Shown one piece after another: positions 1 through 64,000 of a stretch of 64,000 bases of DNA; within the stretch, counting starts at the first letter, position 1, and every line of letters starts with the position of its first letter. Source of the stretch: Thiorhodovibrio frisius (GTDB lineage Bacteria > Pseudomonadota > Gammaproteobacteria > Chromatiales > Chromatiaceae); contig NZ_CP121471.1 in assembly GCF_033954835.1 (NCBI RefSeq), positions 372,001 to 436,000 on the forward strand, written 5' to 3'. Position numbers and translations under genes: made by a program. The notes below the pieces were generated by a model. It was not told where the DNA came from. It did no database searches and was given only the letters and a program-made list of their open reading frames with translations.

Positions 1-159
1 AAGGATGTTGCCAGTCACAGTCACATAGGTATCAACAGGAGCCTTGCGCGCGGCCTCGACCGTACTAGCCTGACCGCTTGCCACCGGCCCTGTGAATTGG
101 GCAAAGGACGCTGAAGATAAACACAGAAAACCAATCACAAGAAACGCGGCTTTTTTCAT
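1..159 (-). CDS. YgiW/YdeI-family OB-fold (BOF) periplasmic protein, 5' part only
   Basis: The reverse strand encodes the first 53 residues of a small secreted protein; the rest lies left of the window. It opens with MKKAAFLVIGFLCLSSASFA, a signal peptide with a likely cut after SFA. Next come FTGP and a stretch reading TVEAARKAPVDTYVTVTGNI, which matches the start of the bacterial OB-fold (BOF) family of E. coli YgiW and YdeI. Members are small periplasmic proteins tied to stress tolerance. The ATG at 159-157 follows a GGTGAG ribosome site. The family call rests on the N-terminus alone. Confidence 0.75.
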   Translation of the reverse strand, partial: MKKAAFLVIGFLCLSSASFAQFTGPVASGQASTVEAARKAPVDTYVTVTGNIL

Positions 160-618
160 TTCTCACCTCTTTTGCTTACCAATTTTGGTCTCAGGCCAAA
201 ACACAGATGGCAATGGTTTCTCCGAATTTCAATAGCATAAGCTCCCACCAATACGAGTTCAACTTCCTTCTCCATTAATAAGAACAATATTTCTTTGTAG
301 TCTTGATTGAGTATCGTAGGTGCCTGCTAGCGAGTCATGTTTCTTCCGATAATTCCCAGACGCTAGCAAGAAGTTCTTCTTGCGACAGAACTGACGCCGA
401 GTCGTCAATGTCATGCGATTTTAATAGCCTTTCTTGGTTGCGTGTGTCTTTCATACTTGCCATTCTACAATTACTCCAAGGTGAGAGATAGTCTCTCGTC
501 CGAACGACAAGCTCAGCCGAGCGGCTTAAGCGAGAGCAAAACCGTCTTTGGCTGGAGCACCACGTCAGAAAATTAACGTGGCCCGTTCCCGTATTTCCCC
601 GGCCGTTTGTTCAGGTCG
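160..618. other. Intergenic stretch without a supported gene
   Basis: About 460 bases upstream of the YgiW-type gene, less GC-rich than most of the window. Only short unconvincing reading frames are present. The promoter of the leftward YgiW-type gene must lie near 165-260, but no clear -35/-10 pair could be picked. Confidence 0.5.
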
Positions 619-858
619 TCAAGTCACCTTTTCGCACTTCTCGTATACAAATGCCGGGTCAAGGTCAACTCCGTTTGGCCATTCGACTGTATCAAACGCA
701 ACCCGAACTTGAACAAACAATTCAGGATCTTGAAGCTTCCGGAAGACACCAAAATTCAAAAACGGCTTCATGTCCAATTGGCCCTTCTCATCATTGTCAA
801 ACTCCAAAAATATGACGTAATCCCTTAGGTGCCTGACGCGTTTTGTAGATGGGCACAT
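619..858 (-). CDS. DUF2442 domain protein
   Basis: A small protein of about 79 residues. The pattern RVRHLRDYVIFLEFDNDEKG, then DMKPFLNFGVFRKLQDPELF and VRVAFDTVEWPNGVDLDP, matches the DUF2442 family, which often sits next to DUF4160 genes in toxin-antitoxin-like pairs. Here its start overlaps the end of the DUF4160 frame just upstream, the usual arrangement. A start four codons further out (870) is also possible. Molecular function is unknown. Confidence 0.7.
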   Translation of the reverse strand: MCPSTKRVRHLRDYVIFLEFDNDEKGQLDMKPFLNFGVFRKLQDPELFVQVRVAFDTVEWPNGVDLDPAFVYEKCEKVT

Positions 859-1136
859 AAGACTCCCCATGATTGCAGCGGTGAAATTCTGAAAGGTTCT
901 TCACCATTCATTACCAGAGTCCAGTCGGCCAACAGCTCGTCCTAATGTGGTTCAGCCCACGCCAAAGCCAGTTTCGATTGCTTCCTTGGAAGACCGCCGT
1001 CGGTGATCTCGCAGGTGCGAATGTCGACGATGGCTTTGTGTTCTCCGTAATAAACATGAAAATGCGGAGGCGGATGTTCGCTAGGAGCGTAATACATCCG
1101 AATGATAAGCCCGTAGAACATCGATATGGTTGGCAT
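825..1136 (-). pseudogene. DUF4160 gene interrupted by an in-frame amber codon
   Basis: Translation from the ATG at 1136 gives MPTISMFYGLIIRMYYAPSE and PPPHFHVYYGEHKA, the hallmark start of DUF4160 proteins. After LALAWAEPH there is a TAG at 942-944. The same frame then continues with DELLADWTLVMNGEEPFRI, which is the normal DUF4160 C-terminus, and ends at the TAA at 825-827. A single C-to-T change (CAG to TAG) would explain it. The gene overlaps DUF2442 downstream as intact pairs do. Most likely a young pseudogene; suppression of the stop cannot be excluded from sequence alone. Confidence 0.75.
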
Positions 1137-1288
1137 AATAGCAATTTCAGCTATGTCCCGCCGAACGCAATACTTCGCCGAGCGGGTAGAGCAAAAACAA
1201 AACTCTTGCGCTGGGAGCAATCCAAGGGCGATTGAGAAGGTTCAATTAAAAATCTGGAACAACAATTCGAGCCAGGCCCCATTTAATT
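1057..1288. repeat. 232-bp direct repeat, copy A
   Basis: Nearly identical to 4703-4934, with four differences noticed by eye. It covers the 5' half of the DUF4160 gene, its upstream region and the short motif CAGGCCCCATTTAATT. The two copies lie 3646 bases apart in the same orientation. Confidence 0.9.
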
Positions 1289-1347
1289 CTGGAAAAACTT
1301 AAACAGCTCAGAGCCTTCCTGCGCGCAACCTAAGGGCATTTCTGATC

Positions 1348-1460
1348 ATGGAGTTCACCTATACCGACGAGTCTGGCAGCACCGAGGATGGCGACGTGTT
1401 GGTCATGGCGAGTCTGCTGATCGATGCCTGCCGCCTGCGCAAGTGCACTCTAGCCCCTTC
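1348..1460 (+). pseudogene. N-terminal scrap of a DUF3800-type gene
   Basis: From the ATG at 1348 the frame reads MEFTYTDESGSTEDGDVLVM and ASLLIDACRLRKCT. The early DESG motif followed by an acidic turn and a hydrophobic strand is how DUF3800 proteins (RNase-H-like fold) begin. The similarity stops near 1460, and the remaining frame to 1641 looks random and runs into the next gene. I read it as a truncated remnant. The call rests on about 35 residues. Confidence 0.4.
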
Positions 1461-1630
1461 GACCAGCCGGTCAAGCGAAATGGCTTCGGATTCCTGCAAT
1501 CCAGATCGGGTTCATCTCAGCTCATCGCGACGCATAGCATCCCATGCTAGGCTTGCTGCAGCACATTTCGATCCAATCACCGTTCTTGAAGCGCGAAATC
1601 GGGCTTTTAATCTTACTGCAGGGTGCAAAC

Positions 1631-1921
1631 GTGAACCGTGACCAAACGCTGAAGATTCTAACCGAGCACAAGAAGGATCTTTCTCGATTATTTGGTGTTT
1701 CCGAACTGGCGCTCTTTGGGTCAACCGTTCGTGGCGATGAGCGAGTGGACAGCGACATCGACATCCTCGTGTCCTTCGATGGGTCCTCGACCTCGCAGCG
1801 CTACTTCGGCGTGCAGTTCTATCTCGAAGACCTCCTCGGTCGCCCGGTTGATCTAGTCACTCGCAAGGCACTGCGTCGAGAGCTAGCGCCTTATGTCGAA
1901 CGCGAGGCGATTCATGTCTGA
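1631..1921 (+). CDS. MNT-type minimal nucleotidyltransferase (antitoxin)
   Basis: A protein of about 96 residues from the GTG at 1631. It has the nucleotidyltransferase signature GSTVRGDERVDSDIDILV (G-S-x(2)-R-G, then S-D-I-D), giving the catalytic aspartates. Such MNT proteins pair with HEPN proteins and in studied cases neutralise them by AMPylation. The HEPN gene follows with an 8-base overlap, so the two form one operon. A longer frame reaches back to 1544, but its first residues do not look like the family. Confidence 0.85.
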   Translation: MNRDQTLKILTEHKKDLSRLFGVSELALFGSTVRGDERVDSDIDILVSFDGSSTSQRYFGVQFYLEDLLGRPVDLVTRKALRRELAPYVEREAIHV

Positions 1922-2285
1922 GCCATCCGACCGCAAGCGAGAGTGGACCTTCTACCTCGACGACATGGTCGCATTTGGAGAGAAGGTATCGGCCTATTCA
2001 CAAGGGCTGGACCAACAGACATTCGTCGGCAACTCAATCGTCTACGACGCCACGATACGAAACCTTGAGCTGATTGGCGAGGCCGCGACGCATATTCCCG
2101 ATGATGTGCGTTCGGCCAACCCTCAAATCCCTTGGCGCCTCATCATCGCGACAAGGAATCGTTTGATCCACGGCTATTTGGGAATCGATGACGACACCGT
2201 CTGGAGCATCATCCGGGATGATCTGCCGTCGCTACTAAAGTCCTTGCGCGGCATGCGCGAGAATCTACCCTCGCCGCGTCCCTGA
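1914..2285 (+). CDS. HEPN-domain RNase toxin of a MNT-HEPN pair
   Basis: A 123-residue helical protein starting at the ATG at 1914 inside the end of the MNT gene. The sequence RNRLIHGY is the R-x(4)-H active site of HEPN RNases, and NLELIGEAA is the usual conserved helix before it. In the family the dimer cleaves RNA and is silenced by the MNT partner. Overlapping starts support translational coupling. The module looks intact even though the genes around it are decaying. Confidence 0.85.
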   Translation: MSEPSDRKREWTFYLDDMVAFGEKVSAYSQGLDQQTFVGNSIVYDATIRNLELIGEAATHIPDDVRSANPQIPWRLIIATRNRLIHGYLGIDDDTVWSIIRDDLPSLLKSLRGMRENLPSPRP

Positions 2286-2296
2286 TCCCTCGGCGC

Positions 2297-4556
2297 ATGG
2301 AACGCGATCCAATCGATTCTGCCGGTCCAGCGCTCCGCGGCTTTCGGTTGCAGATTCTCTATACCCTATCTCGACTGATCGAGCCGCAAACAGCCCTCTC
2401 GTGTTAGCGGCTGAACATGGAAACGCCATCCTCGTGGCGCCTGCACATCAAGCTCATCGAGAACCGGCGGGAGGCATTGCAGATCGCCGCGACCCTGTCC
2501 GCGCATGCTCAAGCGGTTGGCGCACCCATCGTCATTTATATCGACGTTCGCCCCCACGACCAGGGCTGGACGCTGATCGTCGAAGAGCTGGCGCGTATTC
2601 CCCAGATCCGCGTGTTGGTAACGGTTCGGGAAGAGGATTGGCGCCGGGCGACCCTTTCCCGGGCGGATGTTGGATTCGAGGACATCTCACTGAGCTTGGA
2701 TCGAGCTGAAGCTCAGGCCATCTATGACCAACTCTCTCGACCGGAGACGCCAGGGCAGTTTCTCTCCTTCGATGAAGCCTGGGCTCGATTCCTCGGTGGT
2801 AATGATGGCGAAGGACCTTTGTTGGAATTCGTCTATCTGGTCAATCGATCCGAGTCCCTCCGCGAGAAGCTATTGGCTCAGGTCAAGCGAATCCGGACGG
2901 ATATTCATCGCGGAGACGGCTCTCGCGTGGAGCTTCGCCTACTGGCACTCGTCGCTTTCGCCTCGGCACTCGGAGGACGACTTGAGGTGATCGCCTTGCG
3001 GAAGCGCTTCCCAGATGCGGATCTCGGCTTCCTCGTCGAGCGATTGGAGCGTGAATACCTGATCCGCTCCCTGGAGCAGGGGCTTTTGCTGGATGGTTTG
3101 CATCCTGTTCGCTCCCGACTGCTCACGGACATCCTCCTCTGTGATGGGATGAGCTTCGATGTGCTCGAACTCGCTCAAGCCTGTATTGAGCTGATCCCCG
3201 ATACCGATGTCGAGGTCTTCCTGCTGCATCTCGCCTCTCGCCATGCCCAAGCGATGCCAGGAATGACCCTGTACCTCGATGGCTGGCAACCGCCAACCTG
3301 GCAGGTCTTCGGCGCCGTGCTGCGCGTCTTGCTCTGGTGGGGTGTCCAACAGTATGTCGAGCAGATCGCAGGCATGGTCGAGGAAATCCGGCGCCAGCAC
3401 GGCTCGGCGTGGAACATGATGCTCGATCTGGATCTCGCCGACCTCAATCCCCTCCATGGGACGGCGGTCTGGAAAGACCTCAATGCGATTCCTGCCGAGG
3501 GCAAGGCTCAGATGCAGTCGGTACTGGATCGCCAGCCACCCAAGTCGTTGGCCACGGTACCGGCTCGGGAATGGTTGACCAAACGGAGGGATCCTCCAAG
3601 ACCGCCGACCACGCATCCGGATTGGGCCGCGATCGCGGAGGTGAGCGACTGGGTTGGACGTTGGGAAATCCCGGGCGACGATAGGCTTCATGACCTCGGT
3701 GCTTGCGATACCGAAGCGCATTGAGTGCCAGCTGCGCGCCCTGGAAACCCAGGGCGTCCAATGTTCTCTCATGGCGAAGCCAGCAATTTGGAACGAGGCT
3801 CCAGCGCTTTGGATCCGGATGGATAGCACAACGCCTGAGCACATGCTGACGGCGATATCACTTGCGCATCCGCTGTTGCGACAAGCGATCCAAGAGGCTG
3901 GAATCAGCGAGTCTCAAACTAGGACATTGGAACACCAATGGGAGCACATCGTCATCCTGTCGACCTTCAAAGGGCGCAGTCTGGATCGCCAGGTCCGGAC
4001 GATGCCGATGTACCGGCTGACCCTCGATGGATCGAGTTCCGAGCTTCGATGGCTGGATCAGGTCTGGCGTCCCGTGACCGAAGAGGATTGGGCCGCCACT
4101 GGAGTCTCATGCTGGGATACGGCCGAAATCGCTGCTGCCAAGCGATTCACAGAGGCCATCAGCGCCTTCAAGGCCATGACCGATCATCTATCCGACTGGC
4201 TACAATTGACCGAAATCGAGGGGGTTGACGGCAGGGTGCTGCAAAGCTATGTCGAGCGAATTCAACCCCAATGGTCCGGCGCCGTTCAAGCATTTATCGA
4301 CGGCTGTGCCTGGGTCGTTTCGTCTTTCAATACCTTGCCTGATGATGCTCGTGAGCGACGAGAGCACTTGGCCTATGCCGTCACGGCACTGCGCGATCAC
4401 TACCATCAGCTCCTACCGCCTGGGCTCGGAGAAGAAGGGGGAACGGAGCTCTCAATCGAAACCTGCCGAGACTGGGTGAATGCCGTGCACGCACGCCACG
4501 ATGTGTTCGACACCCTGTCTGCATCTGTTTTCATTGATGCCTTACGCGAAGCATAG
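2297..4556 (+). pseudogene. Remnant of a large STAND/AAA-like NTPase-type gene
   Basis: Three pieces lie in a row. The first, 2297-2407, opens MERDPIDSAGPALRGFRLQI and ends at TAG. The second, 2417-3724, continues in the same frame for 435 residues. The third, about 3690-4556, is shifted by one base and gives some 290 further residues. The second piece contains IVIYIDVRPHDQGWTLIVEE and IRVLVTVREEDWRRA, which look like the Walker B and sensor strands of a STAND- or AAA-type P-loop NTPase, followed by helical repeats. No Walker A motif is present, suggesting that the segment between the first two pieces was deleted. Exact family unknown. Confidence 0.45.
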
Positions 4557-4702
4557 CTGTCTATTTGATTGCACAGGCGTTCAAAGTCGCTGCCTAATCC
4601 GCCAGAATTTCTGAACTTCAGCGACCGCTTGCCACGACTTAAGAGTCTCACTTTGTGAGGTCAAGGGGAAACCGCTTACTGCCGAGTTCTTCCGGATAGC
4701 AT

Positions 4703-4782
4703 TGAAAATGCGGAGGCGGATGTTCGCTAGGAGCGTAATACATCCGAATGATAAGCCCGTAGAACATCGATATGGTTGGCAT
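4703..4782 (-). pseudogene. 5' fragment of a second DUF4160 gene
   Basis: From the ATG at 4782 the reverse strand reads MPTISMFYGLIIRMYYAPSE and PPPHF, identical to the DUF4160 gene at 1136. The similarity stops exactly where the 232-bp repeat ends at 4703. The rest of the frame, to 4648, is unrelated. It is a by-product of the duplication. Confidence 0.8.
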
Positions 4783-4934
4783 AATAGCAATTTCAGCTAT
4801 GTCCCGCCGAACGCAATACTTCGCCGATCGGGTAGAGCAAAAACAAAACTCTTGCGCTGGGAGCAATCCAAGGACGATTGAGAAGGTTCAATTAAAAATC
4901 TGGAAAAACAATTCGATCCAGGCCCCATTTAATT
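4703..4934. repeat. 232-bp direct repeat, copy B
   Basis: Second copy of the 1057-1288 segment. It ends in CAGGCCCCATTTAATTA, which is here repeated in tandem (4919-4935 and 4936-4952). Confidence 0.9.
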
Positions 4935-6387
4935 ACAGGCCCCATTTAATTACAGCGGCCAGCTCACCGCCAACCCCAAAGCATCGCCCCACCTTCCGCG
5001 TGCCGCCGGGCACCCACCCCCCGGGGGAATTGGCCAACCCTGGCACTGAATCAGAGCCGGGCCGCCCGCGAATAGCGGGCCGCCCGGACCTGCTTTTGAT
5101 CCCCCACCGCACGGGCCGCGCGCGAATAGCGCGCCGCCCGCGCGCCCCGAGGGGGACAGGGCATCCCAGCCCGAAGACGCGCGCCGTCCTGGCGCACGCC
5201 GCCGCTGCCAATCCCACGCAAACCGGCAAACTCATCACCGCCGCACGTCCGCAGCCCCGCATCCCGCCACCGCACAGCACTCCCGCCACGCCTGCCACTC
5301 CCGCTACTGCGCTCCTGCCGGCCCCTAGCCCTGCTGCAGCTCCTGTTGTTGCGACGAAGCCCAACCCCCAGCACGCGAGCCAAGTCCACGAGCCGCCACT
5401 CAATCCATCGCCACAAAAGAAAGGGAGACCTGTCCCGCGCGCGCAGCGAGCTCCGCGCAACCCTCAAGCACCGCGCGCGCAGCGAGAAAGAGTGCCAGCG
5501 GCCAGTCCCTGCCAATCCTGCAAGGCCAGTGGTTGCGAGACTTGTCCGCCCGCTGCGGCGAGTTCAGCGCGCGACCCGCGGCACCGCGCGGCGCACTCGC
5601 GCTCATTGGGTGCTGAGAGTCCGTCGAGCGCGCTCGTCGCCCTCCCGCCGCGCGCCTCACTGCGCGGGCGTGCGAAGCCCGCCCGCTCCGTTCGGCCCGC
5701 TCTGGGTGGGACTCCTCGCGCGCCAGGGCGCAGCGGCACGCTCGGCACGCGGCCCTCAGCACCGCGCGGCGCCATGCTCCCCCGCGCGGGCACGCAAACC
5801 ACGCGTCCCCGCGCTCCTCCGCCTAGCACTCGCGCTCATTGGGTGCTGAGAGTCCAGAATGCCGCTCCTCGCCCACCACTGCGCGCGGCGCATGCGCATC
5901 TCCGCCCGTGTCGCTCTCGCTCCACCGGCTCCAATGCTCCGGCACACGCGCTCCGGGTGGGACTCGTCGCGGCCAGCGTGCCAGCTTAAAGTCATGGAGC
6001 AAGCCCGACACTCCGCGCGCGCTGCGCCGCGCTCATTGGGTGCGGTGCGTTCTTACAGGCCTAAACTCGCCCACCCGCCGCATGCGCGCAAATGCCGCGC
6101 ACTCTCTGGGCCGGACTCGATACCGACCAAGCGTCTATGACGGTCGAAGACGATGATGCGGACCAAGTCAGAAGGCGGGTATCGGCCATGAGCCGACGTT
6201 GCCGGATGCTGCGATGAGCGCCCGGCCGCAGCGTGCTCGAGACTAACCTGATGCCCTAGCGCGCCGCATCCATCCCCGCCGCTGCTGCCAACTGCCGAGC
6301 ACCGTGAGCAGGGCGGCCAGCACCGTGGCGATGTTGCGCGGCGGAACTCCGGGGGGATTGGGCGTCCATGATGTATGCTCCTGATGC
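4935..6387. other. GC-rich, internally repetitive stretch without a supported gene
   Basis: About 1.4 kb of very GC-rich sequence. Long open frames exist on both strands, for example one of 405 codons to 5989, but they are rich in Pro, Arg and Ala and contain no recognisable domain. Open frames of this kind are expected from base composition. An identical 30-base block lies at 5593-5622 and 5826-5855, and its core (GCTCATTGGGTGC) recurs near 6031. A GGGTGGGACTC block follows each of the first two copies. This suggests degenerate direct repeats of roughly 0.2 kb. Confidence 0.55.
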
Positions 6388-7665
6388 TCATGCACCTGGG
6401 CGTTTCAGCGCTTTGGCATCGTACATGCGCTGATCGGCGATCTGCTCCAACGCCGCCATCTCCACCGCGTCCGTTGGATAGATGGCCACGCCAATGCTGG
6501 TGGTGACCGAGCGCTTGTCCGCGCTGGACCCGCAGTCGACAGTGATGCCGGCCACTGCCTGCTCGATGCGGTGCACGATTGCTTCGGCCCTATCGTGTGC
6601 GGCCAGATTGGGCACCAGCAGCTGAAACTCGTCGCCGCCAACGCGGGCGAAGAGGACCTCTTCGCGTAGCACCTCGTTGATTGCCTCGGCAACGCTCGCC
6701 AAGCACTGATCGCCGGCGGCATGACCACAGGCGTCGTTGATCGCCTTGAAACCATTCAAATCGATGGCAATCAGTGCGATACGCTGCCCATAACGCTCGG
6801 CTTTGCGCAGTTCCGCCTGAAATTCGGGGACAAAGCCGCGACGATTGAGCAGCCCGGTCAATGCGTCGCGATGGGCCATCTCATGCATGTGCAGATAGCG
6901 CTCACGCAGCCGCGCCATGAGTCCGGCAAAGCCGCTGTTGAGTTCATGCATTTCGCGACACAGCGGGACATCTGGGTGGAGGTGATAACGATAGTCGCTT
7001 ACCTCTCGGCTCTCGGATAACTTGAGGTTGAGTCGCCGAATCGGTCGCACAAGCAGTCGCTCGACAAGCACGAATCCGACCAGAAGCGAGAATAGGGAAA
7101 TCAAGTCGTGGGTGAGATGGATGTTGTGCTGAAGCGCCTTGATGGCTTCGCGCATCGTCTGTGCCACGGAGGCGACAGTCACGACACCCAGTACCTCGCC
7201 AACTTGGGCGTTGTGATGACAGCGCAGGCAGGCGGCGGTGGCTTTCAGCGGTCTGGCCATGCGAAGCAGCTGCTCGGTCTGGGAAAATTCTGCTTCGCCG
7301 GTGCTGAAGACCCGTTGCACATCCTCGGAACCTTCGCCCGGATGATAATGCTCGTGACCGTTACCAAATAGCTCGATGATCGATGCCGAGCGATACACGC
7401 GAATCTCAAGACCATCGCGGAGTTGCTCGAGCTCGGTAATATAGGTGCCGAGCCCTTTGGTCTCTTGATCAAGCTGAATGCGCGCCTCAATGTGTTGAGC
7501 AACCACCAGGGACAGGGCTTCGACTTGTTTCTTCGCGATGCGCTCCGCAGCCTGTTGCTCCGTCCTCTTACCGACGGTGGCGGAGACAAGCTCGTAGACC
7601 AGAATGGTTATAAGGATGAGCGCGACGAGCACCCATGTGATTGAAAGTCTGCGCAGGTTGAGCAT
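6388..7665 (-). CDS. Membrane diguanylate cyclase with a CxxCH heme-binding sensor domain
   Basis: A 425-residue protein. A first membrane helix (about 9-27) is followed by an extracytoplasmic domain of about 160 residues with the c-type heme motif CLRCHH near residue 145, as in DUF3365/Tll0287-like sensor domains. A second helix (about 190-206) precedes a linker and a C-terminal GGDEF domain with an intact GGDEF active site. It should make cyclic di-GMP. No RxxD inhibitory site is visible just upstream of GGDEF. The heme suggests sensing of redox state or a gas ligand, which is inference. The gene follows the end of a small frame by three bases. Confidence 0.85.
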   Translation of the reverse strand: MLNLRRLSITWVLVALILITILVYELVSATVGKRTEQQAAERIAKKQVEALSLVVAQHIEARIQLDQETKGLGTYITELEQLRDGLEIRVYRSASIIELFGNGHEHYHPGEGSEDVQRVFSTGEAEFSQTEQLLRMARPLKATAACLRCHHNAQVGEVLGVVTVASVAQTMREAIKALQHNIHLTHDLISLFSLLVGFVLVERLLVRPIRRLNLKLSESREVSDYRYHLHPDVPLCREMHELNSGFAGLMARLRERYLHMHEMAHRDALTGLLNRRGFVPEFQAELRKAERYGQRIALIAIDLNGFKAINDACGHAAGDQCLASVAEAINEVLREEVLFARVGGDEFQLLVPNLAAHDRAEAIVHRIEQAVAGITVDCGSSADKRSVTTSIGVAIYPTDAVEMAALEQIADQRMYDAKALKRPGA

Positions 7666-7668
7666 CCT

Positions 7669-7854
7669 TTACCCCGTTAATTGTTGGTGCACACGCTCGA
7701 TCAGATGCTCCGCGTCCTTGAAGCGGTATTTCCCCAGTAGCTGGTCCAATTCGTCGCGCTCGGCGGTCAGTTCCGCCGGCCAAGTCAGGGCTTGGAGCTG
7801 CTCGCGCTTGGCGCGGCAGCGGTTGGCGCGGCGAGCAAAGGTGTGGAAGAGCAT
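7669..7854 (-). CDS. Short unknown protein or C-terminal fragment upstream of the diguanylate cyclase
   Basis: A 61-residue helical, charged frame ending three bases before the cyclase start, with an ordinary amino-acid make-up. The same frame stays open upstream (about 7915) and reads RYPKQYHTVMLFHTFARRAN, which looks like coding sequence. It is probably the 3' end of a gene whose 5' part was removed by the insertion that left the repeats at 7942-8056. Family not recognised. Confidence 0.4.
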   Translation of the reverse strand: MLFHTFARRANRCRAKREQLQALTWPAELTAERDELDQLLGKYRFKDAEHLIERVHQQLTG

Positions 7855-7941
7855 GACGGTATGGTACTGCTTGGGATATCGGTTTTGCCAGTCAGGCTGG
7901 CTCCCTTTCTCTTAAAAATCCCGGTGGCGGGTTCAGATTGC

Positions 7942-8056
7942 GGATTCCACGCCCATCCGGCCACCGATTCCAGGATTATCCGGCCACTGATTCCACGCTG
8001 ATCCGGCCACCCATTCCAGAGGCATCAGGCCACTGATTCCACGGTCATTCGGCCAC
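7942..8056. repeat. Five tandem 23-bp repeats, probable end of an IS21-family element
   Basis: Five back-to-back 23-base units start at 7942, 7965, 7988, 8011 and 8034. On the reverse strand each reads GTGGCC, about 4 to 9 variable bases, then TGGAAT. Clustered copies of such units are typical of the termini of IS21-family insertion sequences. No istA or istB gene is present here, so this would be a solitary end. Confidence 0.6.
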
Positions 8057-8295
8057 CCCTGGCAGGAAGCGACGCAGGACCACGATCCACTATCCTCGGC
8101 CCCTTTTCGAAGCGAGGAGGTTGAGATGGAAAAATTAAAGGGTCCAGGTTCGATTTATTTCTTAGGAATTGCGCGCCGACTGATGCTGGCGTCATCGCAT
8201 TTGCATCGAGCAAAGCGCCCGATGCTGCTCACAAGGTCGCCACATCCGCCACCCTGCGCTAAACTTCGGTCAAGCCCACCCAACGGAGACGCGCC

Positions 8296-8900
8296 ATGCA
8301 CGAACACCCCACCGGCGGCCGCGGCAACGACGAACCCAACTCTTGACCCGCAGCTCCCGCAACTGGCTCACCAAGCCGGGCAGCTTTGACCCGCTCAACA
8401 CCGCCCGGCGTTTCCCCGCCAGCTCCCCGTTCGGCATCCCCGATCTCGCACCCCAAACCTTCGACCTCCCCGGCACCCCGCGCCTGCGCCCCTACCGCTC
8501 CCGCATCGATCGGCTCGACCGCGCCCGCGACATCTGCCACTTCTACCTCGACGACTACCGTTTCGAGACCACCTGGAATCGCCCGGAGGTCGGCTGGCGC
8601 CATGTCAGCGAATACTGGGCGACCTGCACCCCGGACTTCAGCCTTTACCCGTCCTGGCCGAGGGTGATGCAGCTCTGGCAGACCTACCGCGCCCGCTGGG
8701 TTGCGCGCTTCTGGCAAGAGCGTGGTTGCCGAGTGATCCCGACTGTCAACTGGAGCGACGAGGAAAGCTGGGCCTTCTGCTTCGACGGCATCCCCCCCCC
8801 AGCCAGACTCTGACCATCTCTGTCGCCGAACTGCGCCGCCCGCACGTCGAGCGCCGCTTCCGCACCGGCCTCGACGCCATGCTCGAGCGTCTGACTCAAC
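8296..8900 (+). pseudogene. DUF4417 gene broken by frameshifts and truncated
   Basis: The main frame, 8343-8813, contains YWATCTPDFSLYPSWP and VIPTVNWSDEESWAFCFDGI, the core motifs of DUF4417 proteins. Just after FDGI a run of nine C (8792-8800) shifts the frame, and LTISVAELRRPHVERRF continues in another frame. A short start, MHEHPTGGRGNDEPN at 8296, lies in yet another frame upstream. Similarity ends near 8900, where a tandem 15-base repeat begins. The C run could also be a sequencing error, but the missing 3' part argues for a real pseudogene. Confidence 0.65.
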
Positions 8901-8909
8901 AATCCGATC

Positions 8910-8939
8910 CAGGCTCCATTAATTCAGGCTCCATTAATT
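8910..8939. repeat. Tandem 15-bp repeat CAGGCTCCATTAATT
   Basis: Two perfect copies, 8910-8924 and 8925-8939, at the junction between two broken genes. The unit resembles the 17-base tandem repeat at 4919-4952, so the two may share an origin. Confidence 0.75.
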
Positions 8940-8963
8940 CCTATCTTGTGACGGAGTCCACCA

Positions 8964-9256
8964 ACGAATGTTGATGAGATCAAACAGAAACTCGAGACTT
9001 TCGAGCGTAAATTTCCCGAGGCCGCAGTGCGCGCGGCGATGGCGCAGCGCGAGGCGATCACGCCCGTATTGTTGGAGTGCTTGCAGCGCGCTGCGGATGA
9101 TCCGCAGGGTTTCGTGGATACCGATAACTCGCTGCTGCCGTTGTACGCGATGTTCCTGCTTGCGCAATTTCGCGAACGCGCCGCCTATCCATTGCTGGTG
9201 AAGCTCGTCTCCGCCCCTGCGGTAGCGGCAAGAAATACAAGAAGTGCTGCGGTTGA
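8964..9256 (+). pseudogene. DUF1186/SEC-C gene with internal deletion
   Basis: The frame from about 8964 reads NVDEIKQKLETFERKFPEAA and LPLYAMFLLAQFRERAAYPL, which is the start of DUF1186 proteins. After LVKLVSAP the sequence jumps to a zinc-binding SEC-C tail, PCGSGKKYKKCCG, in another frame ending at 9256. Intact members have some 150 or more residues between these parts. The codon where the start should be is ACG. A clear remnant. Confidence 0.65.
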
Positions 9257-9361
9257 TGAGGAACCACTTTTTTTGGGGTTGCTGTTGAAACATTCCCGTG
9301 GTCCACAATGACCAAGAGCGGCTGGTTCGCGCGCCGCTTTCGCGCCGCCAGCCTGTCGACA

Positions 9362-11881
9362 TCACCGGCTTGGTGCGTTGCGATCAGTCGCTCCTACCGG
9401 ATTTGACTGCCCGCCATGCTCGCAAGTCAGATGCGCCTGCACCATTTTGAGTTCGCCGTAAGAAACGTCATCGCCGAGGTGCTCCTTGACTGGCGTCAGC
9501 GCTTCGGTGCCCATCTCGGCGAAGACGGTGGTGATGCGCGCGAGCTTGTCCTGGTCGACAAAATCGGTGACTGCCAGCTCTCCGGTGCCAATGAAGTGGG
9601 CCAGATGGCCTTCGATGGTGGTGGTTTTCAGGGACCGCTCGGCGGCGATCTCGGCGATGCCCAGGCCCTCGCTGTAGAGGCGATAGCTGAGCCGGCGACT
9701 GTCGCCGGGCTGGACTTTGGTCTTGGGGTCGGCCCCTGATGGACCCTGATGCGCAACCGGGGGCGGATGCTGGGCGACAAGCTGGAGGATCTCGGCGCCA
9801 TAACGCTCGGCGGTGCGCATGCCGATGCCTCGGATGGCCGCCAGCGCATCCAGGCTGTCGGGGCGGGTGGCGGCGATCTCGCGCAGCACGGCACGGGTCA
9901 GGATGCGATAGCGGGTTTCGCCGGTGCGCTCTTCGTCGGCTTGTTTCTGCTCGCGCCAGTGGCGCAGGGCTTCAAGCAGTGGGTCGTTCTTGCCATGCCC
10001 GGTCTGCGCGCCTGAGCCCTTCTTTGGTCGCGACCTGAGATGAGGTTCGTCGATTTTTGCCTTGGCCAGCGCTGCCAGATAGGTTTTGGCCGAGAAGCCT
10101 TCCCGGCAGCTTGCGATGCAGGCGGTCTTGATGGTCAGCAGCTTGCGCAGCTCCTCAAGTGCCTGGCCGAGGGTCTTGCGCAGGGCCTTGTTGTCGGTCT
10201 CGAACTCAAAAGCTTCGAGCCAGGGGCTGAGTCCCTCGGCGAGCTTCCCGAAGAAATAGGCCGAGGCTTTGCGCAGACGTTCCTGCAAGTCTGGATCATC
10301 CTCGGGAATCTGATCGGCGCGAAAACGGGCTTGCAGTTCACGCCGGAATTTGGTGCTGACGGTGACGACCTCTTCCATGGTCTGCTGCTCCAGCGCGTCG
10401 ATCGACTCAATGGCTTGGGCGTCGCCATCGCAGCGCAGATCGATGACTCTGTGATTGCTGCGCAGCAGGCCAAGCAGCCGCCGCAGCCGAGCACCGAGCT
10501 GGTCGAAATCCCAGCACTCGCGCAGCAGCCGCTGCTGGTAGTCGATGCGCGCGGCATCGAGCTGGCCCTGGGTGGGCGGTTGCCGGGTGGCCTCGTCGAC
10601 ATAGTGAGAGACGCGCTGGTCAGTCTTGACCGCGTGGCGCGGGATGGGCGCGCTCAGCACCAGACCCTCGAGCGTCTTGCAGCGGCTGAGGCCGACATAG
10701 ACCTGGCCATGGGAGAAGGCCGCGGCGGCGTCGATGATGGCGCGCTCGAAGGTCAGGCCCTGGCTTTTGTGAATGGTGATGGCCCAAGCCAGGCGCAGCG
10801 GGTATTGGGTGAACTTGCCGATGACCTCCTCGGTGATGGCCTTGGTGTCGGGGTCGATGTTGTAGCGGATGTTCTCCCAGGTGGCGGGCTCGACGGTGAT
10901 GTCGCCATCATCGCCAGGGCAGCGCACCAGGATGCGCTCGCGCTCGAGCCGAGTGACGGTGCCGATTTTGCCGTTGAAGTAGCGCTTGTCTTCGCCGCTG
11001 TCGTTGCGCACAAACATCACTTGCGCGCCCTGTTTCAGCGTCAAGGTGGCGGCGGTTGGGTAACTGTGGGCCGGGTAGTCGTCCTCGATCTCCGCCTCGA
11101 ACTCGCGCGGCTTGGCGGCGAGGGCGCGCAGCCGGGTGTCGTTGATCTGGTCGGCGGCGCGGTTGTGCGTGGTCAGGGTGATATAGCCATCCGCCTCCCT
11201 GGGCGTGAAGTCAGGCTGGTAGCGGGCATTGAGCTGCGCCATCGCGGCCTCATCGAGTCGGTTGTCGCGCACGGCATTGAGCAGCGCGATAAAGTCGGCA
11301 TCGGATTGGCGATAGATGTGCGTAAGCTCGATGGGCACCACATCCATTGCCGCCAGTGCCCGGCTGCTGAAAAAATACCCGGAGCTGTAGAAGTCCCGCA
11401 AAATAGCCCAGTCCTGATCTGGCACCACGGGCGCGAGCTGGTGCAGATCGCCGATCATCAGCAGTTGCACGCCGCCGAAGGGCGCATCGGTTGCCCGCTC
11501 ACGCCGCAGCATGAAGTCGACCGCGTCGAGCAGGTCGGCGCGCACCATGCTGATCTCGTCGATAATCAGCAGATCGAGGCTGGCGATGATGTCGCGCTTT
11601 TGCCGGTTAAAGCGCCGCTCCGCCGCCTGGCGCTGGGCCTCGCTGCCGGGCACGAAAGGCCCAAATGGCAGCTGAAAGAAGGAATGCAGAGTCACGCCCC
11701 CGGCGTTGATAGCCGCCACCCCGGTCGGCGCGGTGACCACCATGCGCTTGGGCAGGTCCGCCTTGAGGCTGTGCAGAAAGGTGGTCTTGCCGGTCCCGGC
11801 CTTGCCAGTCAGAAAAATGCTACGGTTGGTGTCGCGGACAAATGCCTGGGCCAGTTGCAATTGTGGATTCTGTATTGGCAT
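9362..11881 (-). CDS. PIF1-type superfamily 1 DNA helicase with HRDC and helix-turn-helix tail
   Basis: 839 residues from the ATG at 11881; a GTG at 11941 is possible. Walker A is GKAGTGKTTF near residue 25, followed by VVTAPTGVAAINAGG, Walker B LLIIDEISMV, GDLHQLAPV, and the late helicase motif LAWAITIHKSQGLTFERA with VYVGLSRC. This is the PIF1/RecD-like layout. The C-terminal third has an HRDC-like segment (AIRGIGMRTAERYG) and a terminal wHTH (HTH_40) stretch, RLYSEGLGIAEIA. Such helicases unwind DNA 5' to 3' in repair or replication restart. The gene stands alone, divergent from the OPT gene. Confidence 0.85.
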   Translation of the reverse strand: MPIQNPQLQLAQAFVRDTNRSIFLTGKAGTGKTTFLHSLKADLPKRMVVTAPTGVAAINAGGVTLHSFFQLPFGPFVPGSEAQRQAAERRFNRQKRDIIASLDLLIIDEISMVRADLLDAVDFMLRRERATDAPFGGVQLLMIGDLHQLAPVVPDQDWAILRDFYSSGYFFSSRALAAMDVVPIELTHIYRQSDADFIALLNAVRDNRLDEAAMAQLNARYQPDFTPREADGYITLTTHNRAADQINDTRLRALAAKPREFEAEIEDDYPAHSYPTAATLTLKQGAQVMFVRNDSGEDKRYFNGKIGTVTRLERERILVRCPGDDGDITVEPATWENIRYNIDPDTKAITEEVIGKFTQYPLRLAWAITIHKSQGLTFERAIIDAAAAFSHGQVYVGLSRCKTLEGLVLSAPIPRHAVKTDQRVSHYVDEATRQPPTQGQLDAARIDYQQRLLRECWDFDQLGARLRRLLGLLRSNHRVIDLRCDGDAQAIESIDALEQQTMEEVVTVSTKFRRELQARFRADQIPEDDPDLQERLRKASAYFFGKLAEGLSPWLEAFEFETDNKALRKTLGQALEELRKLLTIKTACIASCREGFSAKTYLAALAKAKIDEPHLRSRPKKGSGAQTGHGKNDPLLEALRHWREQKQADEERTGETRYRILTRAVLREIAATRPDSLDALAAIRGIGMRTAERYGAEILQLVAQHPPPVAHQGPSGADPKTKVQPGDSRRLSYRLYSEGLGIAEIAAERSLKTTTIEGHLAHFIGTGELAVTDFVDQDKLARITTVFAEMGTEALTPVKEHLGDDVSYGELKMVQAHLTCEHGGQSNPVGATDRNAPSR

Positions 11882-12041
11882 CTGATTTGACCCGAATAAA
11901 AGGCGTTGCCCCGCTTCTTTAACCAAAGCATCCACGACCACCGGCGTTGGCAGCGGGACTGCTTGCTCCAGCGATTACTGAAACGGATGATTGGAATAGA
12001 ATAAACACAGGATATCCCGACGGCTATAGGAGCCCATTCAT

Positions 12042-13856
12042 TTGACCGCACCTTCCCCGCCACAACTGACGCTGCGCGCCGTGCTGACGGGCTTTGTGCT
12101 CGGCGCTTTGCTTGCGCCCTGCAACATCTACAGCGGGCTCAAGATCGGCTGGTCGTTCAATATGTCCATTGCTGCGGCGCTGTTGAGCTACGGATTCTGG
12201 GCGGGCCTGCATCGCCTGGGGCTGGCGCGGCCCTGGGGGATGCTCGAGAACAACATCAACCAGACCACGGCTTCATCGGCCGCGTCGATCATCTCCGCCG
12301 GTCTGGTGGCGCCCATCCCGGCATTGACCCTGCTCACCGGGCGCGAGCTGGCCTTTCCGCTGCTGGCCCTGTGGGTGTTTACCGTCAGCTTCACCGGCAT
12401 CGTCATGGCCATCGGGCTGCGCCGGCAGATGCTCGTCGAAGAGCAGCTGCCCTTTCCCAATGGTGTGGCGGCGGCCGAGACTCTGCGCGAAATCTATGGT
12501 CGCGGGCGCGAGGCCATGACCCGCATCGCTTGGCTGCTCGGTGCGGGTCTGGCCGCTGGTGGGCTCAAGGCGGTGGATGCCTTCTGGCATCGACTGCCGG
12601 CGCTCACTTTCCCTTGGGGCGTCGATTTGGCGGCGGCCTGGGGGCTGGCGGCTCAGGGTGTCACCCAGCTTAGTCTGCGAAACCTGGGCTTTGTGCTAGA
12701 GCCCTCGCTGATGATGATTGGCTTCGGCGCCATTGTCGGCGCGCGCGTGGGGTTGTCGATGTTCGCCGGCGCGCTGCTTGCATGGGGCTGGCTTGGACCC
12801 TGGGTGGTGGCCCAGGGATGGATTTCTCCGGGGCCGGCCGACCCTACAGCGTCCTGGTTCGCGCCACTGCTCGACTGGCTGTTGTGGCCTGGGGTGACGC
12901 TGATGTTGGTCGCGTCCCTGACCTCCTTTGGCTTTTCTCTGTTTCGCCTGGCACGGCGCTGGGTGGCGCAAGGGCGCGGGCCACAGCGCGATGCACCCGA
13001 GGCCGAAGACCCGCGCCTGAGCATCCCCTGGAGCTGGTTCTGGGGCGGACTGGCGATCGCGTTGGTGATCTCCATCTGGGCGCAGCATGCCATTTTTGCC
13101 ATTCCCATTGGTCTGGGTCTGCTGGCGGTGCTTTTGACCTTTGTCTTGGCCATTGTGGCAGCGCGGGTGTCGGGCGAGACTGGCATTCCGCCGATCGGCG
13201 CGTTGGGCAAGATCACCCAAGTCACCTTCGGCGTGCTGGCGCCAGCCAATACCACGGTTAATCTGATGGCGGCCAATGTTACCGGCGGTGCGGCCGGGCA
13301 GTGCTCCGACCTGCTCCATGACCTGAAAACCGGCCAGCTGATCGGTGCCCGGCTGCGCCTGCAAAGCATCGCGCAGGTCTTTGGCATCCTCTCCGGCGCG
13401 CTGGCTGGCAGCGCAGCCTATTTGGTTTTAATTCCCGATCCCCAGGCCATGCTGCTGACTGCTGAATGGCCGGCGCCGGCGGTGGCGACCTGGAAAGCCG
13501 TGGCTGAGGTACTGGCCGCCGGTCTGAGTACTTTGCCCGAGGGCACGGTGGCGGCCATGGCAGTCGCCGCTCTGGCAGGTATTGCCTTGGCTGTGGCCGA
13601 GGCGCTGGTGCCGGCCGAACGCCGCCACTGGGTGCCGAGCGCCCCAGCGCTCGGCTTTGCCTTTGTGATTCCGGCCTCAATCAGCCTGGCGCTCTGTCTG
13701 GGTGCGCTGCTTGGTGTGTTGGCCCGTGCGCTGGCGCCTGACTGGCAGCGACGCTTCCTGATCGTTGCCGCCGCCGGACTGGTGGCGGGTGAAAGCCTGG
13801 TCGGGGTGCTGGATGCCTTGATGCAAATGCTTGGCGGCGCAGGTCGGGCGCTGTAA
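12042..13856 (+). CDS. OPT-family oligopeptide transporter
   Basis: A 604-residue integral membrane protein with roughly 14-16 hydrophobic helices. LAPCNIYSGLKIGWSFNMSI and EEQLPFPNGVAAAETL are signature stretches of bacterial OPT/YSL-type transporters, which take up oligopeptides or metal chelates. The start is taken as TTG at 12042, eight bases after AGGAG. It is divergent from the helicase, with about 160 bases between. Substrate cannot be told from sequence. Confidence 0.85.
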   Translation: MTAPSPPQLTLRAVLTGFVLGALLAPCNIYSGLKIGWSFNMSIAAALLSYGFWAGLHRLGLARPWGMLENNINQTTASSAASIISAGLVAPIPALTLLTGRELAFPLLALWVFTVSFTGIVMAIGLRRQMLVEEQLPFPNGVAAAETLREIYGRGREAMTRIAWLLGAGLAAGGLKAVDAFWHRLPALTFPWGVDLAAAWGLAAQGVTQLSLRNLGFVLEPSLMMIGFGAIVGARVGLSMFAGALLAWGWLGPWVVAQGWISPGPADPTASWFAPLLDWLLWPGVTLMLVASLTSFGFSLFRLARRWVAQGRGPQRDAPEAEDPRLSIPWSWFWGGLAIALVISIWAQHAIFAIPIGLGLLAVLLTFVLAIVAARVSGETGIPPIGALGKITQVTFGVLAPANTTVNLMAANVTGGAAGQCSDLLHDLKTGQLIGARLRLQSIAQVFGILSGALAGSAAYLVLIPDPQAMLLTAEWPAPAVATWKAVAEVLAAGLSTLPEGTVAAMAVAALAGIALAVAEALVPAERRHWVPSAPALGFAFVIPASISLALCLGALLGVLARALAPDWQRRFLIVAAAGLVAGESLVGVLDALMQMLGGAGRAL

Positions 13857-14046
13857 CCGGGAGCGAACAGGCGTGAGCGGAAAAATGTCGGCACGAACTC
13901 CGGCGAAGGGTTACCTTTAATGCTGGTGCCGGATTCGTGTTGATCCCGAGCGAAAACCTTATCGACACCGACTGACGCAGGTTGGTCCGGGTAACCGCCA
14001 GCCCGTGAGTTTGCAATTTCCACAGAGAATAACAGGAGCTTAAGAC

Positions 14047-14406
14047 ATGACAGAGAAAGTGATCATGCACCTGGTGGGGCCGCTTTCCAAGGCGCGCGGC
14101 TGGATGAAGTTTGCTGGGGTGTTGCTGATGATTCAGGGAGGAATAACGGCTTTGTCCATCGTGGGCATTTTGGTCGCCTGGCTCCCAATCTGGATGGGAT
14201 TGCTGCTGTACAAAGCGAGCGACCAGATCGGCGAGGCCGAGCGCCTTGGCAGCGAGGCCGCATTGCAAGGGGCGCTCGAGCGGCTGGCGACTTACTTCAA
14301 GATTTTTGGCATTCTGCTGCTGATCGCTCTGGTTTTGGGTTTGGCCAGTGTTGTGGCTGCGTTGTTGATCCCGTCCTTGGTCAGCCTGCAGCCAGGTTCC
14401 ATGTAA
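14047..14406 (+). CDS. DUF5362-type small membrane protein
   Basis: 119 residues with two hydrophobic segments (about 21-58 as a long double span, and 82-108). The N-terminus LVGPLSKARGWMKFAGVLLM fits the DUF5362 family of unknown function. An AGGAG site lies just ahead of the ATG. It stands alone between the OPT and SNF2 genes. Confidence 0.65.
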   Translation: MTEKVIMHLVGPLSKARGWMKFAGVLLMIQGGITALSIVGILVAWLPIWMGLLLYKASDQIGEAERLGSEAALQGALERLATYFKIFGILLLIALVLGLASVVAALLIPSLVSLQPGSM

Positions 14407-14622
14407 TTTGCGGGGTGGCTCTAAACCCTCTCGGCTTGATCGGGGCTCGCCAATGGATTGTCCGATGAGGTTGGGCTTTGGTCTTGTGAGATAGCGAGTT
14501 GAACTGCCACCGGCTGGCTCGCGTCTGTGATTGCAGCAAATGGTTGCAGCGCTGGCGCGGGCTTGCTGTTTTTATCTGTTTCCTCTCAATGCCAATTCAT
14601 TGCCGCTGATGCATTCTTTGCC

Positions 14623-17600
14623 ATGAAACCCAGCGATCCATTTTTACTCGATCACGACCAACTTGCCGCCCTGTCTTCGGGCAAGGCCCTGCGCAATGCG
14701 GTGCGTTACGCTAATGCGCATCGGGTGGTCTCCAATCTGCGAGATGGGGCCAGTCTGCAAGGGGAGGTGGAGGACGAAACCGATGACGAACTTTATTGCG
14801 TCGAGCTGCACTGGGATGCCGATGCCGGTCTGACCAGCGCCTGCGATTGCGTGTCTGGTCACGAGGAGACCGATGGGGCTCCGGGCGGCGAAGAGTCCAG
14901 CCTCTGCGTCCATGCCCTCGCGCTGCTGATCGACCATGCCAAGGAGCCTGTCGATGGTCAGCTGGTGCGCGATGCCCAGGTTGCCGCATTGGAGGAACGC
15001 ATCGCACGTGGCCGCGCCGAGGTACAGGTCGCGCCCCTGACTGCGGAGCTGCTCGATGAGGTTCCCGTCTATGGCACCTGGAGCGCGCGCTCGGTGCAGT
15101 CGACCACTCACTTTCCGGTCAGCTACCGGGTCCATGTGCGCTCGCTCGCGGCGCGAGCCAACTATTGCACCTGCCCGGATTTTGCCACCAACCAGCTTGG
15201 CACCTGCAAGCATATCGAGGCGGTGGTGCATCGCATCGACAAGCTGCATCCGCGTATCGATGAGCTCAAGCGCCAGCCGCCGCCGGTGGGCTATGTGTAT
15301 CTGGATTGGGAGGCAGAGCGCGCGCCGCGCATTCGCCTGCATCGGGGCGCGGCGACCGATCCGGCACTCGAGCCGCTGCTTGATGACTATTTCGATGCCA
15401 GCGGCGACTTTCGCGGCCGCCCGGCGGAAGACTTTCCGCGTTTTGCCGCGCGCTTGGGTGAGCGCCCGGATTTACTGATTGGCGATGATGCCGCCGGCTA
15501 TGCGCGCCGCCTGGCCGAGGATGCTAGCCGTGAGGTGCGCGCGCGGGCGATCGGTGAGCAGATTCGCGCCGGTGGCGGCCAGCTGCCGGGTGTGCGGGCG
15601 CGGCTCTATCCCTACCAAGTTGAGGGTGTGGCCTTTCTGGCCGGCCACGGACGCGCGCTGCTGGCCGATGACATGGGTCTGGGCAAGACCTTGCAGGCCA
15701 TTGCCGCCGCCTATTGGCTGCATCGCCACGAGCAGGTCGAGCGGGTGCTGATCGTTTGTCCTGCCTCGCTCAAGCTGCAATGGGCGCGGGAGATCGAGAA
15801 ATTCACTGGCGAGCGCGCGCGGATCATCCAGGGGCCAATCGGCTCGCGCCAGGTTCAATATAGCGGCGGGCGCGGCTTTTTCGTCGTCAACTATGAGCTG
15901 GTCATGCGCGACCTCACCGTCATCAACGAGCGCCTGCGCCCGGACCTGCTGATTCTCGACGAGGCGCAGCGCATCAAGAATTGGCGCACCAAGATCGCCT
16001 CGGCGGTGAAGCGTGTCGGCTCGCGCTATGCCTTCGTGCTGACCGGCACCCCGCTTGAGAACCGGCTCGAGGATCTCTACAGCCTGATGCAGGCGATTGA
16101 CGCGCGCGTGCTAGGCCCTCTTTGGCGCTACATGGTGGATTTTCACATCACCGACGAGCGCGGCAAGGTGCTCGGCTACCGCAATCTCTCCGAGCTGCGC
16201 CGGCGGCTCAAGTCCGTCATGTTGCGCCGCGACCGCACCCTGGTGCGTGATCAGCTACCGGAGCGCATCGAAACCCGCATCGATCTGGAGCTGACCGCAG
16301 CCCAGCAGGACATTCATGATGATGCGGTCAGTGCCGCCGCGCGTCTGGCGCAGATCATGAAGCGCCGGCCGCTGACGCCCTCGGAACAGAACCGCATGAT
16401 GGCCGCATTGCAGCGTGCGCGCATGGCCTGCGATGCGGCGGAGCTAGTGGATGAGCACAGTGTCGGCTCGCCCAAGCTTGATGAGCTGGAAACCATTTTG
16501 ACCGAGCTGTGCGTCAACACGGGCCTAAAAGCCGTGGTGTTCTCGCAATGGGAACGCATGACTGCACTGGCCGAGCGGCGCGCCCGCGCGCTGGGGCTGG
16601 GTACGGTCCGCCTGCATGGCGGTGTGCCTACGGTGAAACGCGGTGCCCTGATGGACGCCTTCCGTGAGGATGATAGCGTCCAGGTGTTCCTTTCGACCGA
16701 CGCTGGCGGCGTGGGGCTAAATCTTCAGAATGCCGCCGTGCTGGTGAATCTCGATATCCCCTGGAACCCAGCCGTGCTCGATCAGCGCATCGCCCGGGTG
16801 CATCGTCTCGGTCAGACGCAAAAGGTTCAGATTCTGCTGTTGGTGGCGGCGGGTTCTTATGAGGAGCATGTGCTGTCGCTGGTGCAGGGCAAACGCCATC
16901 TGTTCGACAATGTGGTCGATCCGGACGCGACCGAGGAAGTGGTTGGTGTCTCCAAGCGCCTGGCCGAGGTACTGGCCGAGGATTTGGCCACCACGGCGGA
17001 GGCCGACCCGGATGTGCGTCCGGAATCAGCTGCGGAAACAGCCGGGGAGCAGGCCCCCGAGGCACCCGCCGAGTTGGCAGATTCTGCACCCCCGAACTTG
17101 GCGCAAGGCCAACGCAGCGGCGAGAATGCCGCGCACAACGAGGCGGTGCGCCAGGCGGTGCTCGGCTTGCAGCAGCGTTTTGGCATTCGCATTGAGCGCA
17201 TTCTCGGCACCCGCCCGCGTCAGGGGCTGGCCGGCGGCCTGCTGCTGGTGCTCGATCAGGTCAGTGCCGAGGATGATCGTCTTGCTGCCGAGATCACGAC
17301 CGAACTGCCGGCTGCGGTGCCGGTGGCACTGATCGATAAACGCACGCTCGCCAGCTTAAATCGCCTGGGCGACGCCTCGCCGGTCGCCGACAGCGAGCCG
17401 CTCTATGAGCCCCCGCCGCAATCACAGCCGAATGCGGCCAGTGCCCTTCTGGTCAAGCGCGCGCGCGACAACCTCGAGGCATCTGGCGTGTTGGCTGAGC
17501 ATGGCCGCATGGCTACCGCGATGGAATTGCTGATGAAATCCCTGCTGGCAGCCGCCTGTCTGCGCACGGGCCGCGAGGAGGCGCCCACCGCCCAGACTGC

Positions 17601-17796
17601 CGGCGTCTGGTTGCATACCGAGGTGTTGCCAAGCGGGGTTTTGTCCGCCGCCGAAGGGGCGTTGCTGACCCGCGCCCTGTCGCTCGCGCACAGCGGCGAT
17701 GCGCTGCCGCCGGCATTGCTCGCGGAGTTGATTGACGAGACTCGGGTTTTTGTGGAGCAGGCGACGGGAATGCAAACCGGCTCAGTTTCTGGCTAA
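14623..17796 (+). CDS. SNF2/Rad54-family ATPase with SWIM zinc fingers
   Basis: About 1057 residues. The N-terminus has a SWIM-like CxC...CxH cluster (CDC ... CVH, about residues 75-105) and a second clear SWIM finger, CTCPDFATNQLGTCKH, near residue 185. The SNF2 motor follows: LADDMGLGKTLQA (motif I), LLILDEAQRIKNW (motif II), LTGTPLENRLEDLYSLMQ (motif III), and in the second lobe STDAGGVGLNLQNA and DQRIARVHRLGQ. A C-terminal extension of about 250 residues is not recognised. Bacterial SNF2-SWIM proteins are presumed to act on DNA or protein-DNA complexes. An upstream GTG at 14527 is possible; the ATG at 14623 lacks a strong ribosome site. Confidence 0.85.
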   Translation: MKPSDPFLLDHDQLAALSSGKALRNAVRYANAHRVVSNLRDGASLQGEVEDETDDELYCVELHWDADAGLTSACDCVSGHEETDGAPGGEESSLCVHALALLIDHAKEPVDGQLVRDAQVAALEERIARGRAEVQVAPLTAELLDEVPVYGTWSARSVQSTTHFPVSYRVHVRSLAARANYCTCPDFATNQLGTCKHIEAVVHRIDKLHPRIDELKRQPPPVGYVYLDWEAERAPRIRLHRGAATDPALEPLLDDYFDASGDFRGRPAEDFPRFAARLGERPDLLIGDDAAGYARRLAEDASREVRARAIGEQIRAGGGQLPGVRARLYPYQVEGVAFLAGHGRALLADDMGLGKTLQAIAAAYWLHRHEQVERVLIVCPASLKLQWAREIEKFTGERARIIQGPIGSRQVQYSGGRGFFVVNYELVMRDLTVINERLRPDLLILDEAQRIKNWRTKIASAVKRVGSRYAFVLTGTPLENRLEDLYSLMQAIDARVLGPLWRYMVDFHITDERGKVLGYRNLSELRRRLKSVMLRRDRTLVRDQLPERIETRIDLELTAAQQDIHDDAVSAAARLAQIMKRRPLTPSEQNRMMAALQRARMACDAAELVDEHSVGSPKLDELETILTELCVNTGLKAVVFSQWERMTALAERRARALGLGTVRLHGGVPTVKRGALMDAFREDDSVQVFLSTDAGGVGLNLQNAAVLVNLDIPWNPAVLDQRIARVHRLGQTQKVQILLLVAAGSYEEHVLSLVQGKRHLFDNVVDPDATEEVVGVSKRLAEVLAEDLATTAEADPDVRPESAAETAGEQAPEAPAELADSAPPNLAQGQRSGENAAHNEAVRQAVLGLQQRFGIRIERILGTRPRQGLAGGLLLVLDQVSAEDDRLAAEITTELPAAVPVALIDKRTLASLNRLGDASPVADSEPLYEPPPQSQPNAASALLVKRARDNLEASGVLAEHGRMATAMELLMKSLLAAACLRTGREEAPTAQTAGVWLHTEVLPSGVLSAAEGALLTRALSLAHSGDALPPALLAELIDETRVFVEQATGMQTGSVSG

Positions 17797-17863
17797 TGCT
17801 TCTCGCTGTTGTGCACGAATAAGCTATCGATCTTCGTGTCAGTGACCGATGGGGTCGGGCCAG

Positions 17864-17968
17864 GTTTGGGTCGGGTAACGCGCGCGGGGGACGCCGTGAA
17901 TACATCCCTGTAGGCTTCCCGGCGGCGTCCTGCCGCCGAGACCCCCGCGCACGTTACCCGACCCAAAC
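17864..17968. repeat. Long intergenic hairpin repeat, copy 1
   Basis: A 105-base element with perfect 17-base outer arms (GTTTGGGTCGGGTAACG at 17864-17880 and its complement at 17952-17968) and a GC-rich inner stem around GGCGGC and GCCGCC. It shares its inner part, including ACGCCGTGAATACATCCCTG, with elements at 24644 and 33316. It lies between the convergent SNF2 and yciO genes and could terminate transcription from both sides. Confidence 0.8.
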
Positions 17969-18056
17969 CCCAAGCATTGTGGCTACTGATAGTTTGCTGA
18001 TCTTCAAGAGTTGGAGGCTTGGGCAAAATGGGCGCGATTTCGTTTGTTGCTTGAAG

Positions 18057-18680
18057 TCACAAACCAAGCGCCTCAGCCGGTCCCTTGCCCGCCCGAAGGA
18101 TTGCGGGCGTATCGCCGGTCATGTCTACCACTGTAGTCGGTTCGGTGCCGCAGAAGCCGCCGTCGATGATCAAATCCACACAGTGCCCGAGCATCTCGCG
18201 CATCTCGTAAGGATCGGTCAGGGGGTCACTATCCTCGGGCATGATGAGCGTCGTGCTTAAAATCGGCTCGTCGAGCGCGCTGAGCAGGGCGCGGCAGATA
18301 GGGGTGTCCGGTACCCGGATGCCGATCGCCTTGCGCTTGGGGTGTAGCAGACGGCGCGGCACCTGCTTGGTGGCCTGATAGATAAAGGTATAGGGTCCGG
18401 GCGTCAGGGATTTCAGCAGTCGGTAGTCCTGGTTGTCGATGCGCGCATAGGTGGCAATCTCGGACAGGTCGCGGCACACCAGGGTGAAATTGTGCTTGTC
18501 ATCCAGCCGGCGGATGCGGCGAATGCGCTCCATCGCCGCCTTATCGCCGATATGACAGCCAAGGGCATAGCAGGTATCAGTCGGGTAGATGACCACGCCG
18601 CCAGTGCGAAAAATCTCAGCAGCGCGCTCGACCAAGCGCGGCTGGGGATTGTCTGGGTGAAGATCGAAGAATTGTGCCAT
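18057..18680 (-). CDS. yciO: YciO-type protein of the Sua5/YrdC family
   Basis: 207 residues with the YrdC/Sua5 fold: GVVIYPTDTCYALGCHIGD, the nucleotide-binding KRAIGIR-type stretch (KRKAIGIRVPD) and LSTTLIMPEDSDP. Sua5/YrdC makes threonylcarbamoyl-AMP for tRNA t6A. YciO is the paralogue with a weaker, less defined role. It lies 14 bases downstream of rnm and is probably cotranscribed with it, as in other gammaproteobacteria. Confidence 0.85.
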   Translation of the reverse strand: MAQFFDLHPDNPQPRLVERAAEIFRTGGVVIYPTDTCYALGCHIGDKAAMERIRRIRRLDDKHNFTLVCRDLSEIATYARIDNQDYRLLKSLTPGPYTFIYQATKQVPRRLLHPKRKAIGIRVPDTPICRALLSALDEPILSTTLIMPEDSDPLTDPYEMREMLGHCVDLIIDGGFCGTEPTTVVDMTGDTPAILRAGKGPAEALGL

Positions 18681-18694
18681 GCGGGGTGCTCTGC

Positions 18695-19579
18695 TCAGGC
18701 TGCGGCGCTTGCCAGCGGGCTGTCGGTATGGGTGATCCCTGGGGCGTCTGGCCAGTCGTGCCAGATGGGTGTGCAGCCCTCTGGTAGGGCTGGCAGTCGG
18801 CCGAGTTCGATCCAGGGTTGCTCGGGACTGTGAAAGTCCGAACCGGCCGAGGCCAGCAGCCCCTGCTCGCGCGCATGGCGGGCGAAGACGAAATACTCAT
18901 CGCGGCTGTGGCTGCCGGAGACAACCTCAATGCCGGTGCCGCCAGCGGTCTTGAACTCGCTGATCAGGCGCAAGAGCTTGGAGCGCGTCAGGCCATAGCG
19001 GGCCGGGTGGGCGATGACGGCCTGACCGCCGGCGGCGCAAATCCAGCCGACTGCATCCGAAAGTGCCGCCCATTCGCCGCGCACATGTCCAGGCTTGCCC
19101 TTGACCAGAAAATGCTTGAACACCCCACGCATGTCGTCCGCCGCGCCGCGAGCAACCAGAAAGCGCGCAAAATGCGTGCGCCCGAGCAGCCGACCGTTGG
19201 ACAGGGCTTTGGCACCCTCGTAGGCACCGGCATAGCCGGCTTTATCTAGGCGCAGGCCGATTTCCTTGGCGCGCCAGAGGCGAAAAGTGCGCAGGCTTTC
19301 AAGCCCCTGGTTCAACTCCGGGTTGTTAGTATCGACGCCCAGCCCAATGATGTGGACTGTCTGGTTTTGCCAGGTGACCGAAATCTCAACGCCGGGTACC
19401 AGTTGCAGACCGCAGCGATTCGCCGCCTGACGGGCTTCCGGGATGCCGGCCAGGGTGTCATGATCGGTCAGCGCCAGCATGGTGACATCAGCCGCTGCCG
19501 CACGCGCCACCAACTGCTCGGGACTCAGGGTGCCGTCTGATGCGGTGGAGTGGGTGTGAAGGTCGGGGGATTTGAACAT
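18695..19579 (-). CDS. rnm: PHP-domain nucleoside bisphosphatase / RNase AM
   Basis: 294 residues starting MFKSPDLHTHSTASDGT, the metal-binding HTH-x(2)-SDG signature of PHP phosphoesterases. LALTDHDTLAG, VPGVEIS, AVIAHPARY and SAGSDFHSP supply the remaining metal ligands in order. The length and motifs fit E. coli YciV (Rnm), a 5'-3' exonuclease acting on short RNAs, also described as a 3',5'-nucleotide bisphosphatase. It is the first gene of a two-gene operon with yciO and divergent from yciB. Confidence 0.85.
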   Translation of the reverse strand: MFKSPDLHTHSTASDGTLSPEQLVARAAAADVTMLALTDHDTLAGIPEARQAANRCGLQLVPGVEISVTWQNQTVHIIGLGVDTNNPELNQGLESLRTFRLWRAKEIGLRLDKAGYAGAYEGAKALSNGRLLGRTHFARFLVARGAADDMRGVFKHFLVKGKPGHVRGEWAALSDAVGWICAAGGQAVIAHPARYGLTRSKLLRLISEFKTAGGTGIEVVSGSHSRDEYFVFARHAREQGLLASAGSDFHSPEQPWIELGRLPALPEGCTPIWHDWPDAPGITHTDSPLASAAA

Positions 19580-19793
19580 CGGCTAATTCTAACCGAATTG
19601 CTCGGGTTTTATCCTGTGCGCCTTGCGTGCATCCGGGCGCGAGGCTGCTAGAATGCCCATCTGCACCAGCTTGCCAGCTGATTGGCCAGGTATTTGATCA
19701 GTTGGCTGATCAGTTCTTTGGCCAGCCCTCTGGCCAGCTCAAGCGACCACCTTAAGCCAGCGGGCGCGCCCCGCCCGAACAGCCCCACACCAT

Positions 19794-20570
19794 ATGAAAT
19801 TTCTTACCGATTTTCTGCCGGTTATTCTGTTTTTCATCGCCTACAAGCTCTACGGGATTTATGCAGCCACAGTGGTGGCCATCGCCGCCGCGGCCATACA
19901 GGTCGGCTGGACGCGCTGGCGTCATGGGCGGGTTGAAACAATGCATCTGGCGACCCTGGTTCTGTTGCTGCTGTTCGGTGGCCTGACGCTGGCGCTGCGC
20001 GATCCAATTTTTGTGATGTGGAAGCCGACCATCATTAACTGGCTGTTCGCCGCCGTTTTTTTTGGCAGCTTCTGGATCGGCGATAGGCCCTTAACGGAGC
20101 GCATGATGGGGGTGGCCGTGCAGGTGCCTCGGCCCATCTGGCGCCGGCTCAACTGGGCTTGGGTGGGCTTCTTTTTTGTGTCTGGTCTGATCAACATCTA
20201 TGTGATCTACTTCGGCAGCGGCTTTTTTGACGCCCAGCAGGCGCTGCTAGCGGCCAGCGGTGAGCGTCAGATCGATCTTGCCCAATGTGCGGCCTCTTTT
20301 AGTGGCGAAGTGCTGGCGCTTTGTGAGTTAGCCCATGCCAGCGAGGCGATTTGGGTCAACTTCAAGCTCTTCGGTATGATGGGGCTGACCCTGGTGTTCG
20401 TGGTGGCGCAAGGGTTCTACCTCGCACGCCACATGCAGCCGACCGAGGGCGGCACCTGTGGGCTTGAGGCCAATTCGGCCATCGGTTCCGCGACAGGCTC
20501 GCAACCCGACCGGGAAGCCGCCTCCGCTGAGCAGGCGCCCCCTTCGCCGTCCGGTCCCAAGCCGTTCTGA
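19794..20570 (+). CDS. yciB: YciB, inner membrane septation/envelope protein
   Basis: 258 residues with five to six membrane helices. The start MKFLTDFLPVILFFIAYKLY and the segment MWKPTIINWLFAAVFFGS are diagnostic of YciB (intracellular septation protein A). E. coli YciB interacts with divisome and elongasome proteins and affects envelope synthesis. Compared with the usual 180 residues this protein has an insert around 150-175 and a hydrophilic tail of about 45 residues. yciI follows after 44 bases. Confidence 0.9.
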   Translation: MKFLTDFLPVILFFIAYKLYGIYAATVVAIAAAAIQVGWTRWRHGRVETMHLATLVLLLLFGGLTLALRDPIFVMWKPTIINWLFAAVFFGSFWIGDRPLTERMMGVAVQVPRPIWRRLNWAWVGFFFVSGLINIYVIYFGSGFFDAQQALLAASGERQIDLAQCAASFSGEVLALCELAHASEAIWVNFKLFGMMGLTLVFVVAQGFYLARHMQPTEGGTCGLEANSAIGSATGSQPDREAASAEQAPPSPSGPKPF

Positions 20571-20614
20571 GCGGCCAATCATTACAAAACCGTCATCGCC
20601 GGAGCTAATCCCCT

Positions 20615-20917
20615 TTGCTATACGTCATTATCTCGCATGATCGCCCCGACAGCTTGCAGGCCCGTCGCGGGGCGCGACCAGCGCATCTTGAGCGGCTGCT
20701 GGCATTGCAGACCGAGGGCCGTCTGGTATTGGCGGGGCCCCATCCGGCGGTGGATGCGACCGACCCGGGCGAGGCCGGCTTTACTGGATCGCTGGTGGTG
20801 GCTGAGTTCGCCGATCTGGCGGCCGCGCGGACCTGGGCCGACCAGGATCCCTATATGGCAGCCGGTGTTTATCAGCAGGTCGAAGTCAAGCCTTTTGTAA
20901 AGGTGCTGCCGGCCTAA
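20615..20917 (+). CDS. yciI: YciI-like dimeric alpha-beta barrel protein
   Basis: 100 residues: [43 protein letters not shown] and a final [17 protein letters not shown] are typical YciI features, including the conserved His and the late DPY. The fold resembles muconolactone isomerase-type barrels, and the biological role of YciI is not settled. The start is TTG at 20615, with GGAG ten bases upstream. The yciB-yciI pairing is widespread in gammaproteobacteria. Confidence 0.85.
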
Positions 20918-21026
20918 CGCTCATGGTCTCGGCGACCCCACAGGATGAATCCCTGTGATTGATGGCATAAAGATCGGGCTGCGCCGAGTTGTCTTGTCTC
21001 TCAACTTACGTTTTAGGACTAACGCA

Positions 21027-21947
21027 ATGACTCATACCACGGAAAAACTGTTTAAAACCTTACCTTTGTGCGCGGCCATCGGCTTTGGCGCCATGACCAT
21101 GGGAATGGGCGCCGCAATGGCGCAAGGCGACGAGAATCCAGCGAATGATCCCTCCACTGCGATTGTGACCGTCAACGGCGTCGAGTATCCCCTTGATGTG
21201 TTTCGCATGTTTTACAACGAGCGCTTGCAGGGCAATGAGAATACGCCCGAAATGCAAGAGCGGGCCTTTAATGACTTCCTGAGTTTGATTGTGGCCTCGC
21301 AGCAGGCCGAGACGGACAATCTGGAGACCAACCGCGAAGTACAAGCCGCGCTTGAGCTGCGTCGCATGATGATTTTGTCATCGGCGACATTGCAAGAATG
21401 GACTGCGCAGGCCCAGCCCAGCGAAGAGGATCTCAAGAAAGCCTATGAGCAATTCGCCGAGCAGGCCAAGCGCACCGAATACAGAGCTCGCCATATCCTG
21501 CTCGACGATCAAGAAAAGGCCCAGGACATCATCAAGCAACTGAAGAAGAAAAAGGGCAAAAACTTCGAGAAGCTCGCCGAGGAGAACTCCCTCGGCCCAA
21601 CCGCCGAGAAAGGCGGCGATCTCGGCTGGTTCGACTCGCGCCAGATGGTCAAGCCCTTCGCCGACGCGGTGGCTGAAATGGAAGTTGGCACCTTTACCAC
21701 TGAGCCTGTCCAGACCCAGTTCGGCTGGCATGTGATCATGCTTGAAGAGGTCCGGGACGCCGAGCCCCCGTCTTTCGAGGAAGTAAAGCCTGAACTCGAG
21801 GCACGCCTGAAAAGCCAGATCGTGCTCGATAAGATCAATGAGCTGCGAGAAAAGGCCAAGGTTGAGCTCAATGAGGATGTCGTCAAGATGAAGAAAGGCG
21901 CCGAAGACCCAGCCGAGGCCGGTGATGGCGACAAAAAAGCCGACTGA
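21027..21947 (+). CDS. Exported parvulin-type peptidyl-prolyl isomerase (PpiC/PrsA-like)
   Basis: 306 residues from the ATG at 21027, preceded by AGGA. The N-terminus has a signal peptide ending AMAQG. A SurA-like helical domain comes next, then a parvulin domain with ARHILLDDQEKAQDIIKQL, GGDLGWFDSRQMVKPFADA and QTQFGWHVIMLEEV, all canonical rotamase strands. It would fold proteins in the periplasm. The tail is lysine- and acid-rich. It lies downstream of yciI in the same orientation, a common order. Confidence 0.85.
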   Translation: MTHTTEKLFKTLPLCAAIGFGAMTMGMGAAMAQGDENPANDPSTAIVTVNGVEYPLDVFRMFYNERLQGNENTPEMQERAFNDFLSLIVASQQAETDNLETNREVQAALELRRMMILSSATLQEWTAQAQPSEEDLKKAYEQFAEQAKRTEYRARHILLDDQEKAQDIIKQLKKKKGKNFEKLAEENSLGPTAEKGGDLGWFDSRQMVKPFADAVAEMEVGTFTTEPVQTQFGWHVIMLEEVRDAEPPSFEEVKPELEARLKSQIVLDKINELREKAKVELNEDVVKMKKGAEDPAEAGDGDKKAD

Positions 21948-22011
21948 TCGGGGCCGAGTCTGACCCTTGCTGTCTCGCCGCTGACTAACCGGCGCCGTCT
22001 TATCTGCAAAC

Positions 22012-23100
22012 TCACCACCGGATCGGCTGGCGGCGCGCGCCCCAGTCGCCCGGCTTGGGCTCGAAGACACCAGCGCAAGGGATGCCGCATTGGGTGCAAG
22101 TGCCGCTTGCGCTCAGCTTCCAGGCACCGAGTTGGTACCAGTCGCGCTCAATGAGCAGCGTGCCACAGGCATGGCACCAGGTGCTGGCGCCATCGCGATC
22201 ATGCACATTGCCGGTGTAAACATGGTGCAGGCCATGTGCGCGGGCGATGTGGCGCGCGCGGGTCAGGGTGGCGGGGGGTGTTGGCGGCAGGTGGCGCAGT
22301 TTGAAGTCCGGGTGAAAGGCGGAAAAATGCAGTGGCACCTCGGTGCCCAGGTCATCGCTGATCCAGGCGCACAGGGCGGCAAGCTCGGCGTCGCTGTCAT
22401 TGACGCCGGGGATTAGCAGGGTGGTGATTTCCACCCAAGTGGTGGTCTCCTGCTTGAGATATTCCAGCGTCTCGAGCACTGGGCCGAGTTGGCCGCTACA
22501 GTGCTGGCGGTAAAAATCCTCGCTGAAGGCTTTAAGATCAATGTTCGCAGCGTCCATGTCGGCAAAGAAGACTTCGCGCGCGCCGGGGCTGATGTACCCG
22601 GCGGTGACGGCGACATTGTTAACCCCCAACGCATGGCATTCCTGTGCGGTATCGCAGGCATATTCAAGAAAAATCACCGGGTCGTTGTAGGTGTAGGCCA
22701 CCGAGCGGCAGCCATGGCTGTGGGCCGCTTGGGCGATTTGCTCCGGGCTTGCCGTAGCGGCCAGGGTGTCGGCAGCGCGCGATTTGCTGATGTCCCAGTT
22801 CTGGCAATAATCGCAGGTCAGGTTGCAACCGGCAGTACCGAAGGACAGCACCGGGGTGCCGGGCAGGAAGTGATTCAGCGGCTTTTTTTCGATCGGGTCG
22901 ATGCAGAAGCCGCTCGAGCGCCCATAGGTCAGCAGTTCCATTCGGCCCTGGCTGGCACCGCGCACAAAGCACAGCCCGCGCTGGCCCTCGCGCAGCCGGC
23001 AGGCTCGCGGGCAGAGGTCGCACTGGATGCGGCCATCCGCGAGCAGGTGGCTGAAGCCTTGATGGCGGGCGGCAGTGTCGGTCGTTACCTTGAGTGTCAT
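22012..23100 (-). CDS. amrS: AmmeMemoRadiSam system radical SAM enzyme
   Basis: 362 residues. A pyruvate-formate-lyase-activating-like radical SAM core has CNLTCDYCQN (CxxxCxxC, about residue 92), after an N-terminal CDLCPRACRLREGQRGLC cysteine motif and before C-terminal cysteine pairs (CHAC, CTQC). This arrangement is that of AmrS. It stands divergent from amrB and amrA, the other two members of the conserved but functionally obscure trio. About 100 bases separate the two start codons and should hold both promoters. Confidence 0.9.
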   Translation of the reverse strand: MTLKVTTDTAARHQGFSHLLADGRIQCDLCPRACRLREGQRGLCFVRGASQGRMELLTYGRSSGFCIDPIEKKPLNHFLPGTPVLSFGTAGCNLTCDYCQNWDISKSRAADTLAATASPEQIAQAAHSHGCRSVAYTYNDPVIFLEYACDTAQECHALGVNNVAVTAGYISPGAREVFFADMDAANIDLKAFSEDFYRQHCSGQLGPVLETLEYLKQETTTWVEITTLLIPGVNDSDAELAALCAWISDDLGTEVPLHFSAFHPDFKLRHLPPTPPATLTRARHIARAHGLHHVYTGNVHDRDGASTWCHACGTLLIERDWYQLGAWKLSASGTCTQCGIPCAGVFEPKPGDWGARRQPIRW

Positions 23101-23204
23101 GGTCGTCGGTTCTCGCCCAAGTCAAAACCATCGTCTAGACTGTAAAATGCGGTCGCGGATTTGAGCATCCCTCTGTTATTTGACCAGCATCGGGAGCACT
23201 TTGC

Positions 23205-24008
23205 ATGACGACCATTCGCCACGCCTGCGTTGCCGGCACTTTTTATCCAGCCGACCCGGCCCATCTGCGCGCCGAGATCGACGCTTGTTTCGCGCAGCGT
23301 GCGCCTGCGAACGCTCCTGGGCTGGCGGGCGAGCGCATCAAAGCGCTCATTGTGCCCCATGCGGGTTATGTGTATTCCGGCCCGGTAGCGGCCAGCGCCT
23401 ATGCCAGCCTTCAGCCACAGGCGGATGAGATCCGGCGCGTGGTGCTGCTTGGCCCCGCGCACCGGATGCCTTTCCAGGGACTCGCGCTCAGTGCTGCCGA
23501 TGCCTGGCAGACTCCCCTTGGGTCGGTGCCCGTGGCGCGTTCAGCTTGCGAGCAACTGCTGGTCTTCCCTCAGGTCGAGAGGCTGGACGCGGCCTTCGAC
23601 GGCGAGCATAGCCTGGAAGTGCAGCTGCCCTTTCTGCAACGCCTGCTGGGCGATTTTGAGCTCATCCCGCTGTTGGTGGGAGCCGCTAGCGCCGCCGAGG
23701 TGGCCGAGGTGTTGGAGTCGCTCTGGGGCGGCGATGAGACTCTGATCCTCATCAGCTCTGATCTGAGTCATTTTCTTGACGATACCAGCGCGCGGGCGCT
23801 CGATGCCCAAACAGCCGCGGCCATTTTGCGCCTGGAGCCCGAGTTGATCGGTCCCGAGCAGGCCTGCGGGCGCTATCCGATGGGCGGCTTGTTGCGCATT
23901 GCCCGGATGCGTGGGTTAAAACCCGAGCAGCTTGATTTGCGTAATTCCAGTCAAACCGCCGGATCACCTGATCGGGTGGTAGGCTATGGGGCCTATGCCT
24001 TCCACTGA
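23205..24008 (+). CDS. amrB: MEMO1-family protein
   Basis: 267 residues: RHACVAGTFYPADPAHLRAE, IVPHAGYVYSGPVAASAY, VVLLGPAHRMPFQGLALS and LILISSDLSHFLDD are the metal-site motifs of the MEMO/AmrB dioxygenase-like fold. In bacteria it is almost always linked to AmrA and AmrS, as here. The biochemical role is unknown. The 3' end overlaps the start of amrA by 14 bases, so the two should be translated in a coupled way. Confidence 0.9.
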   Translation: MTTIRHACVAGTFYPADPAHLRAEIDACFAQRAPANAPGLAGERIKALIVPHAGYVYSGPVAASAYASLQPQADEIRRVVLLGPAHRMPFQGLALSAADAWQTPLGSVPVARSACEQLLVFPQVERLDAAFDGEHSLEVQLPFLQRLLGDFELIPLLVGAASAAEVAEVLESLWGGDETLILISSDLSHFLDDTSARALDAQTAAAILRLEPELIGPEQACGRYPMGGLLRIARMRGLKPEQLDLRNSSQTAGSPDRVVGYGAYAFH

Positions 24009-24612
24009 CAGCCAAGTTGACGCGGCCGGTCCAACCAGGTCAGACCCTTTGTTCGCTACCGCAGACCGCCGGCGCCTGCTCGTCATCGCGCGTGACTCCA
24101 TCGCCGATGGGCTTGCGCATGGGCGCGCTGCGAGCGTCGATCCGACCGGCGAGAGCCCAGCGCTACAGGCACCGGGCGCGGCCTTTGTGACTTTGGAGCT
24201 GCACGGTCAGTTGCGCGGCTGTATCGGCAGTCTGGAGCCGCATGGGCAACGCAGCCTGGCGGCCGATGTGAGCGAAAACGCCTATGCCGCCGCCTTTCGC
24301 GATCCGCGTTTTGCGCCGCTCGGGCAGCATGAGCTGGCGGCGTTGCACATTAGTATCTCGGTCATCGGTCCGCGCGAGCCCATTGCCTGCGCGAGCGAGA
24401 GCGACTTGCTGGCGGCCCTGAGCCCTGGCGTTGATGGCCTGATTCTCGAAGCCGGGGCGTGCCGTGGTACCTTTCTGCCCTCGGTGTGGGAGCAGCTGCC
24501 GCGCCCGGCGGATTTTCTGCGGCATCTCAAACGCAAGGCCGGCTTGGCTGAGAATCAATGGCCGGAAAATCTGCAAGCCTGGCGCTATCGCACGGAATAC
24601 TTTGGCGAGTGA
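23995..24612 (+). CDS. amrA: AMMECR1-family protein
   Basis: 205 residues. GAAFVTLELHGQLRGCIGSL is the defining LRGCIG motif of AMMECR1 proteins. DVSENAYAAAFRDPRFAPL and GVDGLILEAGACRGTFLPSV follow in the right order. It completes the AmrS/AmrB/AmrA set. The conserved cysteine in LRGCIG suggests catalysis or binding, but no reaction is established. An ATG at 23986 in the same frame is an alternative start. Confidence 0.9.
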   Translation: MPSTDSQVDAAGPTRSDPLFATADRRRLLVIARDSIADGLAHGRAASVDPTGESPALQAPGAAFVTLELHGQLRGCIGSLEPHGQRSLAADVSENAYAAAFRDPRFAPLGQHELAALHISISVIGPREPIACASESDLLAALSPGVDGLILEAGACRGTFLPSVWEQLPRPADFLRHLKRKAGLAENQWPENLQAWRYRTEYFGE

Positions 24613-24643
24613 CTTACACCAATCGCAAATGGTTTTTGGTTTT

Positions 24644-24741
24644 GGGGCGGGTGACGGCCACGGGGGTCTCGGCGGCAAGGATGCCGCCGGGAAGCCTACA
24701 GGGATGTATTCATGGCGTCCCCCGTGGCTGTCACCCGCCCC
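24644..24741. repeat. Long intergenic hairpin repeat, copy 2
   Basis: A 98-base element, in inverted orientation relative to copy 1. The outer arms, starting GGGGCGGGTGACGGCCACGG and ending with its near-complement, pair over about 22 bases. The inner GGCGGCAAGGATGCCGCC hairpin and the CAGGGATGTATTCATGGCGT segment match copy 1. It lies between amrA and the CorC-like gene, both rightward. Confidence 0.8.
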
Positions 24742-24800
24742 AGAACGAGCCGAAATCTCATAGGGTTTCGGTATAAACAGGCAACCCAGCCCCAACCACA

Positions 24801-26123
24801 GTGAATGATCCTCCATTAGCCGGACTCTTTCTGGCGCTGATCGGCCTGCTCATTTTGTCAGGCTTTTTTTCCGGTTCAGAGACGGCGCTGATGACCCTGA
24901 ACCGCTATCGGTTGCGGCATCAGGCTGACCAGGGGCATCGCGGAGCCCAGCTTGCCCAGCGCCTGCTTGAGCGGCCTGACCGGCTGATTGGCCTGATCCT
25001 GCTGGGCAATAATTTTGTCAACATTCTGGCATCCTCGCTCGCGACGGTGATTGCCCTGCGCCTGGGCGGGGAGGGAGCGATTGCGATCGCCGCAGGCCTT
25101 CTGACGCTGGTGGTTCTGGTGTTCTCCGAGGTGAGCCCCAAGACGCTGGCCGCCCTGCACCCGGAGCGAGTCGCTTATCCGGCTGCCTTTGTCTATGTGC
25201 CCCTGCTCCGGCTGCTCTATCCCATCGTCTGGCTGGTCAATTTAATCGCCAACAGCCAGCTGAAGCTGCTCGGCGTGCGCATGGATGACCAAAACGGCCA
25301 GGCACTGAGCCGGGAAGAACTGCGCACCGTCGTCACCGAGGCCGGTGCCATGATCCCCGAGCGCAGCCGCGACATGCTGCTGGCGATTCTGAACCTGGAG
25401 CAGGCGACGGTGGAAGACATCATGGTGCCGCGCCATGAGGTGGAAGGCATTGACTTGCAGGATGATGAAGAAGACATCCTGAACACCATCAAGCGTTCGA
25501 GCTATGCGCGGCTGCCGCTATTCGACGGCAGCATCGATAATGTGGTTGGCATTTTTCACGCCCGCAGTGCGCTCGGCGGCCTGCCTGAAGGTGATGAGCT
25601 GAAGGATGCGCTCTGCGGGCTGGCGCGCGAGCCCTATTTTGTTCCCGAGGGCACTCGGCTCTATCAGCAACTCATCAACTTCCAGCGCGCCAAGGAGCGT
25701 ATGGCCTTGATTGTCGATGAGTATGGCGATTTTCAGGGCATGATCACCCTGGCTGATCTGGTCGAGGAAATCGTCGGCGAGATCACCACAGATCCATCGG
25801 ACTCCTTTCCCGACATCCACCGCAATGAGGACGGCAGCCTGTTGCTCGATGGCAGCATCAATGTGCGCGAACTCAATCGCGCACTGCGTTGGGAGCTGCC
25901 GACCGATGGCCCCAAGACGCTGAACGGGCTGATTCTGGACTACATGGAAACCATCCCCGAGCCCGGCACCAGTCTGAAACTGAGCGGCTATCCACTGGAG
26001 ATCCTGCAGGCCGACGACACGGCGGTGAAGACGGTGAAAACCATTGCGCAGGAGCAACTGGAGTCCGATGCGGCGGCGCCTCCAATCGCAGCTCCTGAGT
26101 ATTCCAAGCACGGGACCGCATGA
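24801..26123 (+). CDS. CNNM/CorC-family membrane protein with CBS domains
   Basis: 440 residues. The N-terminal CNNM domain (DUF21) has FFSGSETALMTLNRYRLRHQ and about four helices to residue 145 (FSEVSPKTLAALHPERVAYP). Paired CBS domains follow (VEDIMVPRHEVEGIDLQDDE; MALIVDEYGDFQGMITLADL), then a C-terminal CorC/HlyC domain. Relatives are linked to magnesium or cobalt efflux and membrane homeostasis. The start is GTG at 24801; no strong ribosome site is seen. Confidence 0.85.
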   Translation: MNDPPLAGLFLALIGLLILSGFFSGSETALMTLNRYRLRHQADQGHRGAQLAQRLLERPDRLIGLILLGNNFVNILASSLATVIALRLGGEGAIAIAAGLLTLVVLVFSEVSPKTLAALHPERVAYPAAFVYVPLLRLLYPIVWLVNLIANSQLKLLGVRMDDQNGQALSREELRTVVTEAGAMIPERSRDMLLAILNLEQATVEDIMVPRHEVEGIDLQDDEEDILNTIKRSSYARLPLFDGSIDNVVGIFHARSALGGLPEGDELKDALCGLAREPYFVPEGTRLYQQLINFQRAKERMALIVDEYGDFQGMITLADLVEEIVGEITTDPSDSFPDIHRNEDGSLLLDGSINVRELNRALRWELPTDGPKTLNGLILDYMETIPEPGTSLKLSGYPLEILQADDTAVKTVKTIAQEQLESDAAAPPIAAPEYSKHGTA

Positions 26124-26133
26124 GCAAGCAGCC

Positions 26134-26652
26134 ATGAGCATACCGGACACCTTTGTGCAGGCGGATGCTTTGGGCATCCGCCTCGAGATCGTCAATGGCC
26201 TCCCGATCTGGGAAGCGCAGCCGGTCTATCGGCACCAGAAGCATGTTGATCGCATTGCGCAATCTCTGCGCCAGTTGCCTGAACAGAAGTCGGGGCAGGG
26301 GGCGGCGGACAGGCTCGCCTGCGGCTGTATCTCAGCTAAGGATGTCTATATTCAGTTTCCGAACGGTCTGAAGCGCCCGGACATTTCCATCTTCTGCCAG
26401 GAGCCGCCGGAGGAGGAACAGGACTCCGTGCTGACAACAATTCCAGAGGCTGTTATTGAGGTCGTCAGCAAAGGCTATGAGGCCAAGGACTTGGAAGTCG
26501 GCCCACCCTTCTATCTGTCGCAGGGCGTGAAAGATGTATTGGTATTCGATCCGGCAACCCTGTTGGTGCTGCATCTGCGCCACGGCAATGTCAGCCGACA
26601 ACTCGCGCCGGTTGAAATCGACCTTGCTTGCGGTTGTCGGGTGAGCCTTTAG
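26134..26652 (+). CDS. Uma2-family (DUF820) PD-(D/E)XK nuclease-like protein
   Basis: 172 residues from the ATG at 26134. KRPDISIFCQE, IPEAVIEVVSKGYEAKDLEV and YLSQGVKDVLVFDP follow the Uma2/DUF820 pattern, a restriction-endonuclease-like fold with D...EVxSK. These genes are abundant in cyanobacteria and some proteobacteria, and their function is not established. It begins ten bases after the CorC-like gene and may be read through from it. Confidence 0.75.
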   Translation: MSIPDTFVQADALGIRLEIVNGLPIWEAQPVYRHQKHVDRIAQSLRQLPEQKSGQGAADRLACGCISAKDVYIQFPNGLKRPDISIFCQEPPEEEQDSVLTTIPEAVIEVVSKGYEAKDLEVGPPFYLSQGVKDVLVFDPATLLVLHLRHGNVSRQLAPVEIDLACGCRVSL

Positions 26653-26679
26653 CCGCCCTTTGCCCATCTGGCAGGGTCA

Positions 26680-28080
26680 TCAGGCAAGATCCAGCGCCTC
26701 GCGCAGGGTGGTCACGGCGCGAATTTCCAGTCCTTCGAGTCCACCCTTGGGCGCATTGGCCTTGGGGATAATGGCCTGACGCATGCCATGCTTGGCCGCC
26801 TCGCGCAGTCGCTCGAGGCCATTGGGTACTGGGCGGATCTCCCCGGCCAGGCCAATTTCGCCGAAAACGGCTAGCTCCAGTGGCAACGCGCGGTCGCGAT
26901 AGCTTGAGAGCACCGCCAGCACCAGCGCTAGATCGGCGGCTGTCTCGGTGACGCGCACGCCGCCGACCACATTGGCAAAGACATCCTGATTAAACATGGG
27001 CACGCCGCCGTGGCGATGCAGCACCGCCAGCAGCATCGCCAAGCGGTTATGGTCCAACCCCAGGGTGACCCGGCGCGGATTGGCCAGCGGGCTTTCGTCA
27101 ACCAGGGCTTGCACCTCCACCAGCAGCGGGCGGGTGCCCTCGCGCGTGACCAGCACCACCGAACCTGGCACTGGCTCCGCCTGGCGAGAGAGAAAAATGG
27201 CTGAAGGATTCTTGACCTGCCGCAGCCCACGGTCGGTCATTGCAAAAACGCCCAGCTCATTGACGGCACCGAAGCGATTCTTTACCGCCCGCACCAGCCG
27301 ATGGGTGCCACTCGGTCCACCCTCGAAATACAGCACCGTGTCGACCATGTGCTCTAGCACCCGCGGTCCGGCCAGCGCGCCTTCCTTGGTGACATGGCCG
27401 ACCAAAAACACCGTAGTGCCGGTCTGTTTGGCAAAGCGCACCAGTTGCGCAGCGCTCTCGCGCACCTGGGAGACCGAGCCGGGCGCCGAGTTGGTGGTCT
27501 CGCTGAACAGGGTCTGGATGGAATCGATCACCAGCACCGCCGGGCGCTCCTGCTCAACGGTGGCCAGGATGCGCTCGACCGAGGTCTCGGCCAGCAGCCG
27601 GATGGCATCACGCGGCAGCGAGAGCCGCAGTGCGCGCAGGCTGACCTGCTCTGGGGACTCTTCACCGGTCACATAGAGCACCGGATGGCGGCGGCCGGGC
27701 GCCTTTGTTTCCGCCCAGCCCGCACCAATGGCAGCGCAGGCCTGCAACAGCAGCGTGGACTTTCCAATGCCCGGATCACCGCCGAGCAGCACCACGGAAC
27801 CCGCGACCAGTCCGCCGCCAAGCACCCGGTCGAGCTCACTAATGCCGCAAGGCGCGCGAGTCTCCACCTCTGGAGCCAAGTCCGCCAGATCATGCACCAA
27901 ACCAGCCGTGGCCGCGCCGGCATAACCGCGCCCGCTAGGAACGGGCGCCGGGCGATGCTCCTCGACCTGATTCCAGGCACCGCAATCCGGGCACTGCCCC
28001 GCCCATTTCGGCAGCTCCGCCCCGCAGGCGGCGCAGACAAACAGGGTCTTGGGCTTTTTGGGATTGGCAAGGGTGGACAT
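26680..28080 (-). CDS. radA: DNA repair protein RadA
   Basis: 466 residues from the ATG at 28080. A C4 zinc finger (CAACGAELPKWAGQCPDCG) is followed by a RecA-like ATPase with Walker A GGDPGIGKST and Walker B VLVIDSIQT, the RadA-specific KNRFG motif (VKNRFGAVNELG), and a C-terminal Lon-like domain. RadA acts in processing recombination intermediates. Length and motif order are normal. Confidence 0.95.
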   Translation of the reverse strand: MSTLANPKKPKTLFVCAACGAELPKWAGQCPDCGAWNQVEEHRPAPVPSGRGYAGAATAGLVHDLADLAPEVETRAPCGISELDRVLGGGLVAGSVVLLGGDPGIGKSTLLLQACAAIGAGWAETKAPGRRHPVLYVTGEESPEQVSLRALRLSLPRDAIRLLAETSVERILATVEQERPAVLVIDSIQTLFSETTNSAPGSVSQVRESAAQLVRFAKQTGTTVFLVGHVTKEGALAGPRVLEHMVDTVLYFEGGPSGTHRLVRAVKNRFGAVNELGVFAMTDRGLRQVKNPSAIFLSRQAEPVPGSVVLVTREGTRPLLVEVQALVDESPLANPRRVTLGLDHNRLAMLLAVLHRHGGVPMFNQDVFANVVGGVRVTETAADLALVLAVLSSYRDRALPLELAVFGEIGLAGEIRPVPNGLERLREAAKHGMRQAIIPKANAPKGGLEGLEIRAVTTLREALDLA

Positions 28081-28132
28081 GGCGGAGTTTGAAGTGTTAA
28101 TCGGGAAGGGCCGTTTGACAGCAAATTGGGGT

Positions 28133-28651
28133 TCAAGGCAGTTCGAAGGAGGGCGCCAACTGCTGCAAGACCTTTGCGGGCAACAGCAGGCGATCCGGGC
28201 AGCCCGGCAATGGGATAAAGCCAAAGCGTCGGTAGAAGGCCGCTGCCGATGCATCCTTGGCATCCACCACAATGGCGGCAACGGCCAGTACCTGGCTGGC
28301 CTGTATAACTTTGCGGCAGGCATCGGAAAGCAAGATCGAACCCAATCCACGGCCCTGAAAGCTCTGGTCGACGGCCAAGCGTCCGAGTAACGCAATAGGC
28401 ACCGGATAGCGGGGCAGCTTGCGCGCCATCTCTGGCGGCAAACTTTCAGCACGAACGCTTCCCGCGCTCAACGAGAAGAAGCCGGCGGGACGCTGCGTCT
28501 CATTTGGAGTGGCGGCGACGAATACCCGAGCAATTCCCCGTCTCACATCCTGGGATGCATAGCGCCGCAGGTAGAGATCGAGTTGTGGCTCGCCACAGTG
28601 AAAGAGGTCGGTATCGATGGTGCCATCAAGCGCCTGGATAACGAAGCTCAA
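28133..28651 (-). CDS. GNAT acetyltransferase toxin (TacT/AtaT-like)
   Basis: About 172 residues, with a proposed TTG start at 28651 that overlaps the stop of the DUF1778 gene. The acetyl-CoA site is LAVDQSFQGRGLGSILLSDA (Q-x2-G-x-G), with AAAFYRRFGFIPLPG near the end, the layout of DUF1778-partnered GNAT toxins. Characterised members acetylate aminoacyl-tRNA and block translation. The overlap and gene order support a toxin-antitoxin operon. Confidence 0.85.
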   Translation of the reverse strand: MSFVIQALDGTIDTDLFHCGEPQLDLYLRRYASQDVRRGIARVFVAATPNETQRPAGFFSLSAGSVRAESLPPEMARKLPRYPVPIALLGRLAVDQSFQGRGLGSILLSDACRKVIQASQVLAVAAIVVDAKDASAAAFYRRFGFIPLPGCPDRLLLPAKVLQQLAPSFELP

Positions 28652-28932
28652 GAAGCGATAACCTGTTCCGAATGACGTTCGAAGGCACGAACCAGCGCGG
28701 CATTGGGTACAGCCGGCGTGTCGAGCGCGGCAAGAAATGCCTGAAAATCGTCGTTTTGAAGCGTGATCGACTCCTGTTCGCTCAGAATGCGTTCCGCAGC
28801 GGCGACGGCTTCGTTCAGAACGAATGCTGACAGATTGGAGCGGCTGTAGGCAGCTGCTTTGTCCAGCAACTGCCGGGTACGCTCGTCGCAACGGATATGG
28901 AGACGGCTATTTTTGGTTGCGATCAGGCTCAT
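28648..28932 (-). CDS. DUF1778 antitoxin (TacA/AtaR-like)
   Basis: 94 residues from the ATG at 28932. The N-terminal half, SRLHIRCDERTRQLLDKAAA and SAFVLNEAVAAAERIL, is a ribbon-helix-helix domain of the DUF1778 type. The C-terminal tail binds the GNAT toxin in studied systems. An upstream in-frame ATG (29064) is unlikely, because the extra part is unrelated to the family. Confidence 0.85.
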   Translation of the reverse strand: MSLIATKNSRLHIRCDERTRQLLDKAAAYSRSNLSAFVLNEAVAAAERILSEQESITLQNDDFQAFLAALDTPAVPNAALVRAFERHSEQVIAS

Positions 28933-29136
28933 TGCAGGTTCCGGGGGAAATAGGAAGACTTTCGGAATTGTGCGCCGAACGTGCGTACAGGACAAGTCGA
29001 AAGCCCTTTTGTCTTCAGACAGCATATTGGCATGGCCCCGGAAGCCAATTGCGGATCCTGCCAACCGACATCATGGGCAGGGCGCACATACTTGATGTTG
29101 AGGCCCGTCGTTAATCCGGTCGACAGGCGCTTCAGA

Positions 29137-29350
29137 TCAAAACCCACCGCCCTCGCTGTAGTAGTCGTGGGCCAGGTTATCAAAGCGCGTGTACTGCCCC
29201 TGAAAGGCGAGCTTCACGGTGCCGATGGGGCCGTTACGCTGCTTGGCGATGATAATCTCGGCAATGCCTTTGTCGGAGCTGTCTTCGTTGTAGACCTCGT
29301 CGCGATAGATAAAGGCGATCAGGTCTGCGTCCTGCTCAATGGTGCGGGCC
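29137..29350 (-). pseudogene. Displaced copy of the dnaB 3' end
   Basis: The frame reads [20 protein letters not shown] through to DYYSEGGGF and a stop, matching the last 68 or so residues of the DnaB encoded at 30359. The nucleotide match covers about 209 bases with several silent differences. Upstream it keeps only a vestige, NRPVMS. It cannot make a helicase. It marks one edge of a segment that contains a UPF0175/DUF3368 pair. Confidence 0.9.
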
Positions 29351-29403
29351 GACATTACCGGTCGATTCGCGATTCTGGCAGTCGGCAGAATACAGCGGTC
29401 GGC

Positions 29404-29904
29404 TCAGTTCGATGGCGCTTCGCCAACCTCTTGCAGCGCCTGCGCCACCAATGTGGGACTGAGATACAACCCCTCGTCAATCAGCCGTTTGATAACAGGC
29501 TTGGCTGCCGGAATCTGTCCCATGCGTTGAGCCGCGAGAAGGATTCCTAATGTTCCGACGACTGGAATATCCAGGCTCTGCGCACAGCGGCGCGCTGCGG
29601 CGTCATCCAGCACGGCAACCGCCGTGGGCCGCCGAAGACAATGACTCAGAACCTGGGTTTCGCCTGCTCCGAGGTCCCATGCCGCGACAATTGGGGGAAT
29701 CGCGATGTCTTCGGCAAGAACCAGCCTGCGCTGGCTCTTAAAGGCACCCGTGATCTCTGGTCCATCCCAGCCGGCGCGAATCTCTCGCACGACCGCATCT
29801 GGAACCGCGACATCCGTTGTGCTGAATTCGAAAAGCCAAGACCACCCATTAACCCGATGTAAAAAGATCAGTGGAGAGGCGTTGACGATCAGCTTGTCAG
29901 GCAC
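29404..29904 (-). CDS. DUF3368 PIN-domain nuclease (VapC-like toxin)
   Basis: 166 residues. LIVNASPLIFLHRVNGWSWL carries the first PIN-like residues, although the usual leading D-x-S/N is N-A-S here. LGAGETQVLSHCLRR and AVLDDAAARRCAQSLDIPVV supply the later acidic site, and GTLGILLAAQRMGQIPAAKP is the DUF3368 C-terminal signature. Relatives are RNases paired with UPF0175 antitoxins. It overlaps the upstream antitoxin gene by 16 bases. Confidence 0.85.
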   Translation of the reverse strand: MPDKLIVNASPLIFLHRVNGWSWLFEFSTTDVAVPDAVVREIRAGWDGPEITGAFKSQRRLVLAEDIAIPPIVAAWDLGAGETQVLSHCLRRPTAVAVLDDAAARRCAQSLDIPVVGTLGILLAAQRMGQIPAAKPVIKRLIDEGLYLSPTLVAQALQEVGEAPSN

Positions 29905-30146
29905 GCCAGTTCCTCGCGCAATTCTTCAATGTCTGCTTGCACGGCAGGCACGCGGCGTCGATACAGTTCGCCAAGGAGATCAGTGCGGCTAAGCCCGAGA
30001 ATTTCAGCTGCCTTGCTTTGCGAGATACGCCCTTCCGCATACCACTGAACCACCGCTGCGCTCTTGACCTCTTGCGCGAATTCATTCGGGCCCTGTCGGA
30101 GTGCGGATAGAGCGCCTGAATCAAAATCAACCATGATCTGGGGCAT
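29889..30146 (-). CDS. UPF0175 antitoxin
   Basis: 85 residues. FAQEVKSAAVVQWYAEGRIS and SKAAEILGLSRTDLLGELYR are the helix-turn-helix core of UPF0175, the usual DNA-binding antitoxin partner of DUF3368 proteins. The gene sits directly before its toxin. About 210 bases lie between it and the dnaB stop, which should hold its promoter. Confidence 0.85.
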   Translation of the reverse strand: MPQIMVDFDSGALSALRQGPNEFAQEVKSAAVVQWYAEGRISQSKAAEILGLSRTDLLGELYRRRVPAVQADIEELREELACLTS

Positions 30147-30358
30147 CGTGTCCTAAACCTCTCTTGCAGCGCTGACATGAATCAACTTTCAGCCTGGTTG
30201 TCAGGCAGAGTGCACGTTAAACAACGGCGTTCAACCGTTTGCTCAAGCTTCGGTCCCGCTTGTGCATAACGACTACGAGGGCTTGGCGCCGTCTCTCGCG
30301 ACCTTAGTCTGGCCGGAAATAAGCCGGACATCCAAGCCGTTTGGCTAGGTTGTAACGT

Positions 30359-33247
30359 TCAAAACCCACCGCCCTCGCTGTAGTAGTCGTGGGCCAGGTT
30401 ATCAAAGCGCGTGTACTGCCCCTGAAAGGCGAGCTTCACGGTGCCGATGGGGCCGTTACGCTGCTTGGCGATGATGATCTCGGCAATGCCCTTGTCGGAG
30501 CTGTCTTCGTTGTAGACCTCGTCGCGATAGATAAAGGCGATCAGGTCGGCGTCCTGCTCGATGGCGCCGGATTCTCTCAGGTCCGACATGACCGGTCGCT
30601 TGTTCGGTCGGCTTTCCAGGCTGCGGTTGAGCTGGGACAGGGCGACCACGGGTACGCTCAGCTCCTTTGCCAGCGACTTGAGTGAGCGGGAGATCAGCGA
30701 GATTTCGGTCGCGCGGTTCTCACCGGCCATCGGTGCCTGCATCAGTTGCAGGTAGTCGAGGACGATCATGCCCAGTTCTTTCTCTTCGCGCTTCAGCTCC
30801 CGTTGCAGGCGCCGCACCCGCGCGCGCACCTCGGTCGGCGACAGACCGCCGGTGTCGTCGATGTGCATGGACACTTGCGACAGCATACTGACCGCCGAGG
30901 TCAGGCGCGGCCAGTCCTCATCGCCGAGCTTGCCGGTGCGTACTCGGTGCTGATCGATCTGCCCGAGCGAGGACATCATGCGCATGGCAAGGGAGTCGCC
31001 GGGCATTTCCATGCTGAAGATGGCGACGCCTTTGCCGGTTTTTATCGCGACATTTTCGGCCATGTTCATGGCGAAGCTGGTGTTGTGCACGCAGATGTCG
31101 TTGGCGATGAAATTGTGGGTATCGGGGATGGTGAGATCGTAGACTTGACGCAACCCAAGGGGCTCGATGGCGACGATAGGGTCCCAGAACAGATCGCTGC
31201 AAGCAAGATCAACTAGCGACTGATCCCCCAAGGCGCAGGCCAGCTTTGCGAGCCGCTTGCGGGGCAGGGCGCGCTTGCCCACATGAATGTTGCTGGTGCC
31301 GATCAATCCCGCCCGCTCTGCGAGATGCGCCCAAGACTCCTTACCCTTCAGTGCTCGCAGCCGCTCCCAGACGCCAACTGGAATCAGGTCGGTGTTGGTC
31401 TGCTGGCGCTTTTGCGCGAGCGCCTCGAGCACGCGCTCGAGGGCGGGCTCTTTCGAAAAGATGCCGATCTCGGTGGCAAAGGTCCGAATCGAGTCGCCAT
31501 CGGTGATATCCAATTGCCAGGCATGGGAGTGGCCCTGTTCGCGGCGAATGCGGCGGTGACGCAGCTTGGCGATGATGCCGAAGCGCAGCAGCAGATGCTG
31601 AATCTGTCGGGCCAGGCGCTCACTGACCGAGGCGTAGCCAAGCTGACATTGTCCGCTGCTCAAGCGCGTCGCCCAGCCATCGGTGGCGAAGAGCCGGTTT
31701 AGAAACAAAGCCAGTTGATCCTTCGGCAGTTGAAAGACGGGCGTGGGAACGAATTTGCCGTGCGCGTCGCGTTCCCAAAGTCCAAGCTCGATGAGCCAGC
31801 GAGTCAAGGCATTGGGACCATTTTTCGCGCCATCCAACCGTGGATTGGGATCCCAGGTAACGCGAATGTCGGCGAAAAAGTCTGTAATGCGGTCGAAAAG
31901 CGCCACACCGGGCATGCTGCGACCTTGAATCCAGTTGCATACGCTGGCCGGGCATGCGCCTGTGGCAAGGGCGAAGGCGCGCTGGGACGATCCAGCCGCG
32001 ACCAATGCGTCCGCGAGCGCTTGGCCAAAGACTCGACGCTGATCCTTGATGCGCGCGTGATCGCCGATCACACAGACCTCGGGAGTTCGGTCGGGGCGTT
32101 GCTTGAGTAATGCGCGTACCCCGCCGAAATCCTGCGCGGCGGAGATAAAGTCCGCTTGAATCGAGGCGTTTTCGTTGATCAGTTTGGGCGTTCGGTTTCT
32201 AAAGCAGCCGTCGCCAATGAGGTAGCCGAGCAGTTTGACCTCGCACTCGCGCATTGCCTGGGTGCCAAAGACCGGCAGGCGGCGTGGGACGCCAATGGTG
32301 TCGCCGACCTTGAGCTCGCCAAGCGGCTTCCAGCCATCCAGCGTTAGAAAGGGATGCGTGGTGGTTGTTTCAACGACGCGGCCGAGCCTTGTGGTCACAC
32401 GGAAGGCGGGCTTGAAGCCGTCATCGACGAATGCGCTCGCCCGCGCAGTCTGGAGTCGCAGCCGTTCGCTGAGTGTCAGCAGTTCGGCCTGGCGTCGGTG
32501 GAACAGGGTTTCAATGGTTTCGACGCGACCGTCTGCCAGCAGGATCTCCGAGTTGGCCTCGAGGCATTTGCCCATTGACGGCCGTCCGGCCACGATAACG
32601 AGATCCCCGGCTTGCAGACCGGAGGTTTTCATGTCGAAGTCGGTAAAGCCGGTCGGGACGCCGGTGATGGGTTCTTCGCGATGGTAGAGTTCGTCGATTT
32701 TGTCCATCGCGGTGACCAGCAGGTTGCGGATCGGCTGGAAGCCTCCGCCGCCGCGAGTGAGTTGCTCGGCGATCTGGAACACCTTGGCCTCGGCCAGGTC
32801 GAGGATTTCGGACTCGCTGCGGCCCTCGGTGGCGAAGGCCAGGTCGGCGATCTCGACCCCGGCACGGGCGAGCTGGCGCAGCACCGAGTTGAAGCGCACG
32901 ATGCGCGCATAGTGCACAGCATTGGCGGCGGAGGCGGTGTTGCGGTCGATCTCGGCGAGATAGGGCAGGCCGCCGATGTCCTCGAGCAGCGAGCGCTTTT
33001 CGAGCGCTTCGGCCAAGGTGACGACATCGAAGGGCTGGTTTTCCTCGGCCAGGATGGCGATGCCGCGAAAGACCAGGCGGTGTTCCTGGCGGTAGAAGTC
33101 GTCTTCGCAGACTTTGTCGGCGATCTGCTCCCAGGTGGCGTTTTCGAGCATCAGGGCGCCGAGCAGGGATTGCTCGGCGTTAATGTTGTGCGGTGGGACG
33201 CGGGCGTCGGCGAGTTCTGGTGGGGCGGTTGGGTCCAAGGACGTCAT
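30359..33247 (-). CDS. dnaB: Replicative DNA helicase DnaB with an intein in the P-loop
   Basis: 962 codons from the ATG at 33247. Residues 1-227 hold the DnaB N-terminal domain (NAEQSLLGALMLENATWEQI) and the first half of the RecA-like core, ending RPSMGK. An intein fills 228-722. The core resumes at TSFAMNMAENVA and continues with MIVLDYLQLMQAPM, ALSQLNRSLESRPNKRP and the C-terminal DYYSEGGGF. After splicing the helicase would be 467 residues, the normal length, with Walker A GRPSMGKTS restored. The last 209 bases are duplicated at 29137. An in-frame ATG at 33289 is less likely. Confidence 0.95.
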   Translation of the reverse strand: MTSLDPTAPPELADARVPPHNINAEQSLLGALMLENATWEQIADKVCEDDFYRQEHRLVFRGIAILAEENQPFDVVTLAEALEKRSLLEDIGGLPYLAEIDRNTASAANAVHYARIVRFNSVLRQLARAGVEIADLAFATEGRSESEILDLAEAKVFQIAEQLTRGGGGFQPIRNLLVTAMDKIDELYHREEPITGVPTGFTDFDMKTSGLQAGDLVIVAGRPSMGKCLEANSEILLADGRVETIETLFHRRQAELLTLSERLRLQTARASAFVDDGFKPAFRVTTRLGRVVETTTTHPFLTLDGWKPLGELKVGDTIGVPRRLPVFGTQAMRECEVKLLGYLIGDGCFRNRTPKLINENASIQADFISAAQDFGGVRALLKQRPDRTPEVCVIGDHARIKDQRRVFGQALADALVAAGSSQRAFALATGACPASVCNWIQGRSMPGVALFDRITDFFADIRVTWDPNPRLDGAKNGPNALTRWLIELGLWERDAHGKFVPTPVFQLPKDQLALFLNRLFATDGWATRLSSGQCQLGYASVSERLARQIQHLLLRFGIIAKLRHRRIRREQGHSHAWQLDITDGDSIRTFATEIGIFSKEPALERVLEALAQKRQQTNTDLIPVGVWERLRALKGKESWAHLAERAGLIGTSNIHVGKRALPRKRLAKLACALGDQSLVDLACSDLFWDPIVAIEPLGLRQVYDLTIPDTHNFIANDICVHNTSFAMNMAENVAIKTGKGVAIFSMEMPGDSLAMRMMSSLGQIDQHRVRTGKLGDEDWPRLTSAVSMLSQVSMHIDDTGGLSPTEVRARVRRLQRELKREEKELGMIVLDYLQLMQAPMAGENRATEISLISRSLKSLAKELSVPVVALSQLNRSLESRPNKRPVMSDLRESGAIEQDADLIAFIYRDEVYNEDSSDKGIAEIIIAKQRNGPIGTVKLAFQGQYTRFDNLAHDYYSEGGGF
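31082..32566 (-). other. DnaB intein with LAGLIDADG homing endonuclease domain (495 residues)
   Basis: The intein begins with Cys (CLEANSEILLADGRVETIET). The N3 splicing motif is TTTHPFLTLDGW, and it ends FIANDICVHN before Thr of the host, so all catalytic residues for protein splicing are present: Cys1, the TxxH histidine, His-Asn and +1 Thr. Between the halves lie GYLIGDGCF and LNRLFATDGWATR, the two LAGLIDADG helices of a DOD-type homing endonuclease. It should splice and could still home. It interrupts the ATP-binding loop between Lys and Thr, so unspliced DnaB would be inactive. Confidence 0.9.
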
Positions 33248-33315
33248 CCTTTGTGTTTGCGGAGCAGTGCGGTTTTGGGAGGGGGGCAATGTCTGAGCGG
33301 TAAGGGCTTGCCCAT

Positions 33316-33439
33316 GGCTTTGGGTCGGGTACCGGTCGCGGGGGACGCCGTGAATCCATCCATGGAGGCTTCACGGCGGCATCCCTGATTGCAATCAAGG
33401 GCCGCCGAGACCCCCGCGCCCGGCACCCGACCCAAAGCC
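33316..33439. repeat. Long intergenic hairpin repeat, copy 3
   Basis: A 124-base element with 19-base outer arms, GGCTTTGGGTCGGGTACCG at 33316-33334 and its near-complement at 33421-33439. The inner part shares GGGGGACGCCGTGAAT and GCCGCCGAGACCCCCG with copy 1, with a small extra palindrome TGATTGCAATCA at the loop. It lies between thiC and dnaB, both leftward. Confidence 0.8.
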
Positions 33440-33515
33440 GAAAGTTCGCCAGTGAAATGATATTCGCCAGCGAAAGCTATCAAGTGGCGTATGGATTCGA
33501 CCCTGGAAGCTGGGT

Positions 33516-35654
<2,139 letters not shown>

Positions 35655-35917
35655 GGATGTAATAGCACGCTAGCCCAAGGCGCGGGGGATTTCAAGCGGG
35701 TGAATTCTGATGATGTCTTTGGGGGCTTTGGGAGTCCTTGCAGTCGTTGTGGTCCTTGGAGCCTTTATAAAAGCAACCAAAGACACCAATGACACCAGGT
35801 ACCCCTGGAATCTCAACCACAAGACTCTGACAGTGCTATCCGTCCGATTTCAGCAGAAGCCTTGCGGTTCTCGGGTATAGAATGCCAGCTGGTTTAGTTT
35901 ATCCGAGGAGGCTCATC

Positions 35918-36505
35918 ATGGTGGTGCTCATTGTCATTTTGGTAATTTTAGCGCTGCTGGCGATTTGGGGTGTCACGTCGTACAACGGTCTGATCGCCGC
36001 GCGCAACAATATCGCCAATGCTTTTTCCCAGATCGATGTCCAGCTCCAACGGCGCCATGATTTGATTCCAAATCTGGTCGAGTCGGTCAAGGGCTACATG
36101 AAGCACGAGCAAGATACATTGAACCAGGTCATTTCCGCGCGTGCGGCGGCGCAGCAGGCGCAGATCACGATGAAGGGCGATCCGACCGACGGCGCTGCCA
36201 TGGCGGCTTTGGCCGGTGCCGAGACGGCCCTCGGCGGGGCGCTCGGGCGCTTGTTCGCGCTGGCTGAGAATTACCCGGACCTCAAGGCCAATCAGAACAT
36301 GATGATGTTGCAGGAAGAACTCTCGAGCACCGAGAACAAAGTCTCTTTCGTGCGTCAGGCGTTCAATGATGCTGTGCTGAATTACAACAATCGCCTGCAA
36401 TCCTTCCCGATCAATCTGTTCGCTGCCAATTTCAACTTCAAGCAGGCGCAAATGTGGGAGATGGAAGACACCACTGCGCGAGAAGTGCCCAAGATCAGTT
36501 TCTGA
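35918..36505 (+). CDS. lemA: LemA family protein
   Basis: 195 residues from the ATG at 35918, which follows GAGGAGG. One N-terminal membrane helix (about 2-20) is followed by the LemA coiled domain: YNGLIAARNNIANAFSQIDV, QRRHDLIPNLVESVKGYMKH, LSSTENKVSFVRQAFNDAVL and YNNRLQSFPINLFA. LemA is often paired with an HtpX-like membrane protease, and that gene follows here after 18 bases. The function of LemA is not known. Confidence 0.9.
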   Translation: MVVLIVILVILALLAIWGVTSYNGLIAARNNIANAFSQIDVQLQRRHDLIPNLVESVKGYMKHEQDTLNQVISARAAAQQAQITMKGDPTDGAAMAALAGAETALGGALGRLFALAENYPDLKANQNMMMLQEELSSTENKVSFVRQAFNDAVLNYNNRLQSFPINLFAANFNFKQAQMWEMEDTTAREVPKISF

Positions 36506-36523
36506 CGCGGGCGGAAGTGCGAT

Positions 36524-38655
36524 ATGGACTTTTTCGCGGCACAGGCGCGGGCGCGCACGAATACGCGAGTGCTGATTCTGTACTTCGGCCTGGCATTGCT
36601 GGTGATTGCCGCTGGCGTGTATGGGCTGGCGCTGCTTTTGTTTACTGGCGTCATGGATGGTAGCACCGCCGCGAGTGGCGGTTTCCAGCCTCTGCTTTGG
36701 TGGCAGCCGGGTGTTCTGGTGGCTGTGCTGCTGGGTGTCGGGCTAGTAATCGGCGGTGGCAGCCTGGTCAAGATCGCGATGTTGCGCCATTCCGGTGGCG
36801 CCGGTGTGGCCGAGTCACTCGGTGGGCGGCGCGTTGAGCGTGACACGACAGAGTTTGCCGAGCGTCGCCTGTTGAATCTGGTCGAGGAAATGTCCCTCGC
36901 CGCCGGCATGCCTTTGCCGCAGGTCTACATTCTGGATCATGAGCAGGGCATCAACGCCTTTGCCGCCGGCTTTTCTCCCGATGAGGCCGTGGTGGCCGTG
37001 ACCCGTGGCTGTCTGGATCAGTTTAGCCGCGATGAGCTACAGGCGGTGATCGGCCATGAGATGAGCCATATCGTGCATGGCGATATGGCGTTGAATGTGC
37101 GGCTGATGGGAGTGATCTTCGGGCTGCTGATGTTATGGACGCTGGGGCGCTGGATGCTTGCGCTGGCGCCAAATCGCGGGCGCGGGAGCAAGAACCAGGA
37201 TAGTCGGTTGGCTATTTTTGGGCTTGGAGTCTTGGTGCTTGGGGCCATTGGGTTGTTTTTCGGGCGCTTGATTCAGGCCGCCGCCTCGCGTCAGCGAGAA
37301 TATCTGGCCGATGCCTCCTCAGTGCAATTCACGCGCAATCCACAAGCGCTCCAAGCTGCGCTGCTGAAAATTCTCCAAGCTGGTTCCGGGCTGCAAACGC
37401 CGGCGGCTGAGCAGGCGCGTCATTTCTTTTTTGCCGATGGTGGCGGGCGCGCACGCAAGCGCGGCGACGACGCCCGTTCTCTGCGTTCTGCTCAGGGGTT
37501 CATGGGCGGCTGGCTGGCGACTCACCCGCCGCTGGTCAGTCGAATTCAGCGCCTTGATCCGCACGGCGGTGCCGAGAGCTTGGCGCGAGCGGTTGATGTC
37601 AATGGGGCCGCCGCTGGGCTCGGCACTCCGAACGGTGCGCTGGCCAGTGGTATGACCAGCCTTCCAACCAGTGTTCCAGCCAAGGTTTCGGCCAGCGGTA
37701 TGCAGGTCCATGGCGGTGCTGCACTCGCCCCTGGTGTCTCTTCGGCGCAAGCGGTGCCGGCGTCTGTCTCAGCCCTGGCCCCATCGCTCGACGCGGACAA
37801 GCCCGCCGCAGGTGGCTCTCTGCTGGTGCAGAGCGCCGGTCAGCTCGAAGCCGGGCATTTGGCCTACGTGCAACATCTGATGACGCAGATCGCCCCGGAG
37901 ATCCAGCAGGCGGCGCATCAACCCCAATCCGCAGCGCTCCTGGTGCAGGCGCTCTTTTGCCTGAGCCGCCCCGATCAGAGCAACCATCGCATGCAAGTGC
38001 TTGCGCCGCCTAAGGGCCTGGCCCTGGCTGACTGGGTGCGCTTGTTGTCTGCGCTTCCGGCGCAGGCGCAATTGCTGGTGTTCGATTTGGCGCTGCCAAG
38101 TTTGCAGGCGCTGCCCCAAAGGCTGCGTGCTGACCTGCTCCGGCAGCTTGCCGAGCTTGCAGCCCCGGATCTTGACGCTGGGCTGTTCGATCTGTTGCTG
38201 CTGGTCGGAGTGCAGGCCGGGGCATCCGCGCATGCAGACCTGGTCAGCATCGCCTCCGACCCTGTCGATAGCATCGTCGATAACAGCATCGGCAAAGGCG
38301 CTGCCATGAATCTTGTGTTCTCCTGCCTGGCGCGGGCGGCCGGTACTGGCGCCGATGTCGAGCGGGCATTTGCGGCTGCCTGCGCTCAGGCGCCGGAGCC
38401 CTATGCTTGGCGCTTGCTCGCCGGCACCGGGCTGCGCCCGGGAGCACTCATCGGCGCGGGCCGCCGTTTGGCACGCTTGCGCCCGGAGCGCAAACGCGCG
38501 CTGCTTGCCGCCTGTGAGGCGGCTGTGGTTGAAAATGCCAGCATTCGTCTGGCGGAAGGTCAGCTGTTGCGCGTCATCTGCGCTTTGCTTGGCGTGCCCA
38601 TGCCGCTGTTGCTGCCAGGGCAGTTGCGCCATTTTGCCGAGGTCAATCAGGGGAG

Positions 38656-38659
<4 letters not shown>
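36524..38659 (+). CDS. M48-family membrane metalloprotease (HtpX-like) with long C-terminal extension
   Basis: 711 residues. Two N-terminal helices lead to a peptidase domain with the zinc motif [10 protein letters not shown] (HExxH) near residue 180, followed by two more helices and [20 protein letters not shown], which carries the third zinc ligand Glu. Up to about residue 350 it looks like HtpX. A further 350 residues, rich in Ala, Leu and Gln, form a soluble domain I do not recognise. The lemA gene is just upstream, and the 3' end overlaps the histidine kinase start by four bases. Confidence 0.88.
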
Positions 38660-41384
<2,725 letters not shown>

Positions 41385-41388
<4 letters not shown>

Positions 41389-42272
41389 TGGGACCACGAG
41401 CCTGGCTGGTCGCCGGGTTGATGCTGGGGTTAAGTCAAGGCATGGCCCAAAACACGGATCAAAGTACGGGCCAAAGTATCAATGGCGAGCCCAACCGCCT
41501 GGAGCGCATTCTGAGCGCAGGGCAGGTGAGGGTGTGCATCTGGCCGGAATACTATGGCATTACCTATCGCGATCCGCGCACGCAGAGCCTGTCTGGCATT
41601 GACTACGACATGGCCCAAGCGCTGGCCGCAGATCTGGGCGTCGAGCTTGAACTGATTGAGAGCAGCTTTGCCGAGCTGATTCCGGATATTGAGCAGGATC
41701 GCTGCGATGTTGCCATGTTCGCCATTGGTATCACCCCGGAGCGCGAAAAGCATCTTCGCTTTACCGAGCCGCATCTTGCCAGCGACATTTACGCGGTGAC
41801 CACCAAGGCCAATCGCCGCATTAATAGCTGGGAGGATATCGACCGCGACGGGGTGTTGGTTGCCGTGGCTAAGGGCACCCTGCACGAACCCATCATGCGC
41901 CGGCGGTTGCAGCAGGCAAGGCTCAAGGTCTTCGACACCCCCTTCGCACGCGAGCAGGAAGTCCGCTCCGGGCGCGCCGATGTGTTCATGACCGACTATC
42001 CCTACGGGAAGCGAATGCTTGACACCGTCGACTGGGCGCGGCTGATCGCACCCGAAGGCGGGTTTCACATCACGCCCTATGCCTATGCACTCAAGCCGGG
42101 TGACGATGCCTGGCACGCGCGCATGCAAGAATTTGTGCAATCCATCAAGCAGGACGGTCGTCTGGCGGTGGCAGCAGAAAAAAACGGCCTGTCGCTATTG
42201 TTGGTGGGGGACGTGGATGATCAGGACAGTGATGAGCGCAGTTTTGTAACCATCGACCCACCAAACGACTGA
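41385..42272 (+). CDS. Periplasmic solute-binding protein, family 3 (amino-acid type)
   Basis: 295 residues with a signal peptide (cut after GMAQ). The SBP_bac_3 fold is seen in [60 protein letters not shown] and [20 protein letters not shown]. No permease or ATPase gene follows. Overlap with the kinase gene suggests that it delivers a ligand signal to that kinase's outer domain rather than serving uptake; that is inference. Confidence 0.85.
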
Positions 42273-42867
42273 ATCGGCAAACCGGCGACAAGCAGAAAAT
42301 TGGACAGCATCAGTCAGAAGGCTTAGTGAAGATTAGGAGTCGGCTGGGCGAAGACGTTCATCTCGGTCTTCTGTAAGCTGGGTATCGGCTGATACTTGGC
42401 CTGAACGCGCCAGATTCAGCTCGCCAAGTCAATGGTTTCCGCATCCTGTCCGAGCCAAGATCGCCACTCTTGCGTCTGGCCCGATCACTACCCTGCGTAA
42501 GGAGAATCTGTTCAATGGCTCGCACAAGGCGCGACCGCAAGTCACTCCGTTCAGGCCCTGCCAACAAATGTCAGGCAGACAGCAAAGTCCAGCCACTGTC
42601 CGATCACGAAAACGCAACCAACGACCCTGCGGCGCAGGGCATTCAGGCCCGAGGATAGGAAATCCAAACCACCCTGGGGATCCAGTACGCGTGTCAGTGC
42701 GGATATTATCGGTCGATGAGAACGAGGTCAACGGCGGAAACACGCCTGCTCGCCCGTTTTGAGGGGCGCAGGACGGACTTGGTTGCGTGTTTTGAGCGAA
42801 GTTGGGCGCGGGCGGGCGAACTGAAGACAAACGCCCTTGGCGCCTTGTCTGGTGGGAAAAGGCGTGG
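42273..42867. other. Intergenic stretch without a supported gene
   Basis: About 600 bases between the solute-binding gene and the transposase remnant. Open frames on either strand have no recognisable product. Possibly scar sequence left by insertion events. Confidence 0.5.
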
Positions 42868-43748
42868 CTACCAAGCGACGCGTTGATCGAACTCGAACTC
42901 CGGCTCGGGTTGAGCAAAGTCATCCCAGTCCGGTGCTGGCTCGGGCGCATCATCCCAGGCGGGTGGTCCGCGCGCGGGAGCGATGGGCGGAGGACGAGGG
43001 GGTTCGCCGATATGGGTGAGAATCTGCCCAATGGGCGCGGCCTCGGTGATGAATACGATCAGGCGCATGTCCGCGCCACAATTGGGGCAAGTCAGCGGCA
43101 GCGACTCGAACAGGCGGGCCAGTAGCATGACCCAGAGATAGCGTGCCGGTGAGCGAGGAGGCGCGGCTGGGCATTCGCGGAACTGCTTCTGCGCAAATGC
43201 GCCTCAATGACGCGCATGAGAATTTTGAGCACGGCGCTGAGCGCTCGCGGCTCGCGCTCCAGGTACCAGCGTAAGCGCTTGGGTACTGAAAGAACCCACT
43301 GGCGCACCGGCAGTGGCGGTATGACATGATCGACCAGATGGGCAGCTGTTTCAGCCATGCGTCGCGCGTTGCACGAAGGACATACCCCGCGCCCCTTGCA
43401 GGAGAACGCCACGAGAAAGTCATGACCACAGTCAGGGCAGCGTGCACGAGCAAAACCGAAGGCGAGAATGCCGCACTCCAGGTAGCGGCGAAACTCCCGC
43501 TCGACATAAGTCGGCACGCGCGGCGCGCCCCAATCCTCCTCTCTCGCGAGAGCGAGAAAAGACTCCAGATGCTGTTGCACGATCTGGTAGAGCGCGGTGT
43601 GCTCCGGACAGCGGCGACGATAGGCCACCATCGGGCGGTGTGATGCGGCGACGGCCATGATGGAGTGCTGGTGGAGCCACAGCAATGAACTGTATAAAAA
43701 TACAGTATAGTCGTCATGCGAGGGTATTGGCGGGTGGGCGAGAAACAC
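42868..43748 (-). pseudogene. IS91-family transposase with internal deletion
   Basis: The 5' part (43748 to about 43130) reads RRCPEHTALYQIVQQHLESF, then FARARCPDCGHDFLVAFSCK and GRGVCPSCNARRMAETAAHL, the zinc-binding N-terminus of IS91-type Y2 transposases. The 3' part (42868-43128) reads LPLTCPNCGADMRLIVFITE and a proline-rich tail, the usual C-terminus, but in another frame. The catalytic HUH and double-tyrosine region between them is gone. It abuts a truncated RND gene, which it may have cut. Confidence 0.75.
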
Positions 43749-43816
43749 CGTCAGCCCCGACCAAAGGGTGAGCAGGCTGGTGAGAACCTTCTCGCGCCGA
43801 GTCCGACGGCGCGCCC

Positions 43817-44545
43817 ATGCTGAAAAGCGAGAACGCGCGCCTGAACGGCTGGACCTTCGTCGACATCCGCGGCCGCGACCTCGGGCGCTGGATCGCGGAG
43901 GCCAAGCAGGTGGTGGCCGAGCAGGTTGCGCTGCCGCCCGGTTATTCGCTCACCTGGTCAGGCCAGTACGAGTACATGCAACGCGCCCAGGAGCGCCTGA
44001 CCATGGTGGTGCCGCTGACGCTGCTGATCATTTTCGTGCTGCTGTATCTGACCTTTGGCCGCGTATCAGAGGCGCTGTTAGTGATGCTGTCGCTTCCCTT
44101 CGCGCTGGTCGGTGGCCTGTGGTTGATCCATCTGCTCGACTACAACCTGTCGATTGCCGTCGCCGTCGGCTTCATCGCGCTCGCCGGCGTGGCGGTCGAG
44201 TTCGGCGTCATCATGCTGGTCTACCTCGACAACGCCCTGGCCGACGCCCGCCGCGCCGGAACTCTGGCAAGCGAGCAAGACCTGAAAGCCGCCATCGAGG
44301 AAGGCGCGGTGCTGCGCATTCGCCCCAAAGCCATGACGGTCGCGACCATCTTTGCGGGCCTGCTCCCCATCATGCTCCAGGGCGGAGTTGGCTCCGAAGT
44401 CATGCGCCCCATCGCCGCCCCCATGGTCGGCGGCATGGTCACCGCGCCGCTGCTCAGCCTGTTCGTGCTGCCGGCGATTTATTTGCTGTGGCGGCGGAAT
44501 ACAGGACAGCTTATGAGCACCGGTAGTGTTACACACGGACAATGA
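43817..44545 (+). pseudogene. C-terminal fragment of a CusA/CzcA-type RND efflux pump
   Basis: The 242-residue frame starts MLKSENARLNGWTFVDIRGR and carries four to five membrane helices with LTMVVPLTLLIIFVLLYLTF, AVAVGFIALAGVAVEFGVIM and VGSEVMRPIAAPMVGGMVTA, which are from the last third of heavy-metal RND pumps. Full pumps have about 1040 residues, so roughly 800 are missing. The cut lies next to the IS91 remnant. A short peptide could be made but would not pump. Confidence 0.85.
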
Positions 44546-44774
44546 AACCCGCAGCCCGGGCATGGCTGCGGCCAGCGCGACCACTGGTGGTCGGAGCCTT
44601 TGGGCAACGGTGGGCAGCCGCATTGTCGGTGGATGGCAACACTGGTCACTCAGCCTTGATCTGCTTTCCTGTCTATAACTCGGGATTTAGCAGTTGAAAC
44701 AAAACAACCGCCAGGGTAATGAATGCCCCGAAGCAAGAGCAGTGAGCAGCACGGGTTTCAGCGTCGGCGGGACG
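44546..44774. other. Intergenic stretch between two remnants
   Basis: Some 230 bases between the RND remnant and the convergent histidine-kinase remnant. No gene or strong terminator recognised. Confidence 0.4.
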
Positions 44775-45935
44775 TTATTCTGTAGGGTTGCATCTGGCTT
44801 CCCCCTCCATGAAACAATCGAGAACCCTGTGCAGGGCCTTGGTATCAATAGGCTTTGACAGGTACCAATCCATCCCTGCGGCGAGGCACTTTTCCCGGTC
44901 CCCCTCCATGGCATGGGCGGTCATGGCGATGATGGGAATGGATGCGTCCAGGTCACCGTTCTGATTTCCCCGGATGAGGCGGGTCGCCTTGATGCCGTCC
45001 ATCTCGGGCATCGATACGTCCATGAACACCACGTCAAACCGCTGAGCGGACAGCATCTCCAACGCCTGGCGGCCGTTGCAGGCCGTCTCCGGACTGTGCC
45101 CCAGCTTTTCCAGGATTCTACACAGGAGATTGGCGTTGATCGGTTCATCATCGACCACCAGGGCGCGCAGAAGCTTACCTTGCGACTCCCCGGCTTGGTG
45201 GTCCGCCAGAACAGGGTTGTTGTCAGTTGATGCGTCCTCGGCACAGGTGCCGACAACGATGTCGAATCGGACCGTCGTTCCACGGCCTAAGTCACTGTCG
45301 ACCACTACCTGCCCGCCCATCAAGCTCACCAGTCGTTTGACAATGGCCAGACCCAGGCCACTGCCTTGGAAGCGGCGACGGAGGGAACTGTCGGCCTGAG
45401 TAAAGGGCTCGAAGAGATCGGGAATATTGTCCGCGGAAATGCCGACGCCGGTGTCCATAACCGTGAATTGCAGGCGGATGCGCTCGCCATCAATGGACTC
45501 CAGCGCCCGGACGTCCAGGCGCACCTCCCCGTGGTCGGTGAACTTGACGGCATTGCCGATCAGGTTAAACAACACTTGACGCAGTCGGGCCTCATCGCCA
45601 ACTACCAGAGCGTCGACGCCTGGGTCGATAGCGGCATTCAGGGTGATGCCTTTGGATGCGACCTTGGGACTGAAGGTGTTGACCACTGATCGCACCAGAG
45701 CGTCAACTGCGAAGGGCTCACACTCAATGGAGAACTTGCCAGCCTCAATCTTGGAGAAGTCAAGGATATCGTTGATCAGAGTGAGTAGGCTTTGCGAGGA
45801 ATCCATGGCAGAGTCGACGTACTCGGCCGCTTCCGGATCCAAGTCGCACATACCCAAGAGCTGGAGAAAACCCTGAACGCCATTGAGCGGCGTCCGGATT
45901 TCGTGGCTCATTGTGGCCAGGAAAGCATCGGGTCG
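44775..45935 (-). pseudogene. Hybrid histidine kinase lacking its sensor part
   Basis: Coding similarity begins abruptly at [20 protein letters not shown], with an in-frame stop about a dozen codons upstream of the ATG at 45911. The HisKA, ATPase (NLIGNAVKFT, DTGVGI, GSGLGLAI) and receiver (RALVVDDEPINANLL, DVVFMDVSMPEMDG) domains are intact over 378 residues. The usual sensor and membrane part is missing. A soluble orphan kinase could still be made from 45911, but the broken edge next to the PP2C operon suggests a truncated gene. Confidence 0.75.
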
Positions 45936-45969
45936 CGAGGCCGGTCACAACATCTCAGTTGACGCCAAT

Positions 45970-46767
45970 TCAGCGCACCAGTAGGAAGGAAAGATTATCC
46001 GGCGCGCCAGCGTCCAGCACCGCATGGAGGTAGCGACCGGCCAGTTCGGGGAGCGATGCCTCTGGGTCGAACAACGCCTCCACCTTGCTCTGGCTCAGGC
46101 TGTCGTGCAAGCCATCGGTGCATAGCAGCCAGGTCGAGCCTTCTGGCCAACGGCCGGTTTGCCAGTGGATGGCAAAATCGTCCTCGGTCTCGTCGGCGCT
46201 GATCATGTGCTCAAGGTCGTGATAGAGATGGCCGACCTCCTCGCCGGGTTGCAACTCGCCGCGCTCGAGCATCGATTGGTAGTAGGTGTGATCGACTGAG
46301 AGCTGTCGCCAATTCCCGTCGGCGGAAATGCAATAAATGCGCGAATCGCCGACATTAAGCGTGCTGAAGTGGCCGTCGCGCCATTGCAGCATCGCCAGCG
46401 TCGTGGCGCTAGCGTGCAGCGCGGGCTGGCGGGACAGCTTGCGACACAAGCGCGGGTGGATGACGCGGCGCAGTGCCCGCGGGCCGATCCAACCGTCCTG
46501 CCAATGCTCGGACCCGTCTTGCTCCGCATCGCGCAAGAGCTCCAGCAAGGCGCGGCTGGCCAGTTGGGGCTTGTAACTGGCGGCAACACCATCGGCCACC
46601 GCGCACAGGCCTGTCTCCGCCTCGAACGCCTCATGGCGCGGAGCCAGGTCGTTTGCCTGCCATACCTGACCGGCGGCCAGCAGCGCATCTTGTTGCTCGC
46701 GAGGGACCAGTCCGCAGTGCTGTAGACTGGCGAGATGCAGCGGACGGGAACTGGCTTGATCGGACAT
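45970..46767 (-). CDS. PP2C-type Ser/Thr protein phosphatase
   Basis: 265 residues with PPM motifs in order: TGLCAVADGVA (metal Asp), ASATTLAMLQWRDG, LNVGDSRIYCIS, WLLCTDGLHDSLS (metal Asp) and APDNLSFLLV. DGVA replaces the common DGMGG. It would remove phosphate from Ser/Thr or act on regulatory partners. It is the last intact gene of the leftward operon starting at 56.6 kb. No Ser/Thr kinase gene is seen in the window, so a partner would have to lie elsewhere. Confidence 0.85.
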   Translation of the reverse strand: MSDQASSRPLHLASLQHCGLVPREQQDALLAAGQVWQANDLAPRHEAFEAETGLCAVADGVAASYKPQLASRALLELLRDAEQDGSEHWQDGWIGPRALRRVIHPRLCRKLSRQPALHASATTLAMLQWRDGHFSTLNVGDSRIYCISADGNWRQLSVDHTYYQSMLERGELQPGEEVGHLYHDLEHMISADETEDDFAIHWQTGRWPEGSTWLLCTDGLHDSLSQSKVEALFDPEASLPELAGRYLHAVLDAGAPDNLSFLLVR

Positions 46768-46788
46768 GGTGATCCTTTTAGGTGTTAG

Positions 46789-47433
46789 TCATGGCGACTG
46801 AGTGGAAATCGGCTTCTGCTCTTGCTCCACAAGGGGAAAGCTGCGCTTGCAGATCGGTTGGCTCGCGTCCGACTTCTCGATGCCCAGCAGACTGTTCAAT
46901 CGGTCGCGACGGTCACGGAGCCTTTCGAGATCAATATCTTCGGTTCGCGACCGTATCAAAGCAGCACCTGAGCAACCTGGTTGCGTCCCACCGCCATGGA
47001 CGCAAATCCAATCCCCCGGTCTCAGTTGATTGATCCACCCGAGCATTTTCTCGAACACATGATCCTGCCAAAGTTCGTAACGGGTTGAATACAAGGTGGG
47101 CGGTTCGCAATGCATGCAGAAATAGTGGCCATCGGCGCTGATTTCCTCGAAAAGATCAAAGTCAGCAATCATGTCGAGGAGCCTGCCCTGGGCGTCATGG
47201 GCGTCGACGACAGTCCTGTCGCGGATATCCATTGTCGCCAGTCCATTGGCTTGAAGCTGAAAGGACAAGTCCGGGGCCAAGCCGGAAAAGCGCAGGATGA
47301 GACGCTGCTCGGATGAGTCGGCCATCCAGGGCGGATAGCGGAAGCGCCGATAATTGTTCTGGACCCAAGCGCCGTATGCCTGGTGAATGAATGGAGTGCC
47401 TCGGGATACCCTGTTTTTGGGTAAGATCGCCAT
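46789..47433 (-). CDS. Unknown protein in the AAA/FtsZ-like operon
   Basis: 214 residues from the ATG at 47433; a TTG at 47472 would overlap the preceding gene. Not recognised. The middle holds HYFCMHCEPPTLYSTRYELW and the later part QLRPGDWICVHGGGTQPGCS, with several Cys and His residues that could bind a metal. It ends 22 bases before the PP2C start. No membrane helix. Confidence 0.6.
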   Translation of the reverse strand: MAILPKNRVSRGTPFIHQAYGAWVQNNYRRFRYPPWMADSSEQRLILRFSGLAPDLSFQLQANGLATMDIRDRTVVDAHDAQGRLLDMIADFDLFEEISADGHYFCMHCEPPTLYSTRYELWQDHVFEKMLGWINQLRPGDWICVHGGGTQPGCSGAALIRSRTEDIDLERLRDRRDRLNSLLGIEKSDASQPICKRSFPLVEQEQKPISTQSP

Positions 47434-47468
47434 CCGCTTAATCCCGAATTGGCTCACCACGAAAACAC

Positions 47469-47989
47469 TCAATCCTCGGCCAGCGCCGCGGCCAGGACGC
47501 GTCGTCCAGTGCGCAGGCCATGCTGCCAGTGGGTGACCGCAAAGCCCAAGGCATCCTCCGGCAGACGGGACATCAGATCATCCCTCAGGCGGCTGAAGTC
47601 ACCGAGATTGGCCTCGGCGTAGCTAATAGACAGAAAGGCCATCGCGCCTTTCGGGTGCTTGGGTTGGAGTTTTTTCCACAAACGCTCGACTGCCTGGCGT
47701 TCACGGTCGGGATGATTCCACAGAGTCGCGGCGGCGCGGACATAAAACCCGGCCGTTAACACGCGATGCAAATTGACCAGGCATCCAGCACCGACGGCTT
47801 TGTACCAGATTGGACGAAAAGACCATCGACCGCGAAATTGCGTCGATCATGCTGACGCAAGGCCGCGAGCAGCGGCTCGGTCGCGCGTCCCAAGCCGACG
47901 CAGAGTGAAAACACGCGCTCTGAATTTCCGCCGGCGGGTCCCGAGGGTTGATCAGCCAGAAGGGGGTCAAAATCGGGTGTGTGAGTCAT
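47469..47989 (-). pseudogene. Third FtsZ-like gene, internally deleted and frameshifted
   Basis: From the ATG at 47989 the frame reads ERVFSLCVGLGRATEPLLAA, resembling the first strand and loop of the FtsZ-like proteins at 57012 and 62063 (CCIGLGEGAEPFIRTL). It ends at 47756. An overlapping frame shifted by one (47771-47469) reads AAATLWNHPDRERQAVERLW, then MAFLSISYAEANLGDFSRLR and ends RRVLAAALAED, matching their C-terminal domain. About 120 central residues are absent. It lacks the twin-arginine leader. Either a deletion remnant or two split peptides. Confidence 0.55.
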
Positions 47990-48005
47990 GCGGATGAAAC
48001 AGCAA

Positions 48006-48458
48006 TCAGTTGGATTGTGTGCGCAGATAGGCAAGAACCGCCGGCCAATCCGGAAAGGCCGGCGAGCCGAAGTGCAGATGCTCGCCGACAAAGCGGTCAG
48101 CGCCATGACGGGTGCGGTCATCGACCAGAAAATCACCCTGATTGAGGTGCTTGTGATGGGTGAGAATCAGCCGCTTGCGCGCGCTCTCGCCCAAATAGCG
48201 TTCCACCCACACACGCTTGTCGCTCCACGCCGACGGGTTCTCCCAAGGCGCGGTGGACAGCAGGTAGGTATCGAACAGCGTGCGCAACTCGTGATAGGCC
48301 GCGACAGCGCCGGGCATGGGTTGCATCAGGGCAAACAATCCGGGAATGTCGTCAAGATGGCCGTCGTGCTTCTGCACCAAGCTGGGGTCAACGCGCGGCA
48401 AGGCCGACAGAAAATCAACCAGTACGCCGTCCATATCAAGATAGAGGATTTTGAGCAT
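48006..48458 (-). CDS. HAD-family phosphatase, 5'-nucleotidase type
   Basis: 150 residues from the ATG at 48458. MLKILYLDMDGVLVDFLSAL has the HAD nucleophile motif DMDGV. LLSTAPWENPSAWSDKRVWV supplies motif II with the NT5C (deoxyribonucleotidase-type) layout, and FLVDDRTRHGADRF the final acidic pair. The family removes phosphate from nucleotides or small substrates. It is part of the leftward operon; the disrupted FtsZ-like gene begins 16 bases downstream. Confidence 0.8.
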   Translation of the reverse strand: MLKILYLDMDGVLVDFLSALPRVDPSLVQKHDGHLDDIPGLFALMQPMPGAVAAYHELRTLFDTYLLSTAPWENPSAWSDKRVWVERYLGESARKRLILTHHKHLNQGDFLVDDRTRHGADRFVGEHLHFGSPAFPDWPAVLAYLRTQSN

Positions 48459-48505
48459 AGGGTTCCCGTGCATGATTGGAGTGGCCTCGTCAGCGGCAAC
48501 GGTTC

Positions 48506-48790
48506 TTATTCAGTGTCGAAGTTGAAACTGACGAAGGTGAAACCAGAGTCCCCGCGCTTGTAAGTGAGTTGCGAGCCCTCCTCAACCAAAGGCGAGGCTC
48601 GCACCATGTCCTTGATTTGCTTCTCGCTCAGGTCTCCCAGATCTTCATTGGCAAAGATGATGCTCTCGGCCATGATCCCATCCCACCACCATTTTTGATA
48701 CAGAACGGCGTAATCGCCAAGCTGAGCCTCTTGTTGCAAAAGGATTTTGGTCTCGTCATCGACTGGAACAGTCTCAAATCTGTTCATCAT
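48506..48790 (-). CDS. Small unknown protein in the leftward operon
   Basis: 94 residues, acidic, with a Trp-rich stretch (YQKWWWDGIMAES) and an end rich in aromatic beta-type residues (GDSGFTFVSFNFDTE). A GAGTG site stands before the ATG. No family recognised and no membrane helix. Position between the HAD and PH-domain genes makes it a likely operon member. Confidence 0.6.
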   Translation of the reverse strand: MMNRFETVPVDDETKILLQQEAQLGDYAVLYQKWWWDGIMAESIIFANEDLGDLSEKQIKDMVRASPLVEEGSQLTYKRGDSGFTFVSFNFDTE

Positions 48791-48849
48791 ATTTCACTCT
48801 TTTCGTTTGGTTTTTGGATGAAACAACCTCGGATTCGGCGGCTTCGGAT

Positions 48850-49242
48850 TCAGCCGCTCTCGAAGGTTCCGCGCATCATGGCGAGCACCGCCTTCTGCAA
48901 GCCGTTCGGATCGCTGACGCCTTTCAGCTCGAAATTGTGCTGTTGTCTTGATCCGTCAATGAGCACATCGCCATAGCTGAAGACATGACCGATGATTGAC
49001 TGCTGTATATCCGCCGAGCGAATCAGCCGACCCTGCACTTCGTCGTTTTTTAGCTGAAGGCCAACCTGTCGACGTATCGCCAAGCGTTTATTGGTGACGA
49101 CGATATCGTTGAACAGCAGATTGCACAGCATCATCCAGAGGGCCGGAAACAGGAAGATCAACCGCGAAAAAGTAAAAGGTTGATAATGAGGGCGAAAGTA
49201 GATTGTTTCGCCTGGAATTAGGTGTTGATCGAAGAATTTCAT
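48850..49242 (-). CDS. Membrane-anchored bacterial PH-domain protein
   Basis: 130 residues. IPGETIYFRPHYQPFTFSRL is followed by one hydrophobic hairpin (FLFPALWMMLCNLLF), then a PH-like domain: DIVVTNKRLAIRRQVG, IRSADIQQSIIGHVFSYGDV and FELKGVSDPNGLQKAVL. The VTNKRL and DVxI-type strands match bPH_2 domains, which bind membranes or proteins. This may anchor the operon's products at the membrane; that is inference. Confidence 0.7.
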   Translation of the reverse strand: MKFFDQHLIPGETIYFRPHYQPFTFSRLIFLFPALWMMLCNLLFNDIVVTNKRLAIRRQVGLQLKNDEVQGRLIRSADIQQSIIGHVFSYGDVLIDGSRQQHNFELKGVSDPNGLQKAVLAMMRGTFESG

Positions 49243-49324
49243 TGAGTGCCTCTGTGATTTGTAGACATTTTTTCGATCATGAAGTGGCTCGCGTGAATCT
49301 TCGCGATGAAGCTATGCTTAAGCG

Positions 49325-49867
49325 TTAAGTCAATTCGTTGACCAAACGCCAGCGCGCTTCAATTTTTCGCAAATAACCGTTTTCATCGCGTTTGCCATAT
49401 TTGGATAAAAGCTCACAATAAAAAATGGCCGTGACCACCTTGCCAACGCTAAGGTATTGCCCGCCAGGCTCCCTCACGGCCTTGGGCAGCACCCATGAAA
49501 ACAGGTTGACCCAGTCCATGTTGCGCACCGCACCGGCCACGCCATCTTGCATGGCGCCGATGATCGGCTCCCATTTTTTGCCGTCGCTGATGAAATCGTG
49601 TCTTACCTTTTCAAAACTATGCAAAAACTGCTCAGAAGTCATACCCAGTTTGCCACAGACCTGTTGTTCAATCTGTTGCCATTGCATGACCGCTTGGCTA
49701 ACCAAAGGCTCAAGTTCAGCCGGTAGGGGTTGCACCAGGAACCTTTCGTTGAGATGAGCGAATTCGTCAGTTTGCCAACGATTTGCAGTTTTCTCATCGC
49801 GCGCCGCAAGCTGCCTGACACAGCTATTCCAGATTTCACTTTCCAATTGCGTGATTGCCGAGCGCAT
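49325..49867 (-). CDS. Unknown helical protein in the leftward operon
   Basis: 180 residues preceded by AGGAGG. Predicted mostly helical, with many Gln, Glu and Trp (VMQWQQIEQQVCGKLG; WVNLFSWVLPKAVREPGG). No family or catalytic motif recognised. GC content here is lower than in the chromosomal part, suggesting foreign origin of the operon. Confidence 0.6.
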   Translation of the reverse strand: MRSAITQLESEIWNSCVRQLAARDEKTANRWQTDEFAHLNERFLVQPLPAELEPLVSQAVMQWQQIEQQVCGKLGMTSEQFLHSFEKVRHDFISDGKKWEPIIGAMQDGVAGAVRNMDWVNLFSWVLPKAVREPGGQYLSVGKVVTAIFYCELLSKYGKRDENGYLRKIEARWRLVNELT

Positions 49868-49985
49868 TTTTCCTCCTGAGATCCTGTGCTGTAAAACCGA
49901 ATCGCTTGATAGCGCACCGTCCTTTTCCGAATGCCCGGGCTGGCGGCGGCATTAGTCCGCCGCCTCCGTGACCGCAAGACTGAGG

Positions 49986-50399
49986 TCAGATTGGCAATGG
50001 TGCCACCCAACCGCCGGCACCGATCAGAAAGGCTTCGATATGAACGCCGCTTTGCTTCATCGTCTCAATGTTGGCGCGCCATTTCTCATAGTGATCATGC
50101 CACCAAGCATCGACGATCAGCACCGCATGGCGGGTTGTTCCAGGGCAGCGGCCTTGCAGATGGCGAACCATCTCTTCAAGAATCTGGGCGCAGTTGTAAT
50201 GGCCCTTGCCTTGGCGCAGTTGTCCGTGCAGGGCAACAAAGAGTGCAAGCGGGTGGCATTGATCGCCGGGCTCGCCGGGATAACAGTTGATCGGGCCGGA
50301 TTGAGATACGGCGATTTCGAACAGTTGATCGACTGACAGTCCGCCGTCCGCAGCTAACTTGGCGATACGCTCAGCTAAAGGAAAAGTTTCTGTTTGCAC
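49986..50399 (-). CDS. Unknown protein in the leftward operon
   Basis: 137 residues with a GTG start after GAGGTG. The C-terminal half has beta-alpha character: RHAVLIVDAWWHDHYEKWRA and GVHIEAFLIGAGGWVAPLPI. The His and Asp residues of DAWWHDH could form a metal site, but no family is recognised. Separated from the nuclease gene upstream by 53 bases. Confidence 0.6.
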   Translation of the reverse strand: MQTETFPLAERIAKLAADGGLSVDQLFEIAVSQSGPINCYPGEPGDQCHPLALFVALHGQLRQGKGHYNCAQILEEMVRHLQGRCPGTTRHAVLIVDAWWHDHYEKWRANIETMKQSGVHIEAFLIGAGGWVAPLPI

Positions 50400-50452
50400 A
50401 ACTACACCTCGTTGCGGTAAATAATTGGGAGCTTTTCTCTAGTTTTAACAAG

Positions 50453-51796
50453 TCAGGTAATATTTTTAACAAGACCATCATGACACAGAAGCGCGTTCTG
50501 GTCTTTCAGCACTTCATAAATCCTATCGACAATTTCAAGCAATTTTTCGATAAGAGTTCCGTCGTTAATAGCTACCCATGGTTTCGCGTCATCTTGCCAG
50601 TGGCGAAATCCTTCACCAAAGACAGTCACTCTGTCACCATATATCCACCATGGATAGATTCCGCCATACGGTTCAGAAACATCGATAATTTTATCCATAA
50701 TTTTTCTGATCAACTCTGATTCTTCATCGGTTAAGTCGCTTTCATTATAGCTCGCAATTCCAACAAAAAAGTCTCGGAACCAACTCGATTCAAAACCAAT
50801 AACGAGACGCGTTCTCATTTTGCAGTCGAAGAATTTAAAACCAACGTCATTTCCTCCGCGTCCCTCAAAAAAACGTTCGTTATTCTCCAGGCAATATGGT
50901 TTGTTAGCTAGTTTTTTATTAAGGTCGCTCCTAAGTTTACACATTAAATTCGTCTTAATCGAATCAAAGGTTTTCGCAACTAGAAAAGCTGCTTCAAGAT
51001 TTTCAGCAGAAGATAGTACGCTATTTTGGATCTCTTGCTGTTCACTCATGTCTGTTTCTCCACTTACTTTAGTACGAATAAACTTAATCATTTCTTCAAT
51101 AAATACACGAACTCTTACAGAGCGGGTTTTCTGGGCGGCGGTTTGAAGCAAATCTTCTGCGTCTTGATAGGTAAGGCACAAAAAATTCTCGTTTTCTTGC
51201 AGTTTATTTATTGTATGGCTATCAATACTTTCACTCCCTGGTTTCCGGTTGCTCAAGTAGACAAGAAGCCACTTGCTTTTTGTTGAGTTTCTCTCTAGAT
51301 AGTTGGCGTAGTCCTTTAATTGGTTGACCTGATCTCCAGCCCAAGGCTTGTTTTCGATGCCAATCAAGCCTCCATTGCTGAATCGGATCAGAATATCGAT
51401 GCGGCGTCCCTGGTTTGTTTGGTGCTCCAGAGTGACAGCTTGACATTCCGCAGTCGTCGCCCATTTCTCAAGGTTTGCGTTTTTTAGGCTGTAACTTAGG
51501 TGGCTGACAAATGTGTTTAGAAAGAGTCCGCCTTGACCATGTTTGCCATGCTTGTCACAGGCGATTGGATCAAGCAAGTCGGCGAGACAGCGAGACAGGC
51601 CAAGTTCGTCGCTGCGCAGATAATCAAAGAAATGAAAATCGGGCGCGAGTTCGTCGGCAAAACGGCGCTTGGCTTGACGTAAAGTCGAGACCCGCTGAAA
51701 AACATCTTTCAGCAGAATTTCTGAGTGGTGTTGAATGGCTCCGCGACGGGCATTGACAGCCGTGCTGACATCCTGTAATAAGTTTTCGATGCTCAC
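50453..51796 (-). CDS. PD-(D/E)XK superfamily nuclease
   Basis: 447 residues from the GTG at 51796, chosen because AGGAG lies eight bases upstream; an in-frame start at 51823 exists. GLSRCLADLLDPIACDKHGK is the conserved N-terminal block of the PD-(D/E)XK_4 family. The active site is RRIDILIRFSNGGLIGIENK (D...E-x-K), followed by DQVNQLKDYANYLE. Members occur in defence islands as presumed DNA nucleases. The C-terminal half is AT-rich and unlike its neighbours. Whether it belongs to the operon's core function or is a passenger is unclear. Confidence 0.8.
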   Translation of the reverse strand: MSIENLLQDVSTAVNARRGAIQHHSEILLKDVFQRVSTLRQAKRRFADELAPDFHFFDYLRSDELGLSRCLADLLDPIACDKHGKHGQGGLFLNTFVSHLSYSLKNANLEKWATTAECQAVTLEHQTNQGRRIDILIRFSNGGLIGIENKPWAGDQVNQLKDYANYLERNSTKSKWLLVYLSNRKPGSESIDSHTINKLQENENFLCLTYQDAEDLLQTAAQKTRSVRVRVFIEEMIKFIRTKVSGETDMSEQQEIQNSVLSSAENLEAAFLVAKTFDSIKTNLMCKLRSDLNKKLANKPYCLENNERFFEGRGGNDVGFKFFDCKMRTRLVIGFESSWFRDFFVGIASYNESDLTDEESELIRKIMDKIIDVSEPYGGIYPWWIYGDRVTVFGEGFRHWQDDAKPWVAINDGTLIEKLLEIVDRIYEVLKDQNALLCHDGLVKNIT

Positions 51797-51957
51797 GAAT
51801 GCTCCTGCCAAAAAGCATGGCAAAAATAGCGGCTACACGCTAAAGTGTGGATGAAAATGTGGGCCATAGAATTTTAGATAACGCGACTTTGATGCGTGCA
51901 TTGTTCGCACAAATACCTGCGATAGTCTCCATGTGTAATCAATTCCCCCTTAATCGG

Positions 51958-52281
51958 TTAATTAAAAAAATAGCAAAAGTCGTTGACCGATTGCCCATCG
52001 GACAAAGAACGCGCCTCCAATGTTTTACGAACAAACAGCGACTGTGCCGGGTAGTGTTCATCAAAACCTTCAATCGCGTCCACGTCCGCAAGAATCGTCT
52101 GGTCAATGTCATACAACTCGCCAATCACCTGGGAGTCTCCCTCGGAGACGCCGGGATACCAGCCCAGGTCGAAGAGTTGAGCGGTGATCGTGGCCGCTCC
52201 CAGGAACTCGGCGGCGGCCAAGACCGATTCTTTTTCCATCCCTTTTAACAGGGTTCCGTAAACAAATACTTTCACTGTCAA
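51958..52281 (-). CDS. Gamma-glutamylcyclotransferase-like (AIG2/GGACT) protein
   Basis: 107 residues. VKVFVYGTLLKGME is the substrate-binding YGTL motif. LGWYPGVSEGDSQVIGELYD and VDAIEGFDEHYPAQSLFVRK follow the GGCT-like fold, with the catalytic Glu likely in AIEGFD. It would act on gamma-glutamyl peptides or similar adducts. The start is TTG at 52281 after AGGAGC. Leftward, between the zincin and the nuclease. Confidence 0.8.
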   Translation of the reverse strand: MTVKVFVYGTLLKGMEKESVLAAAEFLGAATITAQLFDLGWYPGVSEGDSQVIGELYDIDQTILADVDAIEGFDEHYPAQSLFVRKTLEARSLSDGQSVNDFCYFFN

Positions 52282-52343
52282 TTGCTCCTGCCGATTCAGG
52301 CAGTTGTCGCATAATTATTGAGCTTTGGGTTCCTTTTGCTGCA

Positions 52344-53093
52344 TTAGCGGACATATTCTTTATACCCACCGGAGATGTTGCCAAGCATTCCTGTCACTAA
52401 ATCCGCTAGATTCGCGACACCTGACGTCTGCAAGCGGCCAACGGACGCAGAAGTGGCCAAATAGTCCAGCAATGCCGGGCGGAAACGCGCGTCATCGGCG
52501 AACAGCGGCCAGTCACGATAACCTGGGGAGCGATAGGCAAAGGCAGCATCCAACAAACGGTGATAAAACACTCGATTCATGCGTCCAATTCTGGAGTTCC
52601 ATGCTTGATTCAGGATTCGCTGTCGTGACCAGGCGACAGCCAGTGCTTCCTCGCGCATGGGATCAGAGTGGCCGCCCAACAGTTGCCGCAGGACATCACA
52701 ATGGAAGTGAAACAACTCATGCTGATAGGTCTGCATGACCACCAGATCGAGGGCGCCCAAAAGATCGAGCTTCGTCAGATAGGGCAGTCCGCGCCGGGTT
52801 TGCGCAATCAGCGACCAGTAAAACCGGTGCAGGTTGCGCTGGAGGAGGATCACGCGGCCGGGACTGTGCATCGGCACATACACCCCCAATAGGTGAGGAT
52901 GCCCGGCGAACTCGTCGGGGAGGCGCTCGTTGTCTGGGCCGTCGTAGACATCGGGATCAGGACTCAAGAAATAGTCGGGCTCTGGCAGTTCGACGAAGAT
53001 GGCTTCGTCGAAGATCACTTCATCGTAAGTTCCAGTGCGGAGGGCGTTGATCTCGTTGGCGATGGCATTGATTATCCGTGCATCAGCAGTCAT
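52344..53093 (-). CDS. Putative zincin metalloprotease
   Basis: 249 residues from the ATG at 53093. The stretch LVVMQTYQHELFHFHCDVLR contains HELFH, an HExxH zinc-protease motif in a predicted helix. MREEALAVAWSRQRI, about 25 residues later, offers a candidate third-ligand Glu. No named family recognised. The N-terminal region is acidic with prolines, and the C-terminus holds Ala-Leu-rich helices. No signal peptide is evident, so it should act in the cytoplasm. Confidence 0.55.
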   Translation of the reverse strand: MTADARIINAIANEINALRTGTYDEVIFDEAIFVELPEPDYFLSPDPDVYDGPDNERLPDEFAGHPHLLGVYVPMHSPGRVILLQRNLHRFYWSLIAQTRRGLPYLTKLDLLGALDLVVMQTYQHELFHFHCDVLRQLLGGHSDPMREEALAVAWSRQRILNQAWNSRIGRMNRVFYHRLLDAAFAYRSPGYRDWPLFADDARFRPALLDYLATSASVGRLQTSGVANLADLVTGMLGNISGGYKEYVR

Positions 53094-53222
53094 GGTGATA
53101 GTCGCCTTAATGTGTATTACTCGGCATCTCAATCGCAGTCGACGTATGTCGTCCAATAAAAAATGTATCGAGTTTGGAGATGAGCATAGCGTATCGATAC
53201 GTCATCTTATGTCGTATAATTT

Positions 53223-53774
53223 TCACCTGCCGCCAAACACAGCATCCAAATCCAGTTCAATGGCTTCAAAGGGCGGGATTCGGGCACGCTCGCTGCCTTC
53301 GAGCGTCGCCATCACCCGCCAGTCGCCACCGAGGAGGCGATAGGCCATCAGCAGCCGTTGTTCTGGCCAGATCAGCCAGTAATCGGGCACCTGATGGCGC
53401 TTGAGCAGCAGCGGCAATATCACGGTGTCTTTCTTGTCATTCCCAGGGGAGACGATCTCGCACACCCAATCCGGTGGCAATTCGATGACGCCATCGGGAG
53501 GCTGCGGCAGCCGTTCGCGACGCCACCCGGCCAGATCGTGCGTTGGACACTCGTGCGCTTCATAGGCGACGCTGATCTCGGTGGCAAACCACCAGCCGCC
53601 GCCGGATTCATCTCCGGAGTCAAACGGGCCGAGGCTGAGCGCCATGCGATTTTTCGCACGCCCGTGGGCGAATCGTGCCATCGCCCGAGGAACGACCTCG
53701 CCGTTGATCAGCTCCACCCGCTCGTCCGGGGACAGCAGCAGATCGTTGAGCGTGTCAAGTTTGAGTGCTTCCAT
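53223..53774 (-). CDS. Uma2-family (DUF820) nuclease-like protein
   Basis: 183 residues: LNDLLLSPDERVELINGEVV, PTHDLAGWRRERLPQPPDGV, LPPDWVCEIVSPGNDKKDTV and LLLKRHQVPDYWLIWPEQRL follow the full Uma2 pattern, with E-x-VSP and the late YWLI strand. A second Uma2 gene, only distantly similar, lies at 26134. It is downstream of the double-AAA gene with 69 bases between. Function unknown for the family. Confidence 0.8.
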   Translation of the reverse strand: MEALKLDTLNDLLLSPDERVELINGEVVPRAMARFAHGRAKNRMALSLGPFDSGDESGGGWWFATEISVAYEAHECPTHDLAGWRRERLPQPPDGVIELPPDWVCEIVSPGNDKKDTVILPLLLKRHQVPDYWLIWPEQRLLMAYRLLGGDWRVMATLEGSERARIPPFEAIELDLDAVFGGR

Positions 53775-53843
53775 AGAAGATCTCCGGTCATCGTGGGGTT
53801 TAACTGGTGGGCGAATGCTGAGATCCGCCCACCCTCCGCAAGT

Positions 53844-56084
53844 TTAGACCCTTTCCGGCACCCCCGAGTCTTTCAACCGACACTCCGCGATCAACCGTCG
53901 CAGAAAGTCCTCTGGTGCCAATCGCTCGCCGAGCAGTCGTTGCTGGCGACACACATTGGCAAAATCCCCTGGCGTCAAATGATCCAGCCGCTCCAAATGC
54001 CGCGCCAGATTCATCGGCACCACCGCGACTGCATCCCCCAGCGCTTCGCGGGCAAACAATCCAATCCGCTGCTCCGGCTTCAGCGCCCGGAAATGCAGCT
54101 TGAAGTCAAACCGTCGCAGCGCCGCCGCATCCAGTCCCCTCATCAAATTGGTCGCGGCAATGAAGATGCCGGGAAAGCGTTCCATTTGCTGCAAGAGTTC
54201 ATTCACTTGCGTGCGCTCCCAGCTGTGTTGCGCCTGACGGCGCTCGGCGAGAAAGCTGTCGACCTCATCCAACAGCAGCACTGAGCGCTCGGCATCGAGG
54301 CTGACAAACAGCTCGGCCAGGTTCTGCTCGGTCTCGCCCACATAAGGCGAGATCAGATCCGAGGCCTGCCGTGCGATCAGTTCCCGATCCAACGCCTCGG
54401 CCAGTACCTCGGCAAAAGCGGTCTTGCCGGTACCGGGCGGGCCATAGAAACACAACCGACCCGTGCCCTCGCGCTCCAGCGCCCGCACCAGCGCATTGGG
54501 CTGAATGCCGCCGGCCAAATTCAAATAGCCCACATCGAAATCCGTCGCCTGTTCCCGGCGCCGGGGCGCCGGCGCGCCATGCAGCAACCGGCGCATGGCT
54601 GCAATGTTGCGTCGCACCGTCGCCTCCTTGGGGGCGTCCGGGCGCAAGTCCAGCAGGCGCCGCGCCGCGCCCAGAGTCGCCGGGGTCAGCTGGTCGTCCG
54701 CCGCCAGCTCCTCCAGCAGGGTTGGCGGCAGACCGAGATCGCCGAGATGGCGTTCGGCCATCTGCAAGCGCACCGAGCGTGGCGGGGTGACGAAGGCCAC
54801 CGGCAGCAAAAACCGCCGCTGAAAGGCCGCATCCATGCCGCGGGTCTGGTTGCTGATCCAGATCGCCGGCACCGGGTTTTCCTCCAGAATGCGGTTCATC
54901 CAGCCCTTCTGCTCGCCGGTCGGGCCGGCGCCACCGAAGAAGGCGAAAAAGCTGTCCTGCTGGGTGATGACATCCTCGACCTCATCGAAAATAATCACCG
55001 CGTCGCCGCGCTTGGCCAGCAGGCGTTGCGCGACCAGATAGGCTGAAAGGCGCCCGTCACGATCCAGTCCGTCCTCGTCGCCGTCGCGATCCTTCTCGGT
55101 GCTAGCGACCTGGTAGGCCGTGAGTCCGCAGGCAGCGACCAGGGCGCGGGCCAGCTCGGTCTTGCCTGTGCCGGGCGGGCCATAAAAGAGCGCATTGACG
55201 CCCGCGACGCCGGAGCGTGCGGCGGCGGCCAGGGTCTCCTGCACCTCCAGCACGCGCTCGCGCAGGTGCGGGAAGGCCGCCGGCGTCCAGTCCCCCGCCG
55301 GGGCCGGCTCGACCAGGCGGGCGAGCAGAGCGGCTTCGTCCTTGGGTTCGGCCTCGAACAGCTCGCTGAGCAGATCGCTCGGGCGCACCAGATCCTCGAT
55401 GTCCGGATGATTTTGCCGAGACTCCAGCAACCCGAGCTGGCGCAGCGGCGCGCTCTTGCGCAGGGCGCGGCGCAGGGCTGGCTCGTCGAGGCGCAGCATG
55501 GCCGCGACGCCATGGCGCGCATCGGCGCGCACCAGGCGGGTGCGCGTGTTGCCGGCTTCGTTCACCAGCTCCACGAAGGCGCCACAGGAGTTGCGCAGAT
55601 CGAGGTACTCCAGAACGCGTTCGGCGGTGGCGTCCAGTCCCAGGGATTGCGCGAGGAGACGGGCGAGTGGAGAGACGCTGCCATTGCCGTCGGCCTGGTC
55701 CAACTGTTTGAGCATGCCGTGGGGCAGATGGCGATAGAAGGTGCGCAGTGGCCCTTCGCTGGAAAACAGGGGTGGTTTCCTGCCGGACGGGGGCGGATTG
55801 CCCTGATCATCGGCCTCCAAGCGCTTGATGGCGACATCCAAGCTCAGGATATCAGTGTCATCATCGTCGCTTTCCCGTGCCAGAGAGACTAGGTGGTCGC
55901 GCACCCAGGACGGCAGCAGCGGCCCGGTCAGCTCCCACAGAGCGCGCAGAAAATCGCGGTCGTCCAGGCGCTCGCGCATCCGCTTGTCGCTGCACAGCAG
56001 TCCGAGCGCGAAGCGGGCCAGGCGCAGTTCCCGGGTTGGAACAGCGTTGAGATCCGAGCGCCAGCCATAAAGGTTGTCAGTCAT
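53844..56084 (-). CDS. Double-AAA ATPase of the leftward operon
   Basis: 746 residues. After an N-terminal helical region of about 270 residues come two AAA modules. The first has NALFYGPPGTGKTELARALV (Walker A) and VIIFDEVEDVIT (Walker B). The second has RLCFYGPPGTGKTAFAEVLA, VLLLDEVDSFLAERR, IFIAATNLMRGLDAAALRRF (sensor and Arg region) and FRALKPEQRIGLF. The second module resembles classical FtsH/CDC48-like AAA domains. It probably forms a ring that remodels proteins. It is the large enzyme of the operon and its second gene. Confidence 0.88.
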   Translation of the reverse strand: MTDNLYGWRSDLNAVPTRELRLARFALGLLCSDKRMRERLDDRDFLRALWELTGPLLPSWVRDHLVSLARESDDDDTDILSLDVAIKRLEADDQGNPPPSGRKPPLFSSEGPLRTFYRHLPHGMLKQLDQADGNGSVSPLARLLAQSLGLDATAERVLEYLDLRNSCGAFVELVNEAGNTRTRLVRADARHGVAAMLRLDEPALRRALRKSAPLRQLGLLESRQNHPDIEDLVRPSDLLSELFEAEPKDEAALLARLVEPAPAGDWTPAAFPHLRERVLEVQETLAAAARSGVAGVNALFYGPPGTGKTELARALVAACGLTAYQVASTEKDRDGDEDGLDRDGRLSAYLVAQRLLAKRGDAVIIFDEVEDVITQQDSFFAFFGGAGPTGEQKGWMNRILEENPVPAIWISNQTRGMDAAFQRRFLLPVAFVTPPRSVRLQMAERHLGDLGLPPTLLEELAADDQLTPATLGAARRLLDLRPDAPKEATVRRNIAAMRRLLHGAPAPRRREQATDFDVGYLNLAGGIQPNALVRALEREGTGRLCFYGPPGTGKTAFAEVLAEALDRELIARQASDLISPYVGETEQNLAELFVSLDAERSVLLLDEVDSFLAERRQAQHSWERTQVNELLQQMERFPGIFIAATNLMRGLDAAALRRFDFKLHFRALKPEQRIGLFAREALGDAVAVVPMNLARHLERLDHLTPGDFANVCRQQRLLGERLAPEDFLRRLIAECRLKDSGVPERV

Positions 56085-56174
56085 GCGATACTCCTGTTGT
56101 CAGCGTGCGAAGAAAGTTGACCTAAAGTTAGGTGACTGCCGGGCATCCAAAGGCCCGGCAAACAGCGAACAAGC

Positions 56175-56600
56175 TCAGTCCGGTTGCCAGGGCTGAAAGC
56201 GGCGGCTGTCGTAATACCAGTTCAAAAAGTCACCGCGATGCGGACCGTCATCGACAAAGAGCCCGAGCACCAGATCCAGCGGCTCGCGGAAATAAGGGCT
56301 GCCGGCATCGCGCTCGTTGTCGAACACCGGTTGCTCCAGCACCTCCAGCACCACCGCGGGCTGTTTGGCGCGCGGGTAGCGCTTGTTCATGAATCCCGGC
56401 TTCCACACCACCAGATCGCCGGGCGCGAATCTGTGCCGGCGCTGCCAGTGTGCGAAGCGCTCGCGCAGCGCCATGGCGGGATCGCCGGTCAGGTCGTCCA
56501 GCGGCTCGTCGGTGAGCAACAGATCGTTCGAGCCCTCCTCGTCGAAGCCGATGCGCGTCAGCCAGTCGCGGGCGCTGAGCCGGTCGTTGTCTCTGGGCAT
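56175..56600 (-). CDS. Small unknown protein, first gene of the leftward operon
   Basis: 141 residues from the ATG at 56600, which follows GGAGGAG. An in-frame ATG at 56864 would add unlike sequence. The middle reads RFAPGDLVVWKPGFMNKRYP and KQPAVVLEVLEQPV, an SH3- or barrel-like beta pattern, and it ends NWYYDSRRFQPW. Family not recognised. It is transcribed from the shared-type promoter at 56853-56884 and probably supports the AAA ATPase encoded next. Confidence 0.6.
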   Translation of the reverse strand: MPRDNDRLSARDWLTRIGFDEEGSNDLLLTDEPLDDLTGDPAMALRERFAHWQRRHRFAPGDLVVWKPGFMNKRYPRAKQPAVVLEVLEQPVFDNERDAGSPYFREPLDLVLGLFVDDGPHRGDFLNWYYDSRRFQPWQPD

Positions 56601-56852
56601 GGATACATCTCCTCCAGGGGTCTGTGGTTTGAGAAAAGAGGCCGCATTGACCGAATTGTTAAAGAACCGAGCGGGTTTGTCCTGACGGACAGGAAACCCG
56701 TGACATCCGTTAAGCGGCGGTCGAATTCGCGGAAAAATCGACCGCTCAGGGTCGAAAACCGACCGTTCGTCGAAAACTCCCGCTTTGGCGCGTGCGCTCA
56801 AGCGTCTCGGACCTGCTGAGCCAACCTCCGCTGCTATGAGAACTCGGAGATC

Positions 56853-56884
56853 GTTATAGCGCACTGATGCGACTTTCCTTGTCG
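56853..56884 (-). promoter_or_regulatory. Shared-type promoter of the leftward operon
   Basis: The inverted repeat CGAC-N7-GTCG occupies 56870-56884. Reading leftward, exactly 11 bases follow and then TATAAC (56858-56853), a good -10. This is the layout of the four rightward promoters at 56925, 58003, 61977 and 63063. No consensus -35 hexamer is present, so the repeat probably binds a regulator. Confidence 0.7.
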
Positions 56885-56924
56885 TATCGGGGCGTCATCG
56901 TGACGTTTTGCCGCGAGGTCGATG

Positions 56925-56956
56925 CGACAGAAAGAGTCGTGATGGATGGCTAGACT
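56925..56956 (+). promoter_or_regulatory. Shared-type promoter of the first FtsZ-like gene
   Basis: CGAC-N7-GTCG at 56925-56939, 11 bases, then TAGACT at 56951-56956. It lies 61 bases (hexamer start to ATG) before the FtsZ-like gene and back to back with the leftward copy; the two repeats are 55 bases apart. Confidence 0.75.
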
Positions 56957-57011
56957 GATGTTGAATCGCCTGGCACCCTCGCCAGGGACCGAGACATCGG
57001 AGGGCCGCACA

Positions 57012-57935
57012 ATGAATCGACGTCAATGGCTGCAAGCACTGGGTGCGGGTCTGCTCTGGCCGCTGGGTTCTAATGCACGGGGTGCATCCAGCCTGTCGCC
57101 GCCGCCGCGTCTGCTGGAGCCGCGTCCGGCAGTGGACAGCGCCGGCATGACCGGCGCCGACTGGGGCGCGCTGTTCGAGCCCGCGCGCTCCTGCTGTATT
57201 GGCCTTGGCGAGGGTGCGGAACCCTTCATACGGACGCTGAAGACCCGCACCGATATCGACCAAGTCGCGCTGATGGCGCACCACGCCAGCGAGCCACAGG
57301 CCGTCACGGACTGGCTGCGGCGCCAGTCGGCGCCGAGCGACTACATGGTGGTGGTCATCGACGCCAGCGACCCGCGGGCGGTGACCGACCTGCCCCTGCA
57401 CGCAACCCGGTGGCGACCGCCGGACTGCTGCTATTGCTTCGCGGTACTGATCAATCGCCCCACCCGTCTCGCCGCCATGCTCTGGAATGCCGAGGATCGC
57501 GCGGCATTGGACAACGCCTTTGACGCCCTCATCGAGCCGGCGCCCAGCACCAGTGCCTCCCAACGGTTGGCGTTACACATGCTGATCGACGGCACCCTGC
57601 TGCTATCCCGCACCATCATCGGTTACGACCCTGGCCATATTCGCGAATGCCTGAGCGCCGCGAAGCGACTGCGCACGACCGCGACGCTGTGGAACCGCCC
57701 TGATCAGCGCGAGCGCGCTCTGGAGCGGTTGCGACAACGGGGCCTGGCGCATCCAACCGGCGACATGCTCGCCTTCGTGCATGCGCCGAAGGGCATGGGC
57801 ATTATCGAATTCGCCGACCTGATGCACGAGCTGCGCAGGCGCCTGCCCTTGGTCGAGGACGCCAGGCTGGTGGAGACGGCGATCTTGCATGACGACTGGC
57901 CGCGCGACCGGCGGGTCTTGGGCGTGACAGGTTGA
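57012..57935 (+). CDS. FtsZ-like protein with twin-arginine-type leader, copy 1
   Basis: 307 residues from the ATG at 57012, preceded by GGAGGG. It starts MNRRQWLQALGAGLLWPLGS, a twin-arginine motif (RRxWLQ), short hydrophobic run and a possible cut near NARGAS. The rest follows the FtsZ order: a first strand and loop (CCIGLGEGAEPF), MVVVIDASDPRAVTDL where FtsZ has GGGTGTG, FAVLINRPTRLAAML, then MLIDGTLLLSRTIIGYDPGH (compare GI..LI.RPG..N.DFADV) and DMLAFVHAPKGMGIIEF ending RRVLGVTG. The tubulin GTP signature is lost, so GTP hydrolysis is unlikely. Export is suggested, not shown. Fold call is mine, by motif order. Confidence 0.7.
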   Translation: MNRRQWLQALGAGLLWPLGSNARGASSLSPPPRLLEPRPAVDSAGMTGADWGALFEPARSCCIGLGEGAEPFIRTLKTRTDIDQVALMAHHASEPQAVTDWLRRQSAPSDYMVVVIDASDPRAVTDLPLHATRWRPPDCCYCFAVLINRPTRLAAMLWNAEDRAALDNAFDALIEPAPSTSASQRLALHMLIDGTLLLSRTIIGYDPGHIRECLSAAKRLRTTATLWNRPDQRERALERLRQRGLAHPTGDMLAFVHAPKGMGIIEFADLMHELRRRLPLVEDARLVETAILHDDWPRDRRVLGVTG

Positions 57936-58002
57936 TTTTGCAAGGATCTGCTGGTCAGACGGCGATGGATCGCCGAGAGATCATCGGCGGGCGGGCAGGA
58001 TG

Positions 58003-58034
58003 CGACAGAGGCTGTCGTGTTGATCCGCTAGACT
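58003..58034 (+). promoter_or_regulatory. Shared-type promoter of the DnaB-like gene
   Basis: CGAC-N7-GTCG at 58003-58017, here a fully symmetric CGACAG-AGG-CTGTCG, followed by 11 bases and TAGACT at 58029-58034, 47 bases before the ATG. Confidence 0.75.
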
Positions 58035-58075
58035 GCCTTCTATCGGTCAATCATTGCCTTGGAGAAACGGATCAC

Positions 58076-58948
58076 ATGCAACGAAGAATCTTTTTGCAGG
58101 CTGCCGGCATTGGCGCCGCGCTGACCACGCAAGCGGGGCGGCTGTTTGCCATCGACGAGGCCGCATCAGCCGCGGCACAACCCTCAAGCAGGGCTGTCGC
58201 CTCGGGCATTGCCGCGCTGGACGACCTGACCGGAGGATTTCGCCCCTCGGAATTGACCCTGATAGCAGGGCGCCCCGCGACGGGCAAGACCGACTTGGCG
58301 CAGCGAATCGCGCAGCTGGTTGCCATCAACGGATCACGCCCGGTGATCTACTTCAGCCACGAGCTTCCGCGTGACGCGCTGCTTGAGCGGATGCGGGCGT
58401 CAAATGCCAATGTCGGCTTGCATCGGACAGGCGCGGATCCGCTGAGTGTGGTGGAGCGAGAGCGGCTTCGTTCGGCCGGACGACAGCTCGCGCAAGCTCC
58501 GCTCCACATCGATGACACAGCCGCCCTTTCGCCGAAGGAGATCCTTGAACGCGCGCGGCGGTTCAAAACCGACAAGGGCGACCTGGGATTGGTCATTGTC
58601 GACTATCTGCAGCTGATGCAGAGTGCCGTCCCCGTGCAGTATCGAGCCGATGCGTTGTCGGCCATTGCTGCCGACCTCAAAAGGCTGGCGACCGAACTTG
58701 ATGCACCGATGATCCTGCTCGCCATGCTGCATCGCGACCTTCTGTATCGTGCAAACAAACGTCCACTGTTGGCTGACTTGAACCGCTCCGGCGCGATTGA
58801 GCCGCACGCGGACCAGGTTCTGCTGATCGACCGCGATGAACGCTACCACCCAGACCCGGCGCAAGATCCTGGGGTCATCGAGATTCAGGTCGCCAAGAAC
58901 CGGCGCGGCCCGACGGGTACTGTCCGCCTGCCGGTCTTGCGGGCCTGA
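58076..58948 (+). CDS. DnaB-like RecA-fold ATPase with twin-arginine-type leader
   Basis: 290 residues from the ATG at 58076 after GGAGAAA. It starts MQRRIFLQAAGIGAAL, a close match to the RRxFLQ twin-arginine motif. Then comes only the DnaB C-terminal core: Walker A AGRPATGKTDLA, LVIVDYLQLMQS, RANKRPLLADLNRSGAIEPH and VAKNRRGPTGTVRLPV, each lining up with the chromosomal DnaB. The DnaB N-terminal domain is absent. The sensor LSQLNR of DnaB is LAMLHR here, losing the Gln. ATP binding seems kept, but unwinding as a normal DnaB ring is doubtful. rtcB follows after 15 bases. Confidence 0.85.
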   Translation: MQRRIFLQAAGIGAALTTQAGRLFAIDEAASAAAQPSSRAVASGIAALDDLTGGFRPSELTLIAGRPATGKTDLAQRIAQLVAINGSRPVIYFSHELPRDALLERMRASNANVGLHRTGADPLSVVERERLRSAGRQLAQAPLHIDDTAALSPKEILERARRFKTDKGDLGLVIVDYLQLMQSAVPVQYRADALSAIAADLKRLATELDAPMILLAMLHRDLLYRANKRPLLADLNRSGAIEPHADQVLLIDRDERYHPDPAQDPGVIEIQVAKNRRGPTGTVRLPVLRA

Positions 58949-58963
58949 GTCATCGAGGCTGAA

Positions 58964-60196
58964 ATGAGGGAACCAAGCGAAACTTCAGGCCCGGCAGCCG
59001 CGAGCGTTCACCTCATCGCCTCCAAGGACACTTGGATCGAAGGCGGGGCGGTGCGTCAACTGGAGCAAACAGCGCGGCTGCCCGGCATGCGCGCCGCCGT
59101 CGGTCTGCCCGATCTGCATCCCGGCACGGGCTATCCCATCGGCGCGGCCTTTCTGTCCGAGCTGGTGTACCCGGCCTTGGTCGGCAATGACATCGGCTGC
59201 GGCATGGGGCTGTGGCAGACCGATCAAGCCATGCGCAAATTCAAATCCGAGCGCGCCGCCGAGCGCCTGAGCGGACTCGAAGGCCCCTGGGACGGCGATC
59301 TCGACGGCTGGCGTGCCGAACAGGGACTCGCGCCCAGCGCCTTCGACCAGGCGCTCGGCACCATCGGCGGCGGCAATCATTTCGCCGAGATTCAGGCTGT
59401 GGCCGAGGTGCTGGACGCAACCGCCTTCGCCGCGCTGAACCTCGATCCCGAGCGGCTCTTGCTCCTGGTCCACAGCGGCTCGCGCGGGCTCGGCGAATCC
59501 GTGCTGCGCGCCGTCATCGATCAACACGGTCACCAGGGCTTGGCGCCCGCTGCCACCGCCGCCCGCGACTACCTCCAGGCGCATGATCACGCCGTCCACT
59601 GGGCCGAGGCCAATCGTCGCCTGATCGCCACCCGCCTGCTCAATGCCTTGGGCATGGATGCCGAGCGCCTGCTCGATGTTTGGCACAATCTGGTGCAGCC
59701 CATCGACTGGGCCGGCGAAACCCTGTGGCTGCATCGCAAGGGCGCCGCCCCCGCCGATCGCGGCCCGGTGGTCATCCCCGGCTCGCGCGGCACCCTGTCC
59801 TATCTGGTCGAGCCGCTGCTCCAATCCCGATTGCCATTCGCCCCCGCGACCGACCCCAGCCTGCGCTCGCTCGCCCACGGCGCCGGGCGCAAATGGAAGC
59901 GCGGCGAAGCCCGCCCGCGTCTCAGCACCCTCCAGCGCCCAGAAGACTTGCGCAAGACCGCCCTCGGCGGCCAGGTGATCTGCGATGACAAGGAACTGCT
60001 CTACGACGAAGCGCCCGAAGCCTACAAAGCCGTCGATCGCGTCGTCGCCGATCTGGTCGACGCCGGCCTGTGCCGCGTCATCGCCACCCTGCGCCCGGTG
60101 CTGACCTACAAGCTGCGCCGCGCCGCCGGCCTGCGCGACCGCCAGCGGGCACACAAGCCCCATGGCGCGCGCAAGCCCAAGCGGGACCGCCGATGA
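58964..60196 (+). CDS. rtcB: RtcB-family RNA ligase (PrfH-linked type)
   Basis: 410 residues. VGLPDLHPGTGYPIGAAF, VGNDIGCGMGLW, GTIGGGNHFAEIQ, VHSGSRGLGE and SLAHGAGRKWKR provide the metal sites and the guanylated His of RtcB. RtcB joins 2',3'-cyclic phosphate to 5'-OH RNA ends with GTP and manganese. The prfH gene overlaps its stop (ATGA), the known RtcB2-PrfH module that mends ribosomes cut in the 16S decoding centre. It lies in an operon with the DnaB-like gene, which is unusual. Confidence 0.93.
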   Translation: MREPSETSGPAAASVHLIASKDTWIEGGAVRQLEQTARLPGMRAAVGLPDLHPGTGYPIGAAFLSELVYPALVGNDIGCGMGLWQTDQAMRKFKSERAAERLSGLEGPWDGDLDGWRAEQGLAPSAFDQALGTIGGGNHFAEIQAVAEVLDATAFAALNLDPERLLLLVHSGSRGLGESVLRAVIDQHGHQGLAPAATAARDYLQAHDHAVHWAEANRRLIATRLLNALGMDAERLLDVWHNLVQPIDWAGETLWLHRKGAAPADRGPVVIPGSRGTLSYLVEPLLQSRLPFAPATDPSLRSLAHGAGRKWKRGEARPRLSTLQRPEDLRKTALGGQVICDDKELLYDEAPEAYKAVDRVVADLVDAGLCRVIATLRPVLTYKLRRAAGLRDRQRAHKPHGARKPKRDRR

Positions 60197-60828
60197 GCAC
60201 GCCCACTCTGTGGCTGCAAATCTCCGCCGGCCGCTGCCCAGAGGAATGCGAATGGGTGGTCGGCCAACTCGCCCCGCGCCTGAGCGCCGAACTGCAAGCC
60301 CGCGGTCTCGCGGCGGAGGAAATCGACCGCGCGCCTGGCCGCCATGCAGGCGATGCCCGTTCCGTTCTGCTGCGCGTCAGCGGTGGCGATGTGCACCCCC
60401 AGGTCGCTGACTGGCTCGGCACCATCCAGTGGATCGGCGCCAGCCCCTATCGCCCAAACCACAAGCGCAAAAACTGGTTCGTCAGCATTGCCGCCTTTTC
60501 CGAACCCATGGCCTATACTTGGAACGAGCACGAGCTGCGGATTGAAACGCTGCGCGCCTCCGGCCCCGGCGGACAGCACGTCAACCAAACCGAAAGCGCG
60601 GTGCGCGTCACCCATCGACCGACCGGACTCAGCACCCTGGCCCAGGAAGAACGCTCCCAGCACATGAACAAACGACTGGCGCTGGCTCGTCTCGCCGCGC
60701 TGCTGGCGGAAAGGGAAGACGAAACGCGCCGAGCGGCTGAAGATCAGCGCTGGCGGCAGCATACCCGGCTGGAGCGTGGGAATGCGGTGCGGGTTTATCG
60801 TGGAGCGGACTTTCGACGCGAAAGATGA
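60193..60828 (+). CDS. prfH: Peptide chain release factor-like protein PrfH
   Basis: 211 residues from the ATG at 60193, overlapping the rtcB stop by four bases. It has the release-factor catalytic loop RASGPGGQHVNQTES (GGQ), then VRVTHRPTGLSTLAQEERSQ. The codon-recognition domain of RF1/RF2 is missing, as is typical for PrfH. PrfH is thought to free nascent chains from damaged ribosomes so that RtcB can reseal the RNA. Confidence 0.93.
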   Translation: MSTPTLWLQISAGRCPEECEWVVGQLAPRLSAELQARGLAAEEIDRAPGRHAGDARSVLLRVSGGDVHPQVADWLGTIQWIGASPYRPNHKRKNWFVSIAAFSEPMAYTWNEHELRIETLRASGPGGQHVNQTESAVRVTHRPTGLSTLAQEERSQHMNKRLALARLAALLAEREDETRRAAEDQRWRQHTRLERGNAVRVYRGADFRRER

Positions 60829-60903
60829 GAATTGTCTGCTCGGCGCGTTAGCAACTCGTCTAGCATGAACGCAAACGCTTGACGGCAAAATTGGACGAAA
60901 ACC

Positions 60904-61035
60904 ATGGGACATGTATTCACCCAACTTGACCTCAGCAATCCCCGCAAGCCAGACCTTGCTTCCCTCAGCGTCAAGGCGCTCGCGGATACCGGCGCGCCGA
61001 TGCTCTGCATTCCGGAGCATGTCGCTTTGACATAG
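60904..61035 (+). pseudogene. N-terminal scrap of a clan AA aspartic protease
   Basis: A 43-residue frame starting MGHVFTQLDLSNPRKPDLAS and containing VKALADTGAPMLCIPEHVAL, the D-T-G active-site region of retropepsin-like bacterial proteases. Intact members continue for another 80 or so residues; here a TAG comes at once after VALT. It sits just before a ParE-type pair. Confidence 0.6.
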
Positions 61036-61059
61036 ATCATAAAAGCCTGAGGTAAAAAC

Positions 61060-61320
61060 ATGCGAGAACTGATTATCGACATGACCGACCAGCAACACCA
61101 AGCGCTGAGCGCCATGGCGGCTCGGGAGGGAAAGACAGTGAAAGAATTCGCGCTTGAAAAACTGCTTGCCAAAAAAAACGCAAAACCAGAAGCATCAGCC
61201 GAGATAAGAGCACTGCTTGCAGAGCGAGTCGCCCAAGCAAAGCGCGGAGACGTTGTTCATGGCAGTATTAGCGAGATCGAGGAGCAAGCATTACGTATTG
61301 AACAAGTGGCATCATTGTAA
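61060..61320 (+). CDS. Antitoxin-like protein of a ParE pair
   Basis: 86 residues: MRELIIDMTDQQHQALSAMA and GKTVKEFALEKLL are a ribbon-helix-helix-type start, and the tail VAQAKRGDVVHGSISEIEEQ is the usual toxin-binding end of ParD/StbD-like antitoxins. The toxin gene follows 11 bases later. The ATG is preceded by GAGG. Confidence 0.75.
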   Translation: MRELIIDMTDQQHQALSAMAAREGKTVKEFALEKLLAKKNAKPEASAEIRALLAERVAQAKRGDVVHGSISEIEEQALRIEQVASL

Positions 61321-61331
61321 GTAACCTTTTC

Positions 61332-61643
61332 ATGACCCAACCCTACATTCTCACCACTGGTGCGGCGTCCGATCTTGAAAAAATTGTCCGCTATACTGAA
61401 CGAGAATGGGGAGCAGCGCGGCGACGTTCTTATATCCAACAACTCGAGAATGTGGCAAGCGAACTCGCATCGGGGGTTGGTTCTTTTCGACAACGCGATG
61501 ACCTCTATCCAAACGTTCGGGTCCGAAAAGCAGGGCACCATTTTATTTTTTGCCTGCCACAAACGGACGGCCCAGCCCTTATTCTTGCTGTCCTTCACGA
61601 ACGCATGGACATTATTGCTCGTTTGAATGAAAGGTTGGATTAA
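61332..61643 (+). CDS. ParE/RelE-family toxin
   Basis: 103 residues: ILTTGAASDLEKIVRYTERE, WGAARRRSYIQQLE, YPNVRVRKAGHHFIFCLPQ and LAVLHERMDIIARLNERL are the standard ParE strands and helices. ParE toxins poison DNA gyrase, RelE members cut mRNA; this sequence is closer to ParE. Together with the antitoxin it forms an intact pair between the prfH operon and the second FtsZ-like gene. Confidence 0.85.
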   Translation: MTQPYILTTGAASDLEKIVRYTEREWGAARRRSYIQQLENVASELASGVGSFRQRDDLYPNVRVRKAGHHFIFCLPQTDGPALILAVLHERMDIIARLNERLD

Positions 61644-61900
61644 AATTTCCACGGCCATTGCCTCGGACCTCTCGACTGTAACAGGGTCCATTGCCGAGGA
61701 AAGTGCTGGTGGCATCGCGAGTTTCGCGGACTTATACCCAATAAGTACAGGTTTTTGGCTCTTGGATAAATCTAAGCAACTGATAATATAAAAAAGTTTT
61801 TACATGAAAAACCGAAAACCGCTGTAGAAGCGGTATAATTCTTTTCTACGTTCCCTTAACCGGGAATATCAATTCGAGCCTGGACCCTTATTTGGCGATC
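61644..61900. other. Intergenic stretch, partly AT-rich
   Basis: No gene recognised. It contains a small hairpin, ACCGC-TGTAGAA-GCGGT at 61818-61834, immediately before TATAAT, and near 61871-61890 a short motif related to repeats at 4919 and 8136. Confidence 0.4.
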
Positions 61901-61932
61901 AATATAGCGGAGACATGCGACGAAGCCTGTCG
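61901..61932 (-). promoter_or_regulatory. Shared-type promoter facing left, apparently without a gene to serve
   Basis: CGAC-N7-GTCG at 61918-61932. Leftward, exactly 11 bases follow, then TATATT (61906-61901). This mirrors the leftward promoter at 56853-56884, but the genes to the left (ParE pair) point the other way. It is probably a duplicate of the 56.9 kb intergenic region. Confidence 0.55.
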
Positions 61933-61976
61933 TATTGGCGGTTGATCGGGCTTTTTTCTGGCTGAAAACTGGGATA

Positions 61977-62008
61977 CGACAGAGTGCGTCGCCAGACATG
62001 GCTAGACT
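61977..62008 (+). promoter_or_regulatory. Shared-type promoter of the second FtsZ-like gene
   Basis: CGAC-N7-GTCG at 61977-61991, 11 bases, TAGACT at 62003-62008, 60 bases before the ATG (hexamer start to ATG). Confidence 0.75.
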
Positions 62009-62062
62009 GGTGGATAGTCACCTGGCACCGTCTTCGGGACCAAAGCAGCGGAGGGACGCGGG

Positions 62063-62995
62063 ATGAATCGCCGTCAATGGCTAAAAGCACTCGGGGCTGG
62101 CCTGCTCTGGCCGATTGGTGGTGGTCCCGCACGGGCAGCGAGCAACAAGTTCCCAACCCCGTTGCGGCCGTTGGAGCCGCGCCCAACGGCGACTCCTTTC
62201 GAAGCCAACAACCGCGTAAACCTGGCGGCCCTGCTGGAGCCTTCGCGATCCTGCTGTATCGGCCTTGGCACGGGTGCGAGACACTTTATCCAAACCCTGA
62301 AGCGTCGCACCGATATCGACCAAGTCGAGCTGATGGCGCAGTCGGCACTGGAGCCTCGGGCTGTTACCGATTGGCTGCACGCCCAGGTCGCTCCGGGCGA
62401 CTATGTCGTGGTGGTCATTGACGCCAGTGATCCGCGCGCCGTCGCTGACTTGGCCCGGCATGCCCCAGATTGGCGACCGCCGGAATGCGTCTACTGCGTC
62501 GCGGTGGTGATCAATCAGCCAGCGCACCTCGCCTCAGTTCCCTGGAACGCAACGGAACAAGCCGCGTTGGACCGCGCCTTTGATGCCGTTATCGAACCGG
62601 CGCCCGGCATGGCTGCCGCCCAGCGGCTGGCTATCCAACTGCTTATCGACGGCACGCTGCTGTTATCCCGCACCCCCATCGGTTACGACCCAGGCGACAT
62701 TCGCGAGTGTCTGAAGCGCACGAAACAATTTCGCACCGCTGCCACAGTGTGGCATCGCCCCGATCAACGCGAGCGCGCGTTGCAGCGGTTGCGACAGCGC
62801 GGACTGGCGCATCCCCCTGGAGACTTGCTCGCCTTCGTGCATGCCGGCAAGGGGCTGAGCATCCAGGAATTCTTCGACCTGATGGGTGAGCTGGAGATGC
62901 GCTTGCCAGTGCGTGAGGAAGCCGTTCTGGTCGCGAGCGGCTTCTTGCATGAGGACTGGCCGCGCGACCGGCGGGTGCTGGGGGTGACGGGCTGA
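62063..62995 (+). CDS. FtsZ-like protein with twin-arginine-type leader, copy 2
   Basis: 310 residues, a close paralogue of the 57012 product along its whole length. It starts MNRRQWLKALGAGLLWPIGG with a better cut site (PARAAS). It has CCIGLGTGARHFIQTLKRRT, YVVVVIDASDPRAVADLARH in place of the GGGTGTG loop, and DLLAFVHAGKGLSIQEFFDL with RRVLGVTG at the end, matching the last domain of FtsZ (compare VNITAG..L...E and V.VVATG). GTPase activity is unlikely. The DnaA-like gene follows, as the DnaB-like gene follows copy 1. Confidence 0.7.
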   Translation: MNRRQWLKALGAGLLWPIGGGPARAASNKFPTPLRPLEPRPTATPFEANNRVNLAALLEPSRSCCIGLGTGARHFIQTLKRRTDIDQVELMAQSALEPRAVTDWLHAQVAPGDYVVVVIDASDPRAVADLARHAPDWRPPECVYCVAVVINQPAHLASVPWNATEQAALDRAFDAVIEPAPGMAAAQRLAIQLLIDGTLLLSRTPIGYDPGDIRECLKRTKQFRTAATVWHRPDQRERALQRLRQRGLAHPPGDLLAFVHAGKGLSIQEFFDLMGELEMRLPVREEAVLVASGFLHEDWPRDRRVLGVTG

Positions 62996-63062
62996 TCCTG
63001 CGAGGGGTTGCCGGTCAGGCGATGATGGACCGCCAAAGGACCATCGACTGGCGCGCGACATG

Positions 63063-63094
63063 CGACTGATTCTGTCGTGTTGGCGCGCTAGACT
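63063..63094 (+). promoter_or_regulatory. Shared-type promoter of the DnaA-like gene
   Basis: CGAC-N7-GTCG at 63063-63077, 11 bases, TAGACT at 63089-63094, 47 bases before the ATG at 63136. The upstream 60 bases also resemble those ahead of the DnaB-like promoter. Confidence 0.75.
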
Positions 63095-63135
63095 GGCTCT
63101 CATGCGTTGATCGTCGGTTGGGGAGATGACAGAAA

Positions 63136-64000
63136 ATGATGAACAGGCGCCATTGCTTGCAACGCTTGGGTACTGCTGGTCTCGGCAGCGCTTGGCCGGT
63201 AATTGCGGGCATGCCAGCGCCAGAGCGGCTCGCGACCTGGGTCGACGGCAAGGCTGCCGCGGAGCGCCACTCAGAGCGGGCTCATTCGTTAGCGCCGGAG
63301 GACGCTTTCCACCTGGCCAAGTTGATTCCCGAGTTCCGCTTCGAGACCTTTGTCCGAGGCCAGTCCAATGCCGCCGCCTGGGAGGCGTGCCAGCGCATCG
63401 CGGGTGATCCCGCATCTGCCCATGGCGCGCTCTACCTGCAAGGCGGGCAGGGACTCGGCAAATCGCATCTGATGAATGCCATTGGTTATCAAGTCCTTGC
63501 GCAAAATCCCCGCGCAAAGGTCCGTTTTGTCCACTCCGAGCGCTTCGCCTTTGAGCTCAGACAACTGCGCGAAGCTGGTCAGCCCGGGCAAATCGAAACC
63601 GGTCTGGATCAGTATCGGAACCTCGATTTGCTGTTGTTTGACGATCCAGGATTCCTGAGCAATAAGCCGAGCGCGCAATCTGTCTTTGCTCATGTCTTTC
63701 AAACGCTGCTTGAGCGCGGGAAGACCCTCGTCTTTTCCGACGAGCGATTCATGGCCATGGTTCCGGGGATCAATCACCGCTTGCGCGATCTGTTTTCCCA
63801 ATCAGTCGAGATTTCGGTGGCGGCACCCGATCTGGAAACCCGGCTGGCCATCCTCCGCCACCGAGCGGCTTGGTGGAAGATCGAGCTACCCGAGGGCGTG
63901 GCCATGGATCTGGCGACATCCTGCCCGACCAACGTCAGGGAGCTGGAAGGAGCCCTGCGACGCCTGATGGCGGAGTCGCGGTACGTTGGTATTCCGATTG
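63136..64000 (+). CDS. DnaA-like AAA+ ATPase with twin-arginine-type leader, 3' end outside the window
   Basis: 288 residues are visible. It starts MMNRRHCLQRLGTAGLGSAW, a weaker twin-arginine-like leader. A DnaA domain III follows: FETFVRGQSNAAAWEACQRI, Walker A LQGGQGLGKSHLMNAIGYQV, the DnaA HSERF motif, Walker B LLLFDDPGFLS, box VII-like LRDLFSQSVEISVAAPDLET, and sensor 2 NVRELEGALRRL. DnaA domain I is missing, replaced by the leader. The window ends before it can be seen whether the DNA-binding domain IV is present. ATP binding looks intact. Confidence 0.85.
   Translation, partial: MMNRRHCLQRLGTAGLGSAWPVIAGMPAPERLATWVDGKAAAERHSERAHSLAPEDAFHLAKLIPEFRFETFVRGQSNAAAWEACQRIAGDPASAHGALYLQGGQGLGKSHLMNAIGYQVLAQNPRAKVRFVHSERFAFELRQLREAGQPGQIETGLDQYRNLDLLLFDDPGFLSNKPSAQSVFAHVFQTLLERGKTLVFSDERFMAMVPGINHRLRDLFSQSVEISVAAPDLETRLAILRHRAAWWKIELPEGVAMDLATSCPTNVRELEGALRRLMAESRYVGIPI

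Follow-up and report, generated by a model that had tools for sequence, protein, structure and literature searches.

The window analyzed here is a 64,000-nt stretch of the genome of Thiorhodovibrio frisius, a purple sulfur bacterium (5.4 Mb; NZ_CP121471.1, positions 372,001 to 436,000), and toward its right end lie four rightward genes whose products resemble division and replication proteins and begin with a common type of leader. They encode FtsZ-like protein 1 (57012 to 57935, + strand, 307 aa), a DnaB C-terminal (helicase) core of 290 aa lacking the N-terminal domain (58076 to 58948, +; PF03796, 2.3e-66), FtsZ-like protein 2 (62063 to 62995, +, 310 aa), and a DnaA AAA+ core (63139 to 64000, +; PF00308, 7.7e-35) whose gene ends 62 bases past the window. 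A sequence-only reading had described these genes as consecutive; their rightward orientation stands, but rtcB, prfH, and a parDE pair lie in between. The leaderless rtcB, for an RNA ligase (58964 to 60196, +; PF01139, 2.3e-67), overlaps the equally leaderless prfH, for a peptide release factor homologue (60193 to 60828, +; PF00472, 1.7e-27), in the adjacency typical of RtcB2-PrfH, and parDE (61060 to 61643) occupies the space between prfH and FtsZ-like protein 2. On the opposite strand are a small conserved protein (HYP, 141 aa; 56175 to 56600, -), which is the module core, and its partner, a two-domain IetA-like AAA+ ATPase (53844 to 56084, -; PF00004, 2.9e-40). A further FtsZ-like gene, a remnant (47469 to 47920, -), is found near a PP2C phosphatase gene (45970 to 46767). 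The leadered set is part of an RtcB-PrfH/IetA-like AAA+ island, which the earlier reading had overlooked.

The DnaB-like and DnaA-like genes each stand after an FtsZ-like gene, with homologous DNA upstream, as if in one slot. Six copies of an operator, [AG]CGAC-N7-GTCG[CT], lie in the window, always within 150 nt upstream of the four leadered starts; 60 first-order Markov simulations averaged 0.23 copies and never exceeded 2, a contrast that is flattered because the motif was read off the same sites. A looser form, TGCGAC-N4-8-GTCG, was also found six times, with 1.24 expected and 1 of 100 shuffles reaching six. The composite of operator and N8-GCTAGACT is exact upstream of FtsZ-like protein 1 (56924 to 56956, +), the DnaB-like gene (58002 to 58034, +), FtsZ-like protein 2 (61976 to 62008, +), and the DnaA-like gene (63062 to 63094, +), confirming the suggestion that each has its own promoter of a shared type. 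Across the 5.4-Mb genome this exact composite has five sites, each preceding a leadered gene, and there is one more in another genome (G001); only exact matches were used, since a reversed control pattern matched equally often when two mismatches were allowed. Scanning the coding strand of the leadered genes with a sigma-70 consensus revealed no promoter. Two distal operators, with no strand assigned, complete the set: one (56869 to 56885) faces the HYP-AAA+ pair, with GCTATAAC 8 nt beyond, and the other (61917 to 61933) points leftward upstream of FtsZ-like protein 2, with GCTATATT 8 nt beyond. In this genus, the divergent small-protein/AAA+ pair looks onto an operator common to the leadered genes, which are apparently switched together. 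The idea that every small-protein gene has the operator ahead of it was rejected: of 49 upstream regions, each 260 nt long, 6 contain it.

Pfam and NCBIfam gave no match for the FtsZ-likes scanned, so a 26-sequence profile was compared with the PDB instead; its best matches are FtsZ (5.9e-9, C-terminal domain), in agreement with the proposed resemblance. FtsZ-like protein 2 is 68% identical to FtsZ-like protein 1, for which AlphaFold with a three-sequence alignment returned a mean pLDDT of 33. The GTP-binding signature GGGTGTG is present in none of the 26 FtsZ-likes and is kept in two leadered true FtsZ proteins, while the T7-loop aspartates are retained in 25 and 24 of the 26; ordinary FtsZ has both the signature and the aspartates in 18 of 18, a sample chosen for GGGTGTG. 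FtsZ-like protein 1 of the window has H at the second T7-loop aspartate. The FtsZ tail peptide DIP[AF]FL, which binds cytoplasmic partners, is retained in five ORFs, three of them leadered. Some FtsZ-likes are remnants, and a third copy in this genome, at 2.25 Mb, is interrupted and missing its middle.

Resemblance to DnaB and DnaA, also proposed from the letters, is upheld by the Pfam matches given above. Against TIGR00665 the window DnaB-like protein aligns from position 173 and scores 248.6 bits, short of the equivalog cut-off of 385.25, and the DnaB-likes lack the N-terminal domain. Where all 26 canonical DnaB sequences have QRN at the arginine-finger position, the DnaB-likes of two other genomes have TPN (G197) and THH (G120), and in the latter the Walker lysine and a glutamate are gone as well; the window DnaB-like protein is intact in all motifs inspected, arginine included. 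The DnaA-like protein (215.9 bits with the NCBIfam DnaA model, against 343.9) has intact Walker A and B motifs and reads RLRDLFS at the arginine finger, compared with RL[RK]SRFG in six of six canonical DnaA sequences. Its full gene, seen in a longer stretch, stops before DNA-binding domain IV. Judged by these active-site losses, the cores appear to be mostly catalytically crippled.

The central proteins of replication and division are regarded as strictly cytoplasmic, and normal DnaA, DnaB, and FtsZ carry no leader. The predicted twin-arginine leader with a hydrophobic stretch can be read in all four ORFs, as MNRRQWLQALGAGLLWPLG (gene 57012), MQRRIFLQAAGIGAAL (gene 58076), MNRRQWLKALGAGLLWPIG (gene 62063), and MNRRHCLQRLGTAGLGSAW (gene 63139), and in each a GGAG-type stretch lies directly 5' of the leader ATG. 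Among FtsZ-family ORFs of this genome and other genera, 27 of 32 begin with M-x-RR (or NRRR), and twin arginines near the N terminus also occur in three DnaB-like proteins and one DnaA-like protein. Relatives that lack the leader and start downstream of it had been named as grounds for doubting it, and these exist in part: 5 of the 32 are leaderless, one further relative (G168) has MKHR instead, and the annotation of one leadered ftsZ places its start codon 3' of the leader. As genuine FtsZ bears the leader in two relatives and leadered DnaB cores occur in two other genera, the leader was probably attached more than once. The proposal of a gene set with a shared promoter, in which division and replication folds have been repurposed under a common tag, is supported.

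In seven leaders the uncharged run spans 12 to 21 residues, with a best 12-mer mean of 1.1 to 1.9 on the Kyte-Doolittle scale. An AxA-like site is recognized by a loose rule. The h-region is hydrophobic and little conserved in sequence between subfamilies, in the fashion of signal peptides. With its twin arginine, moderately hydrophobic uncharged stretch, and AxA-like site, the tag looks to be of the Tat type, and TatC is encoded in the genome. A strict home-made leader rule is satisfied by 20 of 35 FtsZ-family ORFs, by none of 29 canonical DnaA/DnaB ORFs, and by 39 of 985 background ORFs, which themselves include leadered and spurious ORFs; leaders are thus present more than chance would give. 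Among the matches listed, the curated Tat profile TIGR01409 is above its cut-off for none of eight leadered proteins, the one listed reaching 13.3 bits versus 16.7. In three groups pN/pS is 0.48, 0.47, and 0.60 for the leader versus 0.43, 0.38, and 0.55 for the rest of the gene, and it lies below 1 for leader and body alike in four groups, so that constraint on the leader is about the same as that on the body.

Recurrence of the gene set elsewhere, which the sequence-only reading had suggested looking for, was found as cassettes with leadered genes in other genera. The small protein is present in 38 of 210 family genomes, and the AAA+ lies within 6 kb of it in 41 of 49 fetched stretches, many of which end at contig ends. 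The best PADLOC model for the AAA+ is IetA (4.9e-38), and NCBIfam IteA_antiphage matches below its cut-off (2.6e-33). WYL regulators are among the neighboring genes, GmrSD-type and PP2C genes are present in several loci, and one genome (G040) has the small protein, AAA+, and a leadered FtsZ-like in a single run. A leadered gene directly upstream of rtcB or prfH was seen in 8 of 22 prfH rows, and the idea that the leader always accompanies rtcB-prfH was rejected on that count. A seed search placed an FtsZ- or DnaB-type look-alike in 10 of the 49 small-protein stretches, and one locus (L204) adds another that the seeds missed; the leadered gene is an optional member of the module.

Class-wide, the 26-sequence profile matches 307 of 369 genomes, and in most of the rows listed it aligns with one and the same C-terminal stretch, in ORFs of FtsZ size. 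Among the matches listed, one more FtsZ-like remnant adjoins rtcB-prfH (G277), and the remaining rows are ordinary FtsZ in appearance (18 ordinary and G277 inspected). One scan of genome contigs led to one locus. Among plasmid records, one carries an FtsZ-like and three carry the small protein; the best matches are Candidatus Thiodictyon syntrophicum plasmids, and a prfH relative on pTs485 carries the annotation prfH. Pattern scans of viral contigs turned up neither small-protein nor FtsZ-like relatives.

How might such proteins act? FtsZ filaments, DnaA helices, and DnaB rings have in common that each NTP site is completed by a residue of the neighboring subunit. Loss of the GTP signature with retention of the T7-loop aspartates, and loss of the arginine in the DnaA-like protein and in the DnaB-likes of G197 and G120, speak for one-faced cores. 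We tentatively favor, at rather less than even confidence, a reading in which membrane-targeted one-faced subunits cap, or replace, host FtsZ, DnaA, and DnaB under attack. One operator would drive the crippled look-alikes within an island of defense and RNA repair, and the Tat-type leader would address them to the inner membrane, where we infer that they work on the cytoplasmic side. There, a subunit with a single working face may join or bind an assembly and stop it as a chain terminator, and replication start, fork progress, and division could pause while RtcB and PrfH repair ribosomes. Also in favor of this reading are the shared operator and promoter, the common slot, the GGAG-type stretches and constraint on the leader, and the retained FtsZ tail peptide. 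Against one-faced subunits stand the intact motifs of the window DnaB-like protein and the H of FtsZ-like protein 1, and the strong divergence of the FtsZ-likes makes it doubtful that they bind host FtsZ (the interface examined being the T7 loop). Against a brake of this kind stand also the optional nature of the leadered gene (see the prfH and small-protein counts above) and the canonical Tat leader, which predicts export rather than membrane retention.

Nearly as credible to us, and likewise tentative, is the broader statement that bacteria maintain a swappable slot, under one operator, for a Tat-type leader on a crippled copy of an attacked hub protein (FtsZ, DnaA, or DnaB), which would act at the membrane as a reversible cell-cycle brake during ribosome repair or as bait that exports the attacker via Tat. 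That the look-alikes are decoys or sensor baits, mimicking host proteins seized by phage inhibitors and toxins and held at the membrane by the leader, is possible but on the doubtful side; attacker binding would be sensed by the AAA+/small-protein pair, or the attacker merely soaked up. One slot with differing essential targets would suit baits, as would the defense-type neighbors (IetA-like AAA+, WYL regulators, GmrSD-type, and PP2C). Inactive division domains are described as conflict-system effectors (PMC7159879), and CapRel as a sensor of a phage protein in complex with FtsZ (PMC13423816). Any pairing of the look-alikes with a killing effector would be hypothetical, and a bait needs no specific retention of T7-loop aspartates.

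True Tat export would move the folded proteins into the periplasm, by themselves or with a bound partner in tow (hitchhiking), and so dispose of a cytoplasmic toxin. It would fit the leader features, the AxA-like sites, and the presence of TatC, and hitchhiker transport of an untagged partner is described for Tat (PMC10924467). We regard it as unlikely, with TIGR01409 listed for a single leadered protein and below cut-off, and with a cytoplasmic FtsZ tail peptide kept in three leadered ORFs. NTPase cores in the periplasm, moreover, would have no NTP. Less likely still is a docking peptide, as the sequence-only reading had allowed, by which the Tat-like leader would bind the AAA+ or small protein and the tagged look-alikes would then be remodeled; the operator shared in this genus and the single run in G040 speak for it, but the h-region is poorly conserved between subfamilies and just 10 or 11 of 49 small-protein stretches, many ending at contig ends, hold a look-alike. 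That the genes are decaying duplicates that no longer serve a role, or that a misassigned start codon makes a non-coding stretch resemble a leader, seems very improbable. The interrupted copy at 2.25 Mb, the remnants, and the ftsZ annotated from a codon past the leader point that way, but pN/pS values below 1 in leader and body, GGAG-type stretches and promoters positioned for the leader start, and leaders on unrelated cores argue against both.

Tagged and mostly damaged copies beside ribosome-repair genes point to a cell-cycle brake, or a decoy against attack, of a kind that would be new. If true, these mostly half-dead copies would be a new tie between translation damage and the cell cycle, or a guard on phage targets, and they would offer one-faced subunits for FtsZ, DnaA, and DnaB ready-made. 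They also raise the question of what purpose a Tat leader serves on DnaA. Our literature search found no paper joining Tat signal peptides, DnaA, DnaB, and FtsZ, and, among the titles returned for FtsZ-like proteins, twin arginine, and RtcB, none on this subject.

Parts of the locus have known counterparts. Hda is a regulator in which a short N-terminal peptide precedes a DnaA AAA+ core and the DNA-binding domain is absent; the window DnaA-like protein, in contrast, matches DnaA at 216 bits and Hda at 64, carries the leader, and has lost the arginine finger. IetAS consists of an AAA+ protein and a subtilisin-like protease. The window AAA+ domain is nearest to IetA models, but the protein is longer, with two AAA domains, falls below the NCBIfam cut-off, and usually has a 140-aa protein as its partner. 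The RtcB2-PrfH operon, described in the accessible text as repairing and rescuing colicin-E3-cut ribosomes (PMC9223846), shares with the island rtcB followed by an overlapping prfH; here leadered FtsZ-, DnaB-, or DnaA-like genes precede and a small-protein/AAA+ pair adjoins, and the words FtsZ, DnaB, and DnaA are absent from the available main text of that paper and of the 2006 operon paper (PMC1586002). NTP-dependent conflict systems likewise use division NTPases as parts, with MinD and FtsK types predicted to be inactive and rare FtsZ domains, and the accessible main text of that account does not contain the words twin-arginine, signal peptide, RtcB, or Chromatiaceae (PMC7159879). In CapRel-Ebc, which senses Gp0.4-FtsZ, FtsZ is again the point at which phage attack is sensed, but there it is the host's own FtsZ and not a tagged look-alike (PMC13423816).

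The four leadered genes of the window are not four consecutive genes, as the sequence-only reading had it, but members of two cassettes, with rtcB, prfH and parD-parE lying between. Within 53.8-64 kb, a two-domain, IetA-like AAA+ ATPase gene and then the gene for HYP, a small conserved protein of 141 aa, run leftward, and FtsZ-like 1 (57012), the DnaB-like core (58076), rtcB, prfH, parD-parE, FtsZ-like 2 (62063) and the DnaA-like core (63139) run rightward. The cassette order is FtsZ-like, X, rtcB, prfH, X being DnaB in one cassette and DnaA in the other; past the window end, the rtcB that follows the DnaA-like gene is broken, the prfH intact. As the DNA before X is alike in both (74% identity over a 251-bp stretch comprising the FtsZ-like gene end and the promoter), while the DnaB-like and DnaA-like genes are unrelated, X represents a slot. 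Between the cassettes sits the toxin-antitoxin pair parD-parE (61060-61643, + strand; PF09386, 1.8e-29; PF05016, 9.3e-15). In genome G001, an apparent DnaB-like core remnant, recognized by eye, runs on in frame into rtcB (L012:16351-17760, - strand), a sign that this genome may have lost the content of the slot.

Other parts of the window hold related sequences. A second, decayed locus of the FtsZ-like family occupies 45970-47920 (- strand), where the remnant of an FtsZ-like gene is accompanied by an unknown gene and one for a PP2C phosphatase. The host dnaB (29176-32662, - strand) has a DnaB_C match split about 1.5 kb apart inside one open frame, like a putative intein near the P-loop, and roughly 1 kb further downstream DnaB_C is matched again in part.

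The claim of a twin-arginine-type leader common to all four genes held up: each protein opens with M-[NQ]-RR followed by an uncharged, moderately hydrophobic run, and a GGAG-type stretch precedes each leader ATG. Among FtsZ-family ORFs longer than 200 aa, 20 of 35 passed a home-made Tat rule, neither SignalP nor TatP, against none of 29 canonical DnaA/DnaB ORFs and 39 of 985 background ORFs with 150 aa or more; several FtsZ-family failures have the RR and fail by a single excess charge. Leaderless relatives, which the earlier reading had set against itself, do occur, in 5 of 32 FtsZ-family ORFs (G019, G141, another locus of G120, G084 and G085), and under the simpler M-x-RR rule the other 27 carry the leader (the 32 being what remained of 39 once four that did not exceed 200 aa and three that were fragmentary or fused had been set aside). 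Outside this count, the leader of an FtsZ-like in G168 (L246:2520-3596, - strand) keeps the same shape but reads MKHR instead of M-x-RR. Between subfamilies, leaders have little in common except RR and hydrophobicity. Because pN/pS of leader and rest is similar in three groups (0.48/0.43, 0.47/0.38 and 0.60/0.55), the leader is very likely translated and under constraint; in two true FtsZ with a leader the ratios are 0.08/0.37 (27 leader codons).

These true FtsZ, in G167 and G170, retain an intact GGGTGTG; that of G167 reaches 350 bits against TIGR00065, above the cut-off of 295, and that of G170 lies on DNA equated, by length and place, with plasmid pTs485 of Candidatus Thiodictyon syntrophicum. 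The plasmid gene (L255:11091-12182, - strand) is annotated "cell division protein FtsZ", but the annotated start comes after the leader, which is thus hidden in the database entry. Phylogenetic analysis clusters both with four ordinary FtsZ, separated from the FtsZ-like family by a branch with 100/100 support. Four changes of the leader are needed on this tree, three forced by well-supported branches, with gain and loss indistinguishable, and the leader was probably attached more than once. Leadered DnaB cores occur in two other genera (G197 and G120), in each about 8 kb from AAA+, and directly upstream of rtcB in G197. When the 210 Chromatiaceae genomes were searched for a leadered DnaA core, only T. 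frisius was among the matches listed.

The FtsZ-like is present in 26 of these 210 genomes (11 of 61 genera), HYP in 38 (13 genera) and PrfH (E 1e-30) in 17 (10 genera). AAA+ lies within 6 kb of HYP in 41 of 49 HYP-holding stretches, and a seed search placed an FtsZ- or DnaB-type look-alike in 10 of the 49, or 11 counting L204. A leadered gene stands immediately upstream of rtcB or prfH in 8 of 22 prfH rows (all examined, the broken copy counted). G040 has HYP, AAA+ and then an FtsZ-like in a single run without rtcB, and G277, outside the family, has one leaderless FtsZ-like remnant upstream of rtcB-prfH. At several loci FtsZ-likes adjoin PP2C genes (PP2C confirmed in two). A three-gene set with a SNF2-type helicase, possibly another defence system, lies near a leadered DnaB core (L061:1658-7588, + strand) and beside leaderless FtsZ-likes (L093 and L094, ~3.5-9.5 kb, - strand).

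The window holds six copies of a shared operator, [AG]CGAC-N7-GTCG[CT], always upstream of the four leadered genes, against a simulated mean of 0.23, a contrast flattered by deriving the motif from these sites. Followed by N8-GCTAGACT, the operator is found exactly at five places in the T. frisius genome, of which the window forms bases 372001-436000 on a single 5.42-Mb contig; these are the four genes and, at 2.25 Mb, a broken copy of the FtsZ-like gene. G001 has one more, at its leadered FtsZ-like; the exact form was not found in G002, and two-mismatch matches showed no excess over the control level. A further exact match, to a version relaxed at either end, lies in G120 (L235) close to rtcB-prfH, which it may serve. 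Distal operators are oppositely oriented, with GCTATAAC or GCTATATT 8 nt beyond, and point to HYP-AAA+ wherever the pair is present. Across 92 loci (1.41 Mb) selected for containing system genes, 27 of 53 distinct operator sites are near a labelled system gene (FtsZ-family 15, HYP 11 and others, some counted twice) and 26 are away from one. Several loci have WYL-type regulators nearby, recognized by eye or from annotation (one confirmed), and one of these may bind the operator; phage-defence systems are reportedly under WYL protein control (PMC9122601, PMC9122588).

Most cores appear crippled at the residues compared, the window DnaB-like seeming intact there. The FtsZ-like family is identified as FtsZ by a 26-row profile, whose top PDB matches are FtsZ (5.9e-9); GGGTGTG is missing in all 26, and the two T7-loop aspartates, both present in each of 18 ordinary FtsZ chosen for having GGGTGTG, are retained in 25 and 24. 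The DnaA-like keeps Walker A and Walker B, reads RLRDLFS versus RL[RK]SRFG in six of six canonical DnaA, and stops short of domain IV. The DnaB-likes are without the N-terminal domain. Compared with 26 canonical DnaB, at residues we take to be the arginine finger, Walker lysine and a glutamate, G197 has lost the arginine, G120 all three and the window protein none.

FtsZ, DnaA and DnaB form head-to-tail NTPase assemblies whose active site spans two subunits. Most of the observed losses take away one side of this site: the FtsZ-likes lack its nucleotide side, and the DnaA-like, like two of three DnaB-likes, lacks the trans-acting arginine. The favoured, though tentative, explanation is that the look-alikes are one-faced subunits, putatively addressed to the membrane by the leader, that would act on host FtsZ, DnaA and DnaB assemblies. 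Against it stand the intact window DnaB-like, an H in the T7 loop of window FtsZ-like 1 and the strong divergence of the FtsZ-likes. The nearest rival, that the proteins are decoys or baits, we consider only somewhat less likely; clearly less likely than both is a third, that they are truly exported, possibly along with a partner to which they bind.

A search joining Tat signal peptide, DnaA, DnaB and FtsZ, with most subscription journals and preprints outside its range, found no joint paper. Inactive division domains are already known in conflict systems (PMC7159879), and detection of a phage protein bound to FtsZ is already published (PMC13423816). Neither the Tat-type tag nor look-alikes of DnaA and DnaB nor an operator common to the set appear in the portions of this literature that were consulted.
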